From Allosalinactinospora lopnorensis (GTDB lineage: Bacteria; Actinomycetota; Actinomycetes; Streptosporangiales; Streptosporangiaceae), in contig NZ_LAJC01000016.1 in the NCBI RefSeq assembly GCF_000981225.1, positions 1-64,000 of the forward strand: a stretch of DNA of 64,000 nt, written 5' to 3'. Positions 1 to 64,000 of the stretch are shown one piece after another. The translations under genes and the position numbers were made by a program. The notes beneath the pieces are model-generated. The model saw nothing but the letters and a program-made list of their open reading frames with translations, was not told the DNA's origin and did no database searches. The first letter of the stretch is position 1. Every line of letters begins with the position of its first letter.

Positions 1-107
1 CCCGGACCGTACTGCGGGGGCGGCGGGTAGGGCGGCCGCTGCGCGTGTGGCGGGTAGGGCGGCGGTGGCCCCGGCGGGGTGGCAGGCGGGGGCTGGCCTT
101 CGCTCAT
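1..107 (-). CDS. Proline/tyrosine-rich N-terminus of an unknown protein (partial)
   Basis: An ATG at 107 reads leftward off the window edge for 35 codons with no stop. The visible product starts MSEGQPPPATPPG and continues with PPYPP repeats. An AAGG ribosome-binding site lies 5 to 8 bases upstream. Such Pro/Tyr-rich cytosolic tails often precede membrane domains of DUF4190 or RDD type in actinobacteria, but no domain is inside the window, so the function is open. Confidence 0.5.
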   Translation of the reverse strand, partial: MSEGQPPPATPPGPPPPYPPHAQRPPYPPPPQYGP

Positions 108-287
108 GGGCACCTTCGCGGGGGACGGGCGGAGCAACGCGTGGAATGCCCCAGTATTCCAGGGTTCTCCCCACGCGGCTCCGTTCCCGCCCGGTCGGCG
201 CGGGTTTCGGTGGTGGCCGGGTTGGGCCACGATGCGCGCGGTGCGCTCGTCGCCGGAGCGGGTAGGGCCGGTCCCGGGGCCGCCTCC

Positions 288-1052
288 TCAGCTCTGTGTC
301 CCCTCCCCGGAGCGGGCCCGGATCACGGCCTCGATCCCGTCCAGGATCCGCTGCAGGCCGAACTCGAAGTTCTGCACGGGGTCGCCGAAAGCACCGGCCG
401 CCGCGGCACCGACCCACCTGGGGTAGCGGCTGAAGTCGGCGTGCTCCCGCAGGAACGCCTCCTGTGCCGCCTCCCACGCCTCCTGGCTGACACCGGTGCG
501 CCGTTCGGTCTCCGCGGCGTCCGCCGCCAGCCGGGCCACGCCGCGTACGTAGCCGTCGACGGACTCCACCGCGGCGACCGTCTCCGACTCGGTCAGGCCG
601 GTGCCGTCGAGCGCGCGCAGCGCGGACTCGTACCACTCCATCAGCCTTGGCCCCACAGAGGGGCGGTCCGAGACGACCTGGAGCACCCAGGGGTGGCGCT
701 GGTAGCCCTCCCAGTCGTCGCGCGCCCACGCCTGCACCTTCTCCCGCCAGCCCCCGGGCAGCGTGTGCGGCAGGGGGCCGTCGCCGATCATCGTGTCCAG
801 CATGAGCGCCAGCAGTTCGGGGCGGCCCGGGATGTAGGTGTACAGCGACGCGGTGCCGACCCCGAGCCGACCGGCGACCCGCCGCATCGACAACGCGGCC
901 AGGCCCTCCTCGTCGGCGATCTCTATCGCGGCCCGCACGATCCGCTCCGGGGCGAGTCCGGGCCTGGGCCCCCGGCTCGGGAGCGCCCGCCGCCCCCACA
1001 GCAGTTCGAGGGCGCGCGCCGGGTCGGTGCTCCCTGCCTCTTCCGCCTTCAT
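288..1052 (-). CDS. TetR/AcrR family transcriptional regulator
   Basis: A 254-residue DNA-binding repressor. Residues about 36-80 form the TetR helix-turn-helix (AALSMRRVAGRLGVGTASLY), and the rest is a helical ligand-binding region of the TetR_C_1 type (WAR.DWEGYQRHPW). It is divergent from the DUF418 membrane-protein gene. The 86-base gap between them is full of inverted and direct repeats, as expected for an autoregulated repressor that also controls its neighbour. The ligand cannot be read from sequence. The first 25 residues before the HTH are unusually long and Pro/Arg-rich, which is common in this subgroup. The family call is firm; the regulatory target is inferred from position. Confidence 0.9.
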   Translation of the reverse strand: MKAEEAGSTDPARALELLWGRRALPSRGPRPGLAPERIVRAAIEIADEEGLAALSMRRVAGRLGVGTASLYTYIPGRPELLALMLDTMIGDGPLPHTLPGGWREKVQAWARDDWEGYQRHPWVLQVVSDRPSVGPRLMEWYESALRALDGTGLTESETVAAVESVDGYVRGVARLAADAAETERRTGVSQEAWEAAQEAFLREHADFSRYPRWVGAAAAGAFGDPVQNFEFGLQRILDGIEAVIRARSGEGTQS

Positions 1053-1068
1053 ATTGCGATCATCCTAA

Positions 1069-1112
1069 AACTCCGTATAGCGTTCGGAGTTCAACGAACA
1101 CTGTTCGGAGTT
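1069..1112. promoter_or_regulatory. Operator region between TetR and DUF418 genes
   Basis: AACTCCG (1069-1075) and CGGAGTT (1085-1091) form an inverted repeat. CGAACACTGTTCG (1095-1107) is a 13-base palindrome. GTTCGGAGTT occurs twice, at 1082 and 1103, exactly 21 bases apart, which puts both copies on the same DNA face. The site lies in the divergent promoter region and is the probable binding site of the adjacent TetR protein. Confidence 0.6.
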
Positions 1113-1138
1113 TATTGGCGCCGGAACGGGAGAGAGCT

Positions 1139-2391
1139 ATGCGGGAACAGGAGGCCACGACACGCGGACCGATACGCGGCTCCGTGCGCTCGGCAGAACG
1201 GGCCCTGGCCCCCGATCTGGGGCGCGGGCTCATGCTGCTGATGATCGTGCTGTCGAACACGGGGTTCTACCTGTGGGCGGCGGAGCACGGACCGTCGGGC
1301 TGGCATCCGGTCGACGGCTCGGCGCTCGACGCCGCTGTCCAGTTCGCCATGATCACCGCCTGGACCTGCGGGTGTACCCGCTGTTCGCCCTCCTGTTCGG
1401 GTACGGCATGACGCAGCTCTTCCTCCGCCAGACGGCGGCCGGAAGCTCCGAGCGGTCCGCGGCGGCGCTGCTGCGCAGGCGCAGCCTGTGGCTCATCGTC
1501 TTCGGTTTCGGGCACGCCGCGCTGCTCATGGCCGGCGACATCCTCGGCGCCTACGGGCTGGCCGGCCTCATCCTGGGCTGGCTGTTCCTGCGCCGCAGCG
1601 ACCGGGCCGTCCTGGTGGCCGCCTCGGTCGCCACGGCCCTGCTGTTCGTGCTGCTCGCGCTGACGGTCCTGGAATTCATGGCGCAGCCCGGCGCTCCCGA
1701 GACGGTCCCGTCGACCGCGGCCTACGCATCAGGGGAGACGGATCCGCTCGCCGCGGCCGCCACCCGGCTGACCACCTGGCTGCTCGCGGTGACGCTGATG
1801 GGCGGCCTTCTCGGCTTCAGCATGCACGCCGCGATGCTGCTCGGATTCTGGGCAGCACGGCACCGCATTCTGGAGGAGCCCGGAAACCACCTACCGCTGC
1901 TGCGCCGCACCGCGGTCGCCGGGATCGCGATCGGCTGGCTGGGCGGCCAGCCGGCGGCGCTCGCGCACATCGGCGCCCTGGACGTGCCTCCCGCGCTCGT
2001 CTCCGGGGAGGGCGTGTTCCTCATGGTGCAGACGATCACCGGGCTGCCCGCCGGTCTCGGCTACGCCGCGCTGATCACCCTGGTCGCGCACCGGATGTCC
2101 GAGCGCGCGCGGCGGAGCGCCCCTGTGGTGGCGGTGGCCGCGGTCGGCAAGCGCTCGCTGTCCTGCTACCTCGCCCACTCGGTGCTCTTCTCCCCGGCCC
2201 TGGCCGCGTGGGGCCTCGGACTCGGCGCGGCGATGGGCAGCGCCGGCATGGCCCTCTTCGCGACGGGCGTCTGGCTGCTCACCGTCCTCGGCGCCTACGC
2301 ACTGGAGCGCGCGGGCCGCCGCGGTCCCGCCGAAACCCTCCTCCACCGGCTGGTCTACCGCCGCGCCGGAACGGCCGGACGACCGGGGTAG
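1139..2391 (+). CDS. DUF418 family membrane protein (frameshifted)
   Basis: A polytopic membrane protein of the DUF418 family, which is often found next to TetR regulators and is thought to be transport-related; its substrate is unknown. Translation starts at ATG 1139 behind GGGAGAG and reads MREQEATTRGP to a first membrane segment (LMLLMIVLSNTGFYLW). It breaks at about 1361 (ACC GCC TGG ACC) and resumes in the +1 register with the conserved DLRVYPLFALLFGYGM. One added base before TGG gives a continuous protein of 417 residues with about eight membrane segments. The C-terminal KRSLSCYLAHSVLF block is typical of the family. The break is probably a sequence error, although a real inactivation cannot be excluded. 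Confidence 0.75.
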
Positions 2392-2421
2392 GGACGCGCT
2401 GCTCCCCTCCGAGCGATGGGC

Positions 2422-2461
2422 CCCGCCGGAGGGACCGGGGGCATGTACGACCTCCGGCGGG
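2422..2461. terminator. Bidirectional terminator hairpin
   Basis: CCCGCCGGAGG (2422-2432) pairs perfectly with CCTCCGGCGGG (2451-2461). It sits between the convergent ends of the DUF418 and SDR genes. There is no T-run, as is common in high-GC actinomycetes. Confidence 0.55.
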
Positions 2462-2504
2462 ACGACCGGACGTGAAGGGCCCCCTCGCACGATCACGACA
2501 CTGT

Positions 2505-3262
2505 CTAGAGGCGGGCTCCGCCCGCCGCGTGCAGGACCTCCCCCGTCATGTAGGAGGAATCGGCGGAGAGGAGAAACGCCACCACCGAGGCGATCTCCTC
2601 CGGCCGGCCGTAACGCCGAAGCGGGATCCGCTCGATCATCGCCTGGCGCAGCTTGTCGTCCCCGGCCCCCTCAAGGCCGTCATGCGGGTCTCGATCATGC
2701 CGGGGGCGACGCAATTGACCCTGATCCCGTGGCGCGCGAGCTCCAGGGCAGCGCCGCGGGTCATCGACACCATCCCGCCCTTGCTCGCGACATAGGCGAT
2801 CTGCTGCGTCATGCCCTTGTAGGACATGGACGCGACGTTGACGACGGCACCGCCTTGGGCCGTGTCGACGCGGGAGCGCGCGAAGTGCTTCAGGCAGAGG
2901 TAGGCGCTGCGCAGGTTGGTGTCGAGGACGCGGTCCCATTCCGCGTCGTCGAACTCCACCAGGTGGCCGCGGCACACGGTTCCGGCGTTGTTGACCAGAC
3001 CCGTGGCCCCTCCGAAGCGTTCACCGAGGTCGTCGAACATCGCGGCGACCTGCTCGGAGTCGGTGACGTCCGCCTCGTAGGGGTGGGCGTCACCGCCTTC
3101 ACCGCTGATCTGTTCCGCGAGTGCCTTCGCCTCGCCGCCCGGAAGGTCGTTGATGGCCACCCGGGCGCCCGCGGCGGCCAAGCGCCGCACCGTCGCCGCT
3201 CCGATTCCCCGTGCAGCTCCGGTCACGAGCACAGTGTGTCCGTCGAACTGGGCGGATGTCAT
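2505..3262 (-). CDS. SDR family NAD(P)-dependent oxidoreductase (frameshifted)
   Basis: A classical short-chain dehydrogenase of about 252 residues when one base is restored. The cofactor motif TGAARGIG is at residues 14-21, followed by NNAG, the catalytic Ser in NVASMS and YVASK (Tyr-x-x-x-Lys). The frame breaks at about 2678, just after APGMIETRMT, and continues in the next register as GLEGAGDDKLRQAMIERIPLR to the usual C-terminal end (SSYMTGEVLHAAGG). Start ATG 3262 follows GGAGAG. It lies 57 bases downstream of the thiolase gene on the same strand and is probably co-transcribed. It may reduce a 3-oxoacyl or 3-hydroxyacyl intermediate; substrate unknown. Confidence 0.8.
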
Positions 3263-3319
3263 AAGCGTTCTCTCCGATGTGTGTTCCTGGTACCGGTCAG
3301 GGGTCGCGGGAATGCCTGC

Positions 3320-4566
3320 TCAGCCGGGTGTGCCGGCGACGACGAAGCTGACGGCGGTGCTGCAGCTACCGCCGATGTTCAGCGTCGCCGCGGTGGTGGC
3401 CCCGGGCACCTGGTAGTCGCCGGCCGTTCCGGTGACCTGGCGTTGGACGTCCAGCAGCATCCGGATCCCGGTCGCGCCCACGGGGTGTCCGGCGCCGATG
3501 AGCCCGCCCGAGGGGTTGACCGGGATCGATCCGCCGAACGCGATCCGCCCGTCCTCCACGGCCCGCCAGGCGCGGCCCGGCTCTGCCACGCCGAAGTGCT
3601 CCAGGGCGATGTACTCGGTGATGGTGAAGCAGTCGTGGGTCTCGATGACGTCGAGACTCCCGGCGCCGGGGATTCCGGCACGCTGGTAGGCCTCCGTGAT
3701 CGCCGCGCGGACGCCCGGGAACATGTAGGGCTCGTCTTTGCTCAGCTCGAACTTGGCGGCCAGCGGCAAAGGGGCGCTGTGATGGCCCCAGCCGCGGATC
3801 GCCGCGGGACGGGGGACGGCAGCGGGGCGGCGCAGGGACCACTCCTCGGCGAAGCGGCGGCCCGCGAGGACCACCGCTGCGGCGCCGTCGGAGATGCGGC
3901 CGCAGTCGCTCTTGCGCATCCGCCCGGCGACGAGCGGGTTCGTAGTGTCGTCGTCGGCGAACTGCTCGGGCCCGTAGGTCCAGGAACGTGTCTGGGCCAG
4001 CGGGTTGCGGCGGGCGTTGGTCCGGTTGATCTCGGCGATCCGGGTGAGGTGCGCCCATTCCAGGCCGTGGCGCCGTTCGGTCTCCTCGGCGATCTCCTCG
4101 AACAGGGTCGGCCAGGGCAGGCCGTCGCCTTCGGCCTCGTGCCCGACCCAGGTGGCGCAGCGATGTGCCGGGCCGCCTCCTCGCCGGGCACGCTGCGCAT
4201 CACCTCCGCGCCGACGACCAGCGCGACGTCGTACCGGCCCGCCTCGATGTCGGCCATGGCGCCGAGCACGGCCGCGCTGCCCGAGGCGCACGCGGCCTCG
4301 TGGCGGCTGGTGGGCAGTCCGCTCCAGGCGGGGTCGAGCATGGGGATCATCGCGCTGAGGTGCGCCTGGCCGGTGAAGTGTCCGGAGTCGAAGTTCGCGA
4401 CGTGGGCCGTCTGCACTTCGCCGGGGTTCACTCGGGCGTTCCGCAGGCAGGCGTCCACGACCTCGGCGAACAAGGAGGGGAAGGGGTCACTCCCCTCCTT
4501 CGTCAGGGTGCGGGCGAAGTCGGTCTGGGCGCCGCCGAGCACGAAGACGGAGTCGCGGCTGGGCAT
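3320..4566 (-). CDS. Thiolase (acetyl-CoA acetyltransferase, SCP2-like; frameshifted)
   Basis: A thiolase-superfamily enzyme that cleaves or forms 3-ketoacyl-CoA, about 415 residues when one base is restored. The N-terminal half has the nucleophile motif HEAACASGSAAV (Cys). The C-terminal half has ETHDCFTITE and GGLIGAGHPVGATG, whose His is catalytic, and ends SCSTAVSFVVAGTPG. The non-decarboxylating SCP-x/SCP2 subfamily fits best. The reading frame breaks near 4160, between EEAARHIA and CATWVGHEAEG. Start ATG 4566 was chosen because MPSRDSVFVLGGAQTDF matches thiolase N-termini. A TetR-type operator lies 31 bases upstream, so expression is probably repressed until an inducer appears. Confidence 0.82.
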
Positions 4567-4596
4567 GATGCCTCGCTTCCATCCGGGGTCAATATG

Positions 4597-4612
4597 AATG
4601 AACGTACGTTTA
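4597..4612 (-). promoter_or_regulatory. TetR-type operator, thiolase promoter
   Basis: The minus strand reads TAAACGTACGTTCATT, with a perfect AACGTACGTT palindrome at its core. The same 16 bases occur at 4744 and 7207. It lies 31 bases upstream of the thiolase start and has the same orientation relative to its gene as the other two copies. Confidence 0.75.
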
Positions 4613-4743
4613 CTCAACCGCATCCCCGGCTCTTTGGCAAGAGCGACCTCGGAGGGAAGTACCACGACAGCACCCGGACCAGCGGAGGAAGCACCAAAAA
4701 TAGTCGCGGGGGTGGTACTCGGGGTACCGGGTGTGCCACTGTA

Positions 4744-4759
4744 TAAACGTACGTTCATT
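4744..4759 (+). promoter_or_regulatory. TetR-type operator, secreted-esterase promoter
   Basis: An exact copy of TAAACGTACGTTCATT, 47 bases before the esterase start. With the mirrored copy at 4597 it frames the divergent promoter pair, so each direction has its own site. Confidence 0.75.
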
Positions 4760-4805
4760 TTTTCGTAACCCGGGGGCAAAGAGAGGAAAGAAGGAGATAC
4801 CTCGC

Positions 4806-7117
4806 ATGTCCTCCCCGAAACCCGGACGCGGGCGATGGCTCTGCCTCTGCCTCGCCGCGCTCCTGCTCCCCTGGTCCGTGCCCGCCGAGGCCGCCCCCGC
4901 ATCCGCATCCGCATCCGCATCCGCCGAGTACAGCCCGGCGTCGACCCCGCTCCCCTCGGGCATGCCCCCGGCCGCCTACACAGCGGAACCGGAACTGCCC
5001 GCCCCTGAAGGATGGCCGTTCTCCGAGGCGTTCCCCCGCACCTCCGGCACGGGCCGGCTCGACGACGGCGCCTTCCTGTGGACCGATTTCCTCTACGACG
5101 ATGTCGGGGCACGCGGCGCCACCGTCTCCACCAGCAACCCGCGCGGCATGCTGTACCCCATCGGCGGCCCCGTCGGGACCTACCGCTACCAGGCCGAGGA
5201 AGCCCGGCACAACGGTGCGGACATCTTCCGCGCGGGGATCGGTCTGGACTCCGACGCCTCCTACTGGCGCGTCGACTGGACCACTCTCGCCGACACCTCC
5301 GTGCCGATCGCCGCGTTCCTGCTCGACACCGGTTCCGGGGGTACAGCCGAACAGCTGCCCGCCAACATCGGAATCAAGGATTCGGAAACGGACCACATCC
5401 TGCTGGTCTCCGCGGCCGGAGCGTGGCTGATCGACACCGAGGACGGCTCCCGCACGGACGTCGCCGACTCCGGCGCGCACATCGTGGACGAGGAGGCACG
5501 CTCGTTCGTGGTCCGAATGGACAGGTCGGTGCTGGATCCGGAGGACGACTGGAACGTCAAGCTGGTCTCAGGAGCGGCCGGCGGTGACGGGGCGGGTTTC
5601 GCCGATGTGGGCATCAGCAACGGAGCCCGGCCCGGCCAGCCCAACATCTACAACGTCGCTTTCCGCACCCTGGACCAGGAGAACGCCGCCGAGGACAAGA
5701 ACGCCTGGATGGAGGCCGAGCAGGCGCGCGGTCTGGCCGCGGGCGACATCTCATCGTTCGGCCAGGAGGTCTCCTGGACCGAGCTGGGCGAGGGCGGAAC
5801 GACCCCCGAGCCCAGACCCACCGGCTTCTCCAACCGCTGGTACGTCTCCGCTGTTGAGGAGGACCAGGGGCTGGTTCCGATCGAGAACGGAAACGACTTC
5901 ACGACCGTGGGATTCCCCGGACGGGTGCAGCCATACGGGATCTACGTCCCCACGTCCTACGACGGTTCCGAGCCGGCGCCGATGACCTGGATGCTGCACA
6001 GCGCCGGCATGTCGCACAACCAGTACCCCGAGTACAGCCCGGACTTGGTACAGCAGGCGTGCGAGCAGCGCGGCTCGATCTGCGTCAGCCCTATGGGGCG
6101 GGATCCCTGGTCCTGGTGGGTCAAGGAGGGCGAGCTCTCGGTCTGGGAGATCTGGAACCGCGTCTTCGCCGACTACGCCGTCGACGCCGACCGCACGACC
6201 ATGACCGGTGCCTCGATGGGCGGGTACGGGACCTACTACTACGCCTTCTACTACCCGCACCTCTTCGCGGCGGCCTCGGCCATCGCCCCGCCCGCGAAAT
6301 GCGCGTCGATCGAGATGCTGCCCGGTGTGGAGATCGACATCGGCATCCAGGACGACCCGGAGGGAACCTGCAAGGAGAGCGGGAACCTGGAACCGCTTGC
6401 GGAGAACGGGCGCTACGTCCCCTTCCATCTGACACACGGCGGCCTCGACATCGTGGTGCCCTCGCACACGGTCGTCAGGATGGCCGACAAGTTCGACGAA
6501 CTGGACTACCGCCACGAGCGCAAGCTGCACCCGCTGGAGGGCCATCTGACGTTCATCCTGCACAAGGACAACTTCTCCGAGGCCGCGGAGTGGCTGACCG
6601 GGACCCGCGAGCAGAACCCCCCGCGCATCAGCTACTCGTGGTACGGCAACGCCTACAAGCCCGATCTCGGGGTCGGGCCGAGCGGCGCCTGGTGGCTGTC
6701 CGACCTGCGCGCCCGCGACGACGCCCCTGGTGAGCGCGCCCGCGTCGACGCGCATTCCCGCGCCGTCCCCCAGTCCGAGCCGGAGGTCGAGCCTTCCGGG
6801 GACGGCCGGAACACGACCGGTCTGACCTGGACGGAGGGGGCCGCGGTCGCGGAGGCTCCGGAGATCGACGTCGAGCTGAGCAACGTGGACTCCGCTACGG
6901 TCGACGTCGACAGCGCGGGGATCTCACCCGGTGAGAACGGCACCCTGACCGTGGAGTCCGACGGCGAGACCGCCTGGAGATCACCGAACTGCAGCCCGAC
7001 TCCCTGATCGTGGGTGAGGACGGGAGCGAATGGCAGAGCGATGACGAGGGCAGCGCCATCGTGCAGGCGACCGAAGGGGCGCAGTCCCTGGAACTGCACG
7101 CCGACCCGACGGGCTAG
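4806..7117 (+). CDS. Secreted alpha/beta-hydrolase esterase (frameshifted near 3' end)
   Basis: A large exported hydrolase, about 770 residues. Residues 1-29 are a Sec signal peptide (LCLCLAALLLPWSVPAEA) followed by an Ala-Ser repeat linker. The N-terminal half is a beta-rich region of unknown role. The catalytic domain has the nucleophile elbow GASMGG with Ser at about residue 470, GGLDIVVPSH and LEGHLTF as possible acid and His sites, and resembles PHB-depolymerase/esterase-type folds. The frame breaks at about 6975 (ACC GCC TGG AG). In the next register the protein continues LEITELQPDSLIVGEDG to the TAG at 7115. The ribosome site AAGGAGATA precedes ATG 4806. It probably releases an ester-linked substrate outside the cell for the downstream MFS importer. 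Confidence 0.72.
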
Positions 7118-7206
7118 CGCACCGTGCGGCCGTTCGCGGGGTCCCGGGGCCCGCGGACGGCCCGTTTGTTTCCCCGTCTTGTCATCCGCGCCGGTGTGAT
7201 CTTAAA

Positions 7207-7222
7207 TAAACGTACGTTCATT
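7207..7222 (+). promoter_or_regulatory. TetR-type operator, MFS promoter
   Basis: The third exact copy of TAAACGTACGTTCATT, 23 bases upstream of the MFS start codon, inside an AT-rich promoter stretch. Confidence 0.75.
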
Positions 7223-7244
7223 TACATTAGGGAAACGGGAGACC

Positions 7245-8639
7245 ATGTCCGACAGCTCCTCCGCACCGCGCCCCACCGCGGCCATCGGTATCGTCGCCCG
7301 ACTGGACCGGCTGCCCATCGGCCGCTGGCACCGCAAGCTCACCTTCATCGTCGGCATCGGGGTGTTCTACGAGCTCTTCGAGCTGTTCCTGGGCGGCGTG
7401 CTCGTCGCCGTACTCACCCCGGTGTGGGGCCTCACCACCTTCGAGCAGGGTGCGCTCATCGGCTCCGTCTTCCTGGGCATGTTCGTCGGCGCGAACGCCT
7501 TGGGTGCGCTGGGCGACCGTTTCGGCCGCCGCCGCATGTTCCTGGTCAACCTGACCATCTACCTCATCTTCGGGCTCATCGCCGCGTTCTCCCCTAACGT
7601 GTGGGTGCTGATCGCCTGCCGGTTCGTCGCGGGCATAGGGGCGGGTGCCGAGGCGGCGCTGATCGACGCCTATCTCGGCGAGTTCCTGCCCAAGCGGCAC
7701 CGAGGGCGCTACGTGGGGTGGGCGCTGACGTTCGGGTTCCTCGCCTTCCCTGCTGTAGCCCTGCTCGGGGCGCCGCTGGCCGCCGCACACGTCCTCTTCT
7801 TCGACGGCTGGAGGTTGCTGCTCGTCGCGGCGGGCTCCGGCGTGGTCCTCATCCTGTGGATGCGCCGCCGGCTGCCCGAGTCCCCCCGCTGGCTGGCCGC
7901 CCGGGGACGCCCCCAGGAGGCGGAGGCCGTGGTGGCCGGGATCGAGCAGGAGGTCGAGCGCAGCACGGGTCCGCTCCCGCAGCCCGACTCCACCGAGCAC
8001 ATCGTCGCTCCCGCGCAGCAGGACTCCTTTTCGAGCATGTTCCGCGGCCGGTACCTGCGCCGCGTTGTCATGATGTGCGTGCTCGCCGTGCTCGGGACCG
8101 TGGGGTACTACGGCTTCGGTCAGCTCGCCCCGGTCCTGCTCGTCTCCAAGGGGTTCGACATCGTCCAGTCACTGAGCTACACCGGGATCATCGCCGTCGG
8201 GTACCCGCTGGGGGCGCTGCTGGCCACGCTCATCGCCGACCGGATGGAGCGCAAGACCCTCATCGTCGTCTCCGCGCTGGGAATCGCGGTCTGCGGCCTG
8301 GTCTTCGGCGCCGCCACCCTGACGTGGCTCATCCTGGTGACCGGTTTCACGCTGACCGTCTTCAGCAACATCTTCGGCACCGCCTCGCACATGTACCTCG
8401 CGGAGGTATTCCCCACCCGGACGCGCAACGTGGCCATCGGTTTCAGCTACGGGACGGGCCGGCTCGCCGCGGCGGTGCTGCCCTTCGCCGGGCTCGCCGT
8501 CCTGGACGCCTTCGGCGCCATGGGAGTACTGACGGGTTCGGCCATCCTGCTGCTCGTGTGCTGCGCCAACGTCCTGCTGCTCGGACCGCGCACCACGGGC
8601 CGCAACCTGGAGGCGATCACCGAGACCGTCGCCCGCTGA
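7245..8639 (+). CDS. MFS transporter
   Basis: A 464-residue major facilitator superfamily carrier with 12 predicted membrane segments. The conserved loop 2-3 motif reads GALGDRFGRRRMF, the repeat in the second half is IADRMERKT, and a sugar-porter-like LPESPRWLAARGR follows segment 6. The arrangement resembles the aromatic-acid/H+ symporter and general substrate branches. The start at ATG 7245 follows GGGAGA. The gene stands alone behind a TetR-type operator shared with the thiolase and secreted esterase, so it probably imports the compound handled by those enzymes. Substrate inferred only from context. Confidence 0.87.
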   Translation: MSDSSSAPRPTAAIGIVARLDRLPIGRWHRKLTFIVGIGVFYELFELFLGGVLVAVLTPVWGLTTFEQGALIGSVFLGMFVGANALGALGDRFGRRRMFLVNLTIYLIFGLIAAFSPNVWVLIACRFVAGIGAGAEAALIDAYLGEFLPKRHRGRYVGWALTFGFLAFPAVALLGAPLAAAHVLFFDGWRLLLVAAGSGVVLILWMRRRLPESPRWLAARGRPQEAEAVVAGIEQEVERSTGPLPQPDSTEHIVAPAQQDSFSSMFRGRYLRRVVMMCVLAVLGTVGYYGFGQLAPVLLVSKGFDIVQSLSYTGIIAVGYPLGALLATLIADRMERKTLIVVSALGIAVCGLVFGAATLTWLILVTGFTLTVFSNIFGTASHMYLAEVFPTRTRNVAIGFSYGTGRLAAAVLPFAGLAVLDAFGAMGVLTGSAILLLVCCANVLLLGPRTTGRNLEAITETVAR

Positions 8640-8669
8640 CAGGGCCGGACGGCCGGCGAGCACACGAAA

Positions 8670-8707
8670 GACGCCCGGGACCGGGGAGCCATCCGGTCCC
8701 GGGCGTC
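8670..8707. terminator. Bidirectional terminator hairpin
   Basis: GACGCCCGGGACCGG (8670-8684) and CCGGTCCCGGGCGTC (8693-8707) form a perfect 15-bp stem with an 8-base loop. It separates the convergent MFS and enoyl-CoA hydratase genes. Confidence 0.8.
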
Positions 8708-8723
8708 CGCTGGGAAGCGGCCC

Positions 8724-9518
8724 TCAGCCGCCGCCGAACACCGGTTCGCGCCCCTCCAGAAACGCCCGCGGCCCCTCCTCCGCATCGGCGATCTCGGTGT
8801 GCGAACGGATGTGGTAGAGGTCCTGCAGGCGCAGCCCGTACTCGACGGGCTGGCCCCACGCCGCCTCCCTGAGCTCCTTGAAGTAGGCGATGGACTTCGT
8901 GGGCCCCTGGGCGAGGGTACGGGCGAGCGCCCGCAGCGAGGCCTGGAACTCGGTGGCGGGCACCACCGTGTGGACCAGCCCGATACGCTCCGCCTCGTCG
9001 GCCTCGACGAGGCGCCCGGTCAGGTAGATCTCGGTGGCCCGCGAGGGGCCGACGACCCGCGGCAGCAGCACCGCGGTACCGAAGTGCCCAACACGGACGA
9101 GCATGCTGCCGATACGCGCGCGGTCGGAGGCCATGCGGTAGTCGGCGGCGCAGGCGAGCTCGGTCCCGGCCCCCGCCGCGACACCGTCCACGCCGGCGAT
9201 CACCGGCTTCGGGCAGCGCACCATCGCCTCGCACACGCGGAGGTAGTGGGAGTCGCCGGTGACCTCGTCGGCCGGCCCGGAGCTTCGGTCCCCGGCGAGG
9301 AAGTCGGCGACCGCGTCGAGGTCGTCGCCCGCGCAGAAGGCGCCGCCGGCCCCCGTCAGCACCACGCACCGCACCTCGGGATCCCTACCGACCTCGGTGA
9401 GGGCCTCGATGAGGCGCTCACCCAGCTCCCGGTTGAGGGCGTTGCGGCGATCGGGCCGGTTCATGGTCAGGATCGCCGCGCTCTCGTACATCTCGTGGCG
9501 CAGGACGTCGTCGGTCAT
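8724..9518 (-). CDS. Enoyl-CoA hydratase/isomerase family protein
   Basis: A 264-residue crotonase-fold enzyme acting on acyl-CoA thioesters. The oxyanion-hole motifs are AFCAGDD and AAGAGTELACAADYR. In the two usual catalytic-glutamate regions the sequence has GTELACAAD and RVVGPSRATEIYLTG; which acid acts is not certain. It ends with the FLEGREPVFGGG tail. A close paralogue lies at 23769-24563, with the same length and the same RRN and AGDD blocks, so the two probably arose by duplication. ATG 9518 begins 2 bases after the CocE stop, and the gene is the last of the ligase-CocE-hydratase operon. Confidence 0.88.
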   Translation of the reverse strand: MTDDVLRHEMYESAAILTMNRPDRRNALNRELGERLIEALTEVGRDPEVRCVVLTGAGGAFCAGDDLDAVADFLAGDRSSGPADEVTGDSHYLRVCEAMVRCPKPVIAGVDGVAAGAGTELACAADYRMASDRARIGSMLVRVGHFGTAVLLPRVVGPSRATEIYLTGRLVEADEAERIGLVHTVVPATEFQASLRALARTLAQGPTKSIAYFKELREAAWGQPVEYGLRLQDLYHIRSHTEIADAEEGPRAFLEGREPVFGGG

Positions 9519-9520
9519 GC

Positions 9521-11234
9521 TCAATCTCCGCTCAGGACGGTCAGGGTGAGCCCGGAGGCGCGCGCTCCCTTGTGGTGCACGCGCTGCCGGGCGGTCGAAA
9601 GGGTCTCGTCGGTCCCCACGGGCGCTCCCGAGTTGGCGTTGCGGTCCAGGTGCGGGAAGTTGCTGCTGCTGATGTGCACCCGGATCCGGTGCCCCGTGGC
9701 GATCCGGGCGCAGACGTGGCCGAGGTCGACGACGATCTCCGCGGCCTCCCGTGGGTGCAGCGGTTTCTCGGTGTCGAAGCCCTCGCGGTGCCTGACCCGC
9801 AGGGCCCCGTCGGCGATGATGATCGCGCGCCCGTCCGGGCGCACATCGAGCAGCTTGCCGACGAAGTCGGTGTCGGGGGCCGTGCTGTCCACCCACAGGC
9901 ACAGCCGGACCGGGCCGGCGATGTCCACGGGTTCCTCCAGCGCCGGCGAGGTGTAGCTGAGGACGTCGCGCCGGCTCTCCAGGTGGTTCTGGGCGAGAGG
10001 CCCGCCCACCAGCCGCCCAGGTTGAGTACCCGCCCGCCGTGGCTGGGTACGGGAGAGGCAGGGTCGTAGGTGTAGCGGTCGGGGGTCTGGTCGTAGGCCG
10101 GGCGTTTCCGGGCGAGCCTGCCGCGGCCGGCCACCTCGGCGTTTCCGTCGCTGTGCAGGTACCAGCTCTGCTCGGTGGTCGCGGCCGGCGGCCACTCCGT
10201 CGCGGTGCGCCATTCGTTGGCCCCCATGAGGAAGTACTCCACCGGTGAGGACTCGATCGCACCGCCGCGCAGGTGCCGGTCGAAGAACGCGAGATGCTTG
10301 GCGGGCAGGCCGCCGTACGAGGCCGCGGCCCGCAGCCCGAAGTTGAGCTCCCCCTGCACCGACAGCAGCGTTCCCAGATGTGCCCAGGGCCCCACGATGA
10401 GCCGGTGCCGCCCCGCGCTGCCCGACTCCGCCACCAGTTGCCGGTGCAGCGCGATCGTCGGACCGCAGAAGACGTCGTACCAACCGGTAACCATGAGCGT
10501 CGGGATCCTGATGGCCTCCGTCCGGATGGTGGGACGCAGGTCCAGCCTGCCGCCGGGAAGGACGTCGGCGAACGAGAAGGGGAAGCCTTCGAGCTTCAGG
10601 ATGTCCCGCAGCGGCAGGACCTCCATGGCCGAGCGGGGCGACTCGGCGTAGCCGGCGATGGCGGCGATGGTCTCGGGCGGCGGCGGGTCGCCCGCGGCCA
10701 GCCGCCGCGCCAGCCAGTCGGCGGACATGAACACCAGCCAGCTCACGATGTGGTCGAGCCGGAGCGCGCCGCCCGTCGCGGCCCGGTCGTGCTCGGCGGA
10801 GGTGACCATGGCCGGCGCGATCGCCCTGAGGTGCGGAGGCTGCTCCATCGCCCCGAGCAGCTGCACCAGTCCCAGGTAGGACGGCCCCGCCATGCCCACG
10901 TTGCCGTCGCACCAGGCTGTTCGGCCACCCATTCGACGGTGTCGTAGGTGTCGCGGCCCTCCTGCTCCCACAGGACCGGTTCCCACTCCCCTTCCGAGGC
11001 GAACCGGCCCCGGGTGTCCTGCAGCACCACCGCGTACCCGGCTTCGGCCGCGAGGTAGGGCGGGAGGACGTCGAGCGCGGTGAGCATGCGCTTGTCGTAG
11101 GGCGCCCGGTAGACGATGGCCGGCCGGGCCCGGCCGTCCGCCGCCCGCCACACGTCCGCCCTGAGGAGGACGCCGTCACGCATCGGGGCGGCCACATCAC
11201 GCTCGATCTCGATCGTGCCGCCGCCCGTCACCAC
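9521..11234 (-). CDS. CocE/NonD family serine hydrolase (two frame breaks)
   Basis: An X-Pro dipeptidyl-peptidase/cocaine-esterase-type acyl hydrolase, about 571 residues with two bases restored. The N-terminal part (RDVAAPMRDGVLLRADVWR, YRAPYDKR, VVLQDTRGRFASEGEW) is the alpha/beta-hydrolase core. The nucleophile elbow is GMAGPSYLG, and GWYDVF and GPWAHLG carry the likely Asp and His. The C-terminal jelly-roll (RRDVLSYTSP, HRIRVHISSSNFPHLDRN) is characteristic. The frame breaks at about 10915 (CAG CC TGG TGC) and about 10001 (GCG GG CCT CTC). The GTG start at 11234 is coupled to the ligase stop through GTGGTGA. It could release an acid for the ligase or trim a product. Confidence 0.8.
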
Positions 11235-12856
11235 CGCTCCCCTTTGACCTTCAGCCCGGCACGCTCGCGGTCCCAGGTGTCGGCGGTGACGCCCTCTTCC
11301 CGCAGGAGATGCTTGCGGATCTTGCTGGTGGGGGTGAGCGGTAGCTGCTCCAGCACCCGCAGGTAGCGGGGGATCATGAAGTAGGCCATGCGCGAGCGCA
11401 GGAACTCGGTCAGCTCGGCCTGGTCCACGCGCGTTCCGGGCACCGTCGAGATCACCGCGAGGATCTCGTCCTCCCCGTGCTCGCCGGGGACCGCCACCGC
11501 CGCGGCCTCGCGGACCACGGGGTGGGCCAGCAGCTCGGCCTCGACCTCGAACGAGGAGATGTTCTCGCCGCGGCGCCGGATGGCGTCCTTCATCCGGTCC
11601 ATGAAGAAGAAGTTGCCCTCCTCGTCCCGCCGGAGCGCGTCCCCGGTGTGGAACCAGCCGTTGCGCCAGGCGGCGGCGGTCTCCTCGGGCATGGCGTGGT
11701 AGCCGCTGTTGAGCGCCCACGGCCGGGCGGTGCGCACGACGAGCTCCCCCGTCTCCCCCGGTTCCACCTCCCGGTCGTCGCCGTCGACGAGGCGGAGCTC
11801 CACGCCGGGTCGGACCCTGCCGCAGGTGCCCGCGACGGCAGGGGTTGCCTCGGAGATGATCGGGCAGCTGACCTCGGTCATGTTGTACATGGCGTACACG
11901 TCGACCCCGAAGCGCTTGGCGAAGTCCGACGCGTCGTCGACGAGCGGGACCACCCAGGCCCACCTGAGGGGCGTGTGCGCGTCCTCCGTGCGGGACGGCT
12001 GCTTGGCCAGGAAGGTGGCCATGACTCCGAGCAGTGTGCAGCTCGTGATTCCCGTCCGCTGGACCAGTGGCCAGAACCCATCGGTCTGGAAGGGCCGGGT
12101 GACGACGACGGAATGCCCGTACAGCAGCATGCCGTAGACGCCGAGCGTCCCGCCGACATGGAACAGCGGGAGCTGCACCAGGTAGCGCTCCCCCTCGCGG
12201 ACCCGCGCGCCGAAGGCGGCCACGGCGCTGCTGTAGTGGTGCACGTAGGGCAGCAGCACGCCCTTGGAGGGCCCCGTGGTACCCGAGGTATAGATGATCA
12301 TCTGTGGGTCCCACGGCTCTACCGGCCGCGGCGGATCCGGGACACGGCCGGAGCCCAGGGACAGGATGTCCCCGTCGACGACGCGGACCGGCAGTCGCGG
12401 CCCGCCGTACTCGCCGATGACGACGATCGTGTGCACGTCGGCGAGGTCGATCCCGGCCAACCGCTCGGCCAGCTCGGCGTGCGCCACGAGGACGCCCGCA
12501 CCGGAGTTCCGGATCACGTGCTCCAGGAGCCCGCCCCGGTAGGCGGTGTTGATGGGGACGTGCACGGCTCCCAGGAGGTTCGCGCCGAACCAGACGCGCA
12601 GCGCGTCGGGACCGTTGGGCAGCCATGAGACGACGCGGTCGGAGGCGGTCACACCCAGGTCGGCCAGGCCCGCCGCGGCTCCCTCCGCGGCCTCCAGAGT
12701 CCGCCGGTAGGTCCACGACGGCGCGTCCTCGAACAGCGCGAACACGCGGTCGGGGTGCAGCCGCGCCCGCGTGTAGAGCAGCCCCGGGATGGTGCACGAT
12801 CCGCGATCGGGCACCCGGGGATCGTCGTCCGCAAGGAGTTCGATCGAGCCGGTCAC
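11228..12856 (-). CDS. AMP-dependent acyl-CoA synthetase/ligase (ANL superfamily)
   Basis: A 542-residue adenylate-forming enzyme that activates a carboxylic acid with ATP and CoA. The P-loop IYTSGTTGPSKGVLL, the aromatic-box region YNMTEVSCP, the hinge motif RRRGENISS and the C-terminal catalytic Lys in PTSKIRK are all present. The crotonobetaine/carnitine-CoA ligase branch fits the overall pattern. GTG 12856 is chosen because AAGGAG sits 7 bases upstream; an ATG at 12883 would add nine residues without a better site. It is first in an operon with the CocE hydrolase and enoyl-CoA hydratase, behind a TetR-type palindrome at 12912. Substrate unknown. Confidence 0.88.
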   Translation of the reverse strand: MTGSIELLADDDPRVPDRGSCTIPGLLYTRARLHPDRVFALFEDAPSWTYRRTLEAAEGAAAGLADLGVTASDRVVSWLPNGPDALRVWFGANLLGAVHVPINTAYRGGLLEHVIRNSGAGVLVAHAELAERLAGIDLADVHTIVVIGEYGGPRLPVRVVDGDILSLGSGRVPDPPRPVEPWDPQMIIYTSGTTGPSKGVLLPYVHHYSSAVAAFGARVREGERYLVQLPLFHVGGTLGVYGMLLYGHSVVVTRPFQTDGFWPLVQRTGITSCTLLGVMATFLAKQPSRTEDAHTPLRWAWVVPLVDDASDFAKRFGVDVYAMYNMTEVSCPIISEATPAVAGTCGRVRPGVELRLVDGDDREVEPGETGELVVRTARPWALNSGYHAMPEETAAAWRNGWFHTGDALRRDEEGNFFFMDRMKDAIRRRGENISSFEVEAELLAHPVVREAAAVAVPGEHGEDEILAVISTVPGTRVDQAELTEFLRSRMAYFMIPRYLRVLEQLPLTPTSKIRKHLLREEGVTADTWDRERAGLKVKGERW

Positions 12857-12911
12857 TTCTCGCTCCTTCCATGAGCGGCGCATCGAGGTGGTCCCCACCT
12901 CTGCTTTATAT

Positions 12912-12923
12912 ATGAACGTTCAT
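12912..12923. promoter_or_regulatory. Short TetR-type operator, ligase operon
   Basis: ATGAACGTTCAT is a perfect 12-base palindrome within an AT-rich TATA-flanked stretch, 56 bases upstream of the ligase start. It shares the ATGAACG half-site with the longer operators at 4597, 4744 and 7207. A one-mismatch copy is at 29139. Confidence 0.7.
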
Positions 12924-12970
12924 TTATATACATCACAGGAGACCTCGCGTGTCAACTCCGCAGCGGACGC

Positions 12971-14152
12971 CTACAGGCAGCGGTAGAGCGCGTCCCGCAG
13001 CGCCTTCTCCCGCCGGTCGTCCCAGATCCGCAGGCCCAGGGCATTGGTCCCGTAGCAGTAACCGGTACCCCGGGCCGGATCGGCGAACCCGAAGCTGCCG
13101 CCGGCGCCCGGCGCGCCGAAGGCCGATTCGTCCGAGCCGAACCGCCAATCCGCGAACGGCTTCCAGAACCCCAGGGTGAACCGCGTCGTCACCTTCAGCA
13201 CCAGGTCGCGCTCGCCGCCGGAGGGCGGCGGATCGGGGCGTTTCAGCTCGCCGAACGTCCGGTCGTCGAGCCCGAGGGCCGCCCCGCCCCCGGCCAGCTC
13301 CGCGTAGAACCTGGCGACGTCGCGGACCTGGCCGATCCCGTTCGCCGAGGCGAGCTCGATACCCCGGTACGGCGGCAGCGCCAGCTCCGACGCGGTACGC
13401 AGCGGCGGGTTGCCGAAGGTACGGCGGGTGATGCTCATCGGGTTGAACAGCGACAGCGCGTATCCGAACGGCACCTCGTTGATGTTGCGCAGGATGTCCG
13501 CCCGGGTCGGGGCGGGAAGCGCCGCCTGCCGGTCCAGGGACACCGAGTCGGGGGTGCCGATGTAGAACTCCAGCCCCAGCCTGTGCGCGATCTCCTGCTG
13601 GAAGTAGCCGTCCACGCCGCGCCCGAGCGAATCCACCCGGCGCATCAGCTCGCTCTGGTAGAGACCCAGCGTGAGGGAGTGGTACCCGTGCCGGGTGCCC
13701 GGTTTCCAGCGGGGCTGTTGCGCGGCGAGGATGCCGGCCAGGGCGGCGGGGTCGGCCAGCGTCGCGGCGCCGACCGGCACGTCCAGCGCCGACAGCCCCG
13801 CCCGATGGTCCAGCAGGTCCCGCACCGAGATGTGCCCCTTGCCGTTCTGCGCGAACTCCGGCCAGTACTCCGCGACCGGGGTGTCGTAGTCGAACGCCCC
13901 GTGGGCGTGCGCCACGGCCATGGTCCCGGCGGCCACCCCCTTCGTCGCCGAGAACATCGGGAGCAGGGTGTCCGACTCCCACGGCAGCCCCCGATCCGGG
14001 TCGCGGTACCCGCCCCACAGGTCGACCAGGGGCTCCTCTCCCCGGTAGACGCTGAACGCGGCCCCGACCTCGCCCCGCTCGGCGAAATTGCGCTCGAACT
14101 CCTCCCGCACCTCTTCGAACCCCGGCCGCACGTCCCCTTCGATCATCGCCAC
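12971..14152 (-). CDS. Serine hydrolase, beta-lactamase/EstB family
   Basis: A 393-residue class C beta-lactamase-fold enzyme, probably an esterase rather than a penicillinase. The catalytic Ser-x-x-Lys is SATK at about residues 69-72, RHGYHSLT supplies the Tyr-x-x motif region, and the C-terminal GSFGFADP stands where KTG-like motifs sit. There is no signal peptide, so it acts in the cytoplasm. GTG 14152 and ATG 14146 are both possible starts. It is the last gene of the long ketosynthase operon, 156 bases after the second ketosynthase. A homologue of similar length is at 29331-30635. Confidence 0.85.
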   Translation of the reverse strand: MAMIEGDVRPGFEEVREEFERNFAERGEVGAAFSVYRGEEPLVDLWGGYRDPDRGLPWESDTLLPMFSATKGVAAGTMAVAHAHGAFDYDTPVAEYWPEFAQNGKGHISVRDLLDHRAGLSALDVPVGAATLADPAALAGILAAQQPRWKPGTRHGYHSLTLGLYQSELMRRVDSLGRGVDGYFQQEIAHRLGLEFYIGTPDSVSLDRQAALPAPTRADILRNINEVPFGYALSLFNPMSITRRTFGNPPLRTASELALPPYRGIELASANGIGQVRDVARFYAELAGGGAALGLDDRTFGELKRPDPPPSGGERDLVLKVTTRFTLGFWKPFADWRFGSDESAFGAPGAGGSFGFADPARGTGYCYGTNALGLRIWDDRREKALRDALYRCL

Positions 14153-14308
14153 CCACCGTCCGATCCACCCCGATGCTCGGGACGGTCCGCACCGCCCCGA
14201 CTGGTTCCGGTACGGGTTTCACTGTGCCGCACGAACGGTCCCGAGCGGCGGGCCGGGAGGGGTGATCCGCCGCTCGGGAGAATCGGAGCTCCGGCACGCC
14301 GCGGCTGT

Positions 14309-15582
14309 TCAGCACAGCCGCAGCAGGATCGACGAGGTGTCGCCGCCCCCGGACGACCCGACGGCCATCGCGATCGGATCGCTGGTCCCCCGGAGCGGGC
14401 GCGGCGCCAGGATCACCGGGGAGGCGGGCAGCCGGCGGTAGGGGCGCACCAGGTTGGCGGTCGGGGCGACCATCCTCGTGTTCAGCATGACGAGACTCGC
14501 GAGGATCTTCAGCAGTCCGGCGACGCCCGGAATATGCCCGAAGCAGGCCTCCTGCGTGGTGAGCAGTAGATCGGTGTGGTCGCCGGCCGACTCGCGGAGG
14601 GCGTTGAGGACGTCGCAGATGTAGTCCTCCAGGTGCCGGCTGCCCTCAGCGAAGTCGCACATGAACGCCAGGTCCGCCAGTCCCAGATCGGCGACCGCGA
14701 GCAGGCGCTCGATGTCCTGGGCGAAGCGCCGCGGATCGCCCAGGCCGACCGGGCTGGCGCCCCGCTTGCGCGAGGACAGCGCCATGAACTCCACGTCGGC
14801 GAACGCCGTCCGGACCGTCCTCCCCGGCCTGCTCAGCACCAGGCGACCGCCCCCTCACCGGGGGCGTTGCCAGTCTGGTCGTCGTCGTGCGGCCGCACGT
14901 CCTCCGGATCGCCGGACAGCGTGGAGGCCCGGAAGCCCGAGCCACCCTCGTAGGTGGTGCTGGAGAGGAACAGCGGTTCCAGTACGCAGTCGGTACCGAC
15001 CACGACGGCGTGCTCGACCTCGCCGCGGGCGATCATCCCGGCCGCGAGCTCGAACGCGCGCAGGGAGGTGCTGCATCCGCCGGTCAGCGTCAGCGTCGGC
15101 ATGTCCAGGCCGAGGTTGGTCGCCAGGCACCCGGCGATACTGCCCGGGGTCCCGGCGATCCAGTAGTCGAGCCCGATGCCGCGCGGCCCGGCCTCGTGGA
15201 AGCGGCGCAGCAGGTCGGCCGTCTCGCGCAGGCCGAACTGGATGGACGCGACCACGAGCACCGCGTCCGTGTCGTTCAGGTCGGCGGCCGTCAGACCGGC
15301 GTGGCCGATGGCGTCGGCCACCGCCACGTGCGCGAGCCGGCTCGCCTTGGGCAGCCGACGCAGCGCCCTGTCCGGCAGGCCGAGCGAGCCCGCTCCGCTG
15401 TCAGGGACCTGGCCGGCCACCCGCAGCGGAGTGTCGAACTCGTCGAACTCGCTGATAGCACAAACCCCCTTCATGATCATCTCGGTGAACTCCCACAGGT
15501 CACGGCAGGTATCACCGATTCCGGGCAGGGACATCCCCACGCCCCGGACCGCGACCCGGCCCCAGTCCGGCCGCGCGGTCAC
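14309..15582 (-). CDS. FabF-like beta-ketoacyl synthase, one catalytic His missing (frameshifted)
   Basis: A thiolase-fold condensing-enzyme homologue, about 424 residues with one base restored. The nucleophile Cys is at about residue 170 in LTGGCSTSL. The second catalytic His is present in QEACFGHIPG. The region that normally reads HGTGT is replaced by FMCDFAEGSRH, so the first His is absent. The break at about 14841 falls in GTC GCC TGG TGC; the next register reads VLSRPGRTVRTAF. GTG 15582 overlaps the stop of the preceding ketosynthase (GTGA), indicating translational coupling and possibly a heterodimer, as with type II KS pairs. No carrier protein is nearby. Confidence 0.78.
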
Positions 15583-16883
15583 TGCGCGGCTCCCAGGAGT
15601 ATCGCGCTGGCGACCCCTCCCACCTGGTAGTTCACGCTGAGCGCGCGGTCGAAGCGGACCGGCTTGGGTGAGGTGCCGGGCAGCGGGTCGAAGCTCAGGG
15701 CCGGGTCGGGGACGCGGCAGCCGGCCGTGGGGGCGATCTGCCCGTGCCGCATCATCAGCAGGGTGGCGGCCACCCCCATATTGCCCAGGCCCGATGCGAC
15801 GTGCCCGAAGCACGCCTCCTGGGAGGTGACGTAGGGCGGCACCGTGTCGGCGAAGATGTCGGCGACGGCGTCCGTTTCCAACTGGTTGAACAGCGGGTCC
15901 CCCTGAGCTCCGCCGTTGACGTAGGCGATGTCCGCAGGGGCGGTGTGGTCGCCCATGACGTCGCGGGCCGCATGGGACAGCGCCGAGTCCACTCCGGTGG
16001 CGGCCAGCGCGCTCGGTACGGCGCCGCGCCGCGTGGCCTGCCCGATGAGCCACCCGTGGACGCCGGCCCCGCGGTTCTGCGCGTGCTCCCTGGCCTCCAC
16101 GACGAGGGTGACCGCGCCGTCGCCCATGTTGAACCCGTCGCTGTCGCGGTCATAGGGCCGCATCGGGCGGTCCATGCGCAGCTCGGGCGCGGTGAACGAG
16201 GTGGTTCTGACCTCGGCCTTCATCGTCTCCCGCAGCCGGTCCAGGTGCCGGGCCTGGTCCAGGTTCCAGGCGTCGACCCCGGTGACGATCGCGGTGTCCA
16301 CTTCGCCGTCGCGGATCATCGCCATCGCCCGGCCCAGCAGTACCGCCGACGAGGCGCACCCGCACGAGACGCAGAAGCTGGGACCGGTGGAGCGCAGTAG
16401 CGAAGCCTGCACGTTGCCCACGTCGGTCACGGCCCCGGACAGGGCCAGCCGCATGAACAGGCCCTTGGCCTCGGCTGCGGTGAGCTCGTCCGGATTGGCG
16501 TCCAGGGCCCCCCGGTAGGCCGCGACGATGGTGTCCATCCCGGCCCGCGCCGTCAGCAGCGCCGCGTTCTCCGCCGCGCCGGCGCGCCAGTCGATCCCGG
16601 CGTCCGCCAGCGCCTCGAACAGGGCGGTCAGCCCGTAGAGGTGGGTGGGGGCGTAGTTGTCGATGTAAGGGCGGGGGATCTCGGGAAGCTCCGCCGCCAC
16701 ATCGGCCGCGACGGACGGGATCGCCCCGAAGTACACGCCGTCGTTGTGCACGCAGAGAGTGCCGGTGGAGATCGTCTCCCAGAACTCCGGCACCGTGCGG
16801 GTCACGCCGCCGTTCGGGCCCGGCAGGCACAGGCCGATACCGGTGACCACGGTGTCCCTTGGTCCTTGCTGTGCTCCTGACAT
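15579..16883 (-). CDS. FabF-like beta-ketoacyl synthase with altered active site
   Basis: An intact 434-residue ketosynthase homologue. Cys176 in SCGCASSA is the likely nucleophile, and QEACFGHVASG carries the second His. The place of the HGTGT motif is AYVNGGAQGDP, so the first His is missing here too. The start at ATG 16883 follows GAGGAGC. It overlaps the next ketosynthase by 4 bases and probably pairs with it. Loss of one His suggests a role other than ordinary decarboxylative extension, such as acyl transfer or a non-decarboxylating condensation; this is inference. Length and flanking blocks (RPYDRDSDGFNMGDGAV) are otherwise family-typical. Confidence 0.85.
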   Translation of the reverse strand: MSGAQQGPRDTVVTGIGLCLPGPNGGVTRTVPEFWETISTGTLCVHNDGVYFGAIPSVAADVAAELPEIPRPYIDNYAPTHLYGLTALFEALADAGIDWRAGAAENAALLTARAGMDTIVAAYRGALDANPDELTAAEAKGLFMRLALSGAVTDVGNVQASLLRSTGPSFCVSCGCASSAVLLGRAMAMIRDGEVDTAIVTGVDAWNLDQARHLDRLRETMKAEVRTTSFTAPELRMDRPMRPYDRDSDGFNMGDGAVTLVVEAREHAQNRGAGVHGWLIGQATRRGAVPSALAATGVDSALSHAARDVMGDHTAPADIAYVNGGAQGDPLFNQLETDAVADIFADTVPPYVTSQEACFGHVASGLGNMGVAATLLMMRHGQIAPTAGCRVPDPALSFDPLPGTSPKPVRFDRALSVNYQVGGVASAILLGAAQ

Positions 16884-16927
16884 GTGCTGCTCCTCTTCTC
16901 TTGTGGCGTGTGCACGTCTTCGCGGCG

Positions 16928-17794
16928 TCACGGGGATCCGCCGTCGACGGACATGGACTCTCCGGTAATGGAGCGGGCAGCGTCGCTGAGCAGGAACGCC
17001 GTCAGATCGGCCACTTCTTCGGGCTCGATCAGCCGTTGCAGGTCGGTGTTGCGGACCGCGCTCTTCCAGAAGCGCGGCCAGGTGAGGTCAGGGGGACCGA
17101 AATGAGTGCGGATGCTGTCCATGAAGTCGCGGCCGTACAGGTCCTCGTTGTGCAGCATCTGGGTGTTGGTCAGCCCGGGGCAGACCGCGTTCACCCGCAC
17201 ATCGGAGGGACCCAGTTCGATCGCGAGGGATTTGATCAACCCGTTCAGTCCGAATTTGGACGCCGAATAAGCGGTATTCGCGGGTACCCCGCGCTTCCCG
17301 GCGACGCTGGAGACGAGCACGATCGAGCCGCGGCGCCGCTCCATCATGGTCGGGACGACCGCCCGGCACAGCCGGAAGGCCCCGTTCAGGTTCGTGTCGA
17401 TGGTGTCGAGCCAGGACTCCTCGTCCTGGTCGCACAGGAACTTCTGCCCGGCCCCGCTGACGGCGCTGTTCACCGCCAGGTCCACCGGCCCGAACTCGGC
17501 GCCGAGCTCGTGCACGACATCGTGCAGGGAGTCGATGTCCGTGACATCGGCCTGATGGCTCGCGGCGGAACCACCGCGCTCGGATATGGCCTTCTCGACC
17601 TCCTGCAGCCGGTCGAGCGTGCGCCCGACCAGGCCCACGGCCGCGCCCTGCGCGGCGAGCGTCTCGGCGATCTCGCGCCCGATGCCGCTCCCGGCCCCGG
17701 TGACGATCGCGACCCGCCCTTCGAACGGCGTCCGTCCCGCCGCTCTGCGGTCCTCGGTCGATTCAGACGATACGGCTTGGAAACCCACCGCCAT
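16928..17794 (-). CDS. SDR family oxidoreductase
   Basis: A 288-residue short-chain dehydrogenase. The cofactor motif TGAGSGIG is at about residues 32-39, the NNAG position reads NSAVSG, the catalytic Ser is in VLVSSVAG, and YSASK gives Tyr and Lys. The C-terminus ARSITGESMSVDGG is canonical. ATG 17794 is supported by GGAGG six bases upstream and makes the gene overlap the preceding SDR by 32 bases. It sits between KAS III genes and the paired ketosynthases, so a 3-ketoacyl reductase role is plausible. Confidence 0.88.
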   Translation of the reverse strand: MAVGFQAVSSESTEDRRAAGRTPFEGRVAIVTGAGSGIGREIAETLAAQGAAVGLVGRTLDRLQEVEKAISERGGSAASHQADVTDIDSLHDVVHELGAEFGPVDLAVNSAVSGAGQKFLCDQDEESWLDTIDTNLNGAFRLCRAVVPTMMERRRGSIVLVSSVAGKRGVPANTAYSASKFGLNGLIKSLAIELGPSDVRVNAVCPGLTNTQMLHNEDLYGRDFMDSIRTHFGPPDLTWPRFWKSAVRNTDLQRLIEPEEVADLTAFLLSDAARSITGESMSVDGGSP

Positions 17795-18596
17795 GCACCT
17801 CCATTACGTTTCCGGTCAGGTACTCGTTGTCGATCGCGTGCAGGATGCTCGCGGCCACCTCTGATTCCGCCGCGAAGCGTCGCAGCGGGACCCGCTCGCG
17901 CAGCCGGTCCATGAACCGCGCGTGCCCCGGGTTGGCGGCGCACTTGTCGCGCAGCGCCGTTCCGTCGACGACGCCGGGCGCGACGCACACGACGCGGATC
18001 CCGTGGTCGGCGAGCTCCAGGGCCCAGCTCCGCGTCAGGGACACCACCCCGGCCTTGGCCGCGGCGTAGGCGGACTGCCCCCACGACCCCGACCAGGTGC
18101 TGCTGGCGATGTTCACCAGCACGCCTCCCGCGCCCTGGCGCGCCATCAGCTCGGCCACCTGCCGGCCGACCAGGAACGTGCCGGTGAGGCAGAGCTCGAT
18201 GGTGGCCCGCCATTCCTCCTCGGGATGCAGCCGCCACTCCCCGTTCTGGTCGCGGCGGCTGAGCAGCAGGCGGGACAGGTTCTGCCCGGCGGCGTTCACG
18301 CACGCCGCGACCGGCCCCTGGGATTCGGCGTGCGCGAAGAGTTCACGCACGCTCTGCGCCGAGGTGACGTCCACGGGGTGGACGGTGAGCGGCAGCGATT
18401 TCGCCGCCGCCAGGGTGCGGACCTGCTGCAGCCGCGCGGAACCGCGGGCGGCGGCGATCGTCCGCCTGCCCTCCTCGGCCAGGGCGACCGAGGTCGCCAG
18501 GCCGAGGCCGCTGGTCCCGCCGATCACGACCGTGACCGGGTCCTCCGCCCCATCGGGCGACCCGCCGGCGCGGCCGACTCCTGCTTCGGGCGGCAC
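17763..18596 (-). CDS. SDR family oxidoreductase
   Basis: A short-chain dehydrogenase of about 277 residues with GGTSGLGLA as the cofactor loop, VNAAGQN in the NNAG position, ASSTWS and YAAAK as catalytic motifs, and EYLTGNVMEVHGG near the end. GTG 18596 is preferred because AGGAGG lies 9 bases upstream. ATG 18617, which overlaps the stop of the KAS III gene by one base, would add seven residues. The cofactor and substrate are unknown. With the following SDR it could form a reductase pair for ketosynthase products. Confidence 0.86.
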   Translation of the reverse strand: MPPEAGVGRAGGSPDGAEDPVTVVIGGTSGLGLATSVALAEEGRRTIAAARGSARLQQVRTLAAAKSLPLTVHPVDVTSAQSVRELFAHAESQGPVAACVNAAGQNLSRLLLSRRDQNGEWRLHPEEEWRATIELCLTGTFLVGRQVAELMARQGAGGVLVNIASSTWSGSWGQSAYAAAKAGVVSLTRSWALELADHGIRVVCVAPGVVDGTALRDKCAANPGHARFMDRLRERVPLRRFAAESEVAASILHAIDNEYLTGNVMEVHGGGFPSRIV

Positions 18597-18616
18597 TGAC
18601 ACCTTCCTCCTCCCCA

Positions 18617-19609
18617 TCAGATCCGGTAGAGCAGCGCGCCGGAGTACCAGCCCGCGCCGATGGCCGGACTGAGCACGAGGTCGCCGGGGCGGAACAGGCC
18701 CGCGTCCCACTTCTCGGCGAGCACGATCGGGATGGACGCGCTGGTGGTGTTCCCGCGCACCTGGAAGTTGAGGACCAGCTTGGTCTCGGGCACCCCGAGC
18801 GCCCCGCGGACCCTGTTGTGCACGACGTCGGTGCCGGGGTGCGGCACCACCCAGTCGATGTCGCTCATCCGCAGGCCGCTGCGGTCCAGCAGTTCCGAGC
18901 AGGCCTCGACGATGCCCGCCACCGCGTGATCGGCCAGGTCCCGCTGGCTGCGCACCCATCCCGTGTCGGTGGGAACGCTGACCACCGACGCGCGGTCGCC
19001 ATCGCTGCGCAGGGTGGAGTCGATCAGTCCGGTGCCGCCGTCGTCGCGCTTCTCCAGAACGGCCGCGCCGGCGGCGTCGCCGCACACCAGTTCGCCCTTG
19101 CTGCCCGGGCGGGCCCGGCGGCTGAACTGTTCGGAGCAGGTGACCAGGGCGTACCCGGGCCCCTGGATGGAGTGCAGGTACGCGGCGGCGGACTGCACCC
19201 CGTGCACGAAACCGGTGCACGCCCCCGAGATGTCGTAGGCGAGGGTGCGCGGCGTTCCCAGGAGCGAAGCGACCTCGGGACCGTACTCGGGGGTGTAGGG
19301 CGGTGTCGTCCAGTTGCTCAGGATGATCAGGTCGAGGTCGGAGGGGGAGATTCCGGCGTTCTGCACCGCCTGCCCGCCCGCCTCGGCGGCCATGCGCGCG
19401 ACGGTCTCCTTCTCGTTGCTGACATGCCTGGACTTCACCTGCACGCGGCCCAGTACCGAAGCGTCGATCTCGTTTCCGGAGTCGTCGGTCAGGCCGGGCT
19501 CATTCATGACCAGCTTTTCGGGATAGTAGAGGCCGAACCCGCGGAAGTGGATTCCCTTCCCCTCCCAGCGGGGATCCTGCCCGCGGGCGTTGTTCCTTTT
19601 CCTCGGCAC
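18617..19609 (-). CDS. KAS III-like 3-oxoacyl synthase (first of pair)
   Basis: A 330-residue FabH/OleA-fold condensing enzyme. All three catalytic residues are visible: Cys in DISGACTGF, His in VVPHPGTD and Asn in RGNTTSAS. GTG 19609 follows GGCGGAG by 5 bases; an upstream ATG at 19627 is the alternative. A second, divergent KAS III lies directly upstream, so the two may form a heterodimer as described for OleA-type pairs in beta-lactone pathways. The starter unit is probably an acyl-CoA. The neighbouring CoA-transferase and hydratase support a CoA-based route. Confidence 0.86.
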   Translation of the reverse strand: MPRKRNNARGQDPRWEGKGIHFRGFGLYYPEKLVMNEPGLTDDSGNEIDASVLGRVQVKSRHVSNEKETVARMAAEAGGQAVQNAGISPSDLDLIILSNWTTPPYTPEYGPEVASLLGTPRTLAYDISGACTGFVHGVQSAAAYLHSIQGPGYALVTCSEQFSRRARPGSKGELVCGDAAGAAVLEKRDDGGTGLIDSTLRSDGDRASVVSVPTDTGWVRSQRDLADHAVAGIVEACSELLDRSGLRMSDIDWVVPHPGTDVVHNRVRGALGVPETKLVLNFQVRGNTTSASIPIVLAEKWDAGLFRPGDLVLSPAIGAGWYSGALLYRI

Positions 19610-19745
19610 GGCGACTCCGCCTTCCATCAGATTTCACGGGACATTCCGAAAGCAGCGACGCATCGGAGCGCCTTTTCACCACCGCAGCGCGGGGTTTTCC
19701 GCACCGCTTCGCAGGCTCATCCCGCAGAAGCGGCAGGAAAAGGGC

Positions 19746-20756
19746 TCAGCGCCCCGGTTCCCCGTAACTGAAGATCATCGCCCCGCCGCTGAACCCCCGG
19801 CCGATACTCGCGGCCAGAATCCGCTGCCCGCTCCGGATCACGCCGTTATGGACGTTCTCGGAAAGGCAGCCGGGGACGCTGACACTGGAGGTGTTACCCC
19901 GCCGGTCGATGTTGACCAGGACGCACTCCTTGGGGGCATCCATCGCCTTCTGGAAGTCCTCGATGATGTGGATATTGCCCTGGTGCGGAATGATCCAGTC
20001 GAGATCGAGCCAGCCCAGGCCGCTTCCCAAGAGCACGTCGGTGGTCACCTCCGCCAGGAATCGCGGCGCGACATCCCCGACCACCTTTCCTTTCATCAGC
20101 ATCTTGTCGTCGTCGTCGATGTCGAAGGCGTCGTAGTAGCGCGGCTCGGTGCGCAGGGTGACTCCGTGCAGACCGGTGGGCCCGCTCGCGCGGCGCCACA
20201 CACCGGCGGCGGCGCCCGCACCGAAGAGCGCGGCGTTGCGGTAGCCGAAGTTCAGGATGGGGCGTGGATTCTCCGCGCAGACCACCAGCACGGTCTGCAC
20301 GTTCATCGTGGACAGCACGGCGCGCGCTACGACGCTGGTGTGCAGGAACCCGGAACAGGCCACCGCCGTCACGTCGAAGCTGAAGGCCCGGGAGGCCCCC
20401 AGCCGGTGCTGCAGCGGCTGGGCCACGTCCATGTAGCGGTTGCCGGCGGTCGTGGGGTTCACCCGCGGTCGCGCCGTCGCGCTGGTGCCAATGATGACGT
20501 CCACATCGCCGGGGTCCAGTCTGGCGTCGCGCAGCGCCTGCGCGGCGGCGCGCTCGGCCATGTCCACGTGGTGCTCTCCGGCCTTCGGCCAGTGCCGGGT
20601 GTGCACGCCCGTGTGCTCCCGGATCCACGCGTCATTGATCCCCAGGTGGGGGAGTTCGGTCTCGAAAAAGGAGTTGGGCACGGGCTCACCCGGGAAATCG
20701 TGACCGACCCCCTCCAGGACTACGGGCACCCCGCCGTTCGGGTGAATCGGGCTCAT
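19746..20756 (-). CDS. KAS III-like 3-oxoacyl synthase (second of pair)
   Basis: A 336-residue KAS III homologue with Cys in TAVACSGFLH, His in IIPHQGNIH and Asn in RRGNTSSVS, so it is probably active. It has an insertion rich in Asp (DIDDDDKM) before the His block. The ATG at 20756 overlaps the CoA-transferase stop (ATGA). The 136-base gap before the next KAS III gene holds no gene. The two KAS III proteins are clearly divergent in sequence, which argues for distinct acyl specificities or subunit roles rather than a recent duplication. Confidence 0.86.
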   Translation of the reverse strand: MSPIHPNGGVPVVLEGVGHDFPGEPVPNSFFETELPHLGINDAWIREHTGVHTRHWPKAGEHHVDMAERAAAQALRDARLDPGDVDVIIGTSATARPRVNPTTAGNRYMDVAQPLQHRLGASRAFSFDVTAVACSGFLHTSVVARAVLSTMNVQTVLVVCAENPRPILNFGYRNAALFGAGAAAGVWRRASGPTGLHGVTLRTEPRYYDAFDIDDDDKMLMKGKVVGDVAPRFLAEVTTDVLLGSGLGWLDLDWIIPHQGNIHIIEDFQKAMDAPKECVLVNIDRRGNTSSVSVPGCLSENVHNGVIRSGQRILAASIGRGFSGGAMIFSYGEPGR

Positions 20757-22447
20757 CGGTAGATCCCTTCCGGGTCCAGGGCCCGCAACCGGGCCACCTC
20801 GTCGAAGTCGATCGGGCGCTCGGGTACCGGGACGCTGTCGGGAAGCGGCCACCGGGTACTGTCGCGCAGGGTCCGCAGCGGGTCGGCGTCCTGCCGGCCG
20901 AAGGGCGGGCACCAGGTACGCAGCCGGAAGTCCTCGCCCGGGTGCTCCCGGGTTAGCCGGCCGTACTGCGAGACGACCGTGCCCACCCGGTCACCGGGGC
21001 AGGTGACGAAGCCGGTGCGCTCCACGTACCGCTTCGGTGAAGCCGGGGCGACGACGAGCACCTCGAAGCGGGAGGCGAAGTCGTTGGCCCCTCCGGAGCC
21101 CACCAGGAAGCCGCCCGTTGAGGTACGGCTGCTGTTGATGCGGCCCCGCGCGTCGATCTCCCCGGCGGACAGCACGCCGAGGGTGTGCCGCCCGGTTCCG
21201 GGGGTGAGCGCCCCGAGGACGTCGAGGGTGCTGCCGAAGGCGCCGCAGTTCGCCACGTGGCGCTGCGAGAACAGGAACACGTCCCCGGGTTCCGGGCGCA
21301 TGTCGATCAGCCCCAGCTCCGCGTGCACCTGCACTGGGTGCCCCTGGTCCCGCAGCCACTGGGCGGCCAGCCAGGTCGCCACGTGGGAGACCCCGATCCC
21401 GGCGACGAGCGTCCGGTGCCCGCCTTCGAGCACGCGGTCCACGATCGCGCGGGCGGCGAGCACGATGTGCCGTTCCCTCCAGGTGGGCTCCACGTCCTTG
21501 GCGGGGGTGGGGCTCGGGGCGGTGGCAGAACGGGACGGCCAGGTGGCCAGGCCGTCCGGGCCGGGCCGGGGCTTTCCCGTCCGGGCGCGGTAGCCGTAAT
21601 GGTCCTTGACCTCGGTCACCCAGTGGGTGAACCACCGTTTCCGGGTGCGCGGTGATCGGCAGTCCTCCGCCAGTTCGGTGAGGTAGTCGTAATCGTCCAG
21701 GTATCCGGGGATCCCGCACTGCGGAAGCGCCGGAATCCCCTGCGGGTGCGCGCCGAACTCGCACGGTGTGATCGCGATCGCCCGGTCGGCGGGGATACGG
21801 GTCATGCCTTCGGGAGGCTCCTCGACCACCCGTTCCGCCGTGGCCAGCACGCCCTCCCGTGCGGCCATCGCGCCCCACCATCCCTCTCCGAGAGGGCCGT
21901 ACAGGTACAGGTTGCCCTGCCGGTCGGCGCAGGCGGCGTGCAGCAGGGTGACGTCCGGCCGCAGCTCCGGAAGCAGTACCGCCCGTTCGCCGTCGAGCCG
22001 TGTGAGCAGTGGCGGGTCGGCCGAGGCGAGCCCGCGCTCCAGATCGGTACCGATGAGCGAGGTGCTGATCGCCACAGGCGCGCCGGTAGCGCCCGCGACC
22101 AGGCGCTGCGCCAGTGACATCAGGCTCCACTCCTCCACGGGGAAGGGCACGCCCTCCGCCAGATCCGCGTAGAGCGGGTTGGGGCGCGGCGACGGGTAGG
22201 TGTCGCCCGCGAAGCAGGTGATCGCGCGGCGCACCACGCCCGCCATGACCAGGGCGTGCATGTTCGCGTGGAAGGCGTTGCAGCTGATGGTGAAGCGCGC
22301 CCGCCCTCCCAGGGACCGGGCGATCGCCATCAGCATCGCGTTCGGCCGCGACATGGTGGAGGCGACGTGCACCGCCATCCCGTCGCGCAGGTGGTCGACG
22401 CACATGGTGTCGACGTCGTCGAGGAAGCGGGGAGTGGTCCCGGTCAT
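20753..22447 (-). CDS. Fused alpha-beta family I CoA-transferase (IpdAB-like)
   Basis: A 564-residue protein with two CoA-transferase halves in one chain. The N-terminal half has FTISCNAFHANMHALVM and TPCEFGAHP. The C-terminal half has AGIGVSHVATWLAAQ, VHAELGLIDM (candidate Glu) and GSGGANDFASR. Family I enzymes exchange CoA between acids, while the related IpdAB acts as a ring-opening hydrolase in steroid breakdown. Two-subunit organisation is usual there, so this single-chain form is notable. It overlaps both neighbours through ATGA and is therefore tightly coupled to ketosynthase 3 and KAS III. It may supply or recycle the CoA-linked starter. Confidence 0.8.
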   Translation of the reverse strand: MTGTTPRFLDDVDTMCVDHLRDGMAVHVASTMSRPNAMLMAIARSLGGRARFTISCNAFHANMHALVMAGVVRRAITCFAGDTYPSPRPNPLYADLAEGVPFPVEEWSLMSLAQRLVAGATGAPVAISTSLIGTDLERGLASADPPLLTRLDGERAVLLPELRPDVTLLHAACADRQGNLYLYGPLGEGWWGAMAAREGVLATAERVVEEPPEGMTRIPADRAIAITPCEFGAHPQGIPALPQCGIPGYLDDYDYLTELAEDCRSPRTRKRWFTHWVTEVKDHYGYRARTGKPRPGPDGLATWPSRSATAPSPTPAKDVEPTWRERHIVLAARAIVDRVLEGGHRTLVAGIGVSHVATWLAAQWLRDQGHPVQVHAELGLIDMRPEPGDVFLFSQRHVANCGAFGSTLDVLGALTPGTGRHTLGVLSAGEIDARGRINSSRTSTGGFLVGSGGANDFASRFEVLVVAPASPKRYVERTGFVTCPGDRVGTVVSQYGRLTREHPGEDFRLRTWCPPFGRQDADPLRTLRDSTRWPLPDSVPVPERPIDFDEVARLRALDPEGIYR

Positions 22448-23720
22448 ACCGCCTCCAGGACCAGCGCGGAGCTCTGGCTGCCGATCGCGAAGGAGAGCGA
22501 CATGGCACTGCGCACCCGCGTGCTGCGCGCTCCCTCCCGCACGTGGTCGAGGTCGCACTCGGGATCCACGTCCACACAGTTGATCGTCGGAACCAGGCAC
22601 TGCTTGTCGAGCATCATCGCGGTCGCGGCGCAGTTCAGGGCGCCGGAGGCACCCAGCAGATGCCCGAAGACGGGTTTGATCGAGCCCAGCGGCGGCAGCG
22701 GGCGCCCGCCGACCGCGATCCGCAGGGCGCGGCTCTCCGCCGCGTCGTTGTACCGGGTCGCTGTCCCGTGCCCGCACACGTAGTCCAGCCGCTCCATCGA
22801 CGACCCGGCCCCGGCCATCGCCTGCGTCATCATGTCAGCGGTGAACCTGCCGGACAGATCCATCCGCGTCGCGTGCTCGGCCTCGTTGAGCGTGATGACC
22901 GACCCGACCCGGGCATAGGCCGGTATCCCGCGCCGGCGCGCGCTCTCCTCGGTCTCCAGCACCATCGCGACCGCCCCCTCGCCCATTACGAACCCGTCGC
23001 GATGGCGGTCATAGGGTTTGAGCGCCCCCCGGGGGTCGCCCTCCGCGCAGGAGAGCACACCGGCGCCCGCCGGGGAGTAGACGCGCAGGACCTCCGGTAC
23101 GAACGGCGTCTCGTAGCCGATGACCACCATCACGTCGGCCTGGCCGGAGCGCAGCAGTTCGAGTGCGAGCCCCACGGCCTGGTGGCCCCCCACGCAGGCG
23201 TTGCTGAGCGTGGTGACCACTCCTTTGGCGCCGAGCCGTATCGCGCTGAGCGTGACCGGACTGCCCGGCAGGGAGGCGAACACGCCCTGCTCGGGTTCCA
23301 CCGGTGGGAAGCGGGAGTCGATCACCTTCCGGGAGCAGGTCTGCGACCACCACTCCACCGGCCCGCGTGAACTGGTTCCGATGACGCCGACGCGCTGCGC
23401 CTCGGTCTCGTCGCCGACTCGCAGCTCGGCGTCAGCGCGGGCCTGTTCCACCGCCGAGAGCGCGATGAGGATCTCCCGGCTGTACCGCTTGGCGAACCGG
23501 TCCGGTAGGTCGGGAACGTAGTCGCGGTGGTCGAAGTCACGCAGCCGCGCGCCGGCCCGGCACTGCATGTTCTCGGTGATGACGGTCGGCAGCCGACCGA
23601 CCTGGGACGCGCCCGTAGCCAAGGCTCCCAGACCTGGTCGTTCCCCTTCGTTCCGGGAAGAACGAAACCGAGGCCGGTGATGAGCACATTGGATCGGGTG
23701 TCGCTCGGACTGCTCTGCAT
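22444..23720 (-). CDS. FabF-like beta-ketoacyl synthase with complete active site (frameshifted)
   Basis: About 425 residues with one base restored. The nucleophile is Cys in TLSNACVGGH, the two His residues are in CGHGTATRYND and KPVFGHLLGASG, so the full Cys-His-His set is present, in contrast to the two downstream ketosynthases. The frame breaks near 23625: MQSSPSDTRSNVLITGLGF to NDQVW is in one register and ALATGASQVGRLPTVI in the next. ATG 23720 follows GGAGGGG. It is the second gene of the long operon and is coupled to the CoA-transferase through ATGA. It is the best candidate for the chain-forming enzyme. Confidence 0.82.
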
Positions 23721-23768
23721 GTCCCCTCCGAAAGGATCTAGAGCGTCGCGCGGGTTTCGGGACGTGGT

Positions 23769-24563
23769 TCAGCCGCCGGTGAAGCGGGGGTTCCGGCGTT
23801 CCAGGTAGGCGAGGGGCCCTTCGGTGCTGTCGGCCACCTCGGTGCGGCTGCGGTGGTGGAACTGGTCCTGCAGCCGCAAGGCGTGCAGCGCGGGGAGCCC
23901 TTCGGTCCGCTCGCGCAGTTCCTTGAACAGCCCGATCGCGCGGGTGGGCCCCTCGGCCAGGCTGGTGGCCGTCTCCACGGCCAGGTCCAGCACCTTCTCG
24001 TCGTCGTCGGCCAACCGGTCGAGGAGCCCGAGCCGCATGGCCTCCTCCGCCTGCACCAGCCGACCGCTGAGGTAGATCTCGGTGGCCCTGGCCGGTCCCA
24101 CGACGCGTTGCAGCATCGCGGTCGCGCCGACGTGGCCGATGGTGATCAGCGCACTGCCGAGTCTGGTGCCCGGCCCGCCGATCCGGAGGTCGGCGGCGCA
24201 GACCAGCTCCGTCCCTGCCCCCACGGCCGCGCCCTTCACCGCGGCGATGACCGGTTTGCGGGTGAGGAGCAGTTCCTCGCAGATCCGCACGTAGAAGGCG
24301 TCGCTGGTCTCCCGCCATGCGGGCGCGGTGCTCGGGTCACCCTCCATGTAGCGCTGCAGCGTGGCGATGTCGTCGCCGGCGCAGAAGGCCGTTCCCTCCC
24401 CCGAGAGCACGATCGCCCGGACCTCGTCGTCGCGGGAGGCCTCGACCACCTCCGATAGCAGCCGGAGCCCCATTTCGTAGTCCAGCCCGTTCCGGCGCTC
24501 CGGCCGGTTGAGGATTATCAGGCGCACTGAGCCAATAGCGCGCACCAGGACACAGTCCGACAT
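23769..24563 (-). CDS. Enoyl-CoA hydratase/isomerase family protein
   Basis: A 264-residue crotonase-fold enzyme. Oxyanion-hole motifs AFCAGDDIATL and AVGAGTELVCAADLR are present, and the C-terminus is LERRNPRFTGG. It resembles the protein at 8724-9518 in length and in every motif block. AGGAAA lies 7 bases before ATG 24563. It is the first gene of the leftward operon, so its promoter must lie in the AT-rich gap at 24564-25160. It could dehydrate the 3-hydroxyacyl-CoA made by the SDRs, or hydrate an enoyl intermediate in a catabolic route. Confidence 0.88.
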   Translation of the reverse strand: MSDCVLVRAIGSVRLIILNRPERRNGLDYEMGLRLLSEVVEASRDDEVRAIVLSGEGTAFCAGDDIATLQRYMEGDPSTAPAWRETSDAFYVRICEELLLTRKPVIAAVKGAAVGAGTELVCAADLRIGGPGTRLGSALITIGHVGATAMLQRVVGPARATEIYLSGRLVQAEEAMRLGLLDRLADDDEKVLDLAVETATSLAEGPTRAIGLFKELRERTEGLPALHALRLQDQFHHRSRTEVADSTEGPLAYLERRNPRFTGG

Positions 24564-25160
24564 ACGCTGCTTTCCTGTTCCTATGAAGTAGGACGTCAGC
24601 GGGGTAACGCGGGTATGCGTGAGACCACTGGATCCGTTCGGAATCGCGAATTATTTTCCTCGCGATTTAAAGATTGGGATCTCTCGGAGAACCCAATCTC
24701 ATTGAACTACTCGCCCGCGGATGCATATAGACCCGCACGGTACTGATTCAACGCGGGATATCCCGACAGAAAGTACCAAGTACCGCCGTTGCTGAACTCG
24801 CGGATCAACTTCCGCCGTGACACTCGTCACACAATCGTCCTTCGAGGAACACCCGCCCTTGCGGCGATGAATGTCACGCTGATACCGAGGGACGATTCCC
24901 GGAGTTCGGAACGCAAAATCTAGGCAAAAAATAAAACGCGATCACCGCAACTCGCCCCCAAGGAGCGGAATGAACTTCACTTCTCGTGCAAATTGGACAC
25001 AAAGGTAAACCTATCATCGCCGACAAGCGTCTATGAGTCGCCGTGAGAGGCTTTGGGGGAAGTTCAATCGTCAACATCCAACCGGACGGGAAAGCAATGG
25101 GGGTCCAGAGAAGTCCCATGCCTCTCCACCTTCAACCGCTCCTCGCGCGAAGAAGAAAAC
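24564..25160. other. AT-rich divergent control region, no gene
   Basis: A 597-base gap between the leftward ketosynthase operon and the rightward NarL-type regulator. It is clearly richer in A+T than its surroundings. GTGACACTCGTCAC at 24817-24830 is a spaced inverted repeat and may be a regulator site. A longer hairpin is listed separately. No convincing open frame or carrier-protein gene was found in it. Confidence 0.5.
24671..24699. repeat. Perfect inverted repeat in operon leader
   Basis: AGATTGGG (24671-24678) pairs with CCCAATCT (24692-24699). Inside it TCTC pairs with GAGA around a TCG loop, with one A-A mismatch. No T-run follows, so it is more likely an operator or a leader hairpin than a terminator. 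It lies about 110 bases upstream of the operon's first start codon. Confidence 0.5.
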
Positions 25161-25802
25161 ATGAGAGATGATTCAATCACGTCGGTTGTCGTACTCGATC
25201 ACCAGCCGATAATCAGAGCGGCCTTCAGTATCATTGCGCTGATCAGGCCGGACCTGTCGTTCGTCTGCACTGACTCCGAGAGCGAACTGCTGCAGACCGT
25301 CCGCTCGGGCTACGACGTAGTGATCATCGACCCAACCCCGTAGGGGAGGGGATCGACGCCTCCCTGATCCAGCGGATCAAGATCGCGAACCCGGCCATCC
25401 GGATCGTGATCTACACCGCCGTCGAGCAGTTGCCCGAACTCACCGACGCGCTCAAGGCCGGCGCGGACTCCTACATCCACAAGATGACCGGTTGCGCCTG
25501 ATGCTCGACGGGGTCAAACGGACGGCGAGTGGCGAACATCTCTGGCTGAGTGCGTGCCCCGAACGGTCGGCGCTGGGCAATGGTTTCCTCTATTCCGCTC
25601 CGTCCTGGAGCAGGATGACCAAACGCGAAGCGAGATCTTCGCGATGCTGGTGCAGCGGTTCACCAACGAGGAGATCGCGGACCGACTCCGGCTGGCCAAC
25701 CAGACCGTGAAGAACCATGTGAGCAGCGTGCTGCGCAAGGTCGGCGCGCGTAACCGGAACGAGTTGCTGCGCAGGGCCGTGGAGGGCTGGCCGGCGGCAT
25801 GA
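25161..25802 (+). CDS. NarL/FixJ-type response regulator (three frame breaks)
   Basis: A two-domain regulator, about 214 residues when three bases are restored. The receiver starts SVVVLDHQPIIRAAF and has the phospho-acceptor Asp in DVVIIDPTP. It continues in other registers as GEGIDASLIQRIKIANP, AVEQLPELTDALKAGADSYIHKM and LRLMLDGVKR. The LuxR helix-turn-helix is TKRE, EIFAMLVQRFTNEEIADRL and NQTVKNHVSSVLRKVGARNR. The breaks are near 25341, 25493 and 25635. It is divergent from the ketosynthase operon across the control region and is its probable activator. No partner kinase is adjacent. Three breaks in one gene could mean real decay, but each is a single missing base. Confidence 0.75.
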
Positions 25803-25832
25803 CCGCGCCGCGGCTCCCTGCACACGCAAAGC

Positions 25833-25865
25833 GGGGTCATCGTGCCGGGGGGGCACGATGACCCC
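25833..25865. terminator. Bidirectional terminator hairpin
   Basis: GGGGTCATCGTGC (25833-25845) pairs perfectly with GCACGATGACCCC (25853-25865) around a 7-base G-rich loop. It lies between the convergent regulator and MMPL genes. Confidence 0.8.
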
Positions 25866-25885
25866 TGCAAGGCCCGTGTCCTCGC

Positions 25886-28072
25886 TCAGGTGTGAGCGGT
25901 GGGCACGGGCTCCCGGTCGGTACGCGGCTCGCCGGTCTTTCCGCGTCTCAGGAATCCCGGCAGCCACCAGGCGGCCGGCCCCATAAGCCGCATGACAGCG
26001 GGAACCAGCAGCATCCGGACCACCGTGGCGTCGAGCAGGATCGCCACGGCCATACCGAGGCCGAAGAGCTTCACGAACGGCTCGGACTGTCCCACGAAGG
26101 ACAGGAACACCGCGATCATGATCAGCGCCGCGCTGGTGATGACCGACCCGGTTCCCGCGACCCCGCGGATGGTCGCGGCGACGGCGTCGCCCGAGAGGTC
26201 GTACTCCTCCCGGATCCGGGACACCAGGAACACCTCGTAGTCCATGGACACGCCGAAGAGCATCGCGAACATCAGCAGCGGCACGAAGGGCTCGATCGGG
26301 ATGGTCTCCGGTAACCCGATGAGCTCCTTCCCCCACCCCCACTGGAACACGGCCACGACCACGCCGTAGGCGGCACCGATGGAGAGCAGGTTGGCCATCG
26401 CCGCCTTCAGCGGCACCAGGATGCTCCGGAAGACGAACATGAGCAGCACGAAGGAGACGAGAACGACGCCGCCGATGAACAGCGCCAGCCGCCCCTGGAG
26501 CAGCTCCCCCATGTCCGCGTAGTAGGCGGTGGGACCGCCCACCACGGCCGTGGATCCGCCGCGCGCCTCGGGGACGACGTCGTCGCGCAGTTCGTGCAGG
26601 AGCTCCACGGTGGCCGATGACTGCGGGGAGGTCGCGGGGACCACGGAGAGAACCGCGGCGCTGCCCTCCTCGTTGACGGTGGGCGGGGTGACGCGCTCCA
26701 CCCCGGGTACCTCGCCGAGGGCGCCGGTGAGTCCGGCCAGGTCCTCCTCGCCGGTTCCCTCGGCCATGCGCACGACGACGGTGAACGGCCCCGCCGTTCC
26801 CGGTCCGAACTCCTCGGCGAGCTGATCGTAGGCTTGGCGCTGGGTGCTCTCCGGGGGGCGGCTCCCGTCATCGGGCAGCCCGAGGCGCAGGGAGAACACC
26901 GGGATCGTGAGCACTCCCAGGAACAGCACGGCGGCGAGGGCCGACACCAGCGGGCGCGCCGTGGCGGCCTGCGCTACCCGGGTCCAGAACCCGTCTCGCG
27001 CGTCCACGCGGCGGCCCCGGCCGCGCCCGAGGACCGCTCCGAGTCGCAGCCGGGTGATGTGCCGTCCCGTCAGTCCGAGAAGGGCGGGCAGCAGGGTGAG
27101 CGACGTGAGGGACACCCCCGTGACCGTGACCGCGGTGGCCGTTCCCATGCCCCCCGCGACCGGCAGGCCGGTCAGCCACAGTCCGAGGATCGCGACGATG
27201 ACCGTGCCGCCCGCGAACACCACCGACCGTCCCGTCGAGGCCAGAGAGGTCCCCAGGGCCGATTCGACGCTCTCCCCCGCGAGCAGGTACTCCCGGTAGC
27301 GGCTGACGATCAGCAGCGCGTAGTCGATGCCCACGCCGAGACCGATCATCGCGGCGATGAGCATCGAGTCCTCGGGGATCTGCCATACGCGGCCGAGGAG
27401 CCACGTGGCGCTCAGGCAGGCCGTCAGTCCGGCTATCGCCGTTACTAGCGGCAGTCCCGCGGCGACGACCGACCCGAAGGCGACGATGAGCACGATCGCC
27501 GCCACCCCGAGCCCCACCAACTCCGACCCGCTGAAGCCGGCGGTGCCGTAGGTACTGGACATCTGGCCGGTGAAGTCCACGTCCACCCCGGCGGCGCGCA
27601 CCGGGGCGAACCTGTCGTCGATGGCGCCCGTCAGCGCGTCGGGGTCGTCGATCTCTCCCATGGCCTGGTTCGCCCGGACGGGCGAATACGCGGTCCGCCC
27701 GTCCGCTGAGACGACCCCCGCCTCCGGCGGCAGCGCCAAGGGGTTGGGGGCCTCCGCGATCTCCTCCATCGAGGCGACCCGTTCGAAGGCGGCCGCGATC
27801 TCGGCCTCTGAGCCGTCCTTCTCCGCTATAGGGACGTCGTCCGCGCTGAGGACGACGATCAGATTCGCCCCCCGCGCCTCCGGGAACTCCTCTTCCAGCA
27901 GGTCCTGGGCTGCCTGCGACTCCGTTCCCGGAAGGTCGAAACCGTCCCCGTATTTCGGCCCCAGGTGCTGCGCGGCGCCGATCACGATGCCGGCCACCAG
28001 CATCCAGCACAGAAGCAGCAGTAATGGACGCCGGGCGGCGAATCGCCCCAGGCGCTCGAGCAGAGTCGACAC
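25886..28072 (-). CDS. MMPL family RND transporter
   Basis: A 728-residue RND-type membrane protein with two MMPL domains. Each has a membrane helix, a large external loop, then a block of five helices (IGLGVGIDYALLIVSRYREYL in the first, FGVSMDYEVFLVSRIREEY in the second), where the Asp-Tyr pairs in helices 4 and 10 are proton-relay sites. MMPL proteins export lipids and lipid-like compounds or confer drug efflux. GTG 28072 follows GAGAGGG. A degenerate TetR-type operator lies 109 bases upstream. It could export the product of the ketosynthase operon. Confidence 0.9.
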   Translation of the reverse strand: MSTLLERLGRFAARRPLLLLLCWMLVAGIVIGAAQHLGPKYGDGFDLPGTESQAAQDLLEEEFPEARGANLIVVLSADDVPIAEKDGSEAEIAAAFERVASMEEIAEAPNPLALPPEAGVVSADGRTAYSPVRANQAMGEIDDPDALTGAIDDRFAPVRAAGVDVDFTGQMSSTYGTAGFSGSELVGLGVAAIVLIVAFGSVVAAGLPLVTAIAGLTACLSATWLLGRVWQIPEDSMLIAAMIGLGVGIDYALLIVSRYREYLLAGESVESALGTSLASTGRSVVFAGGTVIVAILGLWLTGLPVAGGMGTATAVTVTGVSLTSLTLLPALLGLTGRHITRLRLGAVLGRGRGRRVDARDGFWTRVAQAATARPLVSALAAVLFLGVLTIPVFSLRLGLPDDGSRPPESTQRQAYDQLAEEFGPGTAGPFTVVVRMAEGTGEEDLAGLTGALGEVPGVERVTPPTVNEEGSAAVLSVVPATSPQSSATVELLHELRDDVVPEARGGSTAVVGGPTAYYADMGELLQGRLALFIGGVVLVSFVLLMFVFRSILVPLKAAMANLLSIGAAYGVVVAVFQWGWGKELIGLPETIPIEPFVPLLMFAMLFGVSMDYEVFLVSRIREEYDLSGDAVAATIRGVAGTGSVITSAALIMIAVFLSFVGQSEPFVKLFGLGMAVAILLDATVVRMLLVPAVMRLMGPAAWWLPGFLRRGKTGEPRTDREPVPTAHT

Positions 28073-28180
28073 GTGTTCCCTCTCCCCAAAGAATCGGATT
28101 TCGCTGACGACCGGAGCAGCGCGCAAAAATGCACGCAGCGTTAACGACGCTAACCATCCGATTCCAAAAGGAGAAAGTAC

Positions 28181-28196
28181 TGGACGTACGTTCGTT
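28181..28196 (+). promoter_or_regulatory. Degenerate TetR-type operator, MMPL promoter
   Basis: TGGACGTACGTTCGTT matches the 16-base class I operator at 13 positions and keeps the ACGTACGT core. It lies between the TetR gene and the MMPL start. Confidence 0.55.
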
Positions 28197-28252
28197 CACG
28201 AAACCTGGACCCCACCGGTACCAGTGCGCCCTCGCGCCTTGGAAAGCCCAGC

Positions 28253-28903
28253 TCAGGAAGCTGGGGCGGGAGTCGTGACTCCGCGCACAACGAGATCTGC
28301 GTAGAAGCGCGCGAGTTCCGTATCGGCCACCGGGTCGCCGGGCCGGAACCAGCCGGAGACCCGCAGACTCATGTCCAGCGCCGCCATGGCGGCCAACCGG
28401 GCGGAATCGCCGCCTTCGAGCTCGGGCAGGGTGAAGACACCAGAGCGCACGCCGTCGCGGATGGCGGTCTCGACGAGCACGCGAATCCGCAGCCTGGCCT
28501 GGCGCACGTCCTCCAGCAGCTCCGCGCTCAGCGACCGCCACTCGTCGCCCACCATGGCTTCCTGGCGGGATCGGGCGTGGTGCAGCACGAACGCGGTGAT
28601 GAGACCGTGCAGCCGGTCGGCGGGCGGGGAGTCCGCGGGCACGGCGTCGAGGGACCGGTTCAGAACGGCGTGGCCGTCCATGATGATCGAGTACAGCAGG
28701 TCCTCTTTGGACCCGAAGTGGTTGTACAGGGAGCCGGGTGTGAGGCCGCACGCCTCGGTGACGTCGCGCACCGAGGTGGCGTGGAAGCCTCTGGCGAAGA
28801 ACAGTTCGGTTCCGGCCTCCTTCAGCCGCTCCCGGGGGTGCTGGCCGGACACCGCTCGCGCCTTCGCCCGCGTCTTGGTCCTCGGTGGCATCGCCTGTCC
28901 CAT
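28253..28903 (-). CDS. TetR family transcriptional regulator (likely regulon repressor)
   Basis: A 216-residue repressor. The helix-turn-helix at about residues 41-65 reads HATSVRDVTEACGLTPGSLYNHF, and the ligand domain resembles the KstR2-like TetR_C group, which senses acyl-CoA thioesters in known members. It is upstream of the MMPL gene on the same strand and divergent from a beta-lactamase-fold esterase, with a short palindromic operator in the gap. This makes it the best candidate to bind the repeated operators across 4.6-29 kb. Start 28903 or 28891 is undecided. Confidence 0.87.
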   Translation of the reverse strand: MGQAMPPRTKTRAKARAVSGQHPRERLKEAGTELFFARGFHATSVRDVTEACGLTPGSLYNHFGSKEDLLYSIIMDGHAVLNRSLDAVPADSPPADRLHGLITAFVLHHARSRQEAMVGDEWRSLSAELLEDVRQARLRIRVLVETAIRDGVRSGVFTLPELEGGDSARLAAMAALDMSLRVSGWFRPGDPVADTELARFYADLVVRGVTTPAPAS

Positions 28904-29138
28904 CGGTTCTCGATCGCCAACTTGGGGTCGGCTGCCACCCGCGGGGTCTCCACGGGCGGCGGCACTTCAAGAGTAGCCAGCAGGAGAGGTGAATAAGCGT
29001 ATGTACCGGCCGCCGGGCCGGAACACCGGCCGGGGCCGCTCACCCGGTCGACACGAGTGGGCGGGCCCGGAGCGGAGGAGCCCCGCGTTGACTGCGGGCC
29101 CCGGCCCTTGACACACTCGTTCGCCGCAATCAATATGA

Positions 29139-29150
29139 ATGAACGCTCAT
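29139..29150. promoter_or_regulatory. Short TetR-type operator, esterase/TetR divergent promoter
   Basis: ATGAACGCTCAT differs from the ligase-operon palindrome at 12912 by one base and is likewise flanked by A+T. It lies between the divergent TetR (28903) and beta-lactamase-fold (29331) genes. The rest of this 427-base gap shows GC-rich repeats but no gene. Confidence 0.65.
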
Positions 29151-29330
29151 AAATATAGTTGCGGATTCACATGAGCGGGGACTGGAGCGGTGGATCGCCG
29201 ATCCGGTACCTCCACGCACAGCGCGCTTCCGGATCAATACCGAAGCACCCCTGTGCTGGAGTCATCCCGCGCGGCGCTCGGCAACGCGCGGGAGTCGGGG
29301 ACGGGCGTCCGAGCAACTCTGGGAGCTGGC

Positions 29331-30635
29331 ATGTCTGGGAAGGATCGGAGAACCGGCGGCGCCGCGATCGCGGGAACGACCGAACGCCGGTTCGCCAAGG
29401 TACGCGAGGTGTTCGCCGAGAACTTCGACTCGGGGGACGAAGTAGGTGCCGCCTTCTGCGTCTACGAGCGCGGGCGTCCGGTGATCGACCTGTGGGGCGG
29501 CTGCGCCGACCCGCGGACCGGCCGCCAGTGGGAGGAGGACACGACGGCCATCATCTATTCGGCGACCAAAGGGGTGACCGCGGGGATCGTGCTGCACCTG
29601 GTCGATGAGGGACTACTGGACCTGGACGCGCGGGTCGCCGACTACTGGCCGGAGTTCGCCGCTGGAGGCAAGGAGCGGATCACCCTCAAGCACCTGCTCA
29701 CCCACCGCGCAGGGCTCCCGGCCGTGGACCGCCCCATCACGTTGGCCATGATGGAGGCGTGGCACCCGGTCGTCGACGCGCTGGCCGCGCAGCGGCCGGC
29801 CTGGGAGCCGGACACCGCGCACGGCTACCACGCGCTGACCTTCGGCTGGCTCCTGGGAGAGGTGGTCCGGCGCGCGACCGGCAGAACACCGGGTCAGTAC
29901 CTGCGTGAGAAGGTCGCGCCCTCGCTGCGGCTCGACCTGCGGATCGGCACACCCCCGGAGCAGGAGCACCGCTTCGCGCCGACGATCCCCCCGCGGGAGA
30001 TCGAACCGTACCCCGACAAGGGGTACGAGGAGTTCATCAGGCAGCTCGTGGCACTGGCGCCGGCGCGCGGCACCGGAGAGCGCGCCCTGAAGCGGCAGCA
30101 GCGGTTCACCACCCTCGTCAAAGGGCCGGCGCGCGATCTGGCCGACCGGATGGTCGGCCGGCTCGTACAGCGCAGGGTCGAGACACTCGCCCAGCGCACG
30201 TTCGCCACGGTGATGGTCAACCGCTTCGACATGAACACCCCGCGGCTGCACGCCCTGGAGATGCCCGCGGGAAACGCGATCTGCACCGCCCGGGGACTGG
30301 CCCGCTACTACGCCACGCTCGGCGGCGAGGTCGACGGCCGGCGGCTGCTGTCCCCCGGTCTCGCCGAGCAGGCGGCGCAGCCCTGGTCGCGGGGACCCGA
30401 CCGCGTCCTGCTCTCGCACACGGCCTTCGGCCTGGGATTCATGGTCCCCAGCGGCCCCTACTTCGACGGCTGGGGGTACCGGACCTTCGGCCACCAGGGA
30501 TCCGGGGGCGCCCTCGGGTTCGCCGACCTGGACAACGACCTGGCCTTCGGATACGTCCTCAACAAGCACTGCGCGGCCCCGAGGAATCCCCGCGCCGAGG
30601 CGCTGGTGCGCGCTGTGTACGCCTGCCTGGCCTAG
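29331..30635 (+). CDS. Serine hydrolase, beta-lactamase/EstB family
   Basis: A 434-residue class C beta-lactamase-fold protein. SATKG gives the catalytic Ser and Lys at about residues 69-73, AHGYHALT the Tyr region and HQGSGGALGF the third motif. It is homologous to the protein at 12971-14152 (shared PVIDLWGG, ADYWPEFA, MPF-like blocks) but has a longer middle insertion rich in basic residues. No signal peptide is seen. ATG 29331 follows GGGAG by 6 bases. It is divergent from the TetR gene and behind a short operator, so it belongs to the proposed regulon. Confidence 0.86.
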   Translation: MSGKDRRTGGAAIAGTTERRFAKVREVFAENFDSGDEVGAAFCVYERGRPVIDLWGGCADPRTGRQWEEDTTAIIYSATKGVTAGIVLHLVDEGLLDLDARVADYWPEFAAGGKERITLKHLLTHRAGLPAVDRPITLAMMEAWHPVVDALAAQRPAWEPDTAHGYHALTFGWLLGEVVRRATGRTPGQYLREKVAPSLRLDLRIGTPPEQEHRFAPTIPPREIEPYPDKGYEEFIRQLVALAPARGTGERALKRQQRFTTLVKGPARDLADRMVGRLVQRRVETLAQRTFATVMVNRFDMNTPRLHALEMPAGNAICTARGLARYYATLGGEVDGRRLLSPGLAEQAAQPWSRGPDRVLLSHTAFGLGFMVPSGPYFDGWGYRTFGHQGSGGALGFADLDNDLAFGYVLNKHCAAPRNPRAEALVRAVYACLA

Positions 30636-30648
30636 CCTCCGGATAACG

Positions 30649-30687
30649 CCCGGGTGGCCCCATCCGCCACAGCTGGAGCCACCCGGG
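30649..30687 (+). terminator. Terminator hairpin after esterase gene
   Basis: CCCGGGTGGC (30649-30658) and GCCACCCGGG (30678-30687) form a perfect 10-bp stem with a 19-base loop, 13 bases after the stop codon. The following 250 bases hold no gene. Confidence 0.7.
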
Positions 30688-30944
30688 TCCTTCTGGAAGG
30701 TCTACCGATTACCGGCCCGGCACCCCGTCGAGATCGACGGGACGCGGCTCGCGCCCCTCCCTCGGCGGCGCCCTCGTGGCCAAGGAGGTGCCTCCCGGAC
30801 ATGAGAAGTTCTCCGAATCGGCAGGTGGGGTGTTCAGCCGGATCCGACGCAGCGGAGCGCGCCGCGGTTGCTCGTCTCCGCTCTCCGTCCGCATACGGCC
30901 ACCCGCCGGCGGGCGCGGTTCCACCCCCGCACAGCGCATGATGT

Positions 30945-30981
30945 GGTCCCTGTCGCGCGGGTACCCGCGCCGACAGGGACC
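30945..30981 (-). terminator. Terminator hairpin after OmpA lipoprotein gene
   Basis: GGTCCCTGTCG (from 30945) pairs with CGACAGGGACC (to 30981). The inner arms CGCGGGT and ACCCGCG also pair, with one bulged base. It lies 7 bases beyond the lipoprotein stop. Confidence 0.75.
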
Positions 30982-30988
30982 AACGGAG

Positions 30989-32566
30989 TCACTCCTCGAT
31001 CGGGACGCCGGGGAACCGGCCGAAGTCGGCTCCGTCGAAGGTCACCGAGGTGACGTCCTCCGGCGGCGCGGGGACGTACATGTAGCCGTACTGCGTCACC
31101 CCTTTTCCGGTGGCGGGGGGCCAGACCTTCCAGCCGAGCCTGTGCACGGTCCGGTCGGGGTCCCGACGCCGGACCTGCTGATGGATGGTTCCGCTCGCCG
31201 GGTCGATCACCCCGAAGTTAACGCGGCCGGTGTTTCCGGAGCCGAAGGGGTTCTGCGTGTAGCGCAGGTCCGGACCGTGGTCGAGAGTGATGTCGAAGCG
31301 AACCACCAGGTAGGCGCCGTCCCGGTAGAACGGGTAGACCCGCATGGTCCACTCGCGGTCGCCGTCCTCCCTTTCCTGGGTGAACTCGCCTTGGGCGACC
31401 GGCTCCTCGTCCCTGTGGGCGCGGAACGCGGCCGGCTCCCCCGCCTCCGACGGATCGACCTCGAGGAGCTCTTCCTCGTACTCCTCGTCGCCGGCGTCCT
31501 CGTTGGCGACGTCGTCCAGGAAGGCATAGGAGATCTCCACCCGGCGGTTCTGCGCCCGCGCCCAGGTGTCGTCGTCTCCGCCTTCGCGCTCCACCGGGTC
31601 GGATGAACCGTGCCCCTCGGTCTCGTACTCGTACTCCCCGCCGAGCTCTCCTTCCAGAAGCTCGCGCACCGATTCCGCGCGCTCCTCGGAAAGCTCCCGG
31701 TTGTAGTCATCGTCGCCGACCCCGTCGGTGTGCCCGGCGATGGTGATGGGCGGGTTCTCCGGGTCGGCCCGCTCCCGGGTCTCCTCGACGACCTCCTCGA
31801 GGACGCTTTCGGCGTTGTCGGTGAGGTCGGCCTCGTCGAACTCGAACAACACATCGGCGCGCAGCGCGACCGTCTCGGTGTCATCCTCGGTCTCCCGGCC
31901 CTGGACGACGTTCTCCACCACCCCGTACAGCTCTTCGTAGTCGTCGTCCAGGGGCTCGGGGTCGCCGTCGTCCACCGGATAGGTGACCGTGTCGCCCTCG
32001 CTCGGGCTCTCCTCCGGGGCCTCCGAGGGGTAGGTCTCCGGCTCGCCCTCCACCACCGGCACTCCGGTGAACTCCCCGATCCCTCCGGGCGCCTGCACGG
32101 TCACCTGGTCGACGTTGTCCTCCAGGGGAGGCGAGTAGACCACGATCTCGTAGGCGACTCCGGGGGACCAGTCGTTGCTCGCGGGCGGTTTGGTTCCGAT
32201 GTCGGTGTAGACGTTGTAGCGGCGCTGGTTCACCGGGTCGAGGAGGTTGAACCAGGCGGGCTTCAGAACGTTCTTGCTTTGCGCGTACTTGACCGTGTCG
32301 TCCTGCAGGTTGGTGAACTCGATCGTCGTCCTGGTGCGATCGTCGAGCCGAGCGACCTCGGTCACCTCCACCCGCGCGTGGAGGAAATCACCGTAGGACC
32401 CCACGTAGCCCTCTTGGACGAAGCCGCTCCCCCGTTCCTCCCTCCCGTCTTCTGCGGCGTCACCGCCCTCGCCGGGCGTGTCATCGCCGGCCAGGCCGCA
32501 CCCGCCGAGCAGCAGACTCCCCGACACCACGAGGGAGAGCAGGGGGATACAAGACCTCGGTTCCAC
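30989..32566 (-). CDS. OmpA-domain lipoprotein
   Basis: A 525-residue exported protein. Residues 1-23 are a lipoprotein signal ending in the lipobox LLGGC. The N-terminal domain (about 45-180) is beta-rich and of unknown role, followed by an acidic Pro/Glu linker. The OmpA C-terminal peptidoglycan-binding domain spans about 225-345 (VLFEFDEADLT, TIAGHTDGVGDDDYNRELSEERA, AQNRRVEISY). A further C-terminal domain of about 130 residues resembles the first. The GTG start at 32566 follows TGGAGGG. In a Gram-positive cell it would sit on the outer face of the membrane and touch the wall. It is monocistronic. Confidence 0.85.
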   Translation of the reverse strand: MEPRSCIPLLSLVVSGSLLLGGCGLAGDDTPGEGGDAAEDGREERGSGFVQEGYVGSYGDFLHARVEVTEVARLDDRTRTTIEFTNLQDDTVKYAQSKNVLKPAWFNLLDPVNQRRYNVYTDIGTKPPASNDWSPGVAYEIVVYSPPLEDNVDQVTVQAPGGIGEFTGVPVVEGEPETYPSEAPEESPSEGDTVTYPVDDGDPEPLDDDYEELYGVVENVVQGRETEDDTETVALRADVLFEFDEADLTDNAESVLEEVVEETRERADPENPPITIAGHTDGVGDDDYNRELSEERAESVRELLEGELGGEYEYETEGHGSSDPVEREGGDDDTWARAQNRRVEISYAFLDDVANEDAGDEEYEEELLEVDPSEAGEPAAFRAHRDEEPVAQGEFTQEREDGDREWTMRVYPFYRDGAYLVVRFDITLDHGPDLRYTQNPFGSGNTGRVNFGVIDPASGTIHQQVRRRDPDRTVHRLGWKVWPPATGKGVTQYGYMYVPAPPEDVTSVTFDGADFGRFPGVPIEE

Positions 32567-32755
32567 TGGCCCTCCAGGCTACGGCTCCATCACGAAACGC
32601 CACATCACGCGCACTCACCGGATCGGACGTGGGAACCCCGGCGAACGTTCCGCGAAACCGGGGCCGGACCAGGCCACGTCACCGGTCCGGCACTGCCGTC
32701 GTCGAACAGCTCCGGGGAGCGGTCGCAGCGGCCTGGCCCAGCGGTCAGGCGGGCC

Positions 32756-32785
32756 GCCCGCGGCCCCACGCAGTGGGCCGCGGGC
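32756..32785 (-). terminator. Terminator hairpin of the dehydrogenase operon
   Basis: GCCCGCGGCCC (32756-32766) pairs perfectly with GGGCCGCGGGC (32775-32785), 6 bases beyond the E2 stop. Confidence 0.7.
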
Positions 32786-32791
32786 TGCCGG

Positions 32792-34209
32792 TCAGCCCCA
32801 CGCCAGGGCGGTCATCTCCGGATCCTCCAGCATCGCGCCGATGTCCCGCAGGACCTCGGATCCCAGCTCGCCGTCGATCATGCGGTGGTCGAAGGACAGC
32901 GACAGGGTGGTCACCTTCCGGACCTTGAGTTTGCCCTTGTGCACCCACGGCATGTCGCGGATCTGGCCGAACGCGAGGATCGCGCCCTCGCCCGGGTTGA
33001 TGATGGGTGTGCCCGCGTCGACGCCGAACACGCCGACGTTGGTGACCGTGATCGTTCCGCCGCTCATGGCGGCCGGGGTGGTCCTGCCCTCGCGGGCCGT
33101 TTCGGTGAGCTCCTGCAGTGCGCGGGCGAACTCGGGGAGCGGCTTCGCTCCGGCGTCCTTGATGTTGGGGACCACCAGGCCGCGGTCGGTCGCCGCGGCG
33201 ATCCCCAGGTTCACGTAGTGCTTGACCACGATCTCCTGCGCCTCCTCGTCCCAGGAGGCGTTGACCCGGGGATGGTGCCGCACAGCCGTCAGCAGCGCCT
33301 TGGCCACCAGGAGCAGCGGGGACACCTTGACGTCGGCGAACTCCGGTCGTTCGCGTAGCTTCCGCACGGTCCGCATGGTCTTGGTGACGTCGACCTGCAG
33401 GAACTCGGTCACGTGCGGCGCGGTGAACGCGCTGCTGACCATGGCCGCCGCGGTGTGCCTGCGCACGCCCTTGACCGGGATGCGCTCCTCCCGGGCCGCG
33501 AAGTCCGCCACCGGTGCCTCCGGAGTGGGCTCGGGCTCCCCGGACTCCGGAGCGGGCGGGGCGGGGACCTCCGTGGGGGGTGCGGCGTGCCGCTGCACGT
33601 CCTCACGGGTCACCAGGCCGCCCGGACCAGTGGCGGTGACCGAACGCAGGTCCACCCCGAGGTCCTTGGCGAGCTTGCGCACCGGGGGCTTAGCGAGCGC
33701 CCGTGCGGAGCCGCCGTTCAGCGGAGCCGAGGCCTCCCGCGCCGGTGCCGGGGCCTGGGCCGGCGGGGAAGGCGGTGCGGCGGGCGGTGCGACCGCCGCA
33801 GATGCGGCCGCCGGACGGCGGCGCTTGCGGCGCTGGGTCGCGGACGCCTTCTCCCCGTAACCGACCAGGGGCTTCTCCCGTGTCTCCTCCTCGCTCCCCT
33901 CCTCCTGCCGCTGCACGGCACCGTTCTGCGCACCGACCGCCCCCGGGTCGGCGGGGTCGTCGCCCACACGGATGATCGGGGTTCCGACGTCGACCGTGCT
34001 TCCGGCCTCGACCAGCAACTCCCGCACCGTTCCGGCGAAGGGGCTGGGCAGCTCCACCGCGGCTTGGCGGTCTCGATCTCGCAGATGAGCTGGTTGACCT
34101 CGACCTGGTCGCCGGGCTGCACGTACCACTGCAGGATCTCGGCCTCGACCAGTCCCTCACCGACATCGGGCAGCCGGAATTCCTGCACGCCTTGCTGTTC
34201 CATGTTCAC
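32792..34209 (-). CDS. Dihydrolipoamide acyltransferase E2 of 2-oxoacid dehydrogenase complex (frameshifted)
   Basis: The E2 core subunit, about 472 residues with one base restored. The lipoyl domain begins [16 protein letters not shown], with the lipoyl Lys in EIETAK. The frame breaks directly after that Lys, near 34062, and resumes [15 protein letters not shown]. An Ala/Pro linker, the peripheral-subunit-binding domain ([20 protein letters not shown]) and the catalytic domain ending [16 protein letters not shown] follow; the His and Asp are the active-site residues. GTG 34209 or ATG 34203 starts it, 9 bases after E1beta. Branched-chain or pyruvate specificity cannot be told apart from sequence. 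Confidence 0.87.
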
Positions 34210-34218
34210 CCGGCTCCC

Positions 34219-35199
34219 TTAGAACGCGAACGCGCGGTCGACGCCGTCGAGGACCCGATCCAGGTCGGGGAGGTAGTGCTCCTCCAACCGGGACTGGGGG
34301 TAGGGCGTGTCGAACCCGCAGACCCGGATGACGGGAGCCTCCAGGTGGTAGAAGCACGCTTCGGTGACCCGGGCGGCGATCTCCGCGCCCAGGCCGTTGG
34401 TGAGGGGTGCCTCGTGCACGACGACCAGGCGTCCCGTGCGGCGCACGGACTCGGTGACCGTGTCGTAGTCGACCGGCGCGAGGGAACGCAGGTCGATCAC
34501 CTCGATGTCGCGCTCGGAATCGGCCTCGGCGGCCTGCAGCGCCGTCTTGACCATGGGCCCGTAGGCGAGAAGCGTGGCGTCGCGCCCTGGACGCGCCACA
34601 CGGGCGGTTTCCATGGGGGTGGCGGAGGCGAGCGGGGGCCCCGTCTCCACCTCGGCTTTCTCGTAGTAGCGCCGCTTCGGCTCGAAGAACACCACCGGGT
34701 CGTCGGAGACGATCGCCTGCTGGATCATCCAGTAGGCGTCCTCGGGAGTGGCGACCGTGACCGCCCGCAGGCCGGCGGTGTGCGCGAAGTAGGCCTCGGG
34801 GGATTCGCTGTGGTGCTCGACCGCTCCGATCCCACCCCCGTAGGGAATGCGGATCACAACGGGCACGCTGAGCGCTCCCGCGGAACGCCGCCGCATCTTG
34901 GCGAGCTGGGAGAACGTCTGGTTCGCGGCGGGGAAGAAGAACCCGTCGAACTGGATCTCGCACACCGGGCGGTAGCCGCGCAGTGCCAGGCCGATCGCCG
35001 TACCGACGATGCCGGACTCCGCGAGCGGAGTGTCGATGACCCGGTCGGCCCCGAAGTCCTTCTGCAGCCCGTCCGTCACCCGGAAGACGCCGCCGAGCTT
35101 GCCGACGTCCTCTCCCATGACGAGGACTTTGGGGTCGGCCTCCATGGCGGCGCGCAGTCCCTCGTTGATCGCTCTGCCGATCGTGAGTTTGGTACCCAT
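34219..35199 (-). CDS. 2-oxoacid dehydrogenase E1 component, beta subunit
   Basis: A 326-residue E1beta with the expected MGTKLTIGRAINEGL start, MGEDVGKLGGVFRVTDGL, DTPLAESGIVGTAIGLAL and the C-terminal transketolase domain (IEVIDLRSLAPVDYDTV). It forms the heterotetramer with E1alpha that binds thiamine diphosphate at the subunit interface. ATG 35199 begins 4 bases after the E1alpha stop. A frame break inside E1alpha makes this gene look fused to it in a single 699-codon open frame; the fusion is not real. The E3 gene is not in the window. Confidence 0.9.
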   Translation of the reverse strand: MGTKLTIGRAINEGLRAAMEADPKVLVMGEDVGKLGGVFRVTDGLQKDFGADRVIDTPLAESGIVGTAIGLALRGYRPVCEIQFDGFFFPAANQTFSQLAKMRRRSAGALSVPVVIRIPYGGGIGAVEHHSESPEAYFAHTAGLRAVTVATPEDAYWMIQQAIVSDDPVVFFEPKRRYYEKAEVETGPPLASATPMETARVARPGRDATLLAYGPMVKTALQAAEADSERDIEVIDLRSLAPVDYDTVTESVRRTGRLVVVHEAPLTNGLGAEIAARVTEACFYHLEAPVIRVCGFDTPYPQSRLEEHYLPDLDRVLDGVDRAFAF

Positions 35200-35203
35200 G
35201 TGC

Positions 35204-36318
35204 TTACCGGCCCCCTTCCACGCCGGCGTCCTCGAAGGAGGCGAGGTAGTCGGCGAAATCCGCGCGCTGGCGGTCGATGTGGCTGTTGGGTTCCGCATAG
35301 ACCTCGTGGAAGATGTCGAGCGGGTCGGGCTCGGGCAGCTCCCGGCATTCGCGGCGGACGCGTTCACCGAGCTCGTCGGCCTCGGAGTCGACGGCCGAGA
35401 AGAACGCGTCGTCGCCGAGGCCTGATTGGCCAGGAAGGCGCGCATCCGCAGAATGGGATCCTTCTGCTTCCACTCCTCCAGTTCGGCGGAGATCCGGTAA
35501 CGCGTGGGATCGTCGTTGGTGGTGTGCGCGCCCATGCGGTAGGTGAACGCCTCGATGAGCGTGGGCCCCTGCCCCTCGCGCGCGTTCTGCAGCGCCCGGC
35601 GGGTGACGGCGAGCGAGGCGAAGACGTCGTTTCCGTCGATGCGCACGCCGGGGAAGCCGTACCCCAGGGCACGCTGGTACAGGGGGACGCGGGACTGCCG
35701 CTCCAGCGGCTCGGAGATGGCCCACTGGTTGTTCTGGCAGAAGAACACGGTGGGCGCGTTGTTCACGGCCGCGAAGTTGAACGCCTCGTTCGTGTCGCCC
35801 TGGCTCGTGGCGCCGTCGCCGAAGTAGCTGATGACCGCGGTTCCGTCTTCGCCGAGAGCGCCGTCGCGCTGGACCCCCATGGCGTAACCGGTGGCGTGCA
35901 GGTTCTGCGTGCCGATGACGATCGTGTACAGGTGGAAGCCGTGGTCGCGGGGGTTCCATCCTCCGTTGGTGACACCGCGGAACAGTCCCAGCAGCTCTTT
36001 GGGGTCGATGCCGCGGCACCAGGCCACGCCGTGTTCGCGGTAGGAGGGGAAGGCCATGTCGTTCGGTCGCAGTGCGCGCCCCGAACCGACCTGCGCCGCT
36101 TCCTGGCCCAGGAGAGAGGCCCACAGGCCGAGTTCGCCCTGTCGCTGCAGCGCGACCGCCTCGGTGTCGATGCGCCGGACCAGTACGAGATCGCGGTAGA
36201 GGTCGCGGATCTCCTTGTCGCTGATGTCGAGCGGGTAGTCGGGATGCTCTCGCAGTTCTCCGTCGGGGGTCAGGAGCTGGATAAGCTCCGGTTCCTCGTG
36301 CGCGGTGGTGTTAGACAC
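35204..36318 (-). CDS. 2-oxoacid dehydrogenase E1 component, alpha subunit (frameshifted)
   Basis: About 371 residues with one base restored. The thiamine-diphosphate motif runs from GDGATSQGD to FFCQNN, and RVPLYQRALGYGFPG plus the phosphorylation-loop region YRMGAHTTNDDPTRYR are family signatures. The break at about 35420 follows MRAFLANQA. The true C-terminus is in the next register (LGDDAFFSAVDSEADELGERVR to GVEGGR) and ends at the TAA at 35204. GTG 36318 follows GAGGAGCGACAG. It is first in the E1alpha-E1beta-E2 operon, which oxidatively decarboxylates a 2-oxoacid to acyl-CoA. Confidence 0.87.
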
Positions 36319-36808
36319 CTGTCGCTCCTCGGGTAATCGGGGCCGATGTGGCGGGGTACCGCTGACCGGCCGGATCTCCGCCCGCTCACCCGGGGTAACG
36401 GGTATGCACGGGCAGCCCTACCCGTATCGTGACAGAACTCACCGCTGGCCGCGCAAGGCCTCAGCGACACCTTTTCGCCACCGGCCATCATTCCCAAGAA
36501 CACCAAAAGCGCAACTACCAGGACTTCCAACCAAACTCAAGGCCATCCGAGGAAAAAGTCGGACGTCCGACCGGTTCCCGTGGAAGATCGATCGCCGGAC
36601 GACCCGAAATTCAGCGGAGAAGCAGCAACTCACTACCGAGCGTGACGAAACAGTGGAAGACTCCACATCCGCGCGGCCTGTCCTGCGGCGGCCCCGTGCT
36701 GGGCGCGGGCCCGCGAGCGCACATGTCGGACGGAGGTCAGTGCGAGGCTCGCGAAACGGTTCTTCCGCGCAACGGGGCGGGCGAGGACTCAGCGGCGGGG
36801 CGGCGCGG
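36319..36808. other. Intergenic region between sigma factor and E1alpha genes
   Basis: About 490 bases without a recognisable gene on either strand. ACGGGTA (36398-36404) and TACCCGT (36419-36425) form an inverted repeat enclosing GGGC/GCCC, about 80 bases upstream of E1alpha, and may be an operator. No anti-sigma factor with a zinc-binding Cys/His motif follows the sigma gene, which was specifically looked for here. Confidence 0.4.
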
Positions 36809-37411
36809 TCAGGCCGCGGCCTGGATTCCACGCTCCTTGGCGTAGTCGGCGAGCATCCCGCGGAGCTGCCGGCGAGCGCGGTGCAGCCGGGACATCACGG
36901 TTCCCAGCGGCGTCTCCATAAGGGCGGCTACCTCCTTGTAGGAGTAGCCCTCGATGTCGATCAGGTACACCACCACACGGAACTCCTCCGGCAACTGTGC
37001 CAGCGAGTGCCGGATGGTGGAGTCGGGCAGGTGCTCGAGAACCTCGGACTCAGCGGAGCGGGAGCCGGTCGAGGCGTGCGTGTCGGCGGCGGCGAGCTGC
37101 CAGTCCTTGATCTCGTCAGTGGTCTCCTGGCGCGGCTCGCGCTGCTTCTTGCGGTACCCATTGATGAAGGTGTTGGTCAGGATCCGGTACAACCACGCCC
37201 GCAGGTTCGTGCCCGCCCGGAACTGGTGGAAGTTGGCGAAGGCCTTCGTGAAGGTCTCCTGCACCAGATCCTCGGCGTCAGCGGAGTTCCGCGTCATACG
37301 CAGGGCAGTGGGGTACAGCTGCTCGGCGTACGGGGTCACTGCGGAGACGAAGTCCAGATGTTCCGCGCCGTCTTCGTCTTCGGTGGTGCGCTCCAGTTCG
37401 ATGGTCGCCAA
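36809..37411 (-). CDS. sigR: ECF RNA polymerase sigma factor, SigR/SigH type
   Basis: A 200-residue ECF sigma factor. Region 2 ([46 protein letters not shown]) and region 4 ([38 protein letters not shown]) closely follow the actinobacterial SigR family, which controls thiol-oxidative stress genes such as thioredoxin. In known cases the gene is followed by the redox-sensing anti-sigma rsrA, which is missing here. The start appears to be TTG 37411 behind GGGGGAAAT. A SigR-type promoter precedes the thioredoxin gene at 60.5 kb of this window. The subfamily call is strong; whether this is the main SigR or a paralogue is open. Confidence 0.85.
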
Positions 37412-37541
37412 ATTTCCCCCTTAGGACGGACGACCGTTGATTGCTACCAACTTGTTAGACGCTTGCCGAGCCGCTTCGCGATGAGTCCAACCGACGTGAT
37501 AAGCATCACGAAATGGCAAGATTCGACCAGCGCCGCCTAAA

Positions 37542-37604
37542 CGTACGGTAAAGACGTCTGCGCACCGCCCCCCTGGACTCCGAAGAGTCCGCAGGTACCG
37601 TACG
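37542..37604. other. Three-tier inverted-repeat element upstream of purS
   Basis: CGTACGGTA (37542-37550) pairs with TACCGTACG (37596-37604). Inside, CTGC (37558) pairs with GCAG (37591). GGACTC and GAGTCC (37575-37590) close a CGAA tetraloop. The left side between the inner stems is C-rich. It lies about 80 bases before purS in the divergent region with the sigma gene. It may be a structured leader, a terminator-like element or an operator. Confidence 0.4.
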
Positions 37605-37681
37605 CTTCTTCGTGCCTCTTCCGCGTCGGCGGAGAGCCCCGGACCGTTGTCTCGCAGTACGGCACACCAGTGGAGGACTCT

Positions 37682-37924
37682 GTGGCCCGCGTCGTCGTTG
37701 ACGTCATGCTCAAGCCGGAGATCCTGGACCCCCAGGGACAGGCCATCCTCGGGGCGTGCGGCCGCCTCGGGTTCGAGGCGGTCTCCGAGGTCCGGCAGGG
37801 CAAGCGCTTCGAGGTGGAGATCGATGGCGAGGTGGGCGAGGACAGGCTCGACGACATCCGCCGGCTTGCCGAGACGCTGCTCGCCAACCCCGTCATCGAG
37901 GACTTCGAGCTGCGGGTCGAGTAG
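37682..37924 (+). CDS. purS: Phosphoribosylformylglycinamidine synthase subunit PurS
   Basis: An 80-residue protein of the PurS family, the small dimeric subunit that bridges PurQ and PurL in formylglycinamidine ribonucleotide amidotransferase, step four of purine synthesis. It starts VARVVVDVMLKPEILDPQGQAI and ends LANPVIEDFELRVE, both typical. GTG 37682 is chosen because GGAGGAC lies 4 to 5 bases upstream. It is first in the pur locus. Confidence 0.93.
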   Translation: MARVVVDVMLKPEILDPQGQAILGACGRLGFEAVSEVRQGKRFEVEIDGEVGEDRLDDIRRLAETLLANPVIEDFELRVE

Positions 37925-38008
37925 CCCGCCCCGGCCGCCCCGGCCAGTTTCGGTACTCCCTCTACGGGAACTCTAGCTAATGTGCCGAACCGGTCGCGAG
38001 GGCTTTCG

Positions 38009-38461
38009 ATGGGCGTGAAATTCTCGATCGTGCTCCCCCGGCAGCCGTACACCGTCGGTGTTGTACGGAGATTTCTTACCGAAGCACTGCGAGCCAACGG
38101 CGTCTGCGACGAATGCCGATTCAGTATCCTGCTCACCGCGTCCGAGGCGTGCGCCAATGTCATCGAGCACGGAACCCGGGCACCGAATTACGAGGTCAAA
38201 GCCAATGTGGCCGGCGGCAGCTGTCTCCTGCGGATCGTCGACAGAGGGCCAACGTTCGACGCGGACCAGGTGCCCCTGCCGGATCCGGACGAGGAGTCGG
38301 GCAGGGGCATTCTGCTGATGCGTCACCTTTCGGACGACGTGACCTTCACCTCCTCCCGTTTCGGCGGGACCACGGTCCAGCTGCACAAGCGGCTGCACCA
38401 CGGCGGGGAGCACAGCAGCGCCGGGTGCGGGATGGACCGCACACCCGCCATGCTCTGCTGA
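38009..38461 (+). CDS. RsbW-like ATP-binding protein (HATPase_c_2)
   Basis: A 150-residue GHKL ATPase-fold protein like anti-sigma/serine kinase RsbW. The N box is [10 protein letters not shown], the G1 box DRGPTFD and the G2 box [14 protein letters not shown]. Such proteins bind anti-anti-sigma partners or sigma factors, but none is adjacent. It lies between purS and purQ on the same strand, 84 bases after purS, an unusual place for a regulator. ATG 38009 follows GAGGGC; GTG 37982 would add nine residues. The last 25 residues are Cys/His-rich and lack a family match. Confidence 0.83.
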
Positions 38462-38634
38462 GCGGCCGACCAACGCGGTCAAAGGAGGTCGCCGGGTCCG
38501 CGGGGCTCCGCGCCCTCTCCCCGCATCGCGATAGCCGAGGTCAGCAGGTAGCCTCAAAACCAAGACACGCCGGGCGCGACGACCGGACACCGCGTACGGC
38601 CTTGCTCCCACGGACGATCTTTCGGAGAGTGCCC

Positions 38635-39339
38635 ATGACAGCCCGTGTGGGCGTCGTCACCTTCCCCGGTTCCCTCGACGACAGGGACGCCGCGCGTGCG
38701 GTCCGCATCGCGGGGGCGGAGCCCGTCGCCCTCTGGCACGGCGACGCCGACCTCAAGGGCGTCGACGCGGTGATCCTGCCCGGCGGCTTCTCTTACGGCG
38801 ACTACCTCCGCTGCGGCGCCATCGCCCGCTTCGCCCCGATCATGGCGGAGCTGGTGCCGCCCGCGCGCTCGGGGGAGCTACCGGTTCTGGGCATCTGCAA
38901 CGGCTTCCAGATCCTGTGCGAGAGCCACCTGCTGCCCGGCGCGCTCACCCGGAACCGCTCGCTGCACTTCATCAACCGCGACCAGCGCCTGCGGATCGAG
39001 TCCGCCGGCACCGCGTGGACCAACCGCTACCTGCCGGGCCAGGAGATCCTGGTGGTACTGAAAAGCGGCGAGGGCAACTACGTTGCCGCGCCCGAGACCC
39101 TGGACGAGTTGGAGCGCAGCGGCCGGGTGGTCGCACGCTACGTAGGCACCGCGCCCAACGGTTCGCAGCGCGACATCGCCGGCATCAGCAACGAGCACGG
39201 CAACATCGTCGGGCTCATGCCGCACCCGGAGCACGCGGTTGAGGAGCTCACTGGCCCCTCTGTCGACGGGCTGGGGTTCTTCACCTCGCTTGTCGCGCGC
39301 GTCACCGAAGCCTCTCCGGCCCCGGCGGGGACGGGATGA
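38635..39339 (+). CDS. purQ: Phosphoribosylformylglycinamidine synthase subunit PurQ
   Basis: A 234-residue class I glutamine amidotransferase that delivers ammonia to PurL. The nucleophile is Cys in [11 protein letters not shown], and His-Glu are in [10 protein letters not shown]. The start [22 protein letters not shown] matches the family, with CGGAGAG before ATG 38635. Length and motifs are complete. It is followed 43 bases later by a small membrane-protein gene and then purL. Confidence 0.94.
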
Positions 39340-39382
39340 TCCGGGCGGTTCCGCGACACCCGTACGTAAGGGGACTGACCCG

Positions 39383-39880
39383 ATGATGGCGCTGCTGCGC
39401 TCCCGGAGAATGCTGGTCATCCTGGTCGGCGTGGTCACCGCCGCTCTGATCGCCACCGGGGCCGTCGGCCTGTTCAATGCCATGCGCGCGCCCGCTCCCG
39501 CCCCTCCGTCCCCTCCGCAGGGGCAGGGTGCGGAGGAGTCCGCGCCCGCCCCCGAGATGGACGCTCTCGGCAGCGCCCCGGACGAGGTCGACTACACCGA
39601 TCTCGGGGAGGAGTGCGAAGGGGGCGAGTGCTACCGCCTGGTCGGGATCACCGCTGAGGGGCTCGACGGGGACGAGGCGATCGAAGCCGTCTACGGCCAC
39701 CTGCTGGACCAGGAATGGGGTCAGGTGGTCCCCGAGGGGAGCCAGGAACCCGAGGACGTCCCTGAGACCGACACCATCCTGACCGACGGCGAGGTCATGG
39801 TGCAGGGGAGCAGTGCCCCCTACGCCCAGGACACCACCGCCGGCCTGATCCTCGCGCACGCCCAGGCCCCGAACCAGTGA
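39383..39880 (+). CDS. Putative membrane-anchored protein in the pur locus
   Basis: A 165-residue protein not recognised as a known family. Residues about 9-33 form a single membrane helix ([21 protein letters not shown]). A Pro/Ala-rich linker and an acidic extracytoplasmic domain with a conserved-looking [10 protein letters not shown] Cys pair follow. It lies between purQ and purL in the same direction, with short gaps (43 and 53 bases), so it is probably co-transcribed. No link to purine synthesis is evident. Confidence 0.7.
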
Positions 39881-39933
39881 TCCGACCTCCCACGGCGCAC
39901 GCCGCACACCGCACAGCCCGAACGGAAAAACGA

Positions 39934-42231
39934 ATGCCCGAAGCAGCGCAGGCCGACACCGTCGCGACCGCCGAGGCCACACCGGACACCCCGCAGCCAT
40001 TCGCCGAACTCGGCATGGCCGACGACGAATACGCGCGCGTGCGCGAGATCCTCGGGCGCCGCCCCACCTCCGCCGAGCTGGCCATCTACTCGGTGATGTG
40101 GAGCGAGCACTGCTCCTACAAGAGCTCCAAGGTGCACCTGCGCCAGTTCGGCGAGAAGGCGCCCGAGAACGACGCTCTGCTGGTGGGCATCGGGGAGAAC
40201 GCGGGTGTGGTCGACGTCGGCGACGGATACGCCGTGACCTTCAAGATCGAGTCGCACAACCACCCCTCCTACGTCGAACCGCACCAGGGCGCGGCCACGG
40301 GTGTCGGCGGTATCGTCCGCGACATCCTCACCATGGGCGCCCGCCCCGTCGCGGTCATGGACGCGTTGCGCTTCGGGCCCGCCGACGCCCCCGACACCCG
40401 CCGGGTGCTGCCGGGCGTCGTCTCCGGCATCTCGTTCTACGGCAACTGCCTCGGTCTGCCCAACATCGGCGGTGAACTGGGCTTCGGAGCCGGCTACGCC
40501 GCCAACCCGCTGGTGAACGCGCTGTGCATGGGCATCATGAAGCACGAGGACATCAAGCTGGCGCAGGCGCCCGGGCCGGGGAACAAGGTGGTCCTGTTCG
40601 GCGCTACCACCGGTCCCGACGGCATCGGCGGCGCCTCCGTTCTGGCCAGCGCGAGCTTCGACGACGAGAGCCACGCCAAGCGGCCCAGCGTCCAGGTCGG
40701 CGATCCTTTCCTGGAGAAGCTGCTGATCGAGTGCAGCCTGGAGCTGTTCGGCAAGGATCTGGTCGTCGGCATCCAGGACCTCGGTGCGGCCGGCGTCTCC
40801 TGCTCCACCACCGAACTCGCCGCGGGCGGCACCGGCGGCATGCGCGTCGAGCTCGACCGGGTTCCGCTGCGCGACCCCCGGCTCGCGCCCGAAGAGATCC
40901 TGATGAGCGAGTCGCAGGAGCGCATGATGGCGATCGTCGAGCCGGCCAGGCTCGACGAGTTCATGGCGGTCTGCGCGAAGTGGAACATCCTGGCCACCGA
41001 GATCGGCGAGGTCACCGACGTCACCGCTGAGGAGGCCGAGCGCGGCGGCCGCCTGGTGATGACCTGGAACGGCGAGACCGTGGTGGACCTGCCTCCGCGC
41101 ACCGCCTCCGATGAGGGCCCGGTCTACGAGCGCCCCTACGCCCGCCCAGCCGACCAGGACGGGCTGCAGGCCGACGACCCGTCGCGCCTGGAGCGCCCCA
41201 AGACCGACGACGAGCTGCGCGAGCAGGTGCTGCGGGTACTCGCCGCACCCGGGATCTGCGACCCCACGTGGGTCACCGAGCAGTACGACCGCTACGTGCT
41301 GGGCAACACGGTCCTCGCCACGCCGCACGACGGTGGCATGATCCGGCTCTCGGACGACACCGACCGGGGCGTCGCCCTGGCCACCGACGGCAACGGCCGC
41401 TACACGCGGCTCGACCCCTACACCGGGGCCCGGGCCGCCTACGCCGAGGCGTTCCGCAACGTGGCCGCCACCGGCGCGCGCCCGCTCGCCGTGACGAACT
41501 GCCTGAACTTCGGCTCCCCGGAGGACCCGGGCGTGATGTGGCAGTTCGCCGAGTCCGTCCGGGGGCTGGCCGACGCCTGCGGGCAGCTCGGCACCCCGGT
41601 CACCGGCGGCAACGTCAGCTTCTACAACCAGACCGGGGACACGGCGATCCACCCGACTCCGGTCATCGGCGTCCTCGGCGTGATCGACGACGTCAACGAC
41701 CGGCTGAGGACGGCCTTCGGCCACGACGCCGACGGCGCGGCGATCTTCCTGCTCGGTGAGACCCGCGCGGAACTCGGCGGTTCCGCCTGGGCCGACGTCG
41801 TCCACGGCCACCTCGGCGGGCTGCCGCCGAAGGTGGACCTGGCGGCCGAGGCCGCCCTGGCCGAGGTACTGGCCGACGCCGCCGAGTACGGCGTGGCCGC
41901 CGCGGCGCACGACCTGTCCGACGGCGGGCTGGTGGCCGCCCTCGCCGAGTCCTCGCTGCGCGGCAACATCGGGTGCGCGGTCGAGCTCGACGACCCGTTC
42001 ACCGACCTGTTCAGCGAGTCGACGGCCCGCGCGATCGTGGTGGTCCGCCCCGACGCCGAGTCCGCGTTCACCGAGCTGTGCACCCGGCACGGCGTCCCGG
42101 CAGCGGCGATCGGAACCGTCGGCGGATCCAGCCTCACCGTGCGCCACCCGGCCGGCGGGTTCGAGATCCCCCTCGACGACCTGCGCACCGCCCACGCCTC
42201 CACCTTCCCCGGGATCTTCGACGCCGAGTAG
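39934..42231 (+). CDS. purL: Phosphoribosylformylglycinamidine synthase subunit PurL
   Basis: A 765-residue small-type PurL, the ATP-dependent synthase of the PurSLQ complex. Motifs include [27 protein letters not shown] (His/Asn ATP-binding), [29 protein letters not shown] and the second-half repeat [12 protein letters not shown] and [13 protein letters not shown] 39934 begins MPEAAQAD; an in-frame GTG at 39877 would add an Arg/His-rich tail and is unlikely. It is intact, unlike many genes in this window. Confidence 0.95.
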
Positions 42232-42240
42232 GAGGCGGGG

Positions 42241-42450
42241 TCACTCCTCCTCCGCGGCTCCCGGATGATTCTCCGCCTCGGGATCAGTCATCTCGGGGTC
42301 GGTGGCGGGTTCGCCTTCGTCGGTGACCGTGGGCTCCGGTTCCAGCTCCTCCTGCACGCGGGTGGGCCTGCCTGAACGCAGTGTCCCCTCGACCTCGCGC
42401 TCCATCTGGTCGTCGAGCTTCGGGCCGTGCTTGCTGCTCCCTCGCTCCAT
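42241..42450 (-). CDS. Small acidic hypothetical protein
   Basis: A 69-residue hydrophilic protein starting MERGSSKHGPKLDDQMEREVEG and ending in a run of Glu. The SSKHGPKLDDQME block is recognisable from short conserved actinobacterial proteins encoded near pur genes. No function is known. It is convergent with purL, whose stop is 9 bases away. Confidence 0.7.
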   Translation of the reverse strand: MERGSSKHGPKLDDQMEREVEGTLRSGRPTRVQEELEPEPTVTDEGEPATDPEMTDPEAENHPGAAEEE

Positions 42451-42862
42451 GGCGAGGCCCCCTTAGCGTGTCGGGATCGTGTCTCCGGAGGATCCGGCTA
42501 CCCGGTTACCCCGCGCCCGAACCCGCGGCCCGCAGGATTTCATCCTGCGCGAACAGCTCATCCGCCCCTGCCGCGAAGAGCTCGGCGCGTCCTGCATGCC
42601 GACCGCTGTCTCGGGCAGCGGTACCTCAGGCACCGCGGAATACCCGGGAAGGCGGGACCCGCGACGGGAAGCCCGGATGCCGCGGGTCCGGCCCGCGAGC
42701 CGGGCCCACTCCCCGATCCCGGCAGGAGCCTTCCGGTCGGGGCGGTGCCGGTGCGCGGCAGCGGAGCGCAGCCGGCCGGATTCGCCGGCGGCGCGGCTGA
42801 CGGGGGCGGCGCCCGGCGTGCGCTTTACGATGGGGGAACAGACCAACCGCGGAGGGCGGGAC
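42451..42862. other. Intergenic region with a short perfect hairpin
   Basis: About 410 bases without a supported gene. CGCAGGAT (42531-42538) pairs with ATCCTGCG (42542-42549) around TTC. TACGAT at 42826 could be a -10 element for the following small membrane-protein gene. The rest is GC-rich and unremarkable. Confidence 0.35.
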
Positions 42863-43099
42863 ATGCGCAGAGGACGGGTGAAAGGGTCTCTGGGGAGCCA
42901 CGAGCGGCCCTACAGCGCGTTACGGTTCCGGTTGGTCCTCGCGCTGTTCGGGGCGCTGGTACTCCTTACCGGAACAGTGCTCGCGGTGCTGCTGACCGAC
43001 TCGGCACCACTGGCCGTCATCCTCGGCGCCGGCTTCGTCGGAGCCTGCTTCAACGTGTACTGGGTGAGCCAGCGCCTGCACTACGAACAATCCGGGTGA
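42863..43099 (+). CDS. Small two-helix membrane protein (DUF4229-like)
   Basis: A 78-residue protein with two membrane helices (VLALFGALVLLTGTVLAVLL and LAVILGAGFVGACFNVYWV) and a YSALRFRL entry motif that resembles DUF4229 proteins. ATG 42863 is supported by GGAGGG 6 bases upstream. An ATG at 42830 would add eleven residues but has no ribosome site. Function unknown. Confidence 0.65.
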   Translation: MRRGRVKGSLGSHERPYSALRFRLVLALFGALVLLTGTVLAVLLTDSAPLAVILGAGFVGACFNVYWVSQRLHYEQSG

Positions 43100-43127
43100 A
43101 CACGCTGTCCGGGACTCGGCGGCCGCC

Positions 43128-44501
43128 TCACCCGGTCAGCCGCTCCCGGGCCGCCCGGAGCGCGGCGGCGCCGAGGAGGTAGCCGAGGAAGGAGACCGTG
43201 GGCATGGCCACCGGGCCGTGGTAGCCAGGGCCCTCGATACCGGTGACGAGCAGGCCGGTCACCACCGCGACGCCGCCGAACACGATGAGCCCCCAGCGCA
43301 GCCACACCGGCGGCGACCTCCACGGGTCCGGCCGCTCGCCCGCGCTCCCCGCGACAGCGGAGGTCGAGCCGCTGCGGACCTCGATCCGGCCGAAGACCGC
43401 GACGAGGACGGTGAGTACAACGGCCACCACCAGCACCCAGGGGACGCGGAGCAGTAGCCATTCGGCCGAGCCCACCGGCACCTGCGGGAAGATCTCCGTG
43501 GGGAAGAGCACGGCGGCAGCGATGACAGCGGCGACCATGTGCCACAGGAAGAGGGTCAGCACGACCGTGTTCACCCCCACAACCGCCGTCCACGGGCCGA
43601 TGCGCCGCAGCATGCGGTTGGCCGGGCCGCTGAGCAGCAACACGACCGCGGTCTGCGTGTAGGCGAGGGTGAGCAGCGCGAAGGTGGGCGGTGAGGCGTT
43701 CTGCAGCTCCTCCCCCGGCACGCTCACCATACTCACCGGGTATGGGCCGAACATCGTCAACGCCAGTAGCAGCGCGGTCCCTCCGGCGCCCAGCAGCGCG
43801 AACGGCACCGGATGCCGCGGCAGGCGGCCGTCCCGCCAGGCGAACCCGAGCTGGTGCACGGTCAGCCAGACCAGGAGGAAGTTCGCCTCGCCGATGACGG
43901 GGACGCCGAAGCCGATCCGGGCGGTGTCGATTAGCAGGACGGCGGCCGTGAGCGCCGCGGGAACCGCGAGGCCGGCGCGCCGGTGCAGGGCGTACATCAG
44001 TGGGGTCAGGAAGACCACCGAGATGTAGGCGGCGAGGAACCACAGTGGGATCAGCGCGGCCCAGACGGCCAGCCCGATGTCCTCCTCGTCCAGGCCCAGC
44101 GCACGGCCCGCCAGGGCGAAGACGGCGAGGGCCACCAGGAGGGCGGTCGTCGGCCGCATCAACCGGTCGGTGCGACCGAGCAGCCATCCCGCGGTGCCGC
44201 CGCCGCGGCGGTAGTGCGAGGTGAGGGAGGCGGCGTTGGCGTACCCGCCGACCAGGAAGAAGATCGGCATGACCTGGAGGAGCCAAGTCAACGGGTGGGC
44301 CCACGGTATGTGGACGAGCGCGTTCTCACCGGTGATGCCGCCCTCGGGGGTGCGCACGACGACGACCGCGAGCCAGTGGCCCAGAACGACCGCGGAGATG
44401 GCGAATGCCCGGAGCAGGTCGACGTAGCGGTCGCGGTGGTCGGGGGCCCGCTCCGCTGTCCGGCGCAGCCGTCGCACGCCTACGAGAGGACCGTGTTCCA
44501 T
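43128..44501 (-). CDS. Acyltransferase 3 family membrane protein
   Basis: A 457-residue polytopic protein with about ten membrane segments. The N-terminal signature RDRYVDLLRAFAISAVVLGHW contains the conserved Arg and the His thought to be catalytic in acyltransferase-3 proteins. MPIFFLVGGYANA and the His-bearing LFLWHMVAA follow. Members transfer acyl groups to sugars or peptides at the membrane, or are involved in O-acetylation. It is convergent with the small membrane-protein gene and separated from it by 28 bases. Substrate unknown. Confidence 0.85.
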   Translation of the reverse strand: MEHGPLVGVRRLRRTAERAPDHRDRYVDLLRAFAISAVVLGHWLAVVVVRTPEGGITGENALVHIPWAHPLTWLLQVMPIFFLVGGYANAASLTSHYRRGGGTAGWLLGRTDRLMRPTTALLVALAVFALAGRALGLDEEDIGLAVWAALIPLWFLAAYISVVFLTPLMYALHRRAGLAVPAALTAAVLLIDTARIGFGVPVIGEANFLLVWLTVHQLGFAWRDGRLPRHPVPFALLGAGGTALLLALTMFGPYPVSMVSVPGEELQNASPPTFALLTLAYTQTAVVLLLSGPANRMLRRIGPWTAVVGVNTVVLTLFLWHMVAAVIAAAVLFPTEIFPQVPVGSAEWLLLRVPWVLVVAVVLTVLVAVFGRIEVRSGSTSAVAGSAGERPDPWRSPPVWLRWGLIVFGGVAVVTGLLVTGIEGPGYHGPVAMPTVSFLGYLLGAAALRAARERLTG

Positions 44502-44623
44502 ACCCTCACCCGACCAGGTTCCCGCGTATCAGGAGGCTGGTGCGGGCACCGCTACCCGTGACCCCCCGTCCGGGAAACCAGGGCGCGGGCGGTCATCGCC
44601 GAGGGTGCCTTCCGGCCGCCCGG

Positions 44624-45583
44624 TTACGGGAGCCAGTCCTGCCAGACGTCGGAGTTGTCCGCCACCCACTCGGCCGCGGCGTCCTCGGGATCCATCCCCT
44701 CGTCGGCGATCATCCGGGCGACCGTGTTCTGGTCCTCGTTGGTCCACTGCCACTTGTCGAGGAACCGGTAGGCGTCGCCGCCCTTTTCGGTGAACCCCTT
44801 CCGGAAGATCTTGTTCAACTCGTACTCGGGGTAGCCGCACCCGATGTCCTCCGGGTCGATCTCGCAGCCCTCGACGTACTCGGGGAACTCCACCTGGACC
44901 AGATCGAAGTCCTCGAACAGCCACTGCGGCTGGTAAAAGTAGAACAGCACCGGCTCTTCCTGCTCGTACCTCTCGCGTATCTCGGAGATCTGCTCCTCCT
45001 CGGACCCCGCGTAGACGATCTTCAGATCCAGGCCGAAATTGTTGATCATGCCCTGGTCCTGGGTGACGAACGAGGGGTCGCTGCCGAGGAACACCCCCTT
45101 GTCCTCGGACTGTGGGGAAGCGAAGAGATCGGTGTTCTTCTTGAGCCCCTTGACCGTACCGATCTCCGGGTGCTCCTCGACCAGGTACTTCGGTATGTAC
45201 CAGCCGATGATGCCCTCATTGCCGTTCGGACCGCCGTCGGCGGCACCGCCGGTGCCGCCGGGGCCATAGAGCTCCATCTGCTCCTGGTGGCCCCAGTTCT
45301 CCACGATCACATCGACCGATCCCCCGTCCAGCCCTCGCCACGAGGCGTCCTCGTCGAGCTGCACGTGCTCGGTCCGGTAGCCGAGCTCGTTCTCCAGCAG
45401 ATAGGTCAGAACCGCGGCCGAGGCCTGGTAGCCCACCCAGCCGTTCACAGCGATGCGCACCTCGCCGGGCGCCTCCGACGCGTCGTTCTCGGTGGCCGAT
45501 GCCAGGCAGGAGGTAACGAGCGGCATGGACAGGACTGCGGCGAGCGCCGTGAGGATGGCCGATCCGAGTCTCGTCTCGCGCAC
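44624..45583 (-). CDS. Glycine betaine ABC transporter substrate-binding lipoprotein
   Basis: A 319-residue exported protein. The signal ends in the lipobox LVTSC. The OpuAC/ProX fold follows: VRIAVNGWVGYQASAAVLTYLLE, VENWGHQEQ and the C-terminal aromatic-rich FYFYQPQWLFEDFDLVQVEFPEY. It is expected to bind glycine betaine or choline-type ligands outside the membrane. GTG 45583 follows GGAGAG by 7 bases. No ABC permease or ATPase genes are next to it. It follows betA and betB, which make glycine betaine from choline, so an osmoprotection role is likely. A damaged second copy lies just upstream. Confidence 0.87.
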   Translation of the reverse strand: MRETRLGSAILTALAAVLSMPLVTSCLASATENDASEAPGEVRIAVNGWVGYQASAAVLTYLLENELGYRTEHVQLDEDASWRGLDGGSVDVIVENWGHQEQMELYGPGGTGGAADGGPNGNEGIIGWYIPKYLVEEHPEIGTVKGLKKNTDLFASPQSEDKGVFLGSDPSFVTQDQGMINNFGLDLKIVYAGSEEEQISEIRERYEQEEPVLFYFYQPQWLFEDFDLVQVEFPEYVEGCEIDPEDIGCGYPEYELNKIFRKGFTEKGGDAYRFLDKWQWTNEDQNTVARMIADEGMDPEDAAAEWVADNSDVWQDWLP

Positions 45584-45675
45584 TGGTCGTCTCTCCGTCG
45601 ATATATCCGGCCGGGGGAACCGGCGCGGGCAGCGGACGTGCGGCAGCGGGAGGCGCCGCACGTCCGCTGTCCCGG

Positions 45676-46035
45676 CTACGGACGGGGGGCGGTGCCTTCG
45701 GGCATCCGGGGTCTCCGGATGTCCGGGTTCTCTCGGACCCACCGGGCCACCGCGTCCTCGGACCCCGCTCCTCGTCCACGATCGGCTGGACGACCGTGTT
45801 CTGGTCCCGGTCGGTCCACTGCCAACCGTCCAAGAACCGGTGGGCGGGGTCTCCCTTCTCGACGAACCCGGCGCGGAAGATCCTGTTCAACCTGTATCCA
45901 GGGTAATCACAGAGAACATCCTCCGGGGCGGCGCCGCAACCCTCCTCCGGGGGGAAATCCCCCCCGGAGGAGAGCGGGCCCCTCGAACGGCCACCGCGGC
46001 CGGCGGAGGCGGAACAGCGCCGGCTCTTCCCGGGC
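45676..46035 (-). pseudogene. Remnant of a second glycine betaine-binding protein gene
   Basis: Directly after the betA stop the minus strand reads AREEPALFRLRRPRWPFEGPAL. It then continues in other registers as NRIFRAGFVEKGDPAHRFL and DAVARWVRENPDIRRPRMPEG. These align with the last 120 or so residues of the intact protein downstream (EEPVLFYFYQPQWLFEDFDL, NKIFRKGFTEKGGDAYRFL, DAAAEWVADNSDVW). The N-terminal two thirds are gone, and at least two frame changes are needed. It is the decayed tail of a tandem duplicate. Confidence 0.75.
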
Positions 46036-47586
46036 CTACCGGTCGGCCCGGATCAGATCGGCGACGCGTTCGCCGACCGCCAGAACGGTGACCATCGGGT
46101 TCGGCGAGGGCATGCTCGGGAACACAGAGGCGTCGGCCACGCGCAGCCCGGTCAGGCCCCGCACCTTCAGTGTGGGGTCGACTACGGCCGCGGGGTCGTC
46201 GGCGGCGCCCATCTTGCAGGTCCCGGCCGGGTGGTACACGGTGTGCGCGGCACGCCGGCCGTACTCCGACAGCCCTTCGTCGGTGGTGATATCGGGACCG
46301 GGCGCGACCTCGCGCTTGATCCAGGATTTGAACGGTTCGGTGCCGGCGATCTCCCGGGCGATCCGCAGTCCGTCCACGATCGTCTGCGCGTCGTAGCCCT
46401 CGGGGTCGGTGAAGTAGCGGAAGTCCAACGCCGGCTTGGTGTCCGGGTCGGAGCCGGCCAGCCAGAGTTTGCCGCGCGAACGGGAGCGGGGGATGTTCGG
46501 TGTCATGCAGATCGCGTTCCGCGGGCCGGGCGAATCGTAGCCGAGCCGGGCGGTGTTGTCGTCGAACGGGACCTGGTAGATGTGGAACATCAGGTCAGGG
46601 CGCGGGTCGCCGTCATCGCGGCGGATGAACAGCCCCCCGTCGGAGTCCATCACGGATTTCTCCGGGACCGGCCGGCCGGTCTCCCACATGATGATCGACT
46701 CCGGGTGGTCGAGCAGATTCTCACCCACGCCCGGCAGGTCGTGCCGGACCTTGATCCCCACCCGGCGCAGGTCGTCCGCGGGGCCGACCCCGGACAGCAT
46801 CAGCAGCCGCGGCGTGTCGACCGCGCCGGCGCTCAGGATGACCTCCCGCGCGGCACGGACTGTGGTGCGCTCACCCGAAGGCCGCCGTACCTCGACGCCA
46901 ACGGCGCGGTCGCCCTCGAAGACCAGCTTGTCGGCCCAGGTCTGCAGAAGCATCGTGAGGTTACGCCGCTGGTCCATGATCGGGTGCAGGTAGGCGACGG
47001 ACGCCGAGGAGCGGTAGCCGGTGTAGGGATCGTAGGCGATGGAGAGGAAACCGACGCCTTCGCTGAAGCCGCCGCCGTGGGAGGTCGCGGCGTTGAAGTC
47101 CTCGATCACCGGGACGCCGGTGGCCTTGGCCGACGCCGTGATCCAGTCCTTGACGATCTCGTTGCGGTCCTGCTCGGCGACCGGGATGATGTTGCACTTG
47201 ATCCGGTCGGCGTAGGACTGGACGGTGGCGTTGTCCCACCCTTCGGCTCCCGCGGCCACCCAGTCGTCGAGGTCCTGGGCGAACGGGCGGAAGCTGATCA
47301 GCGTGTTGTGCGATGAACAGCCGCCCAGCACCCGGGCCCGCGAGTGGCGGATGTAGGAGTTGCCGTTGGGCTGCTCCACGGTCGGGTAGTCGTAGTCGAG
47401 GTCACTACCGAGCAGGTCGAGCCAGTCGCGGAGCTTGAGGACCCGCTCCAGCCCGACGTCTGAGGGACCTCCCTCGATCACGCACACGCTGGTGGCGGGA
47501 TCCTCCGAGAGCCGGTTGGCGATCACCGAGCCGGCGGTGCCCCCACCGACGATCACGTAGTCGAAAGTGGAATCCGCTGAGGCCAC
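46036..47586 (-). CDS. betA: GMC oxidoreductase, choline dehydrogenase-like
   Basis: A 516-residue FAD enzyme of the glucose-methanol-choline family. The Rossmann motif is DYVIVGGGTAGSVIANRL at residues 8-25. GMC signature 1 is ARVLGGCSSHNTLISFR, signature 2 is REVILSAGAVDTPRLLMLSG, and the catalytic His is in VYHPAGTCKMG. GTG 47586 has AAAGGAG upstream. It lies downstream of betaine-aldehyde dehydrogenase on the same strand, the usual Bet pair, and would oxidise choline to betaine aldehyde. The GMC family has many substrates, so choline specificity rests on context. Confidence 0.85.
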   Translation of the reverse strand: MASADSTFDYVIVGGGTAGSVIANRLSEDPATSVCVIEGGPSDVGLERVLKLRDWLDLLGSDLDYDYPTVEQPNGNSYIRHSRARVLGGCSSHNTLISFRPFAQDLDDWVAAGAEGWDNATVQSYADRIKCNIIPVAEQDRNEIVKDWITASAKATGVPVIEDFNAATSHGGGFSEGVGFLSIAYDPYTGYRSSASVAYLHPIMDQRRNLTMLLQTWADKLVFEGDRAVGVEVRRPSGERTTVRAAREVILSAGAVDTPRLLMLSGVGPADDLRRVGIKVRHDLPGVGENLLDHPESIIMWETGRPVPEKSVMDSDGGLFIRRDDGDPRPDLMFHIYQVPFDDNTARLGYDSPGPRNAICMTPNIPRSRSRGKLWLAGSDPDTKPALDFRYFTDPEGYDAQTIVDGLRIAREIAGTEPFKSWIKREVAPGPDITTDEGLSEYGRRAAHTVYHPAGTCKMGAADDPAAVVDPTLKVRGLTGLRVADASVFPSMPSPNPMVTVLAVGERVADLIRADR

Positions 47587-47748
47587 GTGCAGCTCCTTTC
47601 GAGCGAACACCCCCGGTCGCACCCGCACCGGGTAACCGGCCAGGGCCGGGGGAGAATGTGGCTGGACTGAGGACATGACGGTGGTCCGCCACGCGCGCGG
47701 CGGGGCGGAGCGGAAGCGCGGGCCGGTCGTCTCCCGCGCGCATCACCG

Positions 47749-49272
47749 TTACCCGAACCAGCGCTGCGGCTGAGGGTCGAGGTTGCGGTAGATGTGCTTC
47801 GCCTCCCGGTATTCGTCGAGCCCCGCCTGGCCGAGCTCGCGGCCGATCCCCGAGCGCTTGAAACCGCCCCATTCGGCGCCGGGGAAGTAGGGACCGTAGT
47901 CGTTGATCCAGACCGTGCCGTGCCGGAGGCCGGCGGCGACCCGGTCGCCGCGTCCGGCGTCGCCGGTCCACACCCCGCCGGACAGCCCGTAGTCGGTGTT
48001 GTTGCCGAGTTCGATGGCCTCGGCCTCGGTGCGAAACCGCTCTACCGTCACGACCGGTCCGAACACCTCGGTCTGCACGATGTCCATCGTGCGGTCGCAG
48101 TCGACGAAGACCGTCGGGCGGAAGAAGTAGCCCTTGGCGAGCTCCGGGTCGTCGGGCCGGGATCCGCCGGCGATGATCCTGGCCCCCTCTTCGACGCCGC
48201 GCGCCACGGCCGCCTCGACCTTGGCGCGGTGCTCGGCGGAGACCAACGGGCCGCTCTGCACGCCTTCGGCCTGCCCGCAGCCGATCTTGATGGCCTCGGC
48301 GCGGCGGGCCAGCTCGGCTACGAACTCGTCGTGGATGTCCTCGTGCACGATGAGCCGCGCGCCGGCCGAGCAGACCTGCCCGGAGTGGAAGAACGCGGCG
48401 TTGAGCGCGTAGTCGACCGCGGTGTCGAGGTCGACGTCGGGGAAGATGATGTTGGGGTTCTTGCCGCCCAGCTCCAGGGCGACCTTCTTGACCGTCTCGG
48501 CCGCGCTCGCCATGATCCGCTTGCCGGTGGCCAGGCCGCCGGTGAAGGAGACGAGGTCCACGTCGGGACTCTCGACCATGGCGGCGCCCACCTCGGCTCC
48601 GGTGCCCAGGACGAGGTTCACGACGCCCTCCGGGACACCGGCCTCGATCGCGAGCTCCACGAGCTTGCAGGTGGTGACCGGGGTGACCTCGCTCGGTTTG
48701 ATGACCATGGTGTTGCCGGCCGCGACCGCGGGAGCCACCTTCCAGGAGAGCTGCAGCAGCGGGTAGTTCCAGGGGGTGACCATCGCGCACACCCCCACCG
48801 GCTCGTAGACGACCCGGCTCAGGATGCCCTCGGGGGTGGAGACGACCTTGCCGGCCTCCTTGTCGGCCAGACCCGCGTAGTACCGGAACACCGCGGTGAC
48901 GTCGTCGACGTCGATACGGCCCTCTTCGATGGTCTTGCCAGTGTCGAGGGACTCCATGACCGCGATCTCCTCGCGACCGCGCTGCAGGAAGTCGGCGATG
49001 CGATACAGGATCTCCCCACGCTCGTTCGCCGGGCGCAGCCGCCAGTCGCCGTCGTCGAACGCGCTGCGCGCCGCCGCGACCGCGGCTTCGACGTCGGCCG
49101 GGCCGGCTTCGCTCACAACGGTGAGGACGGAGGCGTCGTAGGGGTTGAGGACGTTGCGGACGCCGCCTTCGGCGGCGCCTCGCCAGGCGCCGGCTATATA
49201 CAGGCTCGTGGCTTGGGTGGAGCCGGGCTCAGACAGGTACTGCTTATTCGGGAGAGTTACGTAGGGTCGCAT
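47749..49272 (-). CDS. betB: Aldehyde dehydrogenase, betaine-aldehyde type
   Basis: A 507-residue NAD(P)-dependent aldehyde dehydrogenase. NYPLLQLSWKVAPAVAAGNTMVIKPSE binds the cofactor, ALELGGKNPNI carries the general-base Glu, and SGQVCSAGARL the nucleophile Cys. The pattern matches BetB/GbsA. ATG 49272 is preferred, although its ribosome site is weak; an in-frame ATG at 49305 would add eleven residues. With betA it converts choline to glycine betaine. The 500-base upstream gap would hold the operon promoter. Confidence 0.85.
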   Translation of the reverse strand: MRPYVTLPNKQYLSEPGSTQATSLYIAGAWRGAAEGGVRNVLNPYDASVLTVVSEAGPADVEAAVAAARSAFDDGDWRLRPANERGEILYRIADFLQRGREEIAVMESLDTGKTIEEGRIDVDDVTAVFRYYAGLADKEAGKVVSTPEGILSRVVYEPVGVCAMVTPWNYPLLQLSWKVAPAVAAGNTMVIKPSEVTPVTTCKLVELAIEAGVPEGVVNLVLGTGAEVGAAMVESPDVDLVSFTGGLATGKRIMASAAETVKKVALELGGKNPNIIFPDVDLDTAVDYALNAAFFHSGQVCSAGARLIVHEDIHDEFVAELARRAEAIKIGCGQAEGVQSGPLVSAEHRAKVEAAVARGVEEGARIIAGGSRPDDPELAKGYFFRPTVFVDCDRTMDIVQTEVFGPVVTVERFRTEAEAIELGNNTDYGLSGGVWTGDAGRGDRVAAGLRHGTVWINDYGPYFPGAEWGGFKRSGIGRELGQAGLDEYREAKHIYRNLDPQPQRWFG

Positions 49273-49778
49273 CACGAGACGGTCTTGCCCTGGAAAAAAG
49301 GCCACAAACAGGCCTTTTCGGTTCTTTACGCTTCCGATATCATCCGCAAAATCCTATATGACCAGCAAAAACAGCCTATTCTCGGCCATGTGCCGGTGAA
49401 GCACATCACGCAACACCCGAACCGTCGATGACTTTCCGTGATTATCGATCGGGTATGCGTCCACCGGACCCCGCAGCCCCCGCCCCGCACCCTCTTCGCG
49501 GGCCGGGGGCGCCCTGGCACGGGCGTTCTCCGGAGGCTCCGCGGATCCACGCCACACCCCGCTGGACAGGGAGCCCCCGCCGCGAGGTATGGTTGGTTAG
49601 GTATACCTAAACTCGATGGACCGCAAGGCCGGGTCCGCGCCCAGTGCGGGCGTTCCAGGCAGGACCGGCTGCCGTTCCGGCCTCCCTCACGACCCCCACT
49701 GCTCGACGCCCCCGCCACGGACGCCGGAGGAACGGCCCGGACTCCCGGCACCGCGCGTGCCCGGCCCATAGAGGAAAC
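49273..49778. other. Divergent intergenic region, betB and class II aldolase
   Basis: About 505 bases with no supported gene. The part next to betB is A+T-rich with a short pyrimidine-rich leader. The part next to the aldolase carries the palindrome listed at 49597. Confidence 0.4.
49597..49610. promoter_or_regulatory. TTAGGTATACCTAA palindrome (iron-box-like)
   Basis: A perfect 14-base palindrome 169 bases upstream of the aldolase start. The half-sites TTAGGT/ACCTAA are those of DtxR/IdeR iron boxes, but the two halves are closer together than in the standard 19-base box. The regulator is therefore uncertain. Confidence 0.45.
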
Positions 49779-50423
49779 ATGCTGTTAGAGCAAGAACGCA
49801 GAGACCTGTGCCTGACCGCCCGCAGACTCACCGATAGCGGCCTCGCCCATGGCGAGGGCGGGAGTGTCAGCATCCGCTCCGGCGATCTCCTCGCGATCAC
49901 CCCGGCAGGCGCCACGCTCGACCTCGTCGAGCCGGCGGACTGCCCCGTGCTATCGGTCGACGAGCGGGTGCTGGAGGGCCGCCGCGCGCCGGCCGCCGAG
50001 GCGACCCTGCACATGGCGGTGTACCGGAGCACCACCGCCCGAGCCGTGGTGCACGCGCACGCCGAGAACGCCGCGGTCGTCTCCGCGACCCTGGCCGAGC
50101 TGCCGCCGATCCACTACACGGCCGCCCGGCTCGGCGGGGCGATCCCGGTGACCCGCTACGCCACCTACGGCACGGGAGACCTGTCCGACCAGGCCGTCAA
50201 GGCGCTCAAGGGCAAGTACGCCGCGCTGCTCGCCAACCACGGTGGAGTCGCCACCGGCGACTGCCTGGATCAGGCGTTCGAGCACGCGCGCCTGCTGGAG
50301 TGGCTGTGCGGCATCTACATCCGCGCGAAGACCATCGGCGAGCCGCGGGTGCTCTCCGAGGAGGAACTCGCCGAGGCGCGGACCCGCGACACCTACGGCT
50401 GGGCCGGCCCCGACATCTGGTGA
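49779..50423 (+). CDS. Class II aldolase/adducin family protein
   Basis: A 214-residue zinc-dependent aldolase-fold protein like L-fuculose-phosphate aldolase. The metal-binding His pair is VVHAHAENAAVV and the third His is in LLANHGGVA. Acid and loop motifs GEGGSVSIR and SVDERVLEGRRAPAAEATLH are typical. ATG 49779 follows GAGGAAAC. Substrate cannot be assigned: fuculose phosphate, rhamnulose phosphate and methylthioribulose phosphate enzymes share this fold. It is monocistronic. Confidence 0.88.
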   Translation: MLLEQERRDLCLTARRLTDSGLAHGEGGSVSIRSGDLLAITPAGATLDLVEPADCPVLSVDERVLEGRRAPAAEATLHMAVYRSTTARAVVHAHAENAAVVSATLAELPPIHYTAARLGGAIPVTRYATYGTGDLSDQAVKALKGKYAALLANHGGVATGDCLDQAFEHARLLEWLCGIYIRAKTIGEPRVLSEEELAEARTRDTYGWAGPDIW

Positions 50424-50511
50424 GGTGTTCCGGCCCGTTGTCCGGCGGCCCATACGGGAACAGACCGGGAGCGGCCCGGCCCGATCCAGCCCTGGGCCCC
50501 GGCGGGCGGGC

Positions 50512-50914
50512 CTATCCCGTTTCGGGGCCGACCGCCTCGTCCTCCTCGTCGTAGGACTCCTCGGAGCGCGTCCAGGCGAGGTAGGCCGCCGGAAGACCGG
50601 TGTGCACGAAGAGCAGCAGGAGCAGGAACGCGCCGGGCGTCACCTCGAACCCTCCCTCCCCGAGACCGCCTCCGGACACCAGCGCCAGACCGAGCACCGC
50701 CACCGGTAGCGTCCATGCGACCAGCCGGTGGGACACGTTGCGCATGCATCTGCTCGTTGAGCTCGCGTTCGTCCAATGAGCGCGGGCTCAGCTCGGTGAG
50801 CATCCCGCTGGCCAGGTTGAGCTGCGAGGTCAGGAACACGAACGGGACCAGCATCCCGAAGAGCAGGACGAAGGCGAGCGGCGCCGAGGTGAGGAACCCC
50901 GCTATCAGCAGCAT
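50512..50914 (-). CDS. Putative membrane protein (frame break, 4-base duplication)
   Basis: About 132 residues of a helical membrane protein. The upstream part reads MLLIAGFLTSAPLAFVLLFGMLVPFVFLTSQLNLASGMLTEL and SLDERELNEQM. The downstream part is MRNVSHRLVAWTLPVAVLGLAL to EAVGPETG in another register. ATGCATGC at the junction looks like a duplicated ATGC that shifts the frame. Removing four bases restores one chain. The gene might start further upstream, where no clear start is seen. The downstream 77-codon part could also be a separate gene. No family was recognised. Confidence 0.55.
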
Positions 50915-51063
50915 TCCGACGGTCGCCTGCGCCGCTACCAGCGCCTCGCGGCGCCACGGGGGCCGCCAGCGGCGGAGCGCGCCCGTACGCCTCGCACGGT
51001 CGAGCGACCAGCACAGTATCCGGTCCTGAGGACCGGGTCGCCGGGCGGTGCCCGCCGGAGCGG

Positions 51064-51426
51064 CTAGACCTGGAGCGCCACCGCGGCCGTCGCTCCGATG
51101 ACGGCGGCCCCCAGCCCCGCGGCGATCGACCCAGCGACGTTGGCGAGGGCGAGGAACCACGCCCCGCTCTCCAACAGCCGGAACGTCTCGTAGCCGAACG
51201 TGGAGTACGTGGACAGCGCACCAAGAAACCCGGTCACCACCAGCGCGACCGCCCATTCGGGCAGCATCAGCGTGCTCACGAACCCGATCAGCAGGCAGGC
51301 CGTCATGTTGGCGGCGTAGGTTCCCCACGGGAACGCCGAATCGTGCCTGGCCTGCACGAACTGGTTCATGGAGTAACGCAGGAGCGAACCGAGGGAGGCG
51401 CCGAGCGCGACCATGAGGACCGTCAT
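51064..51426 (-). CDS. crcB: Fluoride channel FluC/CrcB (second subunit)
   Basis: A 120-residue four-helix membrane protein of the CrcB/Fluc family. The conserved GTYAANMTACLLIGF and TGFLGALSTYSTFGYE motifs contain the Asn and the Phe-box residues of the fluoride path. In actinobacteria two different Fluc genes are often adjacent and form a heterodimer. ATG 51426 lies 4 bases after the stop of the other copy. It exports fluoride. Confidence 0.9.
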   Translation of the reverse strand: MTVLMVALGASLGSLLRYSMNQFVQARHDSAFPWGTYAANMTACLLIGFVSTLMLPEWAVALVVTGFLGALSTYSTFGYETFRLLESGAWFLALANVAGSIAAGLGAAVIGATAAVALQV

Positions 51427-51430
51427 CCCG

Positions 51431-51940
51431 CTACCTCCGGCCCGCGGCGATCCGCGCACGGAACGCCGCCTGAGTCGCTCGCACTCCGATCCACACCGCC
51501 AGGAGCGCGCCGACCGCCGTACCCGCCATGTAGACCAGCGCGAATCCCGCGGAGCCGGCGACCAGCAACTGCTGGGCCTCGTCGATGTGCACCTGTGCAA
51601 CGTCGATATGCGTCGAGAACGTGGTGTAGCCGCCCAGGACACCGACCCCGAGGAAGGGGCGCAGCAGCCGCAGCCGCGGCACGACATCGCTGACCAGCAC
51701 CATGAGAACGCCGATCAGGAAGCAGCCCGTTATGTTGGAGAGAAAGGTCGACCAGGCGAACACCCCGGGCTCGTGCGGTATCGCGAGATTGAGCCCGTGG
51801 CGGGCGAGGCCGCCGATAGCGCCTCCTAGAGCGACCGCCGACCACACGGCCCATGGCGCCTCCCGGAGCCTCCAGCGACTACGCGGAGAGGACGCGCCGG
51901 GGCCGGGACCGACCGGCGGCGGCCCGGTTCCTTCCACCAT
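51431..51940 (-). CDS. crcB: Fluoride channel FluC/CrcB (first subunit)
   Basis: A 169-residue CrcB-family protein with an N-terminal Pro/Arg-rich extension of about 35 residues. The helices carry GGAIGGLARHGLNLA, WSTFLSNITGCFLIGVL and VLGGYTTFSTHIDVA. Its sequence differs clearly from the next copy, consistent with a heterodimeric channel. ATG 51940 was taken as the start. The first 30 residues have low complexity, so a later start is possible. Confidence 0.87.
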   Translation of the reverse strand: MVEGTGPPPVGPGPGASSPRSRWRLREAPWAVWSAVALGGAIGGLARHGLNLAIPHEPGVFAWSTFLSNITGCFLIGVLMVLVSDVVPRLRLLRPFLGVGVLGGYTTFSTHIDVAQVHIDEAQQLLVAGSAGFALVYMAGTAVGALLAVWIGVRATQAAFRARIAAGRR

Positions 51941-52067
51941 GAAAGGCTCCCATCAGCTACGGGTGCGGCTGACAGGGACCGTTAGCGGCACACGCCGCGG
52001 TTTCCCGCCGGAAGCGAAATGGCGGGCCCCACCGCCGGGAGCGATGATAGCGGCCGCGCCGCCGCAC

Positions 52068-52835
52068 TCATCGGGCCACGTGGTCCATGAGCAGTTCGTT
52101 CACCCTGTCGGAGCGTTCGACGCCCACCAGGTGCGCCGCCCCGGTGATCACCTCGAACCTGGCTCCGGAGATAGCGTCGGCCAGCTGCCGACCGTAGCCG
52201 GGCGGCAGAAGAGGATCGTGCGCGGCGGACATGACCACCGTCGGCGCCCGCACCCGGGCCAGGGTGCCGCGCTGATCCTCCTCAGCGATCGCGTCGCAGC
52301 ACCCAGCGTAACCGGCGCAGTCGGTTCCCTGGAACTCCTCGACCACGCGCTCCACGATGTCGGGGCGCTGCTCGGCCCACGCCGGTGTGAACCAGGAGCG
52401 CGTCACCTCCGACGACACCGCGGCCATTCCGCCCTCACGGACCCGCGAAGCGATGTCGCGCCAGTGGTGGGCGGCGGGTGTGCGGGGCGCGCCGGCCAGG
52501 AGCGCCAGCCGGTTCACCCGGTCGGGGACCGTCGAGGCGATCCACGTGGCCAGCATGCCCCCGAAACCGAAACCGAGAATGGAAAGCCGCTCTAAGCCCA
52601 GCTTGTTGAGCAGCGCAAGGACGTCCCCGACCAGCTCTTCGGTCGTGTAGGGGCCTTCGGGGGCCAGCGACGAGCCATGGCCGCGATGGTTGACGCGGAG
52701 GACCCGGCTCGTCCGGGTCAGTTCCGGCATCTGCGGTTCCCATATCGACCACCTCGTGCCGAACTCTGGAAGGAGCAGCACGGTCGGAGCGTTCCGAGGT
52801 CCGTCGAACCGGTGCTGCAGGGGTACCTCGGCCAT
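52068..52835 (-). CDS. Alpha/beta-fold hydrolase, nucleophile Ser replaced by Gly
   Basis: A 255-residue alpha/beta-hydrolase like 3-oxoadipate enol-lactonase (PcaD). VLLLPEFGTRWSIWEPQMPEL and VNHRGHGSS supply the oxyanion region. VVMSAAHDPLLPPGYG holds the acid and TGAAHLVGVERSD the His. The nucleophile elbow, normally G-x-S-x-G-G, reads GFGFGGML: the Ser codon is GGT. The protein may be catalytically inactive or use another mechanism. ATG 52835 has AGGAGG 8 bases upstream. It is monocistronic. Confidence 0.83.
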   Translation of the reverse strand: MAEVPLQHRFDGPRNAPTVLLLPEFGTRWSIWEPQMPELTRTSRVLRVNHRGHGSSLAPEGPYTTEELVGDVLALLNKLGLERLSILGFGFGGMLATWIASTVPDRVNRLALLAGAPRTPAAHHWRDIASRVREGGMAAVSSEVTRSWFTPAWAEQRPDIVERVVEEFQGTDCAGYAGCCDAIAEEDQRGTLARVRAPTVVMSAAHDPLLPPGYGRQLADAISGARFEVITGAAHLVGVERSDRVNELLMDHVAR

Positions 52836-53231
52836 GTGCGCGACCTCCTGGGACAGCAGGTAAAAGCGTACCCGCATCTCCGCCCGGGACGGTGACGGTC
52901 CGGCTCCGGTCCGCACCGGCCGTCGGGAGCCGACCGATGCGCATCGTGGGGCGCCCTGCGGTCCTGCTCTGGGACGCGCTCGGAGTTCCACCCCCGCTCT
53001 GGACGGCCGGGGCCCGGCGGCCGCAGATGGCGGTGGGCGGGCCGCATTCGGCGAAACCTCTTCCGATGCCGCCGGGGGCCTCGCACCCAAGTCCGGCCAG
53101 CCACCGTTCGAGCAGGTCACCGCGCCGCCGATCGCCGATCAGCGGTGCAGCGAGGAGGCCGCCTCCCGACAGGACCGCGGTGATCGCGGAAAGGGCCCGA
53201 CCGCGCCGCGAGCACCGCCCACATAGAAAAC

Positions 53232-53323
53232 GCGAGGGCCGCCTCCATGTCCCCCCTCAAAATCACGGAGGCGGCCCTCGCTTTGGGAACGGTCGCAGAC
53301 TCCTCCCCCCTGGAGTCGCGACC
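53232..53323 (+). ncRNA. 6C RNA
   Basis: Two stem-loops each expose a run of six C in the loop, the defining feature of actinobacterial 6C RNA. Hairpin 1: GCGAGGGCCGCCTCC (53232-53246) pairs perfectly with GGAGGCGGCCCTCGC (53267-53281), with CCCCCC at 53251-53256 in its loop. Hairpin 2: GGTCGC-A-GACTCC pairs with GGAGTC-GCGACC (53291-53323), with CCCCCC at 53305-53310 in its loop. 6C RNAs (for example mycobacterial B11) act as trans regulators through the C-rich loops on G-rich ribosome sites. The exact ends are not known. Confidence 0.82.
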
Positions 53324-53531
53324 TGCGAAAGCTCGCGAAGCGCGTTTACAGTGACTTCCCTCCCGCGCTGGTACATAGATTACCCACACCCTCCTCCAGC
53401 AACAACCCTCAGTCACAGAAAATTACTTAAAGTAATCACCATCCGTGTGTCTACTCCGAGCCAAGCCCACACGGGAAACGTCAATGGGGGACCAGCAAAC
53501 CCTCCCCCCGCATCGGACATAGCCTGAGAGG

Positions 53532-54431
53532 GTGCGCTATCCGCTACTGCAGCCTCGCTGGCTCGGCCTCCACGCGCTGGTCGTGCTCGCCGTCGTCACC
53601 TGTTTCGCCTTCGGTTACTGGCAGTTCATGCGCGCCCAGGAGCCATCACGCGACGTAATCACCAGTCCGGTGGAAAACCCGGACTCGGCCTCCGAGCTGA
53701 GCACCGTTCTCGCCCCCGGCGAGTACATGCCGCACGACAGGGCCAACACGGCCGTCACCGCCGCGGGAGAGTACGACACCGGTGCCGAGATGCTGGTCCC
53801 CGCGCGTTCCCCCCAAGGGGGAGAAGGCTACAACGTCATCGCCCCGCTGGTCACCGAGGACGGCAGCGCCGTGATCGTGCACCTCGGCTGGGTCGACGGC
53901 GACGCCGACTCCCCTCAGGACCTGGCCCCCCTGCCCGAAGGCGAGGTCACGGTCACCGGCTGGCTGCTCCCACCGCAGAAGGAGGACGAGGGCGTCATCC
54001 CGATCTCGATGCCCGAGGGCCAAGTCGAGAGGATCGCACCATCGCTCCTGATGAACGTCTGGGAGTACCGGCTCTACGAGGGGTACGTTCTCCTGGCCTC
54101 GCAGGAGCCCTCCGGCGCCCCGGCCGAGAGGCAGGGCGTGCGGCCGCAGGAGGTGTCCCCGCCCGATCCGCCGCGCGAGATCGAGTGGAACTGGCGGAGT
54201 GTGAGCTACGCCGCGCAGTGGGTCGTCTTCGGGGCCGCGGCCTTCGTGTTCTGGATCGTGCTGATGCGCCGGGAACTGGCGGGGCAGGTCCATGGCTCCA
54301 GCGGCGCCGCAGACCCGGACGGCGGCGCGGGAGGCGACGGCTCCGGCGGGACGCCCGAGGATCCCGGCGGCGGCGAGAGCGCCGGCTCAGCAGGGTCTCA
54401 GCCCTCCGCCACCGGCACCTCCTCACCCTGA
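53532..54431 (+). CDS. SURF1 family protein (cytochrome oxidase assembly)
   Basis: A 299-residue membrane protein of the SURF1/Shy1 family, which helps assemble haem-copper cytochrome oxidase. An N-terminal helix (HALVVLAVVTCFAFGYWQFMRAQE) and a second near 236-255 (YAAQWVVFGAAAFVFWIVLM) flank the extracytoplasmic domain with VIVHLGWVDGD. A low-complexity Gly/Ser/Asp tail follows. GTG 53532 is the only plausible start. It ends inside the convergent DUF3817 gene. Confidence 0.87.
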   Translation: MRYPLLQPRWLGLHALVVLAVVTCFAFGYWQFMRAQEPSRDVITSPVENPDSASELSTVLAPGEYMPHDRANTAVTAAGEYDTGAEMLVPARSPQGGEGYNVIAPLVTEDGSAVIVHLGWVDGDADSPQDLAPLPEGEVTVTGWLLPPQKEDEGVIPISMPEGQVERIAPSLLMNVWEYRLYEGYVLLASQEPSGAPAERQGVRPQEVSPPDPPREIEWNWRSVSYAAQWVVFGAAAFVFWIVLMRRELAGQVHGSSGAADPDGGAGGDGSGGTPEDPGGGESAGSAGSQPSATGTSSP

Positions 54432-54811
54432 CGGGCCCGGCGCTCCGAAGCCTTCTCCGCCTTGGCCAGGCGGTGCTCCACGATAAGACCCACGAACGGG
54501 ATCGTCCCGGCAACGGCGACCCAGAGCGTCCGCCCCGCCCCCCAACGGCGTTCCAGGGCGACCCAGATCACGACCAGCACGTACAGCATGTAGATGTAGC
54601 CGTGCGGGATCGCGACCGCCATCATCAGGACCGAATCCGCACCGAACAGCCGCTCCATCCCCGCCGGAGCGGGCATGAGCGAGAACGGAGCGGTCTCTCC
54701 GACCAGGTACTTCGCCGGCATAGCCACGAACGCCAGAAGCAGCAGGAAGATCCCCGCCACATAAGCGAGCACCCGGTACAGCGTGAACGCCAGGCGCTTC
54801 TTTTCCACAGG
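54398..54811 (-). CDS. DUF3817 family membrane protein
   Basis: A 137-residue protein with three to four membrane helices. The DUF3817 hallmarks are LYRVLAYVAGIFLLLL, HGYIYMLYVLVVIW and GTIPFVGLIVEHR. Family function is unknown. GTG 54811 is favoured because GAGG lies 7 bases upstream. Its 3' end overlaps the SURF1 gene by 34 bases tail to tail. Confidence 0.85.
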   Translation of the reverse strand, partial: PVEKKRLAFTLYRVLAYVAGIFLLLLAFVAMPAKYLVGETAPFSLMPAPAGMERLFGADSVLMMAVAIPHGYIYMLYVLVVIWVALERRWGAGRTLWVAVAGTIPFVGLIVEHRLAKAEKASERRARQGEEVPVAEG

Positions 54812-54891
54812 GGGCACCTCGTCCGGTCGAACGGCACAGATCCCCGGCGGTCCCACATACACAGCGCCAGAGATTCCTTTGCTCTTCGAGC

Positions 54892-56520
54892 CTAGGTGCT
54901 GCGCTGAGCAGTCGTTGTGCGGGTCGGCTCACAACCGGCCGGCGGCCCGCACCGGGCTCTTCCACTGACCGTCGGAGCCTTGGTGGTCCAGGCCTGCGGG
55001 ATGGTGCGCAGTGTGAGGTAGGAGTCGATGAGCCGCATCGGCAGGAAGAACAGCCCGTAGAAGAGGTAGCTCGGCCGGCGCCGCACCGTCGCCATGACGC
55101 AGGTGAGGACGTAGTCCGGAACGAACATCCCGATGGCGATCGCGGTGAGCGGCAGCACCACTGTCACCTCGGTGTACGCGGCGGCGTACCAGCCGAGGCC
55201 GAGGATCGCCTCTCCGGTGATCACCGGCAGCAGGGTGAACACCGCAAGGCCGGTCGTAATGATGAGCAGGCTCGCCACGAGCAGGACTTCCATTATGTAG
55301 AAGAACAGGGCGAACCAGAACACGCTCGGCCAGACCCCGTGCCGCCGCACCGTCTGCCAGAAACCCAGCGTCCAGCGGCGCACCTGCTTGACGTAGTCGC
55401 CCAGAGTGAACGGGTCCTGGCAGTAGGCCTTGGTCCCGGGCTTCATCGATATGCGGCCAAGGCGCCGGTGGTGCACCTCGAACGTCATGTTGAAGTCCTC
55501 GATCACCAGCCCCTTGGGGTTGATGTCCAGCTGCTTGAGCACGCTGCTGCGGTAGACGCTGGCGAAGCCCGGGACGATGAAGGTGGTGCTGGTGTGTCTC
55601 CAGGTCTGGCCGAATCTGAGGAGGTACTGGAGCATCCAGTACAGGCGATCACGGTAGGCCGAAATCAGGCGCCCGATGACGGTCCGCTCCTTCGGCTTCC
55701 ACTCCGCCACCACGAAGCCCGCCACCGCCGCGACACTGGGGTCGAGCAGCTGCCGCTTCGCACCCTCGACGTACTTCTCGTCGAGCGCGGTGTCAGCGTC
55801 CAGGATGACCACGCCGTCGTAGTTCTCGGTCAGGTCGAATTCCTGGATCACGGCTTCGATCGCCCCTGCCTTGCCCCGGTTGCTGAGGAGCTCGAGGACG
55901 TTGATACCGGTCTCGGCGGCGATGTCGGCGGTGGCGTCGCGGGAGCTGTCCGAGACCACGTAGATGTCCCACCGGTTGAAGAGCCGCAGTGCCGACGTGA
56001 TCGCGCCGTCGATGACCGGTTCTTCGTTGTGCGCGGGGATGATCACCGCGAGTTTCATCTGTTCGGGGGCCGCTTTCCGCGTGGCGACACCGCCGCCGGA
56101 GGGCGCCCCGGGTGTGTCGCTCCCGCCGCCTTCGCCGGCCACCACCGTTCCGGCGGCCCCTCCTCCGCCCGCTCTCGACCGGACCAGAACCCGTTCCTCG
56201 CTGCGTTCCGGGTCCCCGGCATCGGGGGCGGGCTCCACCGCGACCTCACGACGCGCCGGAACGGCCCGGCGCTGGAGCAGGGCCCGGGCCGAGTCGTCCC
56301 CGAGGCGCAACACGCCGATCATGCTCCAGACGAGCAGGTTGATGCCGAACGCCAGCCACAGGAAAAGCGGTGCAGGGCCGGCACCGGTTCCCAGGGCAAA
56401 CCCGAGCCACTGCGTAAAAAGTGTCACGGCCAGCGTCAGAGCGATCAGCCTGACAGCCAACTTCCGATGAAACGGGCAGTACGCACAGGTTAACCCTCCG
56501 GATGGCGCGGTTTCGGGCAT
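54892..56520 (-). CDS. Membrane glycosyltransferase family 2
   Basis: A protein of about 542 residues with a GT2 domain between membrane helices. Two N-terminal helices precede VIIPAHNEEPVID, ILDADTALDEK (DxD), IEDFNMTFEVHHR and QVRRWTLGFWQ (Q-x-x-R-W), the pattern of processive or bactoprenol-type GT2 enzymes. Four helices follow. A Gly/Ala/Pro-rich insertion separates the second helix from the catalytic domain. The start at ATG 56520 is uncertain; an in-frame start at 56634 is possible. It lies divergently from the WbqC, PIG-L and epimerase genes, so it probably belongs to surface-glycan synthesis. Confidence 0.83.
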   Translation of the reverse strand: MPETAPSGGLTCAYCPFHRKLAVRLIALTLAVTLFTQWLGFALGTGAGPAPLFLWLAFGINLLVWSMIGVLRLGDDSARALLQRRAVPARREVAVEPAPDAGDPERSEERVLVRSRAGGGGAAGTVVAGEGGGSDTPGAPSGGGVATRKAAPEQMKLAVIIPAHNEEPVIDGAITSALRLFNRWDIYVVSDSSRDATADIAAETGINVLELLSNRGKAGAIEAVIQEFDLTENYDGVVILDADTALDEKYVEGAKRQLLDPSVAAVAGFVVAEWKPKERTVIGRLISAYRDRLYWMLQYLLRFGQTWRHTSTTFIVPGFASVYRSSVLKQLDINPKGLVIEDFNMTFEVHHRRLGRISMKPGTKAYCQDPFTLGDYVKQVRRWTLGFWQTVRRHGVWPSVFWFALFFYIMEVLLVASLLIITTGLAVFTLLPVITGEAILGLGWYAAAYTEVTVVLPLTAIAIGMFVPDYVLTCVMATVRRRPSYLFYGLFFLPMRLIDSYLTLRTIPQAWTTKAPTVSGRARCGPPAGCEPTRTTTAQRST

Positions 56521-56890
56521 GAGGCAGATGGTTACCGTTTCGGGCAGACGGTAACCGACTAAAGCCAACACCCTGTAGACGCCGCGCCCGGGCAGAAAGT
56601 TCACAGAACCAGACGACCTATGTAGGCCATCCAAGTCGTATCTATACGCTTGCGCACGATCCGCGCCGTTGATGCAATACCAGCAGGGGGCCGAAGTGTG
56701 CCCCTGACTACGCAGTTTCTCGCATTCCTACGGTCCACGCCACACAGCTCACCTTCTCGGCAAAGAAATAGCCAAAAGTCCGAATCCACCGGATCGGTCG
56801 CCATGGACGAGCTGACGACTTGATTAGGCTCCAGGGGAGCTGCTCCGCAGCGAACACAGAGTGCACAAACCGCCTCGGAGAGGAACCGCA

Positions 56891-57606
56891 GTGCGTGTCG
56901 CCATGCACCAGCGCACTATCTGCCCTGGCTGGGACTCATCGACAAGGTCGATCAGAGCGACCTCTTCATCGTTCTCGACCACGTTCAGTACGAACGCAAG
57001 GGGTGGCAGAACCGCAACTATGTGGCCTCGAAGAACGGCCCTGTGCTGCTGACCGTCCCGGTAATCCAGCAGAGCCGGGACGAACGCATCATGGACAAGC
57101 TGATCGACAACTCACAGCACTGGAGGGAGAAACACCGCAGGGCGATCGCGGAGCACTGCTACCGCGGCGCTCCGTTCATGGAGGACTTCGGAAAGAAATT
57201 TCTCCGTATCTACAAAGAGGAGTGGGAATACCTATCAGACTTGGCAACGGCTACCACACGCTTCATTTTGGAAAGTTTTAAGATCACGACACCGGTCGTA
57301 TGCGCGAGTGAACTCGGCGACTTCCCGGGGCAAAAGAGCGAACTGCTGGCGCAGCTCTCCGCAAAGGTGGGCGCGACCACGATGCTCTCCGGCGACGGCG
57401 CCCGCGGCTACGTCGACGAAAGCGTCTTCCAGCGGTACGGCATCGGTGTCGAGTGGCAGCAATTCCAGCACCCCGAGTACCCGCAGCGCACCTCCCCGAA
57501 AGGGGAGTTCCTGCCCCGGATGGCGGCGCTGGACCTGCTGCTGAACGTCGGCCCGGAGGGGCTTGACCTGCTACGCGGGGCACGCCCGGCCGACGCTGCC
57601 GAATGA
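56891..57606 (+). CDS. WbqC family protein (frameshifted)
   Basis: A WbqC-like protein of about 238 residues with one base restored, involved in acylation of amino sugars in surface polysaccharide in known clusters. It starts VRVAMHQ in one register, breaks at about 56912 and resumes HYLPWLGLIDKVDQSDLFIVLDHVQYERKGWQNRN in the next; an inserted C gives the classic HQPHYLPWLG. The remainder (LTVPVIQQSRDERIMDKLIDN to LLNVGPEGLDLL) is intact. GTG 56891 follows GGAGAGG. The PIG-L deacetylase gene is 102 bases downstream. Confidence 0.82.
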
Positions 57607-57707
57607 GAGCCCACCCCGCACGGTGTGGCAACCAAAACCCGCACGTGGGCGTCTGTCATATACCACGTGCAGCTCTCAACTGACATCACCCTTGGTTAGG
57701 ACGTGGC

Positions 57708-58421
57708 ATGACGATCAATTGGTCTCAGGAGCGACTGCTCGTATACGCACCCCATCCGGACGACGAAACACTCGGGTGTGGCGGCCTCATGTCGAAGGCC
57801 AAGAAGGCCGGCGCTGAGGTCTATGTTCAGTTCCTCACGGTCGGAGACACGGCGGACCTCTCCACGAAGGGGTACTCGACCGCCGATGAACGCTTCGCTG
57901 AGATCAAGAAGGTCGCGGACCACTTCCGCTGGGACGGTTGGGATGTCGCCTTTCCCGGCGACGAGTACCACCTCAAGCTCGACGCCATGCCGCGTTTCGA
58001 AGTGTCCAACTCGATCGAGCGGAGCAGTTCGCTGTCCATCGCGGAGCTGCAGCCGACCGTCGTACTGGCACCGCACCGGACCAGCTACAACCAGGATCAC
58101 CAGGTGGCGGCCGAGGCAGTGCACACCGCGCTGCGTCCGTCGAACAATCGGCTGCGGCACCACCCGCGACTCGTACTCGCCTACGAGGAAGCCGCTGACC
58201 AGTGGCGATACGACGCGGCTCCGTCACCGCACCTTCTGGTGGAACTGGAGGAGTCAGACCTGGACGCGAAGCTCTCGGCCATGCGCCTGTACGGGACTCA
58301 GATACACGAGCACCCGCACACACGCTCCGAAGCCACATTGAGGAGCCTGGCCGTACTGCGGGGGATGCAATGCGGCGTCGCGCTCGCGGAAGGGTTCCAT
58401 GTGATGCGCTGCCTGGCCTGA
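57708..58421 (+). CDS. PIG-L/LmbE family deacetylase
   Basis: A 237-residue zinc-dependent N-deacetylase-fold protein. The metal site is APHPDDETLGCGG with two Asp and one His, and the third ligand probably sits in SYNQDHQVAAEAVH. Family members remove N-acetyl groups from sugars or GlcNAc-inositol. It lies between WbqC and an epimerase gene in the same direction, consistent with making a free amino sugar that another enzyme then acylates. ATG 57708 follows GGTTAGGACGTGGC, a weak ribosome site. Confidence 0.88.
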   Translation: MTINWSQERLLVYAPHPDDETLGCGGLMSKAKKAGAEVYVQFLTVGDTADLSTKGYSTADERFAEIKKVADHFRWDGWDVAFPGDEYHLKLDAMPRFEVSNSIERSSSLSIAELQPTVVLAPHRTSYNQDHQVAAEAVHTALRPSNNRLRHHPRLVLAYEEAADQWRYDAAPSPHLLVELEESDLDAKLSAMRLYGTQIHEHPHTRSEATLRSLAVLRGMQCGVALAEGFHVMRCLA

Positions 58422-58504
58422 GTGAGAACGGGGTCCCCCCGCCCCGCTCACACTCCGCATCCGAACCAGCCGAAGTTCATGTACCCATGGAGGGGGAGAA
58501 AACG

Positions 58505-59494
58505 TTGAAGGCCATTGTGACTGGTGGTGCCGGATTTATAGGTTCACATCTCTGCGACTACCTGATCACCCAGGGTTACCAGGTGGTCGCCTTGGACGAC
58601 CTGTCCACCGGTTCCGAAGCCAACCTCGAGCAGCTCAACGACAACGCCGATTTCGAGTTGATAAAAGGGTCAGTCCTGGACAAGAGACTGGTCAACGACG
58701 TGGTCAAGGACTGTGACACGGTGTTCCACCTGGCGGCCGCGGTCGGGGTCCACACGATCGTGGAGAAACCGCTCCAGTCCCTTCGGACCAATCTGCACGG
58801 CACCGAGAACGTGGTCGAAGCGGCCGCCGCACACGGGGCGCGGTTCCTCGTCGCATCGACCAGCGAGGTCTACGGCAAGAACAACACCGACGGACTCACC
58901 GAGGACGCCGACCGCATTCTCGGCTCACCATTGAAGAGCCGGTGGTCCTACGCCGCGGCGAAGGGCTTGGACGAACTCGTCGCCTACATCTACGGCGAGG
59001 AATCCGGCCTGCCCTGCGTCATCACCCGGTTCTTCAACATCGTGGGACCGCGGCAGACGGGGCGGTACGGCATGGTGGTGCCCCGCTTCGTCACCCAGGC
59101 GCTCACCGATGAGCCGATCACCGTCTACGGGGAGGGGACCCAAAGACGCTGCTTCGGTTCGGTATTCGACGTCGTTCCGGCGATGGTGGAGCTCCTCGAC
59201 ACCCCGGAGGCCTACAACAGGGCCGTCAATCTGGGAGGCAGGGAGGAAGTATCGATCAAGGGTCTGGCCGACCGGGTCATTGAGCTCACAGGGTCCCGCA
59301 GCGGCATCAGGTACGTCTCCTACGAAGAAGCCTACGGCGACGGCTACGAGGACATGGAGCGGCGGATGCCCGACACCACTCTTGCACACGAGCTCATCGG
59401 GTACGCCCCGGGTCGGCGACTCGACGACATCATCGCCTCGATCATCAAGCACGACACGACCGGCTTCATCGCACCGCAGGCGGTCGTGGTCTAA
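58505..59494 (+). CDS. NAD-dependent epimerase/dehydratase (extended SDR)
   Basis: A 329-residue nucleotide-sugar epimerase/dehydratase. The Rossmann motif is TGGAGFIG at residues 7-14, the Ser/Thr is in VASTSEVYGK, and the catalytic Tyr and Lys are in SYAAAK. The C-terminal part (GEGTQRRCFGSVFDV, VNLGGREEVSIKGLAD) contacts the nucleotide sugar. TTG 58505 is preceded by GGAGGGGGAG; ATG 58487 would add six residues. It is third in the WbqC-PIG-L-epimerase set. A UDP-glucose 4-epimerase or dTDP-sugar dehydratase role is possible but unproven. Confidence 0.87.
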   Translation: MKAIVTGGAGFIGSHLCDYLITQGYQVVALDDLSTGSEANLEQLNDNADFELIKGSVLDKRLVNDVVKDCDTVFHLAAAVGVHTIVEKPLQSLRTNLHGTENVVEAAAAHGARFLVASTSEVYGKNNTDGLTEDADRILGSPLKSRWSYAAAKGLDELVAYIYGEESGLPCVITRFFNIVGPRQTGRYGMVVPRFVTQALTDEPITVYGEGTQRRCFGSVFDVVPAMVELLDTPEAYNRAVNLGGREEVSIKGLADRVIELTGSRSGIRYVSYEEAYGDGYEDMERRMPDTTLAHELIGYAPGRRLDDIIASIIKHDTTGFIAPQAVVV

Positions 59495-59504
59495 CCGTCG
59501 ACAC

Positions 59505-59529
59505 GGGCCGGACCCCGCTCGTCCGGCCC
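59505..59529 (+). terminator. Terminator hairpin after epimerase gene
   Basis: GGGCCGGAC (59505-59513) and GTCCGGCCC (59521-59529) form a perfect 9-bp stem, 10 bases past the epimerase stop. Confidence 0.7.
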
Positions 59530-59571
59530 AGAACGCGGGCAGGGCGTCCGGGCCGGTCCCGTTCTCGGGTA

Positions 59572-59943
59572 CTAGTACAGAACCGCGCCGGCCGCGACCA
59601 CGCCTGCGAGTCCCGCGACGCCCGAGCTGAGAAGGAACAGTGCCCACGGCCGCGCCACAGGCGCGGCCGGGCGTCCCGCGGCGTCGCGGTGCGCCCCGTA
59701 TCCGGTCGCTCTCCAGCGACGCCGCACGTGGATGATGAGGACACCCGAAACGGCCGCCACCAGCACCGCCACCGCCACACGGTAGAGCGGGTCGAAGCCG
59801 GTCTCCATGCCGGGTTCGCCCGGGTGGAACGGATCCCGCATGTAGAGCAGGGCGACCACGATGATCAGGAAGATCGTGCGCTGCCAGGAAAGCAGGGTCC
59901 GTTCCGGCTGCAACCCGGGATCGCGCGCTGTCCGCAGCCTCAT
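59572..59943 (-). CDS. DUF202 family membrane protein
   Basis: A 123-residue small membrane protein. The DUF202 signature ERTLLSWQRT is at residues 14-23, followed by three helices. It overlaps the upstream DUF202 gene through ATGA, so the two are co-translated and may work as partners. The function of the family is unknown. Confidence 0.85.
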   Translation of the reverse strand: MRLRTARDPGLQPERTLLSWQRTIFLIIVVALLYMRDPFHPGEPGMETGFDPLYRVAVAVLVAAVSGVLIIHVRRRWRATGYGAHRDAAGRPAAPVARPWALFLLSSGVAGLAGVVAAGAVLY

Positions 59944-60314
59944 GGCCAGTAGTTCCCGAAGAGCACCGCGAGGCAGACGAGCGCCACCCCGACCGCGAGG
60001 ATCATCGGGAGCGGGCTCAACGGCAGCGGCCGCTCCATGCGCATCGCACGCTGCACCCGGATCCAGCGCAGCGGCGCGTAGACGGTGATGACAACGGCGA
60101 GCCCGGCCAGGGCCAGGCCGATAGCCAGCCGTACCCCCGGCGTCCAGTCGAGCGGAACGAGGTGCAGGACCGCCACCGCGCCGGCGATCAGCGCGAGTGC
60201 GGTACGGATCCAGGCCAGGAACGTACGCTCGTTGGCCAGCGTGAACCGGTAGTCGGGTTCGGCGCCCTCCGCACCGCGGCCGGGATCGGAGGCCGCCGAT
60301 GATCGCTGGTTCAC
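59940..60314 (-). CDS. YidH/DUF202 family membrane protein
   Basis: A 124-residue membrane protein of the YidH branch of DUF202. The signature ANERTFLAWIRTALALI is at about residues 27-43, and three helices follow. Paired, overlapping DUF202 genes are common in actinobacteria. The ATG at 60314 starts MNQRSS. Its promoter lies in the shared gap with the thioredoxin gene. Confidence 0.85.
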   Translation of the reverse strand: MNQRSSAASDPGRGAEGAEPDYRFTLANERTFLAWIRTALALIAGAVAVLHLVPLDWTPGVRLAIGLALAGLAVVITVYAPLRWIRVQRAMRMERPLPLSPLPMILAVGVALVCLAVLFGNYWP

Positions 60315-60423
60315 CGCGCTCCCCCCTTCAACCGGTCACTCCACTGGATCCACCTCTGTTGACACCGACCTTAGTGATGGTCGCTTTTTCCTCCCAAACC
60401 GGTATTGACCAGGTGTTTTGTTG

Positions 60424-60448
60424 GGAACTGAAGAGCAGCCCCGCTGTT
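60424..60448 (+). promoter_or_regulatory. SigR-type promoter of thioredoxin gene
   Basis: GGAAC at 60424-60428 and GTT at 60446-60448 are separated by 17 bases, which fits the actinobacterial SigR/SigH consensus (GGAAT, 17-18, GTT) known from thioredoxin genes. It lies about 100 bases before the thioredoxin start. Confidence 0.6.
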
Positions 60449-60547
60449 TTCCCGGAGACGCGGACGCTTGTGGAACAAAACAACGGGCACGACCGCTCTA
60501 CGCTCTAGGAGAGACCGAGTAAACGATCCGCACCCAGGAGAGACTTC

Positions 60548-60922
60548 GTGGCGACCATCGAGCTCACCAAGGACAACTTCAACGAGACGCTGACGGAGAA
60601 CGCCTTCGTCCTCATCGACTTCTGGGCGTCGTGGTGCGGTCCCTGCAAGCAGTTCGCCCCCGTCTTCGAGAAGGCGTCCGAACAGCACTCAGACCTGCTC
60701 TTCGCCAAGGTCGACACCGAGGACCAGCAGGAGCTCGCCGCAAGCTTCGACATCCAGTCGATCCCCACGCTGATGGTGGTGCGGGACAAGACGGTGATCT
60801 ACGCCCAGCCCGGGGCGCTGCCGGAGGAAGCCCTGCAGGACCTGATCAAGCAGGCCCGCGAACTCGACATGGACGAGGTCCGCAAGGAGATCGAAAAGCA
60901 GCAGGCCGACGGCACGCCCTGA
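60548..60922 (+). CDS. trxA: Thioredoxin
   Basis: A 124-residue thioredoxin with the active site WASWCGPCKQF at residues 27-37, the cis-Pro in SIPTLMVV and an extended C-terminal helix. It reduces protein disulfides in the cytoplasm. GTG 60548 follows CAGGAGAG. It stands alone, with a SigR-type promoter in front and a terminator behind. The acidic and basic C-terminal extension (RELDMDEVRKEIEKQQ) is longer than in the minimal form. Confidence 0.92.
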   Translation: MATIELTKDNFNETLTENAFVLIDFWASWCGPCKQFAPVFEKASEQHSDLLFAKVDTEDQQELAASFDIQSIPTLMVVRDKTVIYAQPGALPEEALQDLIKQARELDMDEVRKEIEKQQADGTP

Positions 60923-60960
60923 GGGCAGTGAGCAGGGCTCGCACCGAGCCGCCCTACCCG

Positions 60961-60990
60961 CGGGGCCGCGCCCGGACGGGCACGGCCCCG
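60961..60990 (+). terminator. Terminator hairpin after thioredoxin gene
   Basis: CGGGGCCG (60961-60968) pairs with CGGCCCCG (60983-60990), with GCCCG/CGGGC-type pairing inside, 39 bases past the stop. Confidence 0.65.
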
Positions 60991-61218
60991 CGCTGTCACC
61001 CGGCGTCCGGCTCTCGCCCGGTGCCACCTCGCCCCGCGCGAGGTGGCCCGGTGAAGTTTCCGTCACAGGCACGGCCCGTCAACCGTTCATTCACGTAAGC
61101 GCTCTTGAATTTCCGCCTACAGTTCGGTTGTGGTGATTCGCGGGGGCCGGTACATGACAGGACGGAACCGAAGAACCAACGGCGCGGCAACAGCGCCGAA
61201 GGCAGTCAGGGCGGATCC

Positions 61219-62097
61219 ATGACCGTGCCGCGCTCCAGGGCGAGCGGCGACACACCGTCCCGGCACCAGGCCGCTCGCCCCGGGCTGCGGGTGCTGCTGG
61301 CCGAACCCGACCCCGAGGTCGGCAGCGAACTGCTGCTGAAACTCGCCCCGCACCGGATCGACGTCACCGTCTGCACCGACGGCGCCGAGGCACTGTTCCG
61401 CGCCGGTCTGATCCAACCCGACCTCGTCCTGGTCAGCGCGGATATCGAGATCGTGCGTTCGGAACGCGTGATCGAACTGATCCGCCGCGGACTGGGCGTC
61501 CCCATCATCGTCGGCACTCACCCCGGGACCGCCGACGAGGGGGTGGGCATGCTGCAGGCCGGTGCCACCGCGTGCGTCCTCCGCCCCTACCAGTCCGATG
61601 AGCTGCTGATGCTGATCCGCTCGGCCTGCGAACACCCCCTCGTCGAATCCGTGGAGGAAGAGCCGCTGCGGGCTGGGCCGATCACCCTGGATCCCGCGCG
61701 GCACCAGGCGTGGCACGCGGGCGTGTCGCTCGCCCTCCCGCTGCGGGAATTCGAGTTGCTGCACTACCTCATGCGCAACGCAGGCCGGGTGGTGAGCCGC
61801 GACGAGCTCTGCCGGCAGATCTGGAGCAACGACCGTCGGCTCGCCGCCAACACGATCACGGTGCACATCCGCCGACTGCGGCAGCGGCTGGGGGACAGTG
61901 TGACCCACCCGCGCCTCATCCGAACGGTGCGCGGGGTCGGTTACCTGCTGGATGTCACCCTCACCACCGCCTCTCCCCCGCCTGGCGCGCCGTCCCCGGA
62001 CGCCGAAGAGCCCGCCGCCCTCCCCTCGCCGCGCGGAATCGAGTCCGCACGGGCGCCCGGCTCCCGGCGGGGAAACCGGCGCCCGGCGCCGCCGTAG
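61219..62097 (+). CDS. OmpR/PhoB-type response regulator with atypical receiver
   Basis: A 292-residue regulator. The receiver (about 24-140) begins LRVLLAEPDPEVG; where the phospho-acceptor Asp normally sits (LLDLM) it reads LVSADIE, so the position is Ser. The winged-helix domain is at about 157-252 (LPLREFELLHYLMRNAGRVVSRDELCRQIW, RLIRTVRGVGYLL). A Pro/Ala-rich tail of 40 residues follows. No sensor kinase is adjacent. It may act without phosphorylation, like other atypical actinobacterial OmpR-type regulators. ATG 61219 was chosen by family start; its ribosome site is weak. Confidence 0.84.
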   Translation: MTVPRSRASGDTPSRHQAARPGLRVLLAEPDPEVGSELLLKLAPHRIDVTVCTDGAEALFRAGLIQPDLVLVSADIEIVRSERVIELIRRGLGVPIIVGTHPGTADEGVGMLQAGATACVLRPYQSDELLMLIRSACEHPLVESVEEEPLRAGPITLDPARHQAWHAGVSLALPLREFELLHYLMRNAGRVVSRDELCRQIWSNDRRLAANTITVHIRRLRQRLGDSVTHPRLIRTVRGVGYLLDVTLTTASPPPGAPSPDAEEPAALPSPRGIESARAPGSRRGNRRPAPP

Positions 62098-62400
62098 CGC
62101 ATCACCGGCCGCCTTTCTTATCCAGGCCCGGTCGGCACGAAGGGGGCAAGGGGAAGTACCGAAGACGGCGGGGCACCGCGGATCGTGCGGGCGGAGGCGG
62201 GTCGGAACCGGTACACGGTGCGCGGTACGCGGACTGCGCGGGAGCGGCGCCGCGAGGAAGAGCACGGACGAGTCGGTGGGCCGCTGCGCGGTTAAGGGCG
62301 TCCCCGCGTCGCCGTCCCCTCAGGCCCCATCCGGGACGCGGAGCGCTACCGGACCCGCTTGCCGACCCGTGCGGAGCACGGCTCCGGCGCAGGCGGCCGG
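62098..62400. other. Intergenic region with no visible feature
   Basis: About 300 bases between the convergent regulator and acetyltransferase genes. It is GC-rich, and I see no gene and no strong terminator. Confidence 0.35.
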
Positions 62401-62997
62401 TTACTCCTTGAGGTTCAAACGGGCGATGGGCCGACCGCTGGTGGGGTGGGGGGTGCAGACGAAGCCGGCCTTCTCGTAGATCTGTACGGTACCCGGGTAG
62501 ATCTCGGCGCTGGGCGCCCGGCCGCCCGCGGTGTCGACGGGGTACGCCTCCAGGACCCGACCCCCGTTGACCCGGGCGTACTCGACGGCGCCGTCGAGTA
62601 TCCGCGTCCCCAACCCTTTGCGTCTGCGGCGGGGCGGAAGCCAGAAGCAGACGACCGACCACACCCCGGGTTCGGCCGGGTCGACAGGACGCAGCGAACG
62701 CGAACGGGCGAGCCGGATGAAGTCCTTGCGCGGCGCCACGGACACCCATCCGCAGGGCTCGGTTCCCTCGTAGGCGAGCAACCCGGGAATGGCACCGTCG
62801 AGAGTCAGTCGACGCAGTGTCTCGCGGTTCTCGTTCCCCCGCTCCGGCTGGGCGCATGAGACGCTCGCGGTGAAATCCTTGGCGCGGCGCCGGTAGAACA
62901 CGCACCAGCAATGGCCGTAAGCCCCCGTCGGCCCGAACAGTTTTTCCAGGTCATCCCACCGTTCGGGGGTTGCTGGCTCGATCGAGACGATGGACAT
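62401..62997 (-). CDS. GNAT family N-acetyltransferase
   Basis: A 198-residue acetyltransferase of the GNAT fold. The acetyl-CoA loop is PPRRRRKGLGTRILDGAV (a variant of R-x-x-G-x-G/A), and the C-terminal IYEKAGFVC block is family-typical. The N-terminal SxEPATPERWDDLEKLFG and HCWCVFYRRR segments are seen in a GNAT group of unknown substrate. ATG 62997 follows AAGGGGG by 5 bases. It is monocistronic. Confidence 0.86.
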   Translation of the reverse strand: MSIVSIEPATPERWDDLEKLFGPTGAYGHCWCVFYRRRAKDFTASVSCAQPERGNENRETLRRLTLDGAIPGLLAYEGTEPCGWVSVAPRKDFIRLARSRSLRPVDPAEPGVWSVVCFWLPPRRRRKGLGTRILDGAVEYARVNGGRVLEAYPVDTAGGRAPSAEIYPGTVQIYEKAGFVCTPHPTSGRPIARLNLKE

Positions 62998-63186
62998 CTG
63001 GCCCCCTTGGGACAAGAGCACGGGTCGTGCTCCCGCACACTAGCGATTCAGAGCCGGATTCGGCACCTCCCTACTACAGAGGCTTTTCGTCTCGCTCCCG
63101 GTTTCCCGGTTCGCCGAAGGGCCGCAACGAGCCGGTCGGCGGAGACGGGCGGCGCGCCCGCCTCCGCCGGCCGCGAGCCGTGTGTC

Positions 63187-64000
63187 CTATCGCCGGACCG
63201 GTTCCTCGCCGGGCTCCCAGCACTGCACACCGCGCAACTCCGGAAGCCGGTCGCGGGTGAACACCGGGTCGAGCCCCTGCTTGCGCTGGCCGACGTAGTC
63301 CTTCAGCAGCAGCGCCACCACCCCGCACAGCGGAGCGATCGCCAGCAGGTTGACCAGTGCCATGAACCCCATGGCCGTCTCGGCGAGGCTCCACACGATC
63401 TCGACCGAGCCGATAGCGCCGAGGAACGCCGCGAGCAGGAACACGATCTTGAACCCGGCCAACTTGCGCGGGTCCTCGCTCAGAAAGCCCATGTTGGCTT
63501 CGCCGTAGTAGTAGTTGCCCAGCACCGAGCTGAACGCGAGCAGCAGGAGGACGAAGGTCAGCGCGTGCAGCGCCCACGTGCCGAGCACCCCCTGCAGGGC
63601 CTCCTGGGTCAGGACCGGCCCCCGCTCCTCACCGTAGGTCGGGTTGCTGACCAGGATGATGAACGCGGTGGTGGAGCAGACGATCAGGGTGTCGAAGTAG
63701 ACGCCCAGGGTCTGCGTCAGGCCCTGCTTGACCGGGTGGGTCACCGATGCCGTGGCCGCCGCGTTGGGCGCCGAGCCCAAGCCGGCCTCGTTGGAGAACA
63801 TGCCCCGCCGCACCCCCTCCACGATGACGGTGCCGAGAGCCGCACCGGCGAACTCCCGCAGCCCGAACGCGCTCTGCACGATCTGGGTGAACACAGCCGG
63901 GATCGCGTCCACGTTCAGCGCGACGACGATCAGGCCCATCACGATGTAGACCAGCGCCATGAACGGCACCAGGGTCTGCGTGACGTGCGCGATTCTCCGG
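63187..64000 (-). CDS. Alanine/glycine:cation symporter, AGCS family (partial)
   Basis: The C-terminal 270 or so residues of a sodium-coupled amino-acid carrier; the gene continues past the window edge. GAALGTVIVEGVRRGMFSNEAGLGSAPNAAA is the AGCS signature, and VLGNYYYGEANMGF and ALVNLLAIAPLCGVVALLLKDY are typical later helices. The stop is at 63187. The start and N-terminal helices lie outside the window. The natural substrate is probably alanine or glycine. Confidence 0.9.
   Translation of the reverse strand, partial: RRIAHVTQTLVPFMALVYIVMGLIVVALNVDAIPAVFTQIVQSAFGLREFAGAALGTVIVEGVRRGMFSNEAGLGSAPNAAATASVTHPVKQGLTQTLGVYFDTLIVCSTTAFIILVSNPTYGEERGPVLTQEALQGVLGTWALHALTFVLLLLAFSSVLGNYYYGEANMGFLSEDPRKLAGFKIVFLLAAFLGAIGSVEIVWSLAETAMGFMALVNLLAIAPLCGVVALLLKDYVGQRKQGLDPVFTRDRLPELRGVQCWEPGEEPVRR

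Follow-up and report, generated by a model that had tools for sequence, protein, structure and literature searches.

The 64-kb stretch of the Allosalinactinospora lopnorensis genome analysed here (hereafter the window) carries a long operon of acyl-thioester condensing enzymes with no acyl carrier protein (ACP) gene, and the question is what such an operon would make. We are confident, short of certainty, that it is a biosynthetic cluster of the kind known from nonactin and pamamycin, in which a non-iterative type II polyketide synthase (PKS) has no ACP of its own and works with acyl-CoAs. By analogy with these systems, the product would most likely be built of tetrahydrofuran hydroxy acids that are joined by ester bonds and derive from succinyl-CoA, malonyl-CoA, and related CoA thioesters.

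The set comprises 13 genes on the minus strand, at 8724-24563 (Table 1). An earlier note on this DNA had described ten leftward genes at 12971-24563, many with overlapping start and stop codons. All ten were found on the minus strand with Pfam matches, and five or six of the nine junctions within 12971-24563 overlap, by 1 to 32 bases; the count is set by the start chosen for KS2 (16931 is the longest, and the ATG at 16883 is likelier). The left boundary at 12971 had to be moved, because the ligase, the CocE/NonD hydrolase, and ECH2 continue the set on the same strand, and homologues of these three genes were found inside the clusters of relatives. The MMPL transporter and the regulator (TetR type) said to flank the operon are both there, but a search of the 45 related loci at E 1e-10 matched neither the MMPL protein nor the TetR regulator; 35-37% matches to the regulator were found in two flanks (L108 and L110). 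The beta-lactamase-fold esterase, a possible candidate for a resistance or release hydrolase, was likewise unmatched in the 45 loci at E 1e-10, and two ORFs of the 24564-25885 gap had no Pfam match.

Table 1. Genes of the cluster and its flank in the window; pam and non labels are assigned by place.
Gene	Description	Coordinates	Strand	Domain match	Remark
ECH1	Enoyl-CoA hydratase family	23769..24563	-	PF00378 2.9e-41	
KS1	FabF-like ketosynthase, two frames	22444..23720	-	Pfam 4e-23 and 6e-23	pamA place
CoAT	Fused alpha-beta CoA-transferase, glutaconate CoA-transferase type	20753..22447	-	PF01144 (CoA_trans) 3.9e-19	pamB place
KAS3a	KAS III-like	19746..20756	-	PF08541 (ACP_syn_III_C) 1.8e-22	pamE place
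KAS3b	KAS III-like	18617..19627	-	PF08541 (ACP_syn_III_C) 2e-22	clade of pamD/pamK-place proteins
SDR1	Ketoreductase	17763..18617	-	PF00106 1.1e-38	
SDR2	Ketoreductase	16928..17794	-	PF13561 2e-59	
KS2	FabF-like, altered active site	15579..16931	-	PF00109 3.1e-18	
KS3	FabF-like, altered active site, two frames	14309..15582	-	Pfam 5.8e-23 (N half), 1.5e-4 (C half)	
Esterase	Beta-lactamase fold	12971..14152	-	PF00144 5.4e-55	
Ligase	Acyl-CoA ligase	11228..12898	-	PF00501 3.9e-61	NonL/PamL-like by place
Hydrolase	CocE/NonD family, three frames	9521..11228	-	TIGR00976 108.6, 218, 133.5 bits (three pieces)	
ECH2	Second hydratase	8724..9524	-	PF00378 4.3e-50	NonS-position clade
MMPL	Transporter	25886..28003	-	PF03176 4.5e-86	possible exporter
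TetR	TetR-type regulator	28253..28903	-	PF00440 6.9e-16	

The phylogenetic analysis showed that all five condensing enzymes fall into supported clades with proteins of pamamycin-type clusters and/or of Streptomyces clusters with the nonactin complement, and each of the five KS homologues (three FabF-like and two KAS III-like) grouped with nonactin-type rows. Clade support was 100/100 for KS1 (21 rows), 97/99 for KS2 (20 rows), 100/98 for KAS3a (19 rows), and 100/99 for KAS3b (28 rows). The KS3 clade (100/100, 12 rows) contains no protein of the four pamamycin-type loci used for the tree, and KS2 sits on a long branch (0.73) at an open fork. KS1 has a complete Cys/His/Lys/His active site, as do 21/21 rows of its clade. 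KS2 keeps the Cys and the second His, has lost the first His, and has Glu for Lys (20/20 rows); KS3 has the same altered signature (12/12 rows), which is therefore found in 32/32 rows. KAS3a and KAS3b both retain Cys-His-Asn. The proposed acyl-thioester condensation chemistry is supported. The likeness to OleA-type heterodimers of beta-lactone pathways, which had also been suggested, lies in the tandem arrangement of the two KAS III genes. However, such a heterodimer would have one altered or OleA-like subunit, and both proteins here keep Cys-His-Asn. In addition, among the 15 and 29 chains listed as their solved relatives at E 1e-25, none is named OleA; the best are FabH chains, and the names given are those of FabH-type or other enzymes, e.g., a PQS biosynthetic enzyme. 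This reading was thus rejected. An assignment to cispentacin AmcF was rejected as well: the NCBIfam model has a cut-off of 325 bits, far above its scores for KS1 (134.6), KS2 (91.6), and the N-terminal half of KS3 (26.5).

The nonactin literature describes an ACP-less type II PKS with five KS and four ketoreductases (KRs) (PMC4979870; PMC10817512), and the earlier note, in which the gene set was not recognised as a described pathway, is not supported on this point. Seven Streptomyces loci (L028, L032, L053, L097, L102, L103, and L105) have the order KS1-CoAT-KAS3a-KAS3b-SDR1-SDR2-KS2-KS3, and a Streptosporangiaceae MAG (G002) has the same KS1-to-KS3 order with two KRs between KS2 and KS3. The full set was followed to its end in three of the seven, all Streptomyces (L102, L103, and L105/L111), and there also includes two further KRs, a ligase, an ECH, and a CocE/NonD hydrolase, which in L102 scores 672 bits against TIGR00976. 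The sum of five KS, four KR, ligase, and ECH with no ACP equals the printed nonactin complement. For pamamycin, the order pamA,B,D,E,O,K,J,M,N,L,H and pamF,G,C is published in PMC10644645, pamC is given as the ACP in PMC8176718, and PMC6145153 tabulates another S. alboflavus strain with a 95% pamamycin cluster. Six loci (L022, L024, L026, L038, L056, and L107) fit this order in gene number (with pamH unassigned), direction, and ACP place. The labels nonactin-type and pamamycin-type rest on gene content and order, with AF074603 and the pamamycin reference proteins outside the comparison; pam names are assigned by place, and NonS or NonL typing means that a gene resembles the one at the corresponding place in the Streptomyces clusters.

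The window shares with nonactin (non, Streptomyces griseus) the five KS homologues (two of them split), a NonS-position hydratase, a NonL-type CoA ligase, a CocE/NonD hydrolase, and the lack of an ACP, a likeness read through the Streptomyces loci with the nonactin complement and not from the reference sequence directly. Judging by their shared altered site, KS2 and KS3 may correspond to the nonactin KS pair for C-O bonds. In relation to pamamycin (pam, Streptomyces alboniger and relatives), it has relatives of the genes that occupy the pamA, pamB, pamE, pamD/K, pamO, pamJ/F, and pamL places, and KS1-CoAT matches the KS and CoA-transferase pair of the pamA-pamB place (identity by place). Among the 45 loci, the highest identity (52-67%, for ECH1, KS1, CoAT, KAS3a, KAS3b, SDR1, SDR2, and KS3) was to Amycolatopsis thermalba NRRL B-24845, in which KS2 was not found within 16.5 kb and a homologue of the two-part KR lies nearby. 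Separately, KS2-like matches in 9/394 genomes of the class (the own genome and G368 included) were considered as possible nonactin clusters and set aside. Of nine regions from seven other genomes, two are short contigs; in the remaining seven, a KS2-like gene has as its neighbour a stop-to-stop frame of 2135-2580 aa, in which the ACP stretches are clear and the KS stretches weak.

No ACP was found in the 64-kb window by HMM search at E up to 5, or at E up to 10 when two PamC pieces were added to the HMM, in agreement with the original observation for the operon and its gaps. The HMM consists of eight carrier domains from the same genome and recovers pamC in 7/7 pamamycin-type loci. An ACP conserved in relatives, which had been named in advance as evidence against an ACP-less operon, does exist in the pamamycin-type branch, at the pamC place of a divergent operon, but not in the branch sharing KS3 (0/12 clusters in the stretches covered). 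This difference argues against a fatty-acid-like synthesis with a genome-supplied ACP acting in trans. Stand-alone ACP-like frames elsewhere (e.g., C5:90091-90288 in a 106-aa frame) and the need for PamC in forming heavy pamamycins (PMC8176718) speak for it, and we consider it unlikely. The A. lopnorensis genome has 23 PP-binding places, none of them on the window's contig (C16), and these ACP-like places could serve in trans.

SDR1 and SDR2 are 49% and 52% identical to their nonactin-type counterparts, and both have YxxxK. However, nonactin has four KRs and the window two: it has no orthologue of the 533-aa two-part KR or of the KR next to it, and offers only general SDR likeness of 29-36% and a 47-residue piece (49%) in the broken SDR near 2.5 kb. 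In the window's genome (96% complete), nothing matched the N-terminal 207 residues of the two-part KR. ECH1 groups with the nonactin-type hydratase at a 100/100 split (14/22 rows on that side) and is 62% identical to that of A. thermalba. ECH2 is 54% identical to the nonactin-type hydratase and 72% to a G638 copy, and tree support for ECH1 and ECH2 was 100/100. The acyl-CoA ligase has 54% and the CocE/NonD hydrolase 46-47% identity to the nonactin-type copies. Most core genes thus have relatives in the known clusters, as expected if the locus were a strict pamamycin or nonactin cluster yielding those exact compounds. Nevertheless, it lacks the ACP (pamC), the pamF/pamG operon, and the third KAS III of pamamycin, and has KS3, which is absent from pamamycin-type loci. 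Compared with the nonactin type, it lacks two KRs, has a second NonS-type hydratase and an added beta-lactamase-fold esterase, and shows 41-54% identity to the L102 set. We hold exact identity with either cluster to be quite improbable.

The three FabF-like ketosynthases first reported are present, but two of them are discontinuous: KS1 is split over two frames near 23625 and KS3 at 14833-14839, and both are single ORFs in G002 and A. thermalba. The CocE/NonD hydrolase gene is split over three frames. Four frame breaks across three cluster genes might indicate a decaying relic, and if the breaks are real, the cluster is dead. However, the SDR at 2508-3265, which lies outside the cluster, is broken as well; class I tRNA synthetase matches occur at four assembly places, one of which, on contig C55, is divided between two frames (489 and 449 aa); and both halves of KS3 retain residues conserved in intact relatives. 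These facts point to indel errors of the assembly, which probably account for the discontinuous KS1, KS3, and NonD-type genes, and we give little credence to a dead pathway.

The expectation of CoA-type enzymes is supported. CoAT matched the profiles of 1poi_A (7.7e-20) and 1poi_B (6.2e-11). Its Glu377, invariant in 12/12 rows, aligns (a weak match, E 0.0033) with the Glu of ESG in 1poi_B, which we take to be catalytic in class I CoA-transferases; by this alignment, the beta part has the catalytic Glu. CoAT lies immediately behind KS1 in 27/45 loci, all actinobacterial, i.e., in 27 of the 28 actinobacterial loci, and KS1 with the fused CoAT is the core that varies least among the clusters found. 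Distant homologues (31-36%) occur in 17 proteobacterial and other loci with no KS1 directly upstream, many with ligase, ECH, or SDR genes nearby. Among the solved relatives are 6coj and 6co6, which carry the name probable CoA-transferase alpha subunit and are presumably IpdA. These degradative-looking neighbours and solved relatives would suit a catabolic operon in which the hydratases, ligase, SDRs, thiolase-fold enzymes, and CoA-transferase degrade a ring-cleaved or branched acid, but the condensation residues of KS1 and both KAS III enzymes, the nearly constant KS1-CoAT pair in actinobacteria, and the relatives in clusters fitting pamamycin operons make this very unlikely.

We thus return to a nonactin/pamamycin-kind pathway, whose starting points are the observed gene content, relationships, active-site residues, and absence of an ACP from the window, and whose reactions and product are all assigned by analogy. 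KS1 alone among the FabF-like enzymes has a complete decarboxylating site; together with the two KAS III enzymes, it would condense succinyl-CoA with malonyl-type CoAs via 3-oxoadipyl-CoA, which in pamamycin formation arises from malonyl- and succinyl-CoA (PMC10731712). CoAT would shift the CoA of the beta-keto end onto the succinate unit's free carboxylate; the beta-keto acid so released would lose CO2, and the chain would extend from its other end. SDR1 and SDR2 may reduce the ketones, and the two NonS-type hydratases, ECH1 and ECH2, may close the tetrahydrofuran rings by oxa-Michael addition. The hydroxy acids would be re-activated to CoA esters by the ligase and linked through C-O bonds by KS2 and KS3 into a (macrocyclic) ester; PMC10006239 ascribes such bonds to NonJ/NonK. 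The hydrolases may serve in release or detoxification of the ester.

A bolder and more doubtful proposal is that CoAT acts as a growth-direction switch. If a succinate-started chain had its CoA passed from the beta-keto terminus to the free carboxylate, decarboxylation and re-activation could take place together without ATP, and growth could go on from the other end. KS1-CoAT-KAS III might then be the shared core of wider carrier-free pathways, with the window as a new member making a tetrahydrofuran polyester of only one stereochemical series, with two of the four reductases. Because the KS1 and CoAT core is so constant, two enzymes and two CoA esters would be enough to test how the pathway starts.

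The cluster extends the ACP-less nonactin/pamamycin chemistry into Streptosporangiaceae, outside Streptomyces, with a changed set of reductases and cyclases. Thus, a new ionophore-like ester is plausible.

All ten genes claimed for this operon in the earlier note were found on the minus strand. Three more genes extend the set leftward to a total of 13; they encode a CoA ligase, a hydrolase of the CocE/NonD family and another enoyl-CoA hydratase (ECH2). Six or seven of its 12 junctions overlap, the number being set by the KS2 start chosen. In addition, several genes are interrupted by frame breaks (see the table), and KS1 and KS3 are each one ORF in the Streptosporangiaceae MAG (G002) and in Amycolatopsis thermalba. 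The window's contig (C16) is 91.7 kb long, and the assembly of 5.89 Mb in 220 contigs is 96% complete. This assembly seems to be indel-prone, because a break was also found in an SDR gene outside the cluster, and one of the four places matching class I tRNA synthetases, located on contig C55, is divided between two frames (489 and 449 aa). The simplest reading is that the frame breaks are assembly indels. A broken relative, G559, has an internal stop in its CoA-transferase. Meanwhile, the MMPL gene and the esterase had no match in any of the 45 related loci, and the TetR gene had 35–37% matches in two flanks only. A second beta-lactamase-fold esterase gene lies past the TetR gene on the opposite strand.

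The phylogenetic trees included 53 FabF-like and 51 KAS III-like rows from 21 clusters, using only hits over 80% of the query, and the two halves of the window KS3 were joined. Every condensing enzyme of the window fell into a supported clade. KS1 grouped with the pamA-place proteins (100/100, 21 rows), KS2 with the pamJ- and pamF-place proteins (97/99, 20 rows), KAS3a with the pamE-place proteins (100/98, 19 rows), and KAS3b with the pamD- and pamK-place proteins (100/99, 28 rows). The KS3 clade (100/100, 12 rows) held no protein from the four pamamycin-type loci used. These pam names were given by place, and the source passages give no class for each gene. Furthermore, Cys, His, Lys, and His were found in all 21 KS1 rows. 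In all KS2 (20/20) and KS3 (12/12) rows, the Cys and second His are retained, the first His is missing, and Glu replaces Lys. A KS-fold acyltransferase without the first His has been described, with NonJ/NonK listed among ester formers (passages of PMC4425429 and PMC10006239); PMC10006239 gives NonJ/NonK as C–O formers. Cys-His-Asn is conserved in both of the window's KAS III proteins, and their best solved relatives are FabH chains; the four pamD-place proteins have Gln for Asn, and one S. lonarensis protein has His.

The CoA-transferase served as the marker for the occurrence searches. Among family genomes, 3 of 200 carry it, as do 2 of 394 class genomes (the window's own counted in both) and 12 of 295 Streptomyces genomes. 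In another genus, none of the 13 genomes searched gave a hit, a search that had no positive control. A non-exhaustive pattern scan over 84,980 named species gave at least 45 loci. In 27 of the 45, all actinobacterial, a KS1 (≥40% identity) is located no more than 200 bases upstream of it, in the same orientation. The other 18 comprise 17 proteobacterial or other loci and L062, an actinobacterial partial hit. Fused CoA-transferase homologues of 31–36% were seen in L042–L052, L054, L055, L058, L059, and L061, many with SDR, ligase or ECH genes nearby, resembling a degradation operon.

Features of the window and groups of related loci
Feature or group	Position or loci	Remark
13-gene set	8724–24563	minus strand
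KS1 frame break	near 23625	KS1 in 2 frames
KS3 frame break	14833–14839	KS3 in 2 frames
NonD-type hydrolase, two frame breaks	10758–10914, 10000–10024	gene in 3 frames
SDR outside cluster (2508–3265), frame break	2648–2663	
Second beta-lactamase-fold esterase	29409–30635	opposite strand
Type (a), pamamycin type	L022, L024, L026, L033, L038, L056, L107	L033 cut by contig end
Type (b), KS3 type	window, L018, L019, L027 (= G002), L028, L032, L053, L097, L102, L103, L105, G638 (L099/L109)	
Type (c), short type	L029–L031, L034–L037, L060	KS1-CoAT-KAS III only
Mixed or cut	L020, L021, L023, L025, L039–L041	
Short core in each locus	~8800–13000	KS1-CoAT-KAS III
L057 (Deltaproteobacteria MAG)	7806–13305	KS-KASIII-CoAT-KASIII-SDR, non-actinobacterial, 29–36% to window

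Type (a) agrees with the published pam order (pamA,B,D,E,O,K,J,M,N,L,H and pamF,G,C, in passages of PMC10644645) in gene number, two divergent operons, and ACP place, but pamH was not identified. Within type (b), G002 has two KRs between KS2 and KS3, and no KS2 was seen in A. thermalba (L018). L102, L103, and L105/L111, read to the end, contain five KS, four KR, a ligase, an ECH in the NonS position, and a CocE/NonD hydrolase, which is the nonactin complement published in PMC10817512 (section 10). Their order (ECH, ligase, hydrolase, KR, KR, KS3, KS2) fits dinactin cluster numbers 4 (NonS), 5 (NonL), 9 (NonJ), and 10 (NonK) in the same source. G638, one genome of the Streptomyces set, has this core flanked by two copies each of the ligase, CocE/NonD, and NonS-type hydratase genes; one of these gene sets is 64% (ligase) and 72% (hydratase) identical to that of the window. 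The short core, without KS2, KS3, and KAS3a, occurs in several Streptomyces, Streptantibioticus, and Sphaerisporangium, and its product is perhaps a shared building block. In L074, L075, and L078–L082, from more than one genus, a KS2-like gene (41–46%) adjoins a stop-to-stop frame of 2135–2580 aa, in which the ACP stretches are clear and the KS stretches weak; here the KS2 type is used differently.

The ACP search used an HMM from eight carrier domains of the window's genome and was rerun with two PamC pieces added. The HMM detected the ACP in L107 and in all six scan loci of type (a), and this was unchanged in the rerun. No ACP was found in the stretches covered of the 12 type (b) clusters, where L019 gave a chance-level hit (E 7.8). 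Outside these types, ACP stretches were found in a 101-aa frame of L031 (33 bits) and in long frames of L062 and L100. Genome-wide, there are 23 PP-binding places, none on C16; since these lie elsewhere in the genome, an ACP may help in trans.

The CoA-transferase matches glutaconate CoA-transferase chains and has a Glu, invariant in 12 of 12 rows, that aligns with the one in the ESG of 1poi_B. In a tree of 22 hydratase rows, all taken from these loci, ECH1 and ECH2 share one side (14 rows) of a 100/100 split with the hydratase of the nonactin-type clusters. For pamamycin, passages of PMC10731712 give succinyl-CoA as the core starter and 3-oxoadipyl-CoA as an intermediate; for nonactin, those of PMC4979870 describe NonS as an oxa-Michael cyclase and the PKS as ACP-less. 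The CoA-transferase may act as a switch, because nonactate needs the succinate carboxylate activated once the other end has lost CO2; both this CO2 loss and the activation would be carried out by a CoA-transferase tied to KS1.

The window differs from the nonactin-type clusters: two KRs are absent, the two-part one of 533 aa and its neighbour, and it has two NonS-type hydratases and an extra beta-lactamase-fold esterase. In addition, its identities to L102 are 41–54%. Passages of PMC4255298 contain no mention of nonactin. Other actinobacteria have macrotetrolide-like clusters with low similarity, according to passages of PMC9973853 and PMC7601586, so distant relatives have been noticed earlier. 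From the KR, hydratase, and esterase differences and the identities to L102, the window cluster is a variant within a known kind, being neither a nonactin nor a pamamycin cluster.
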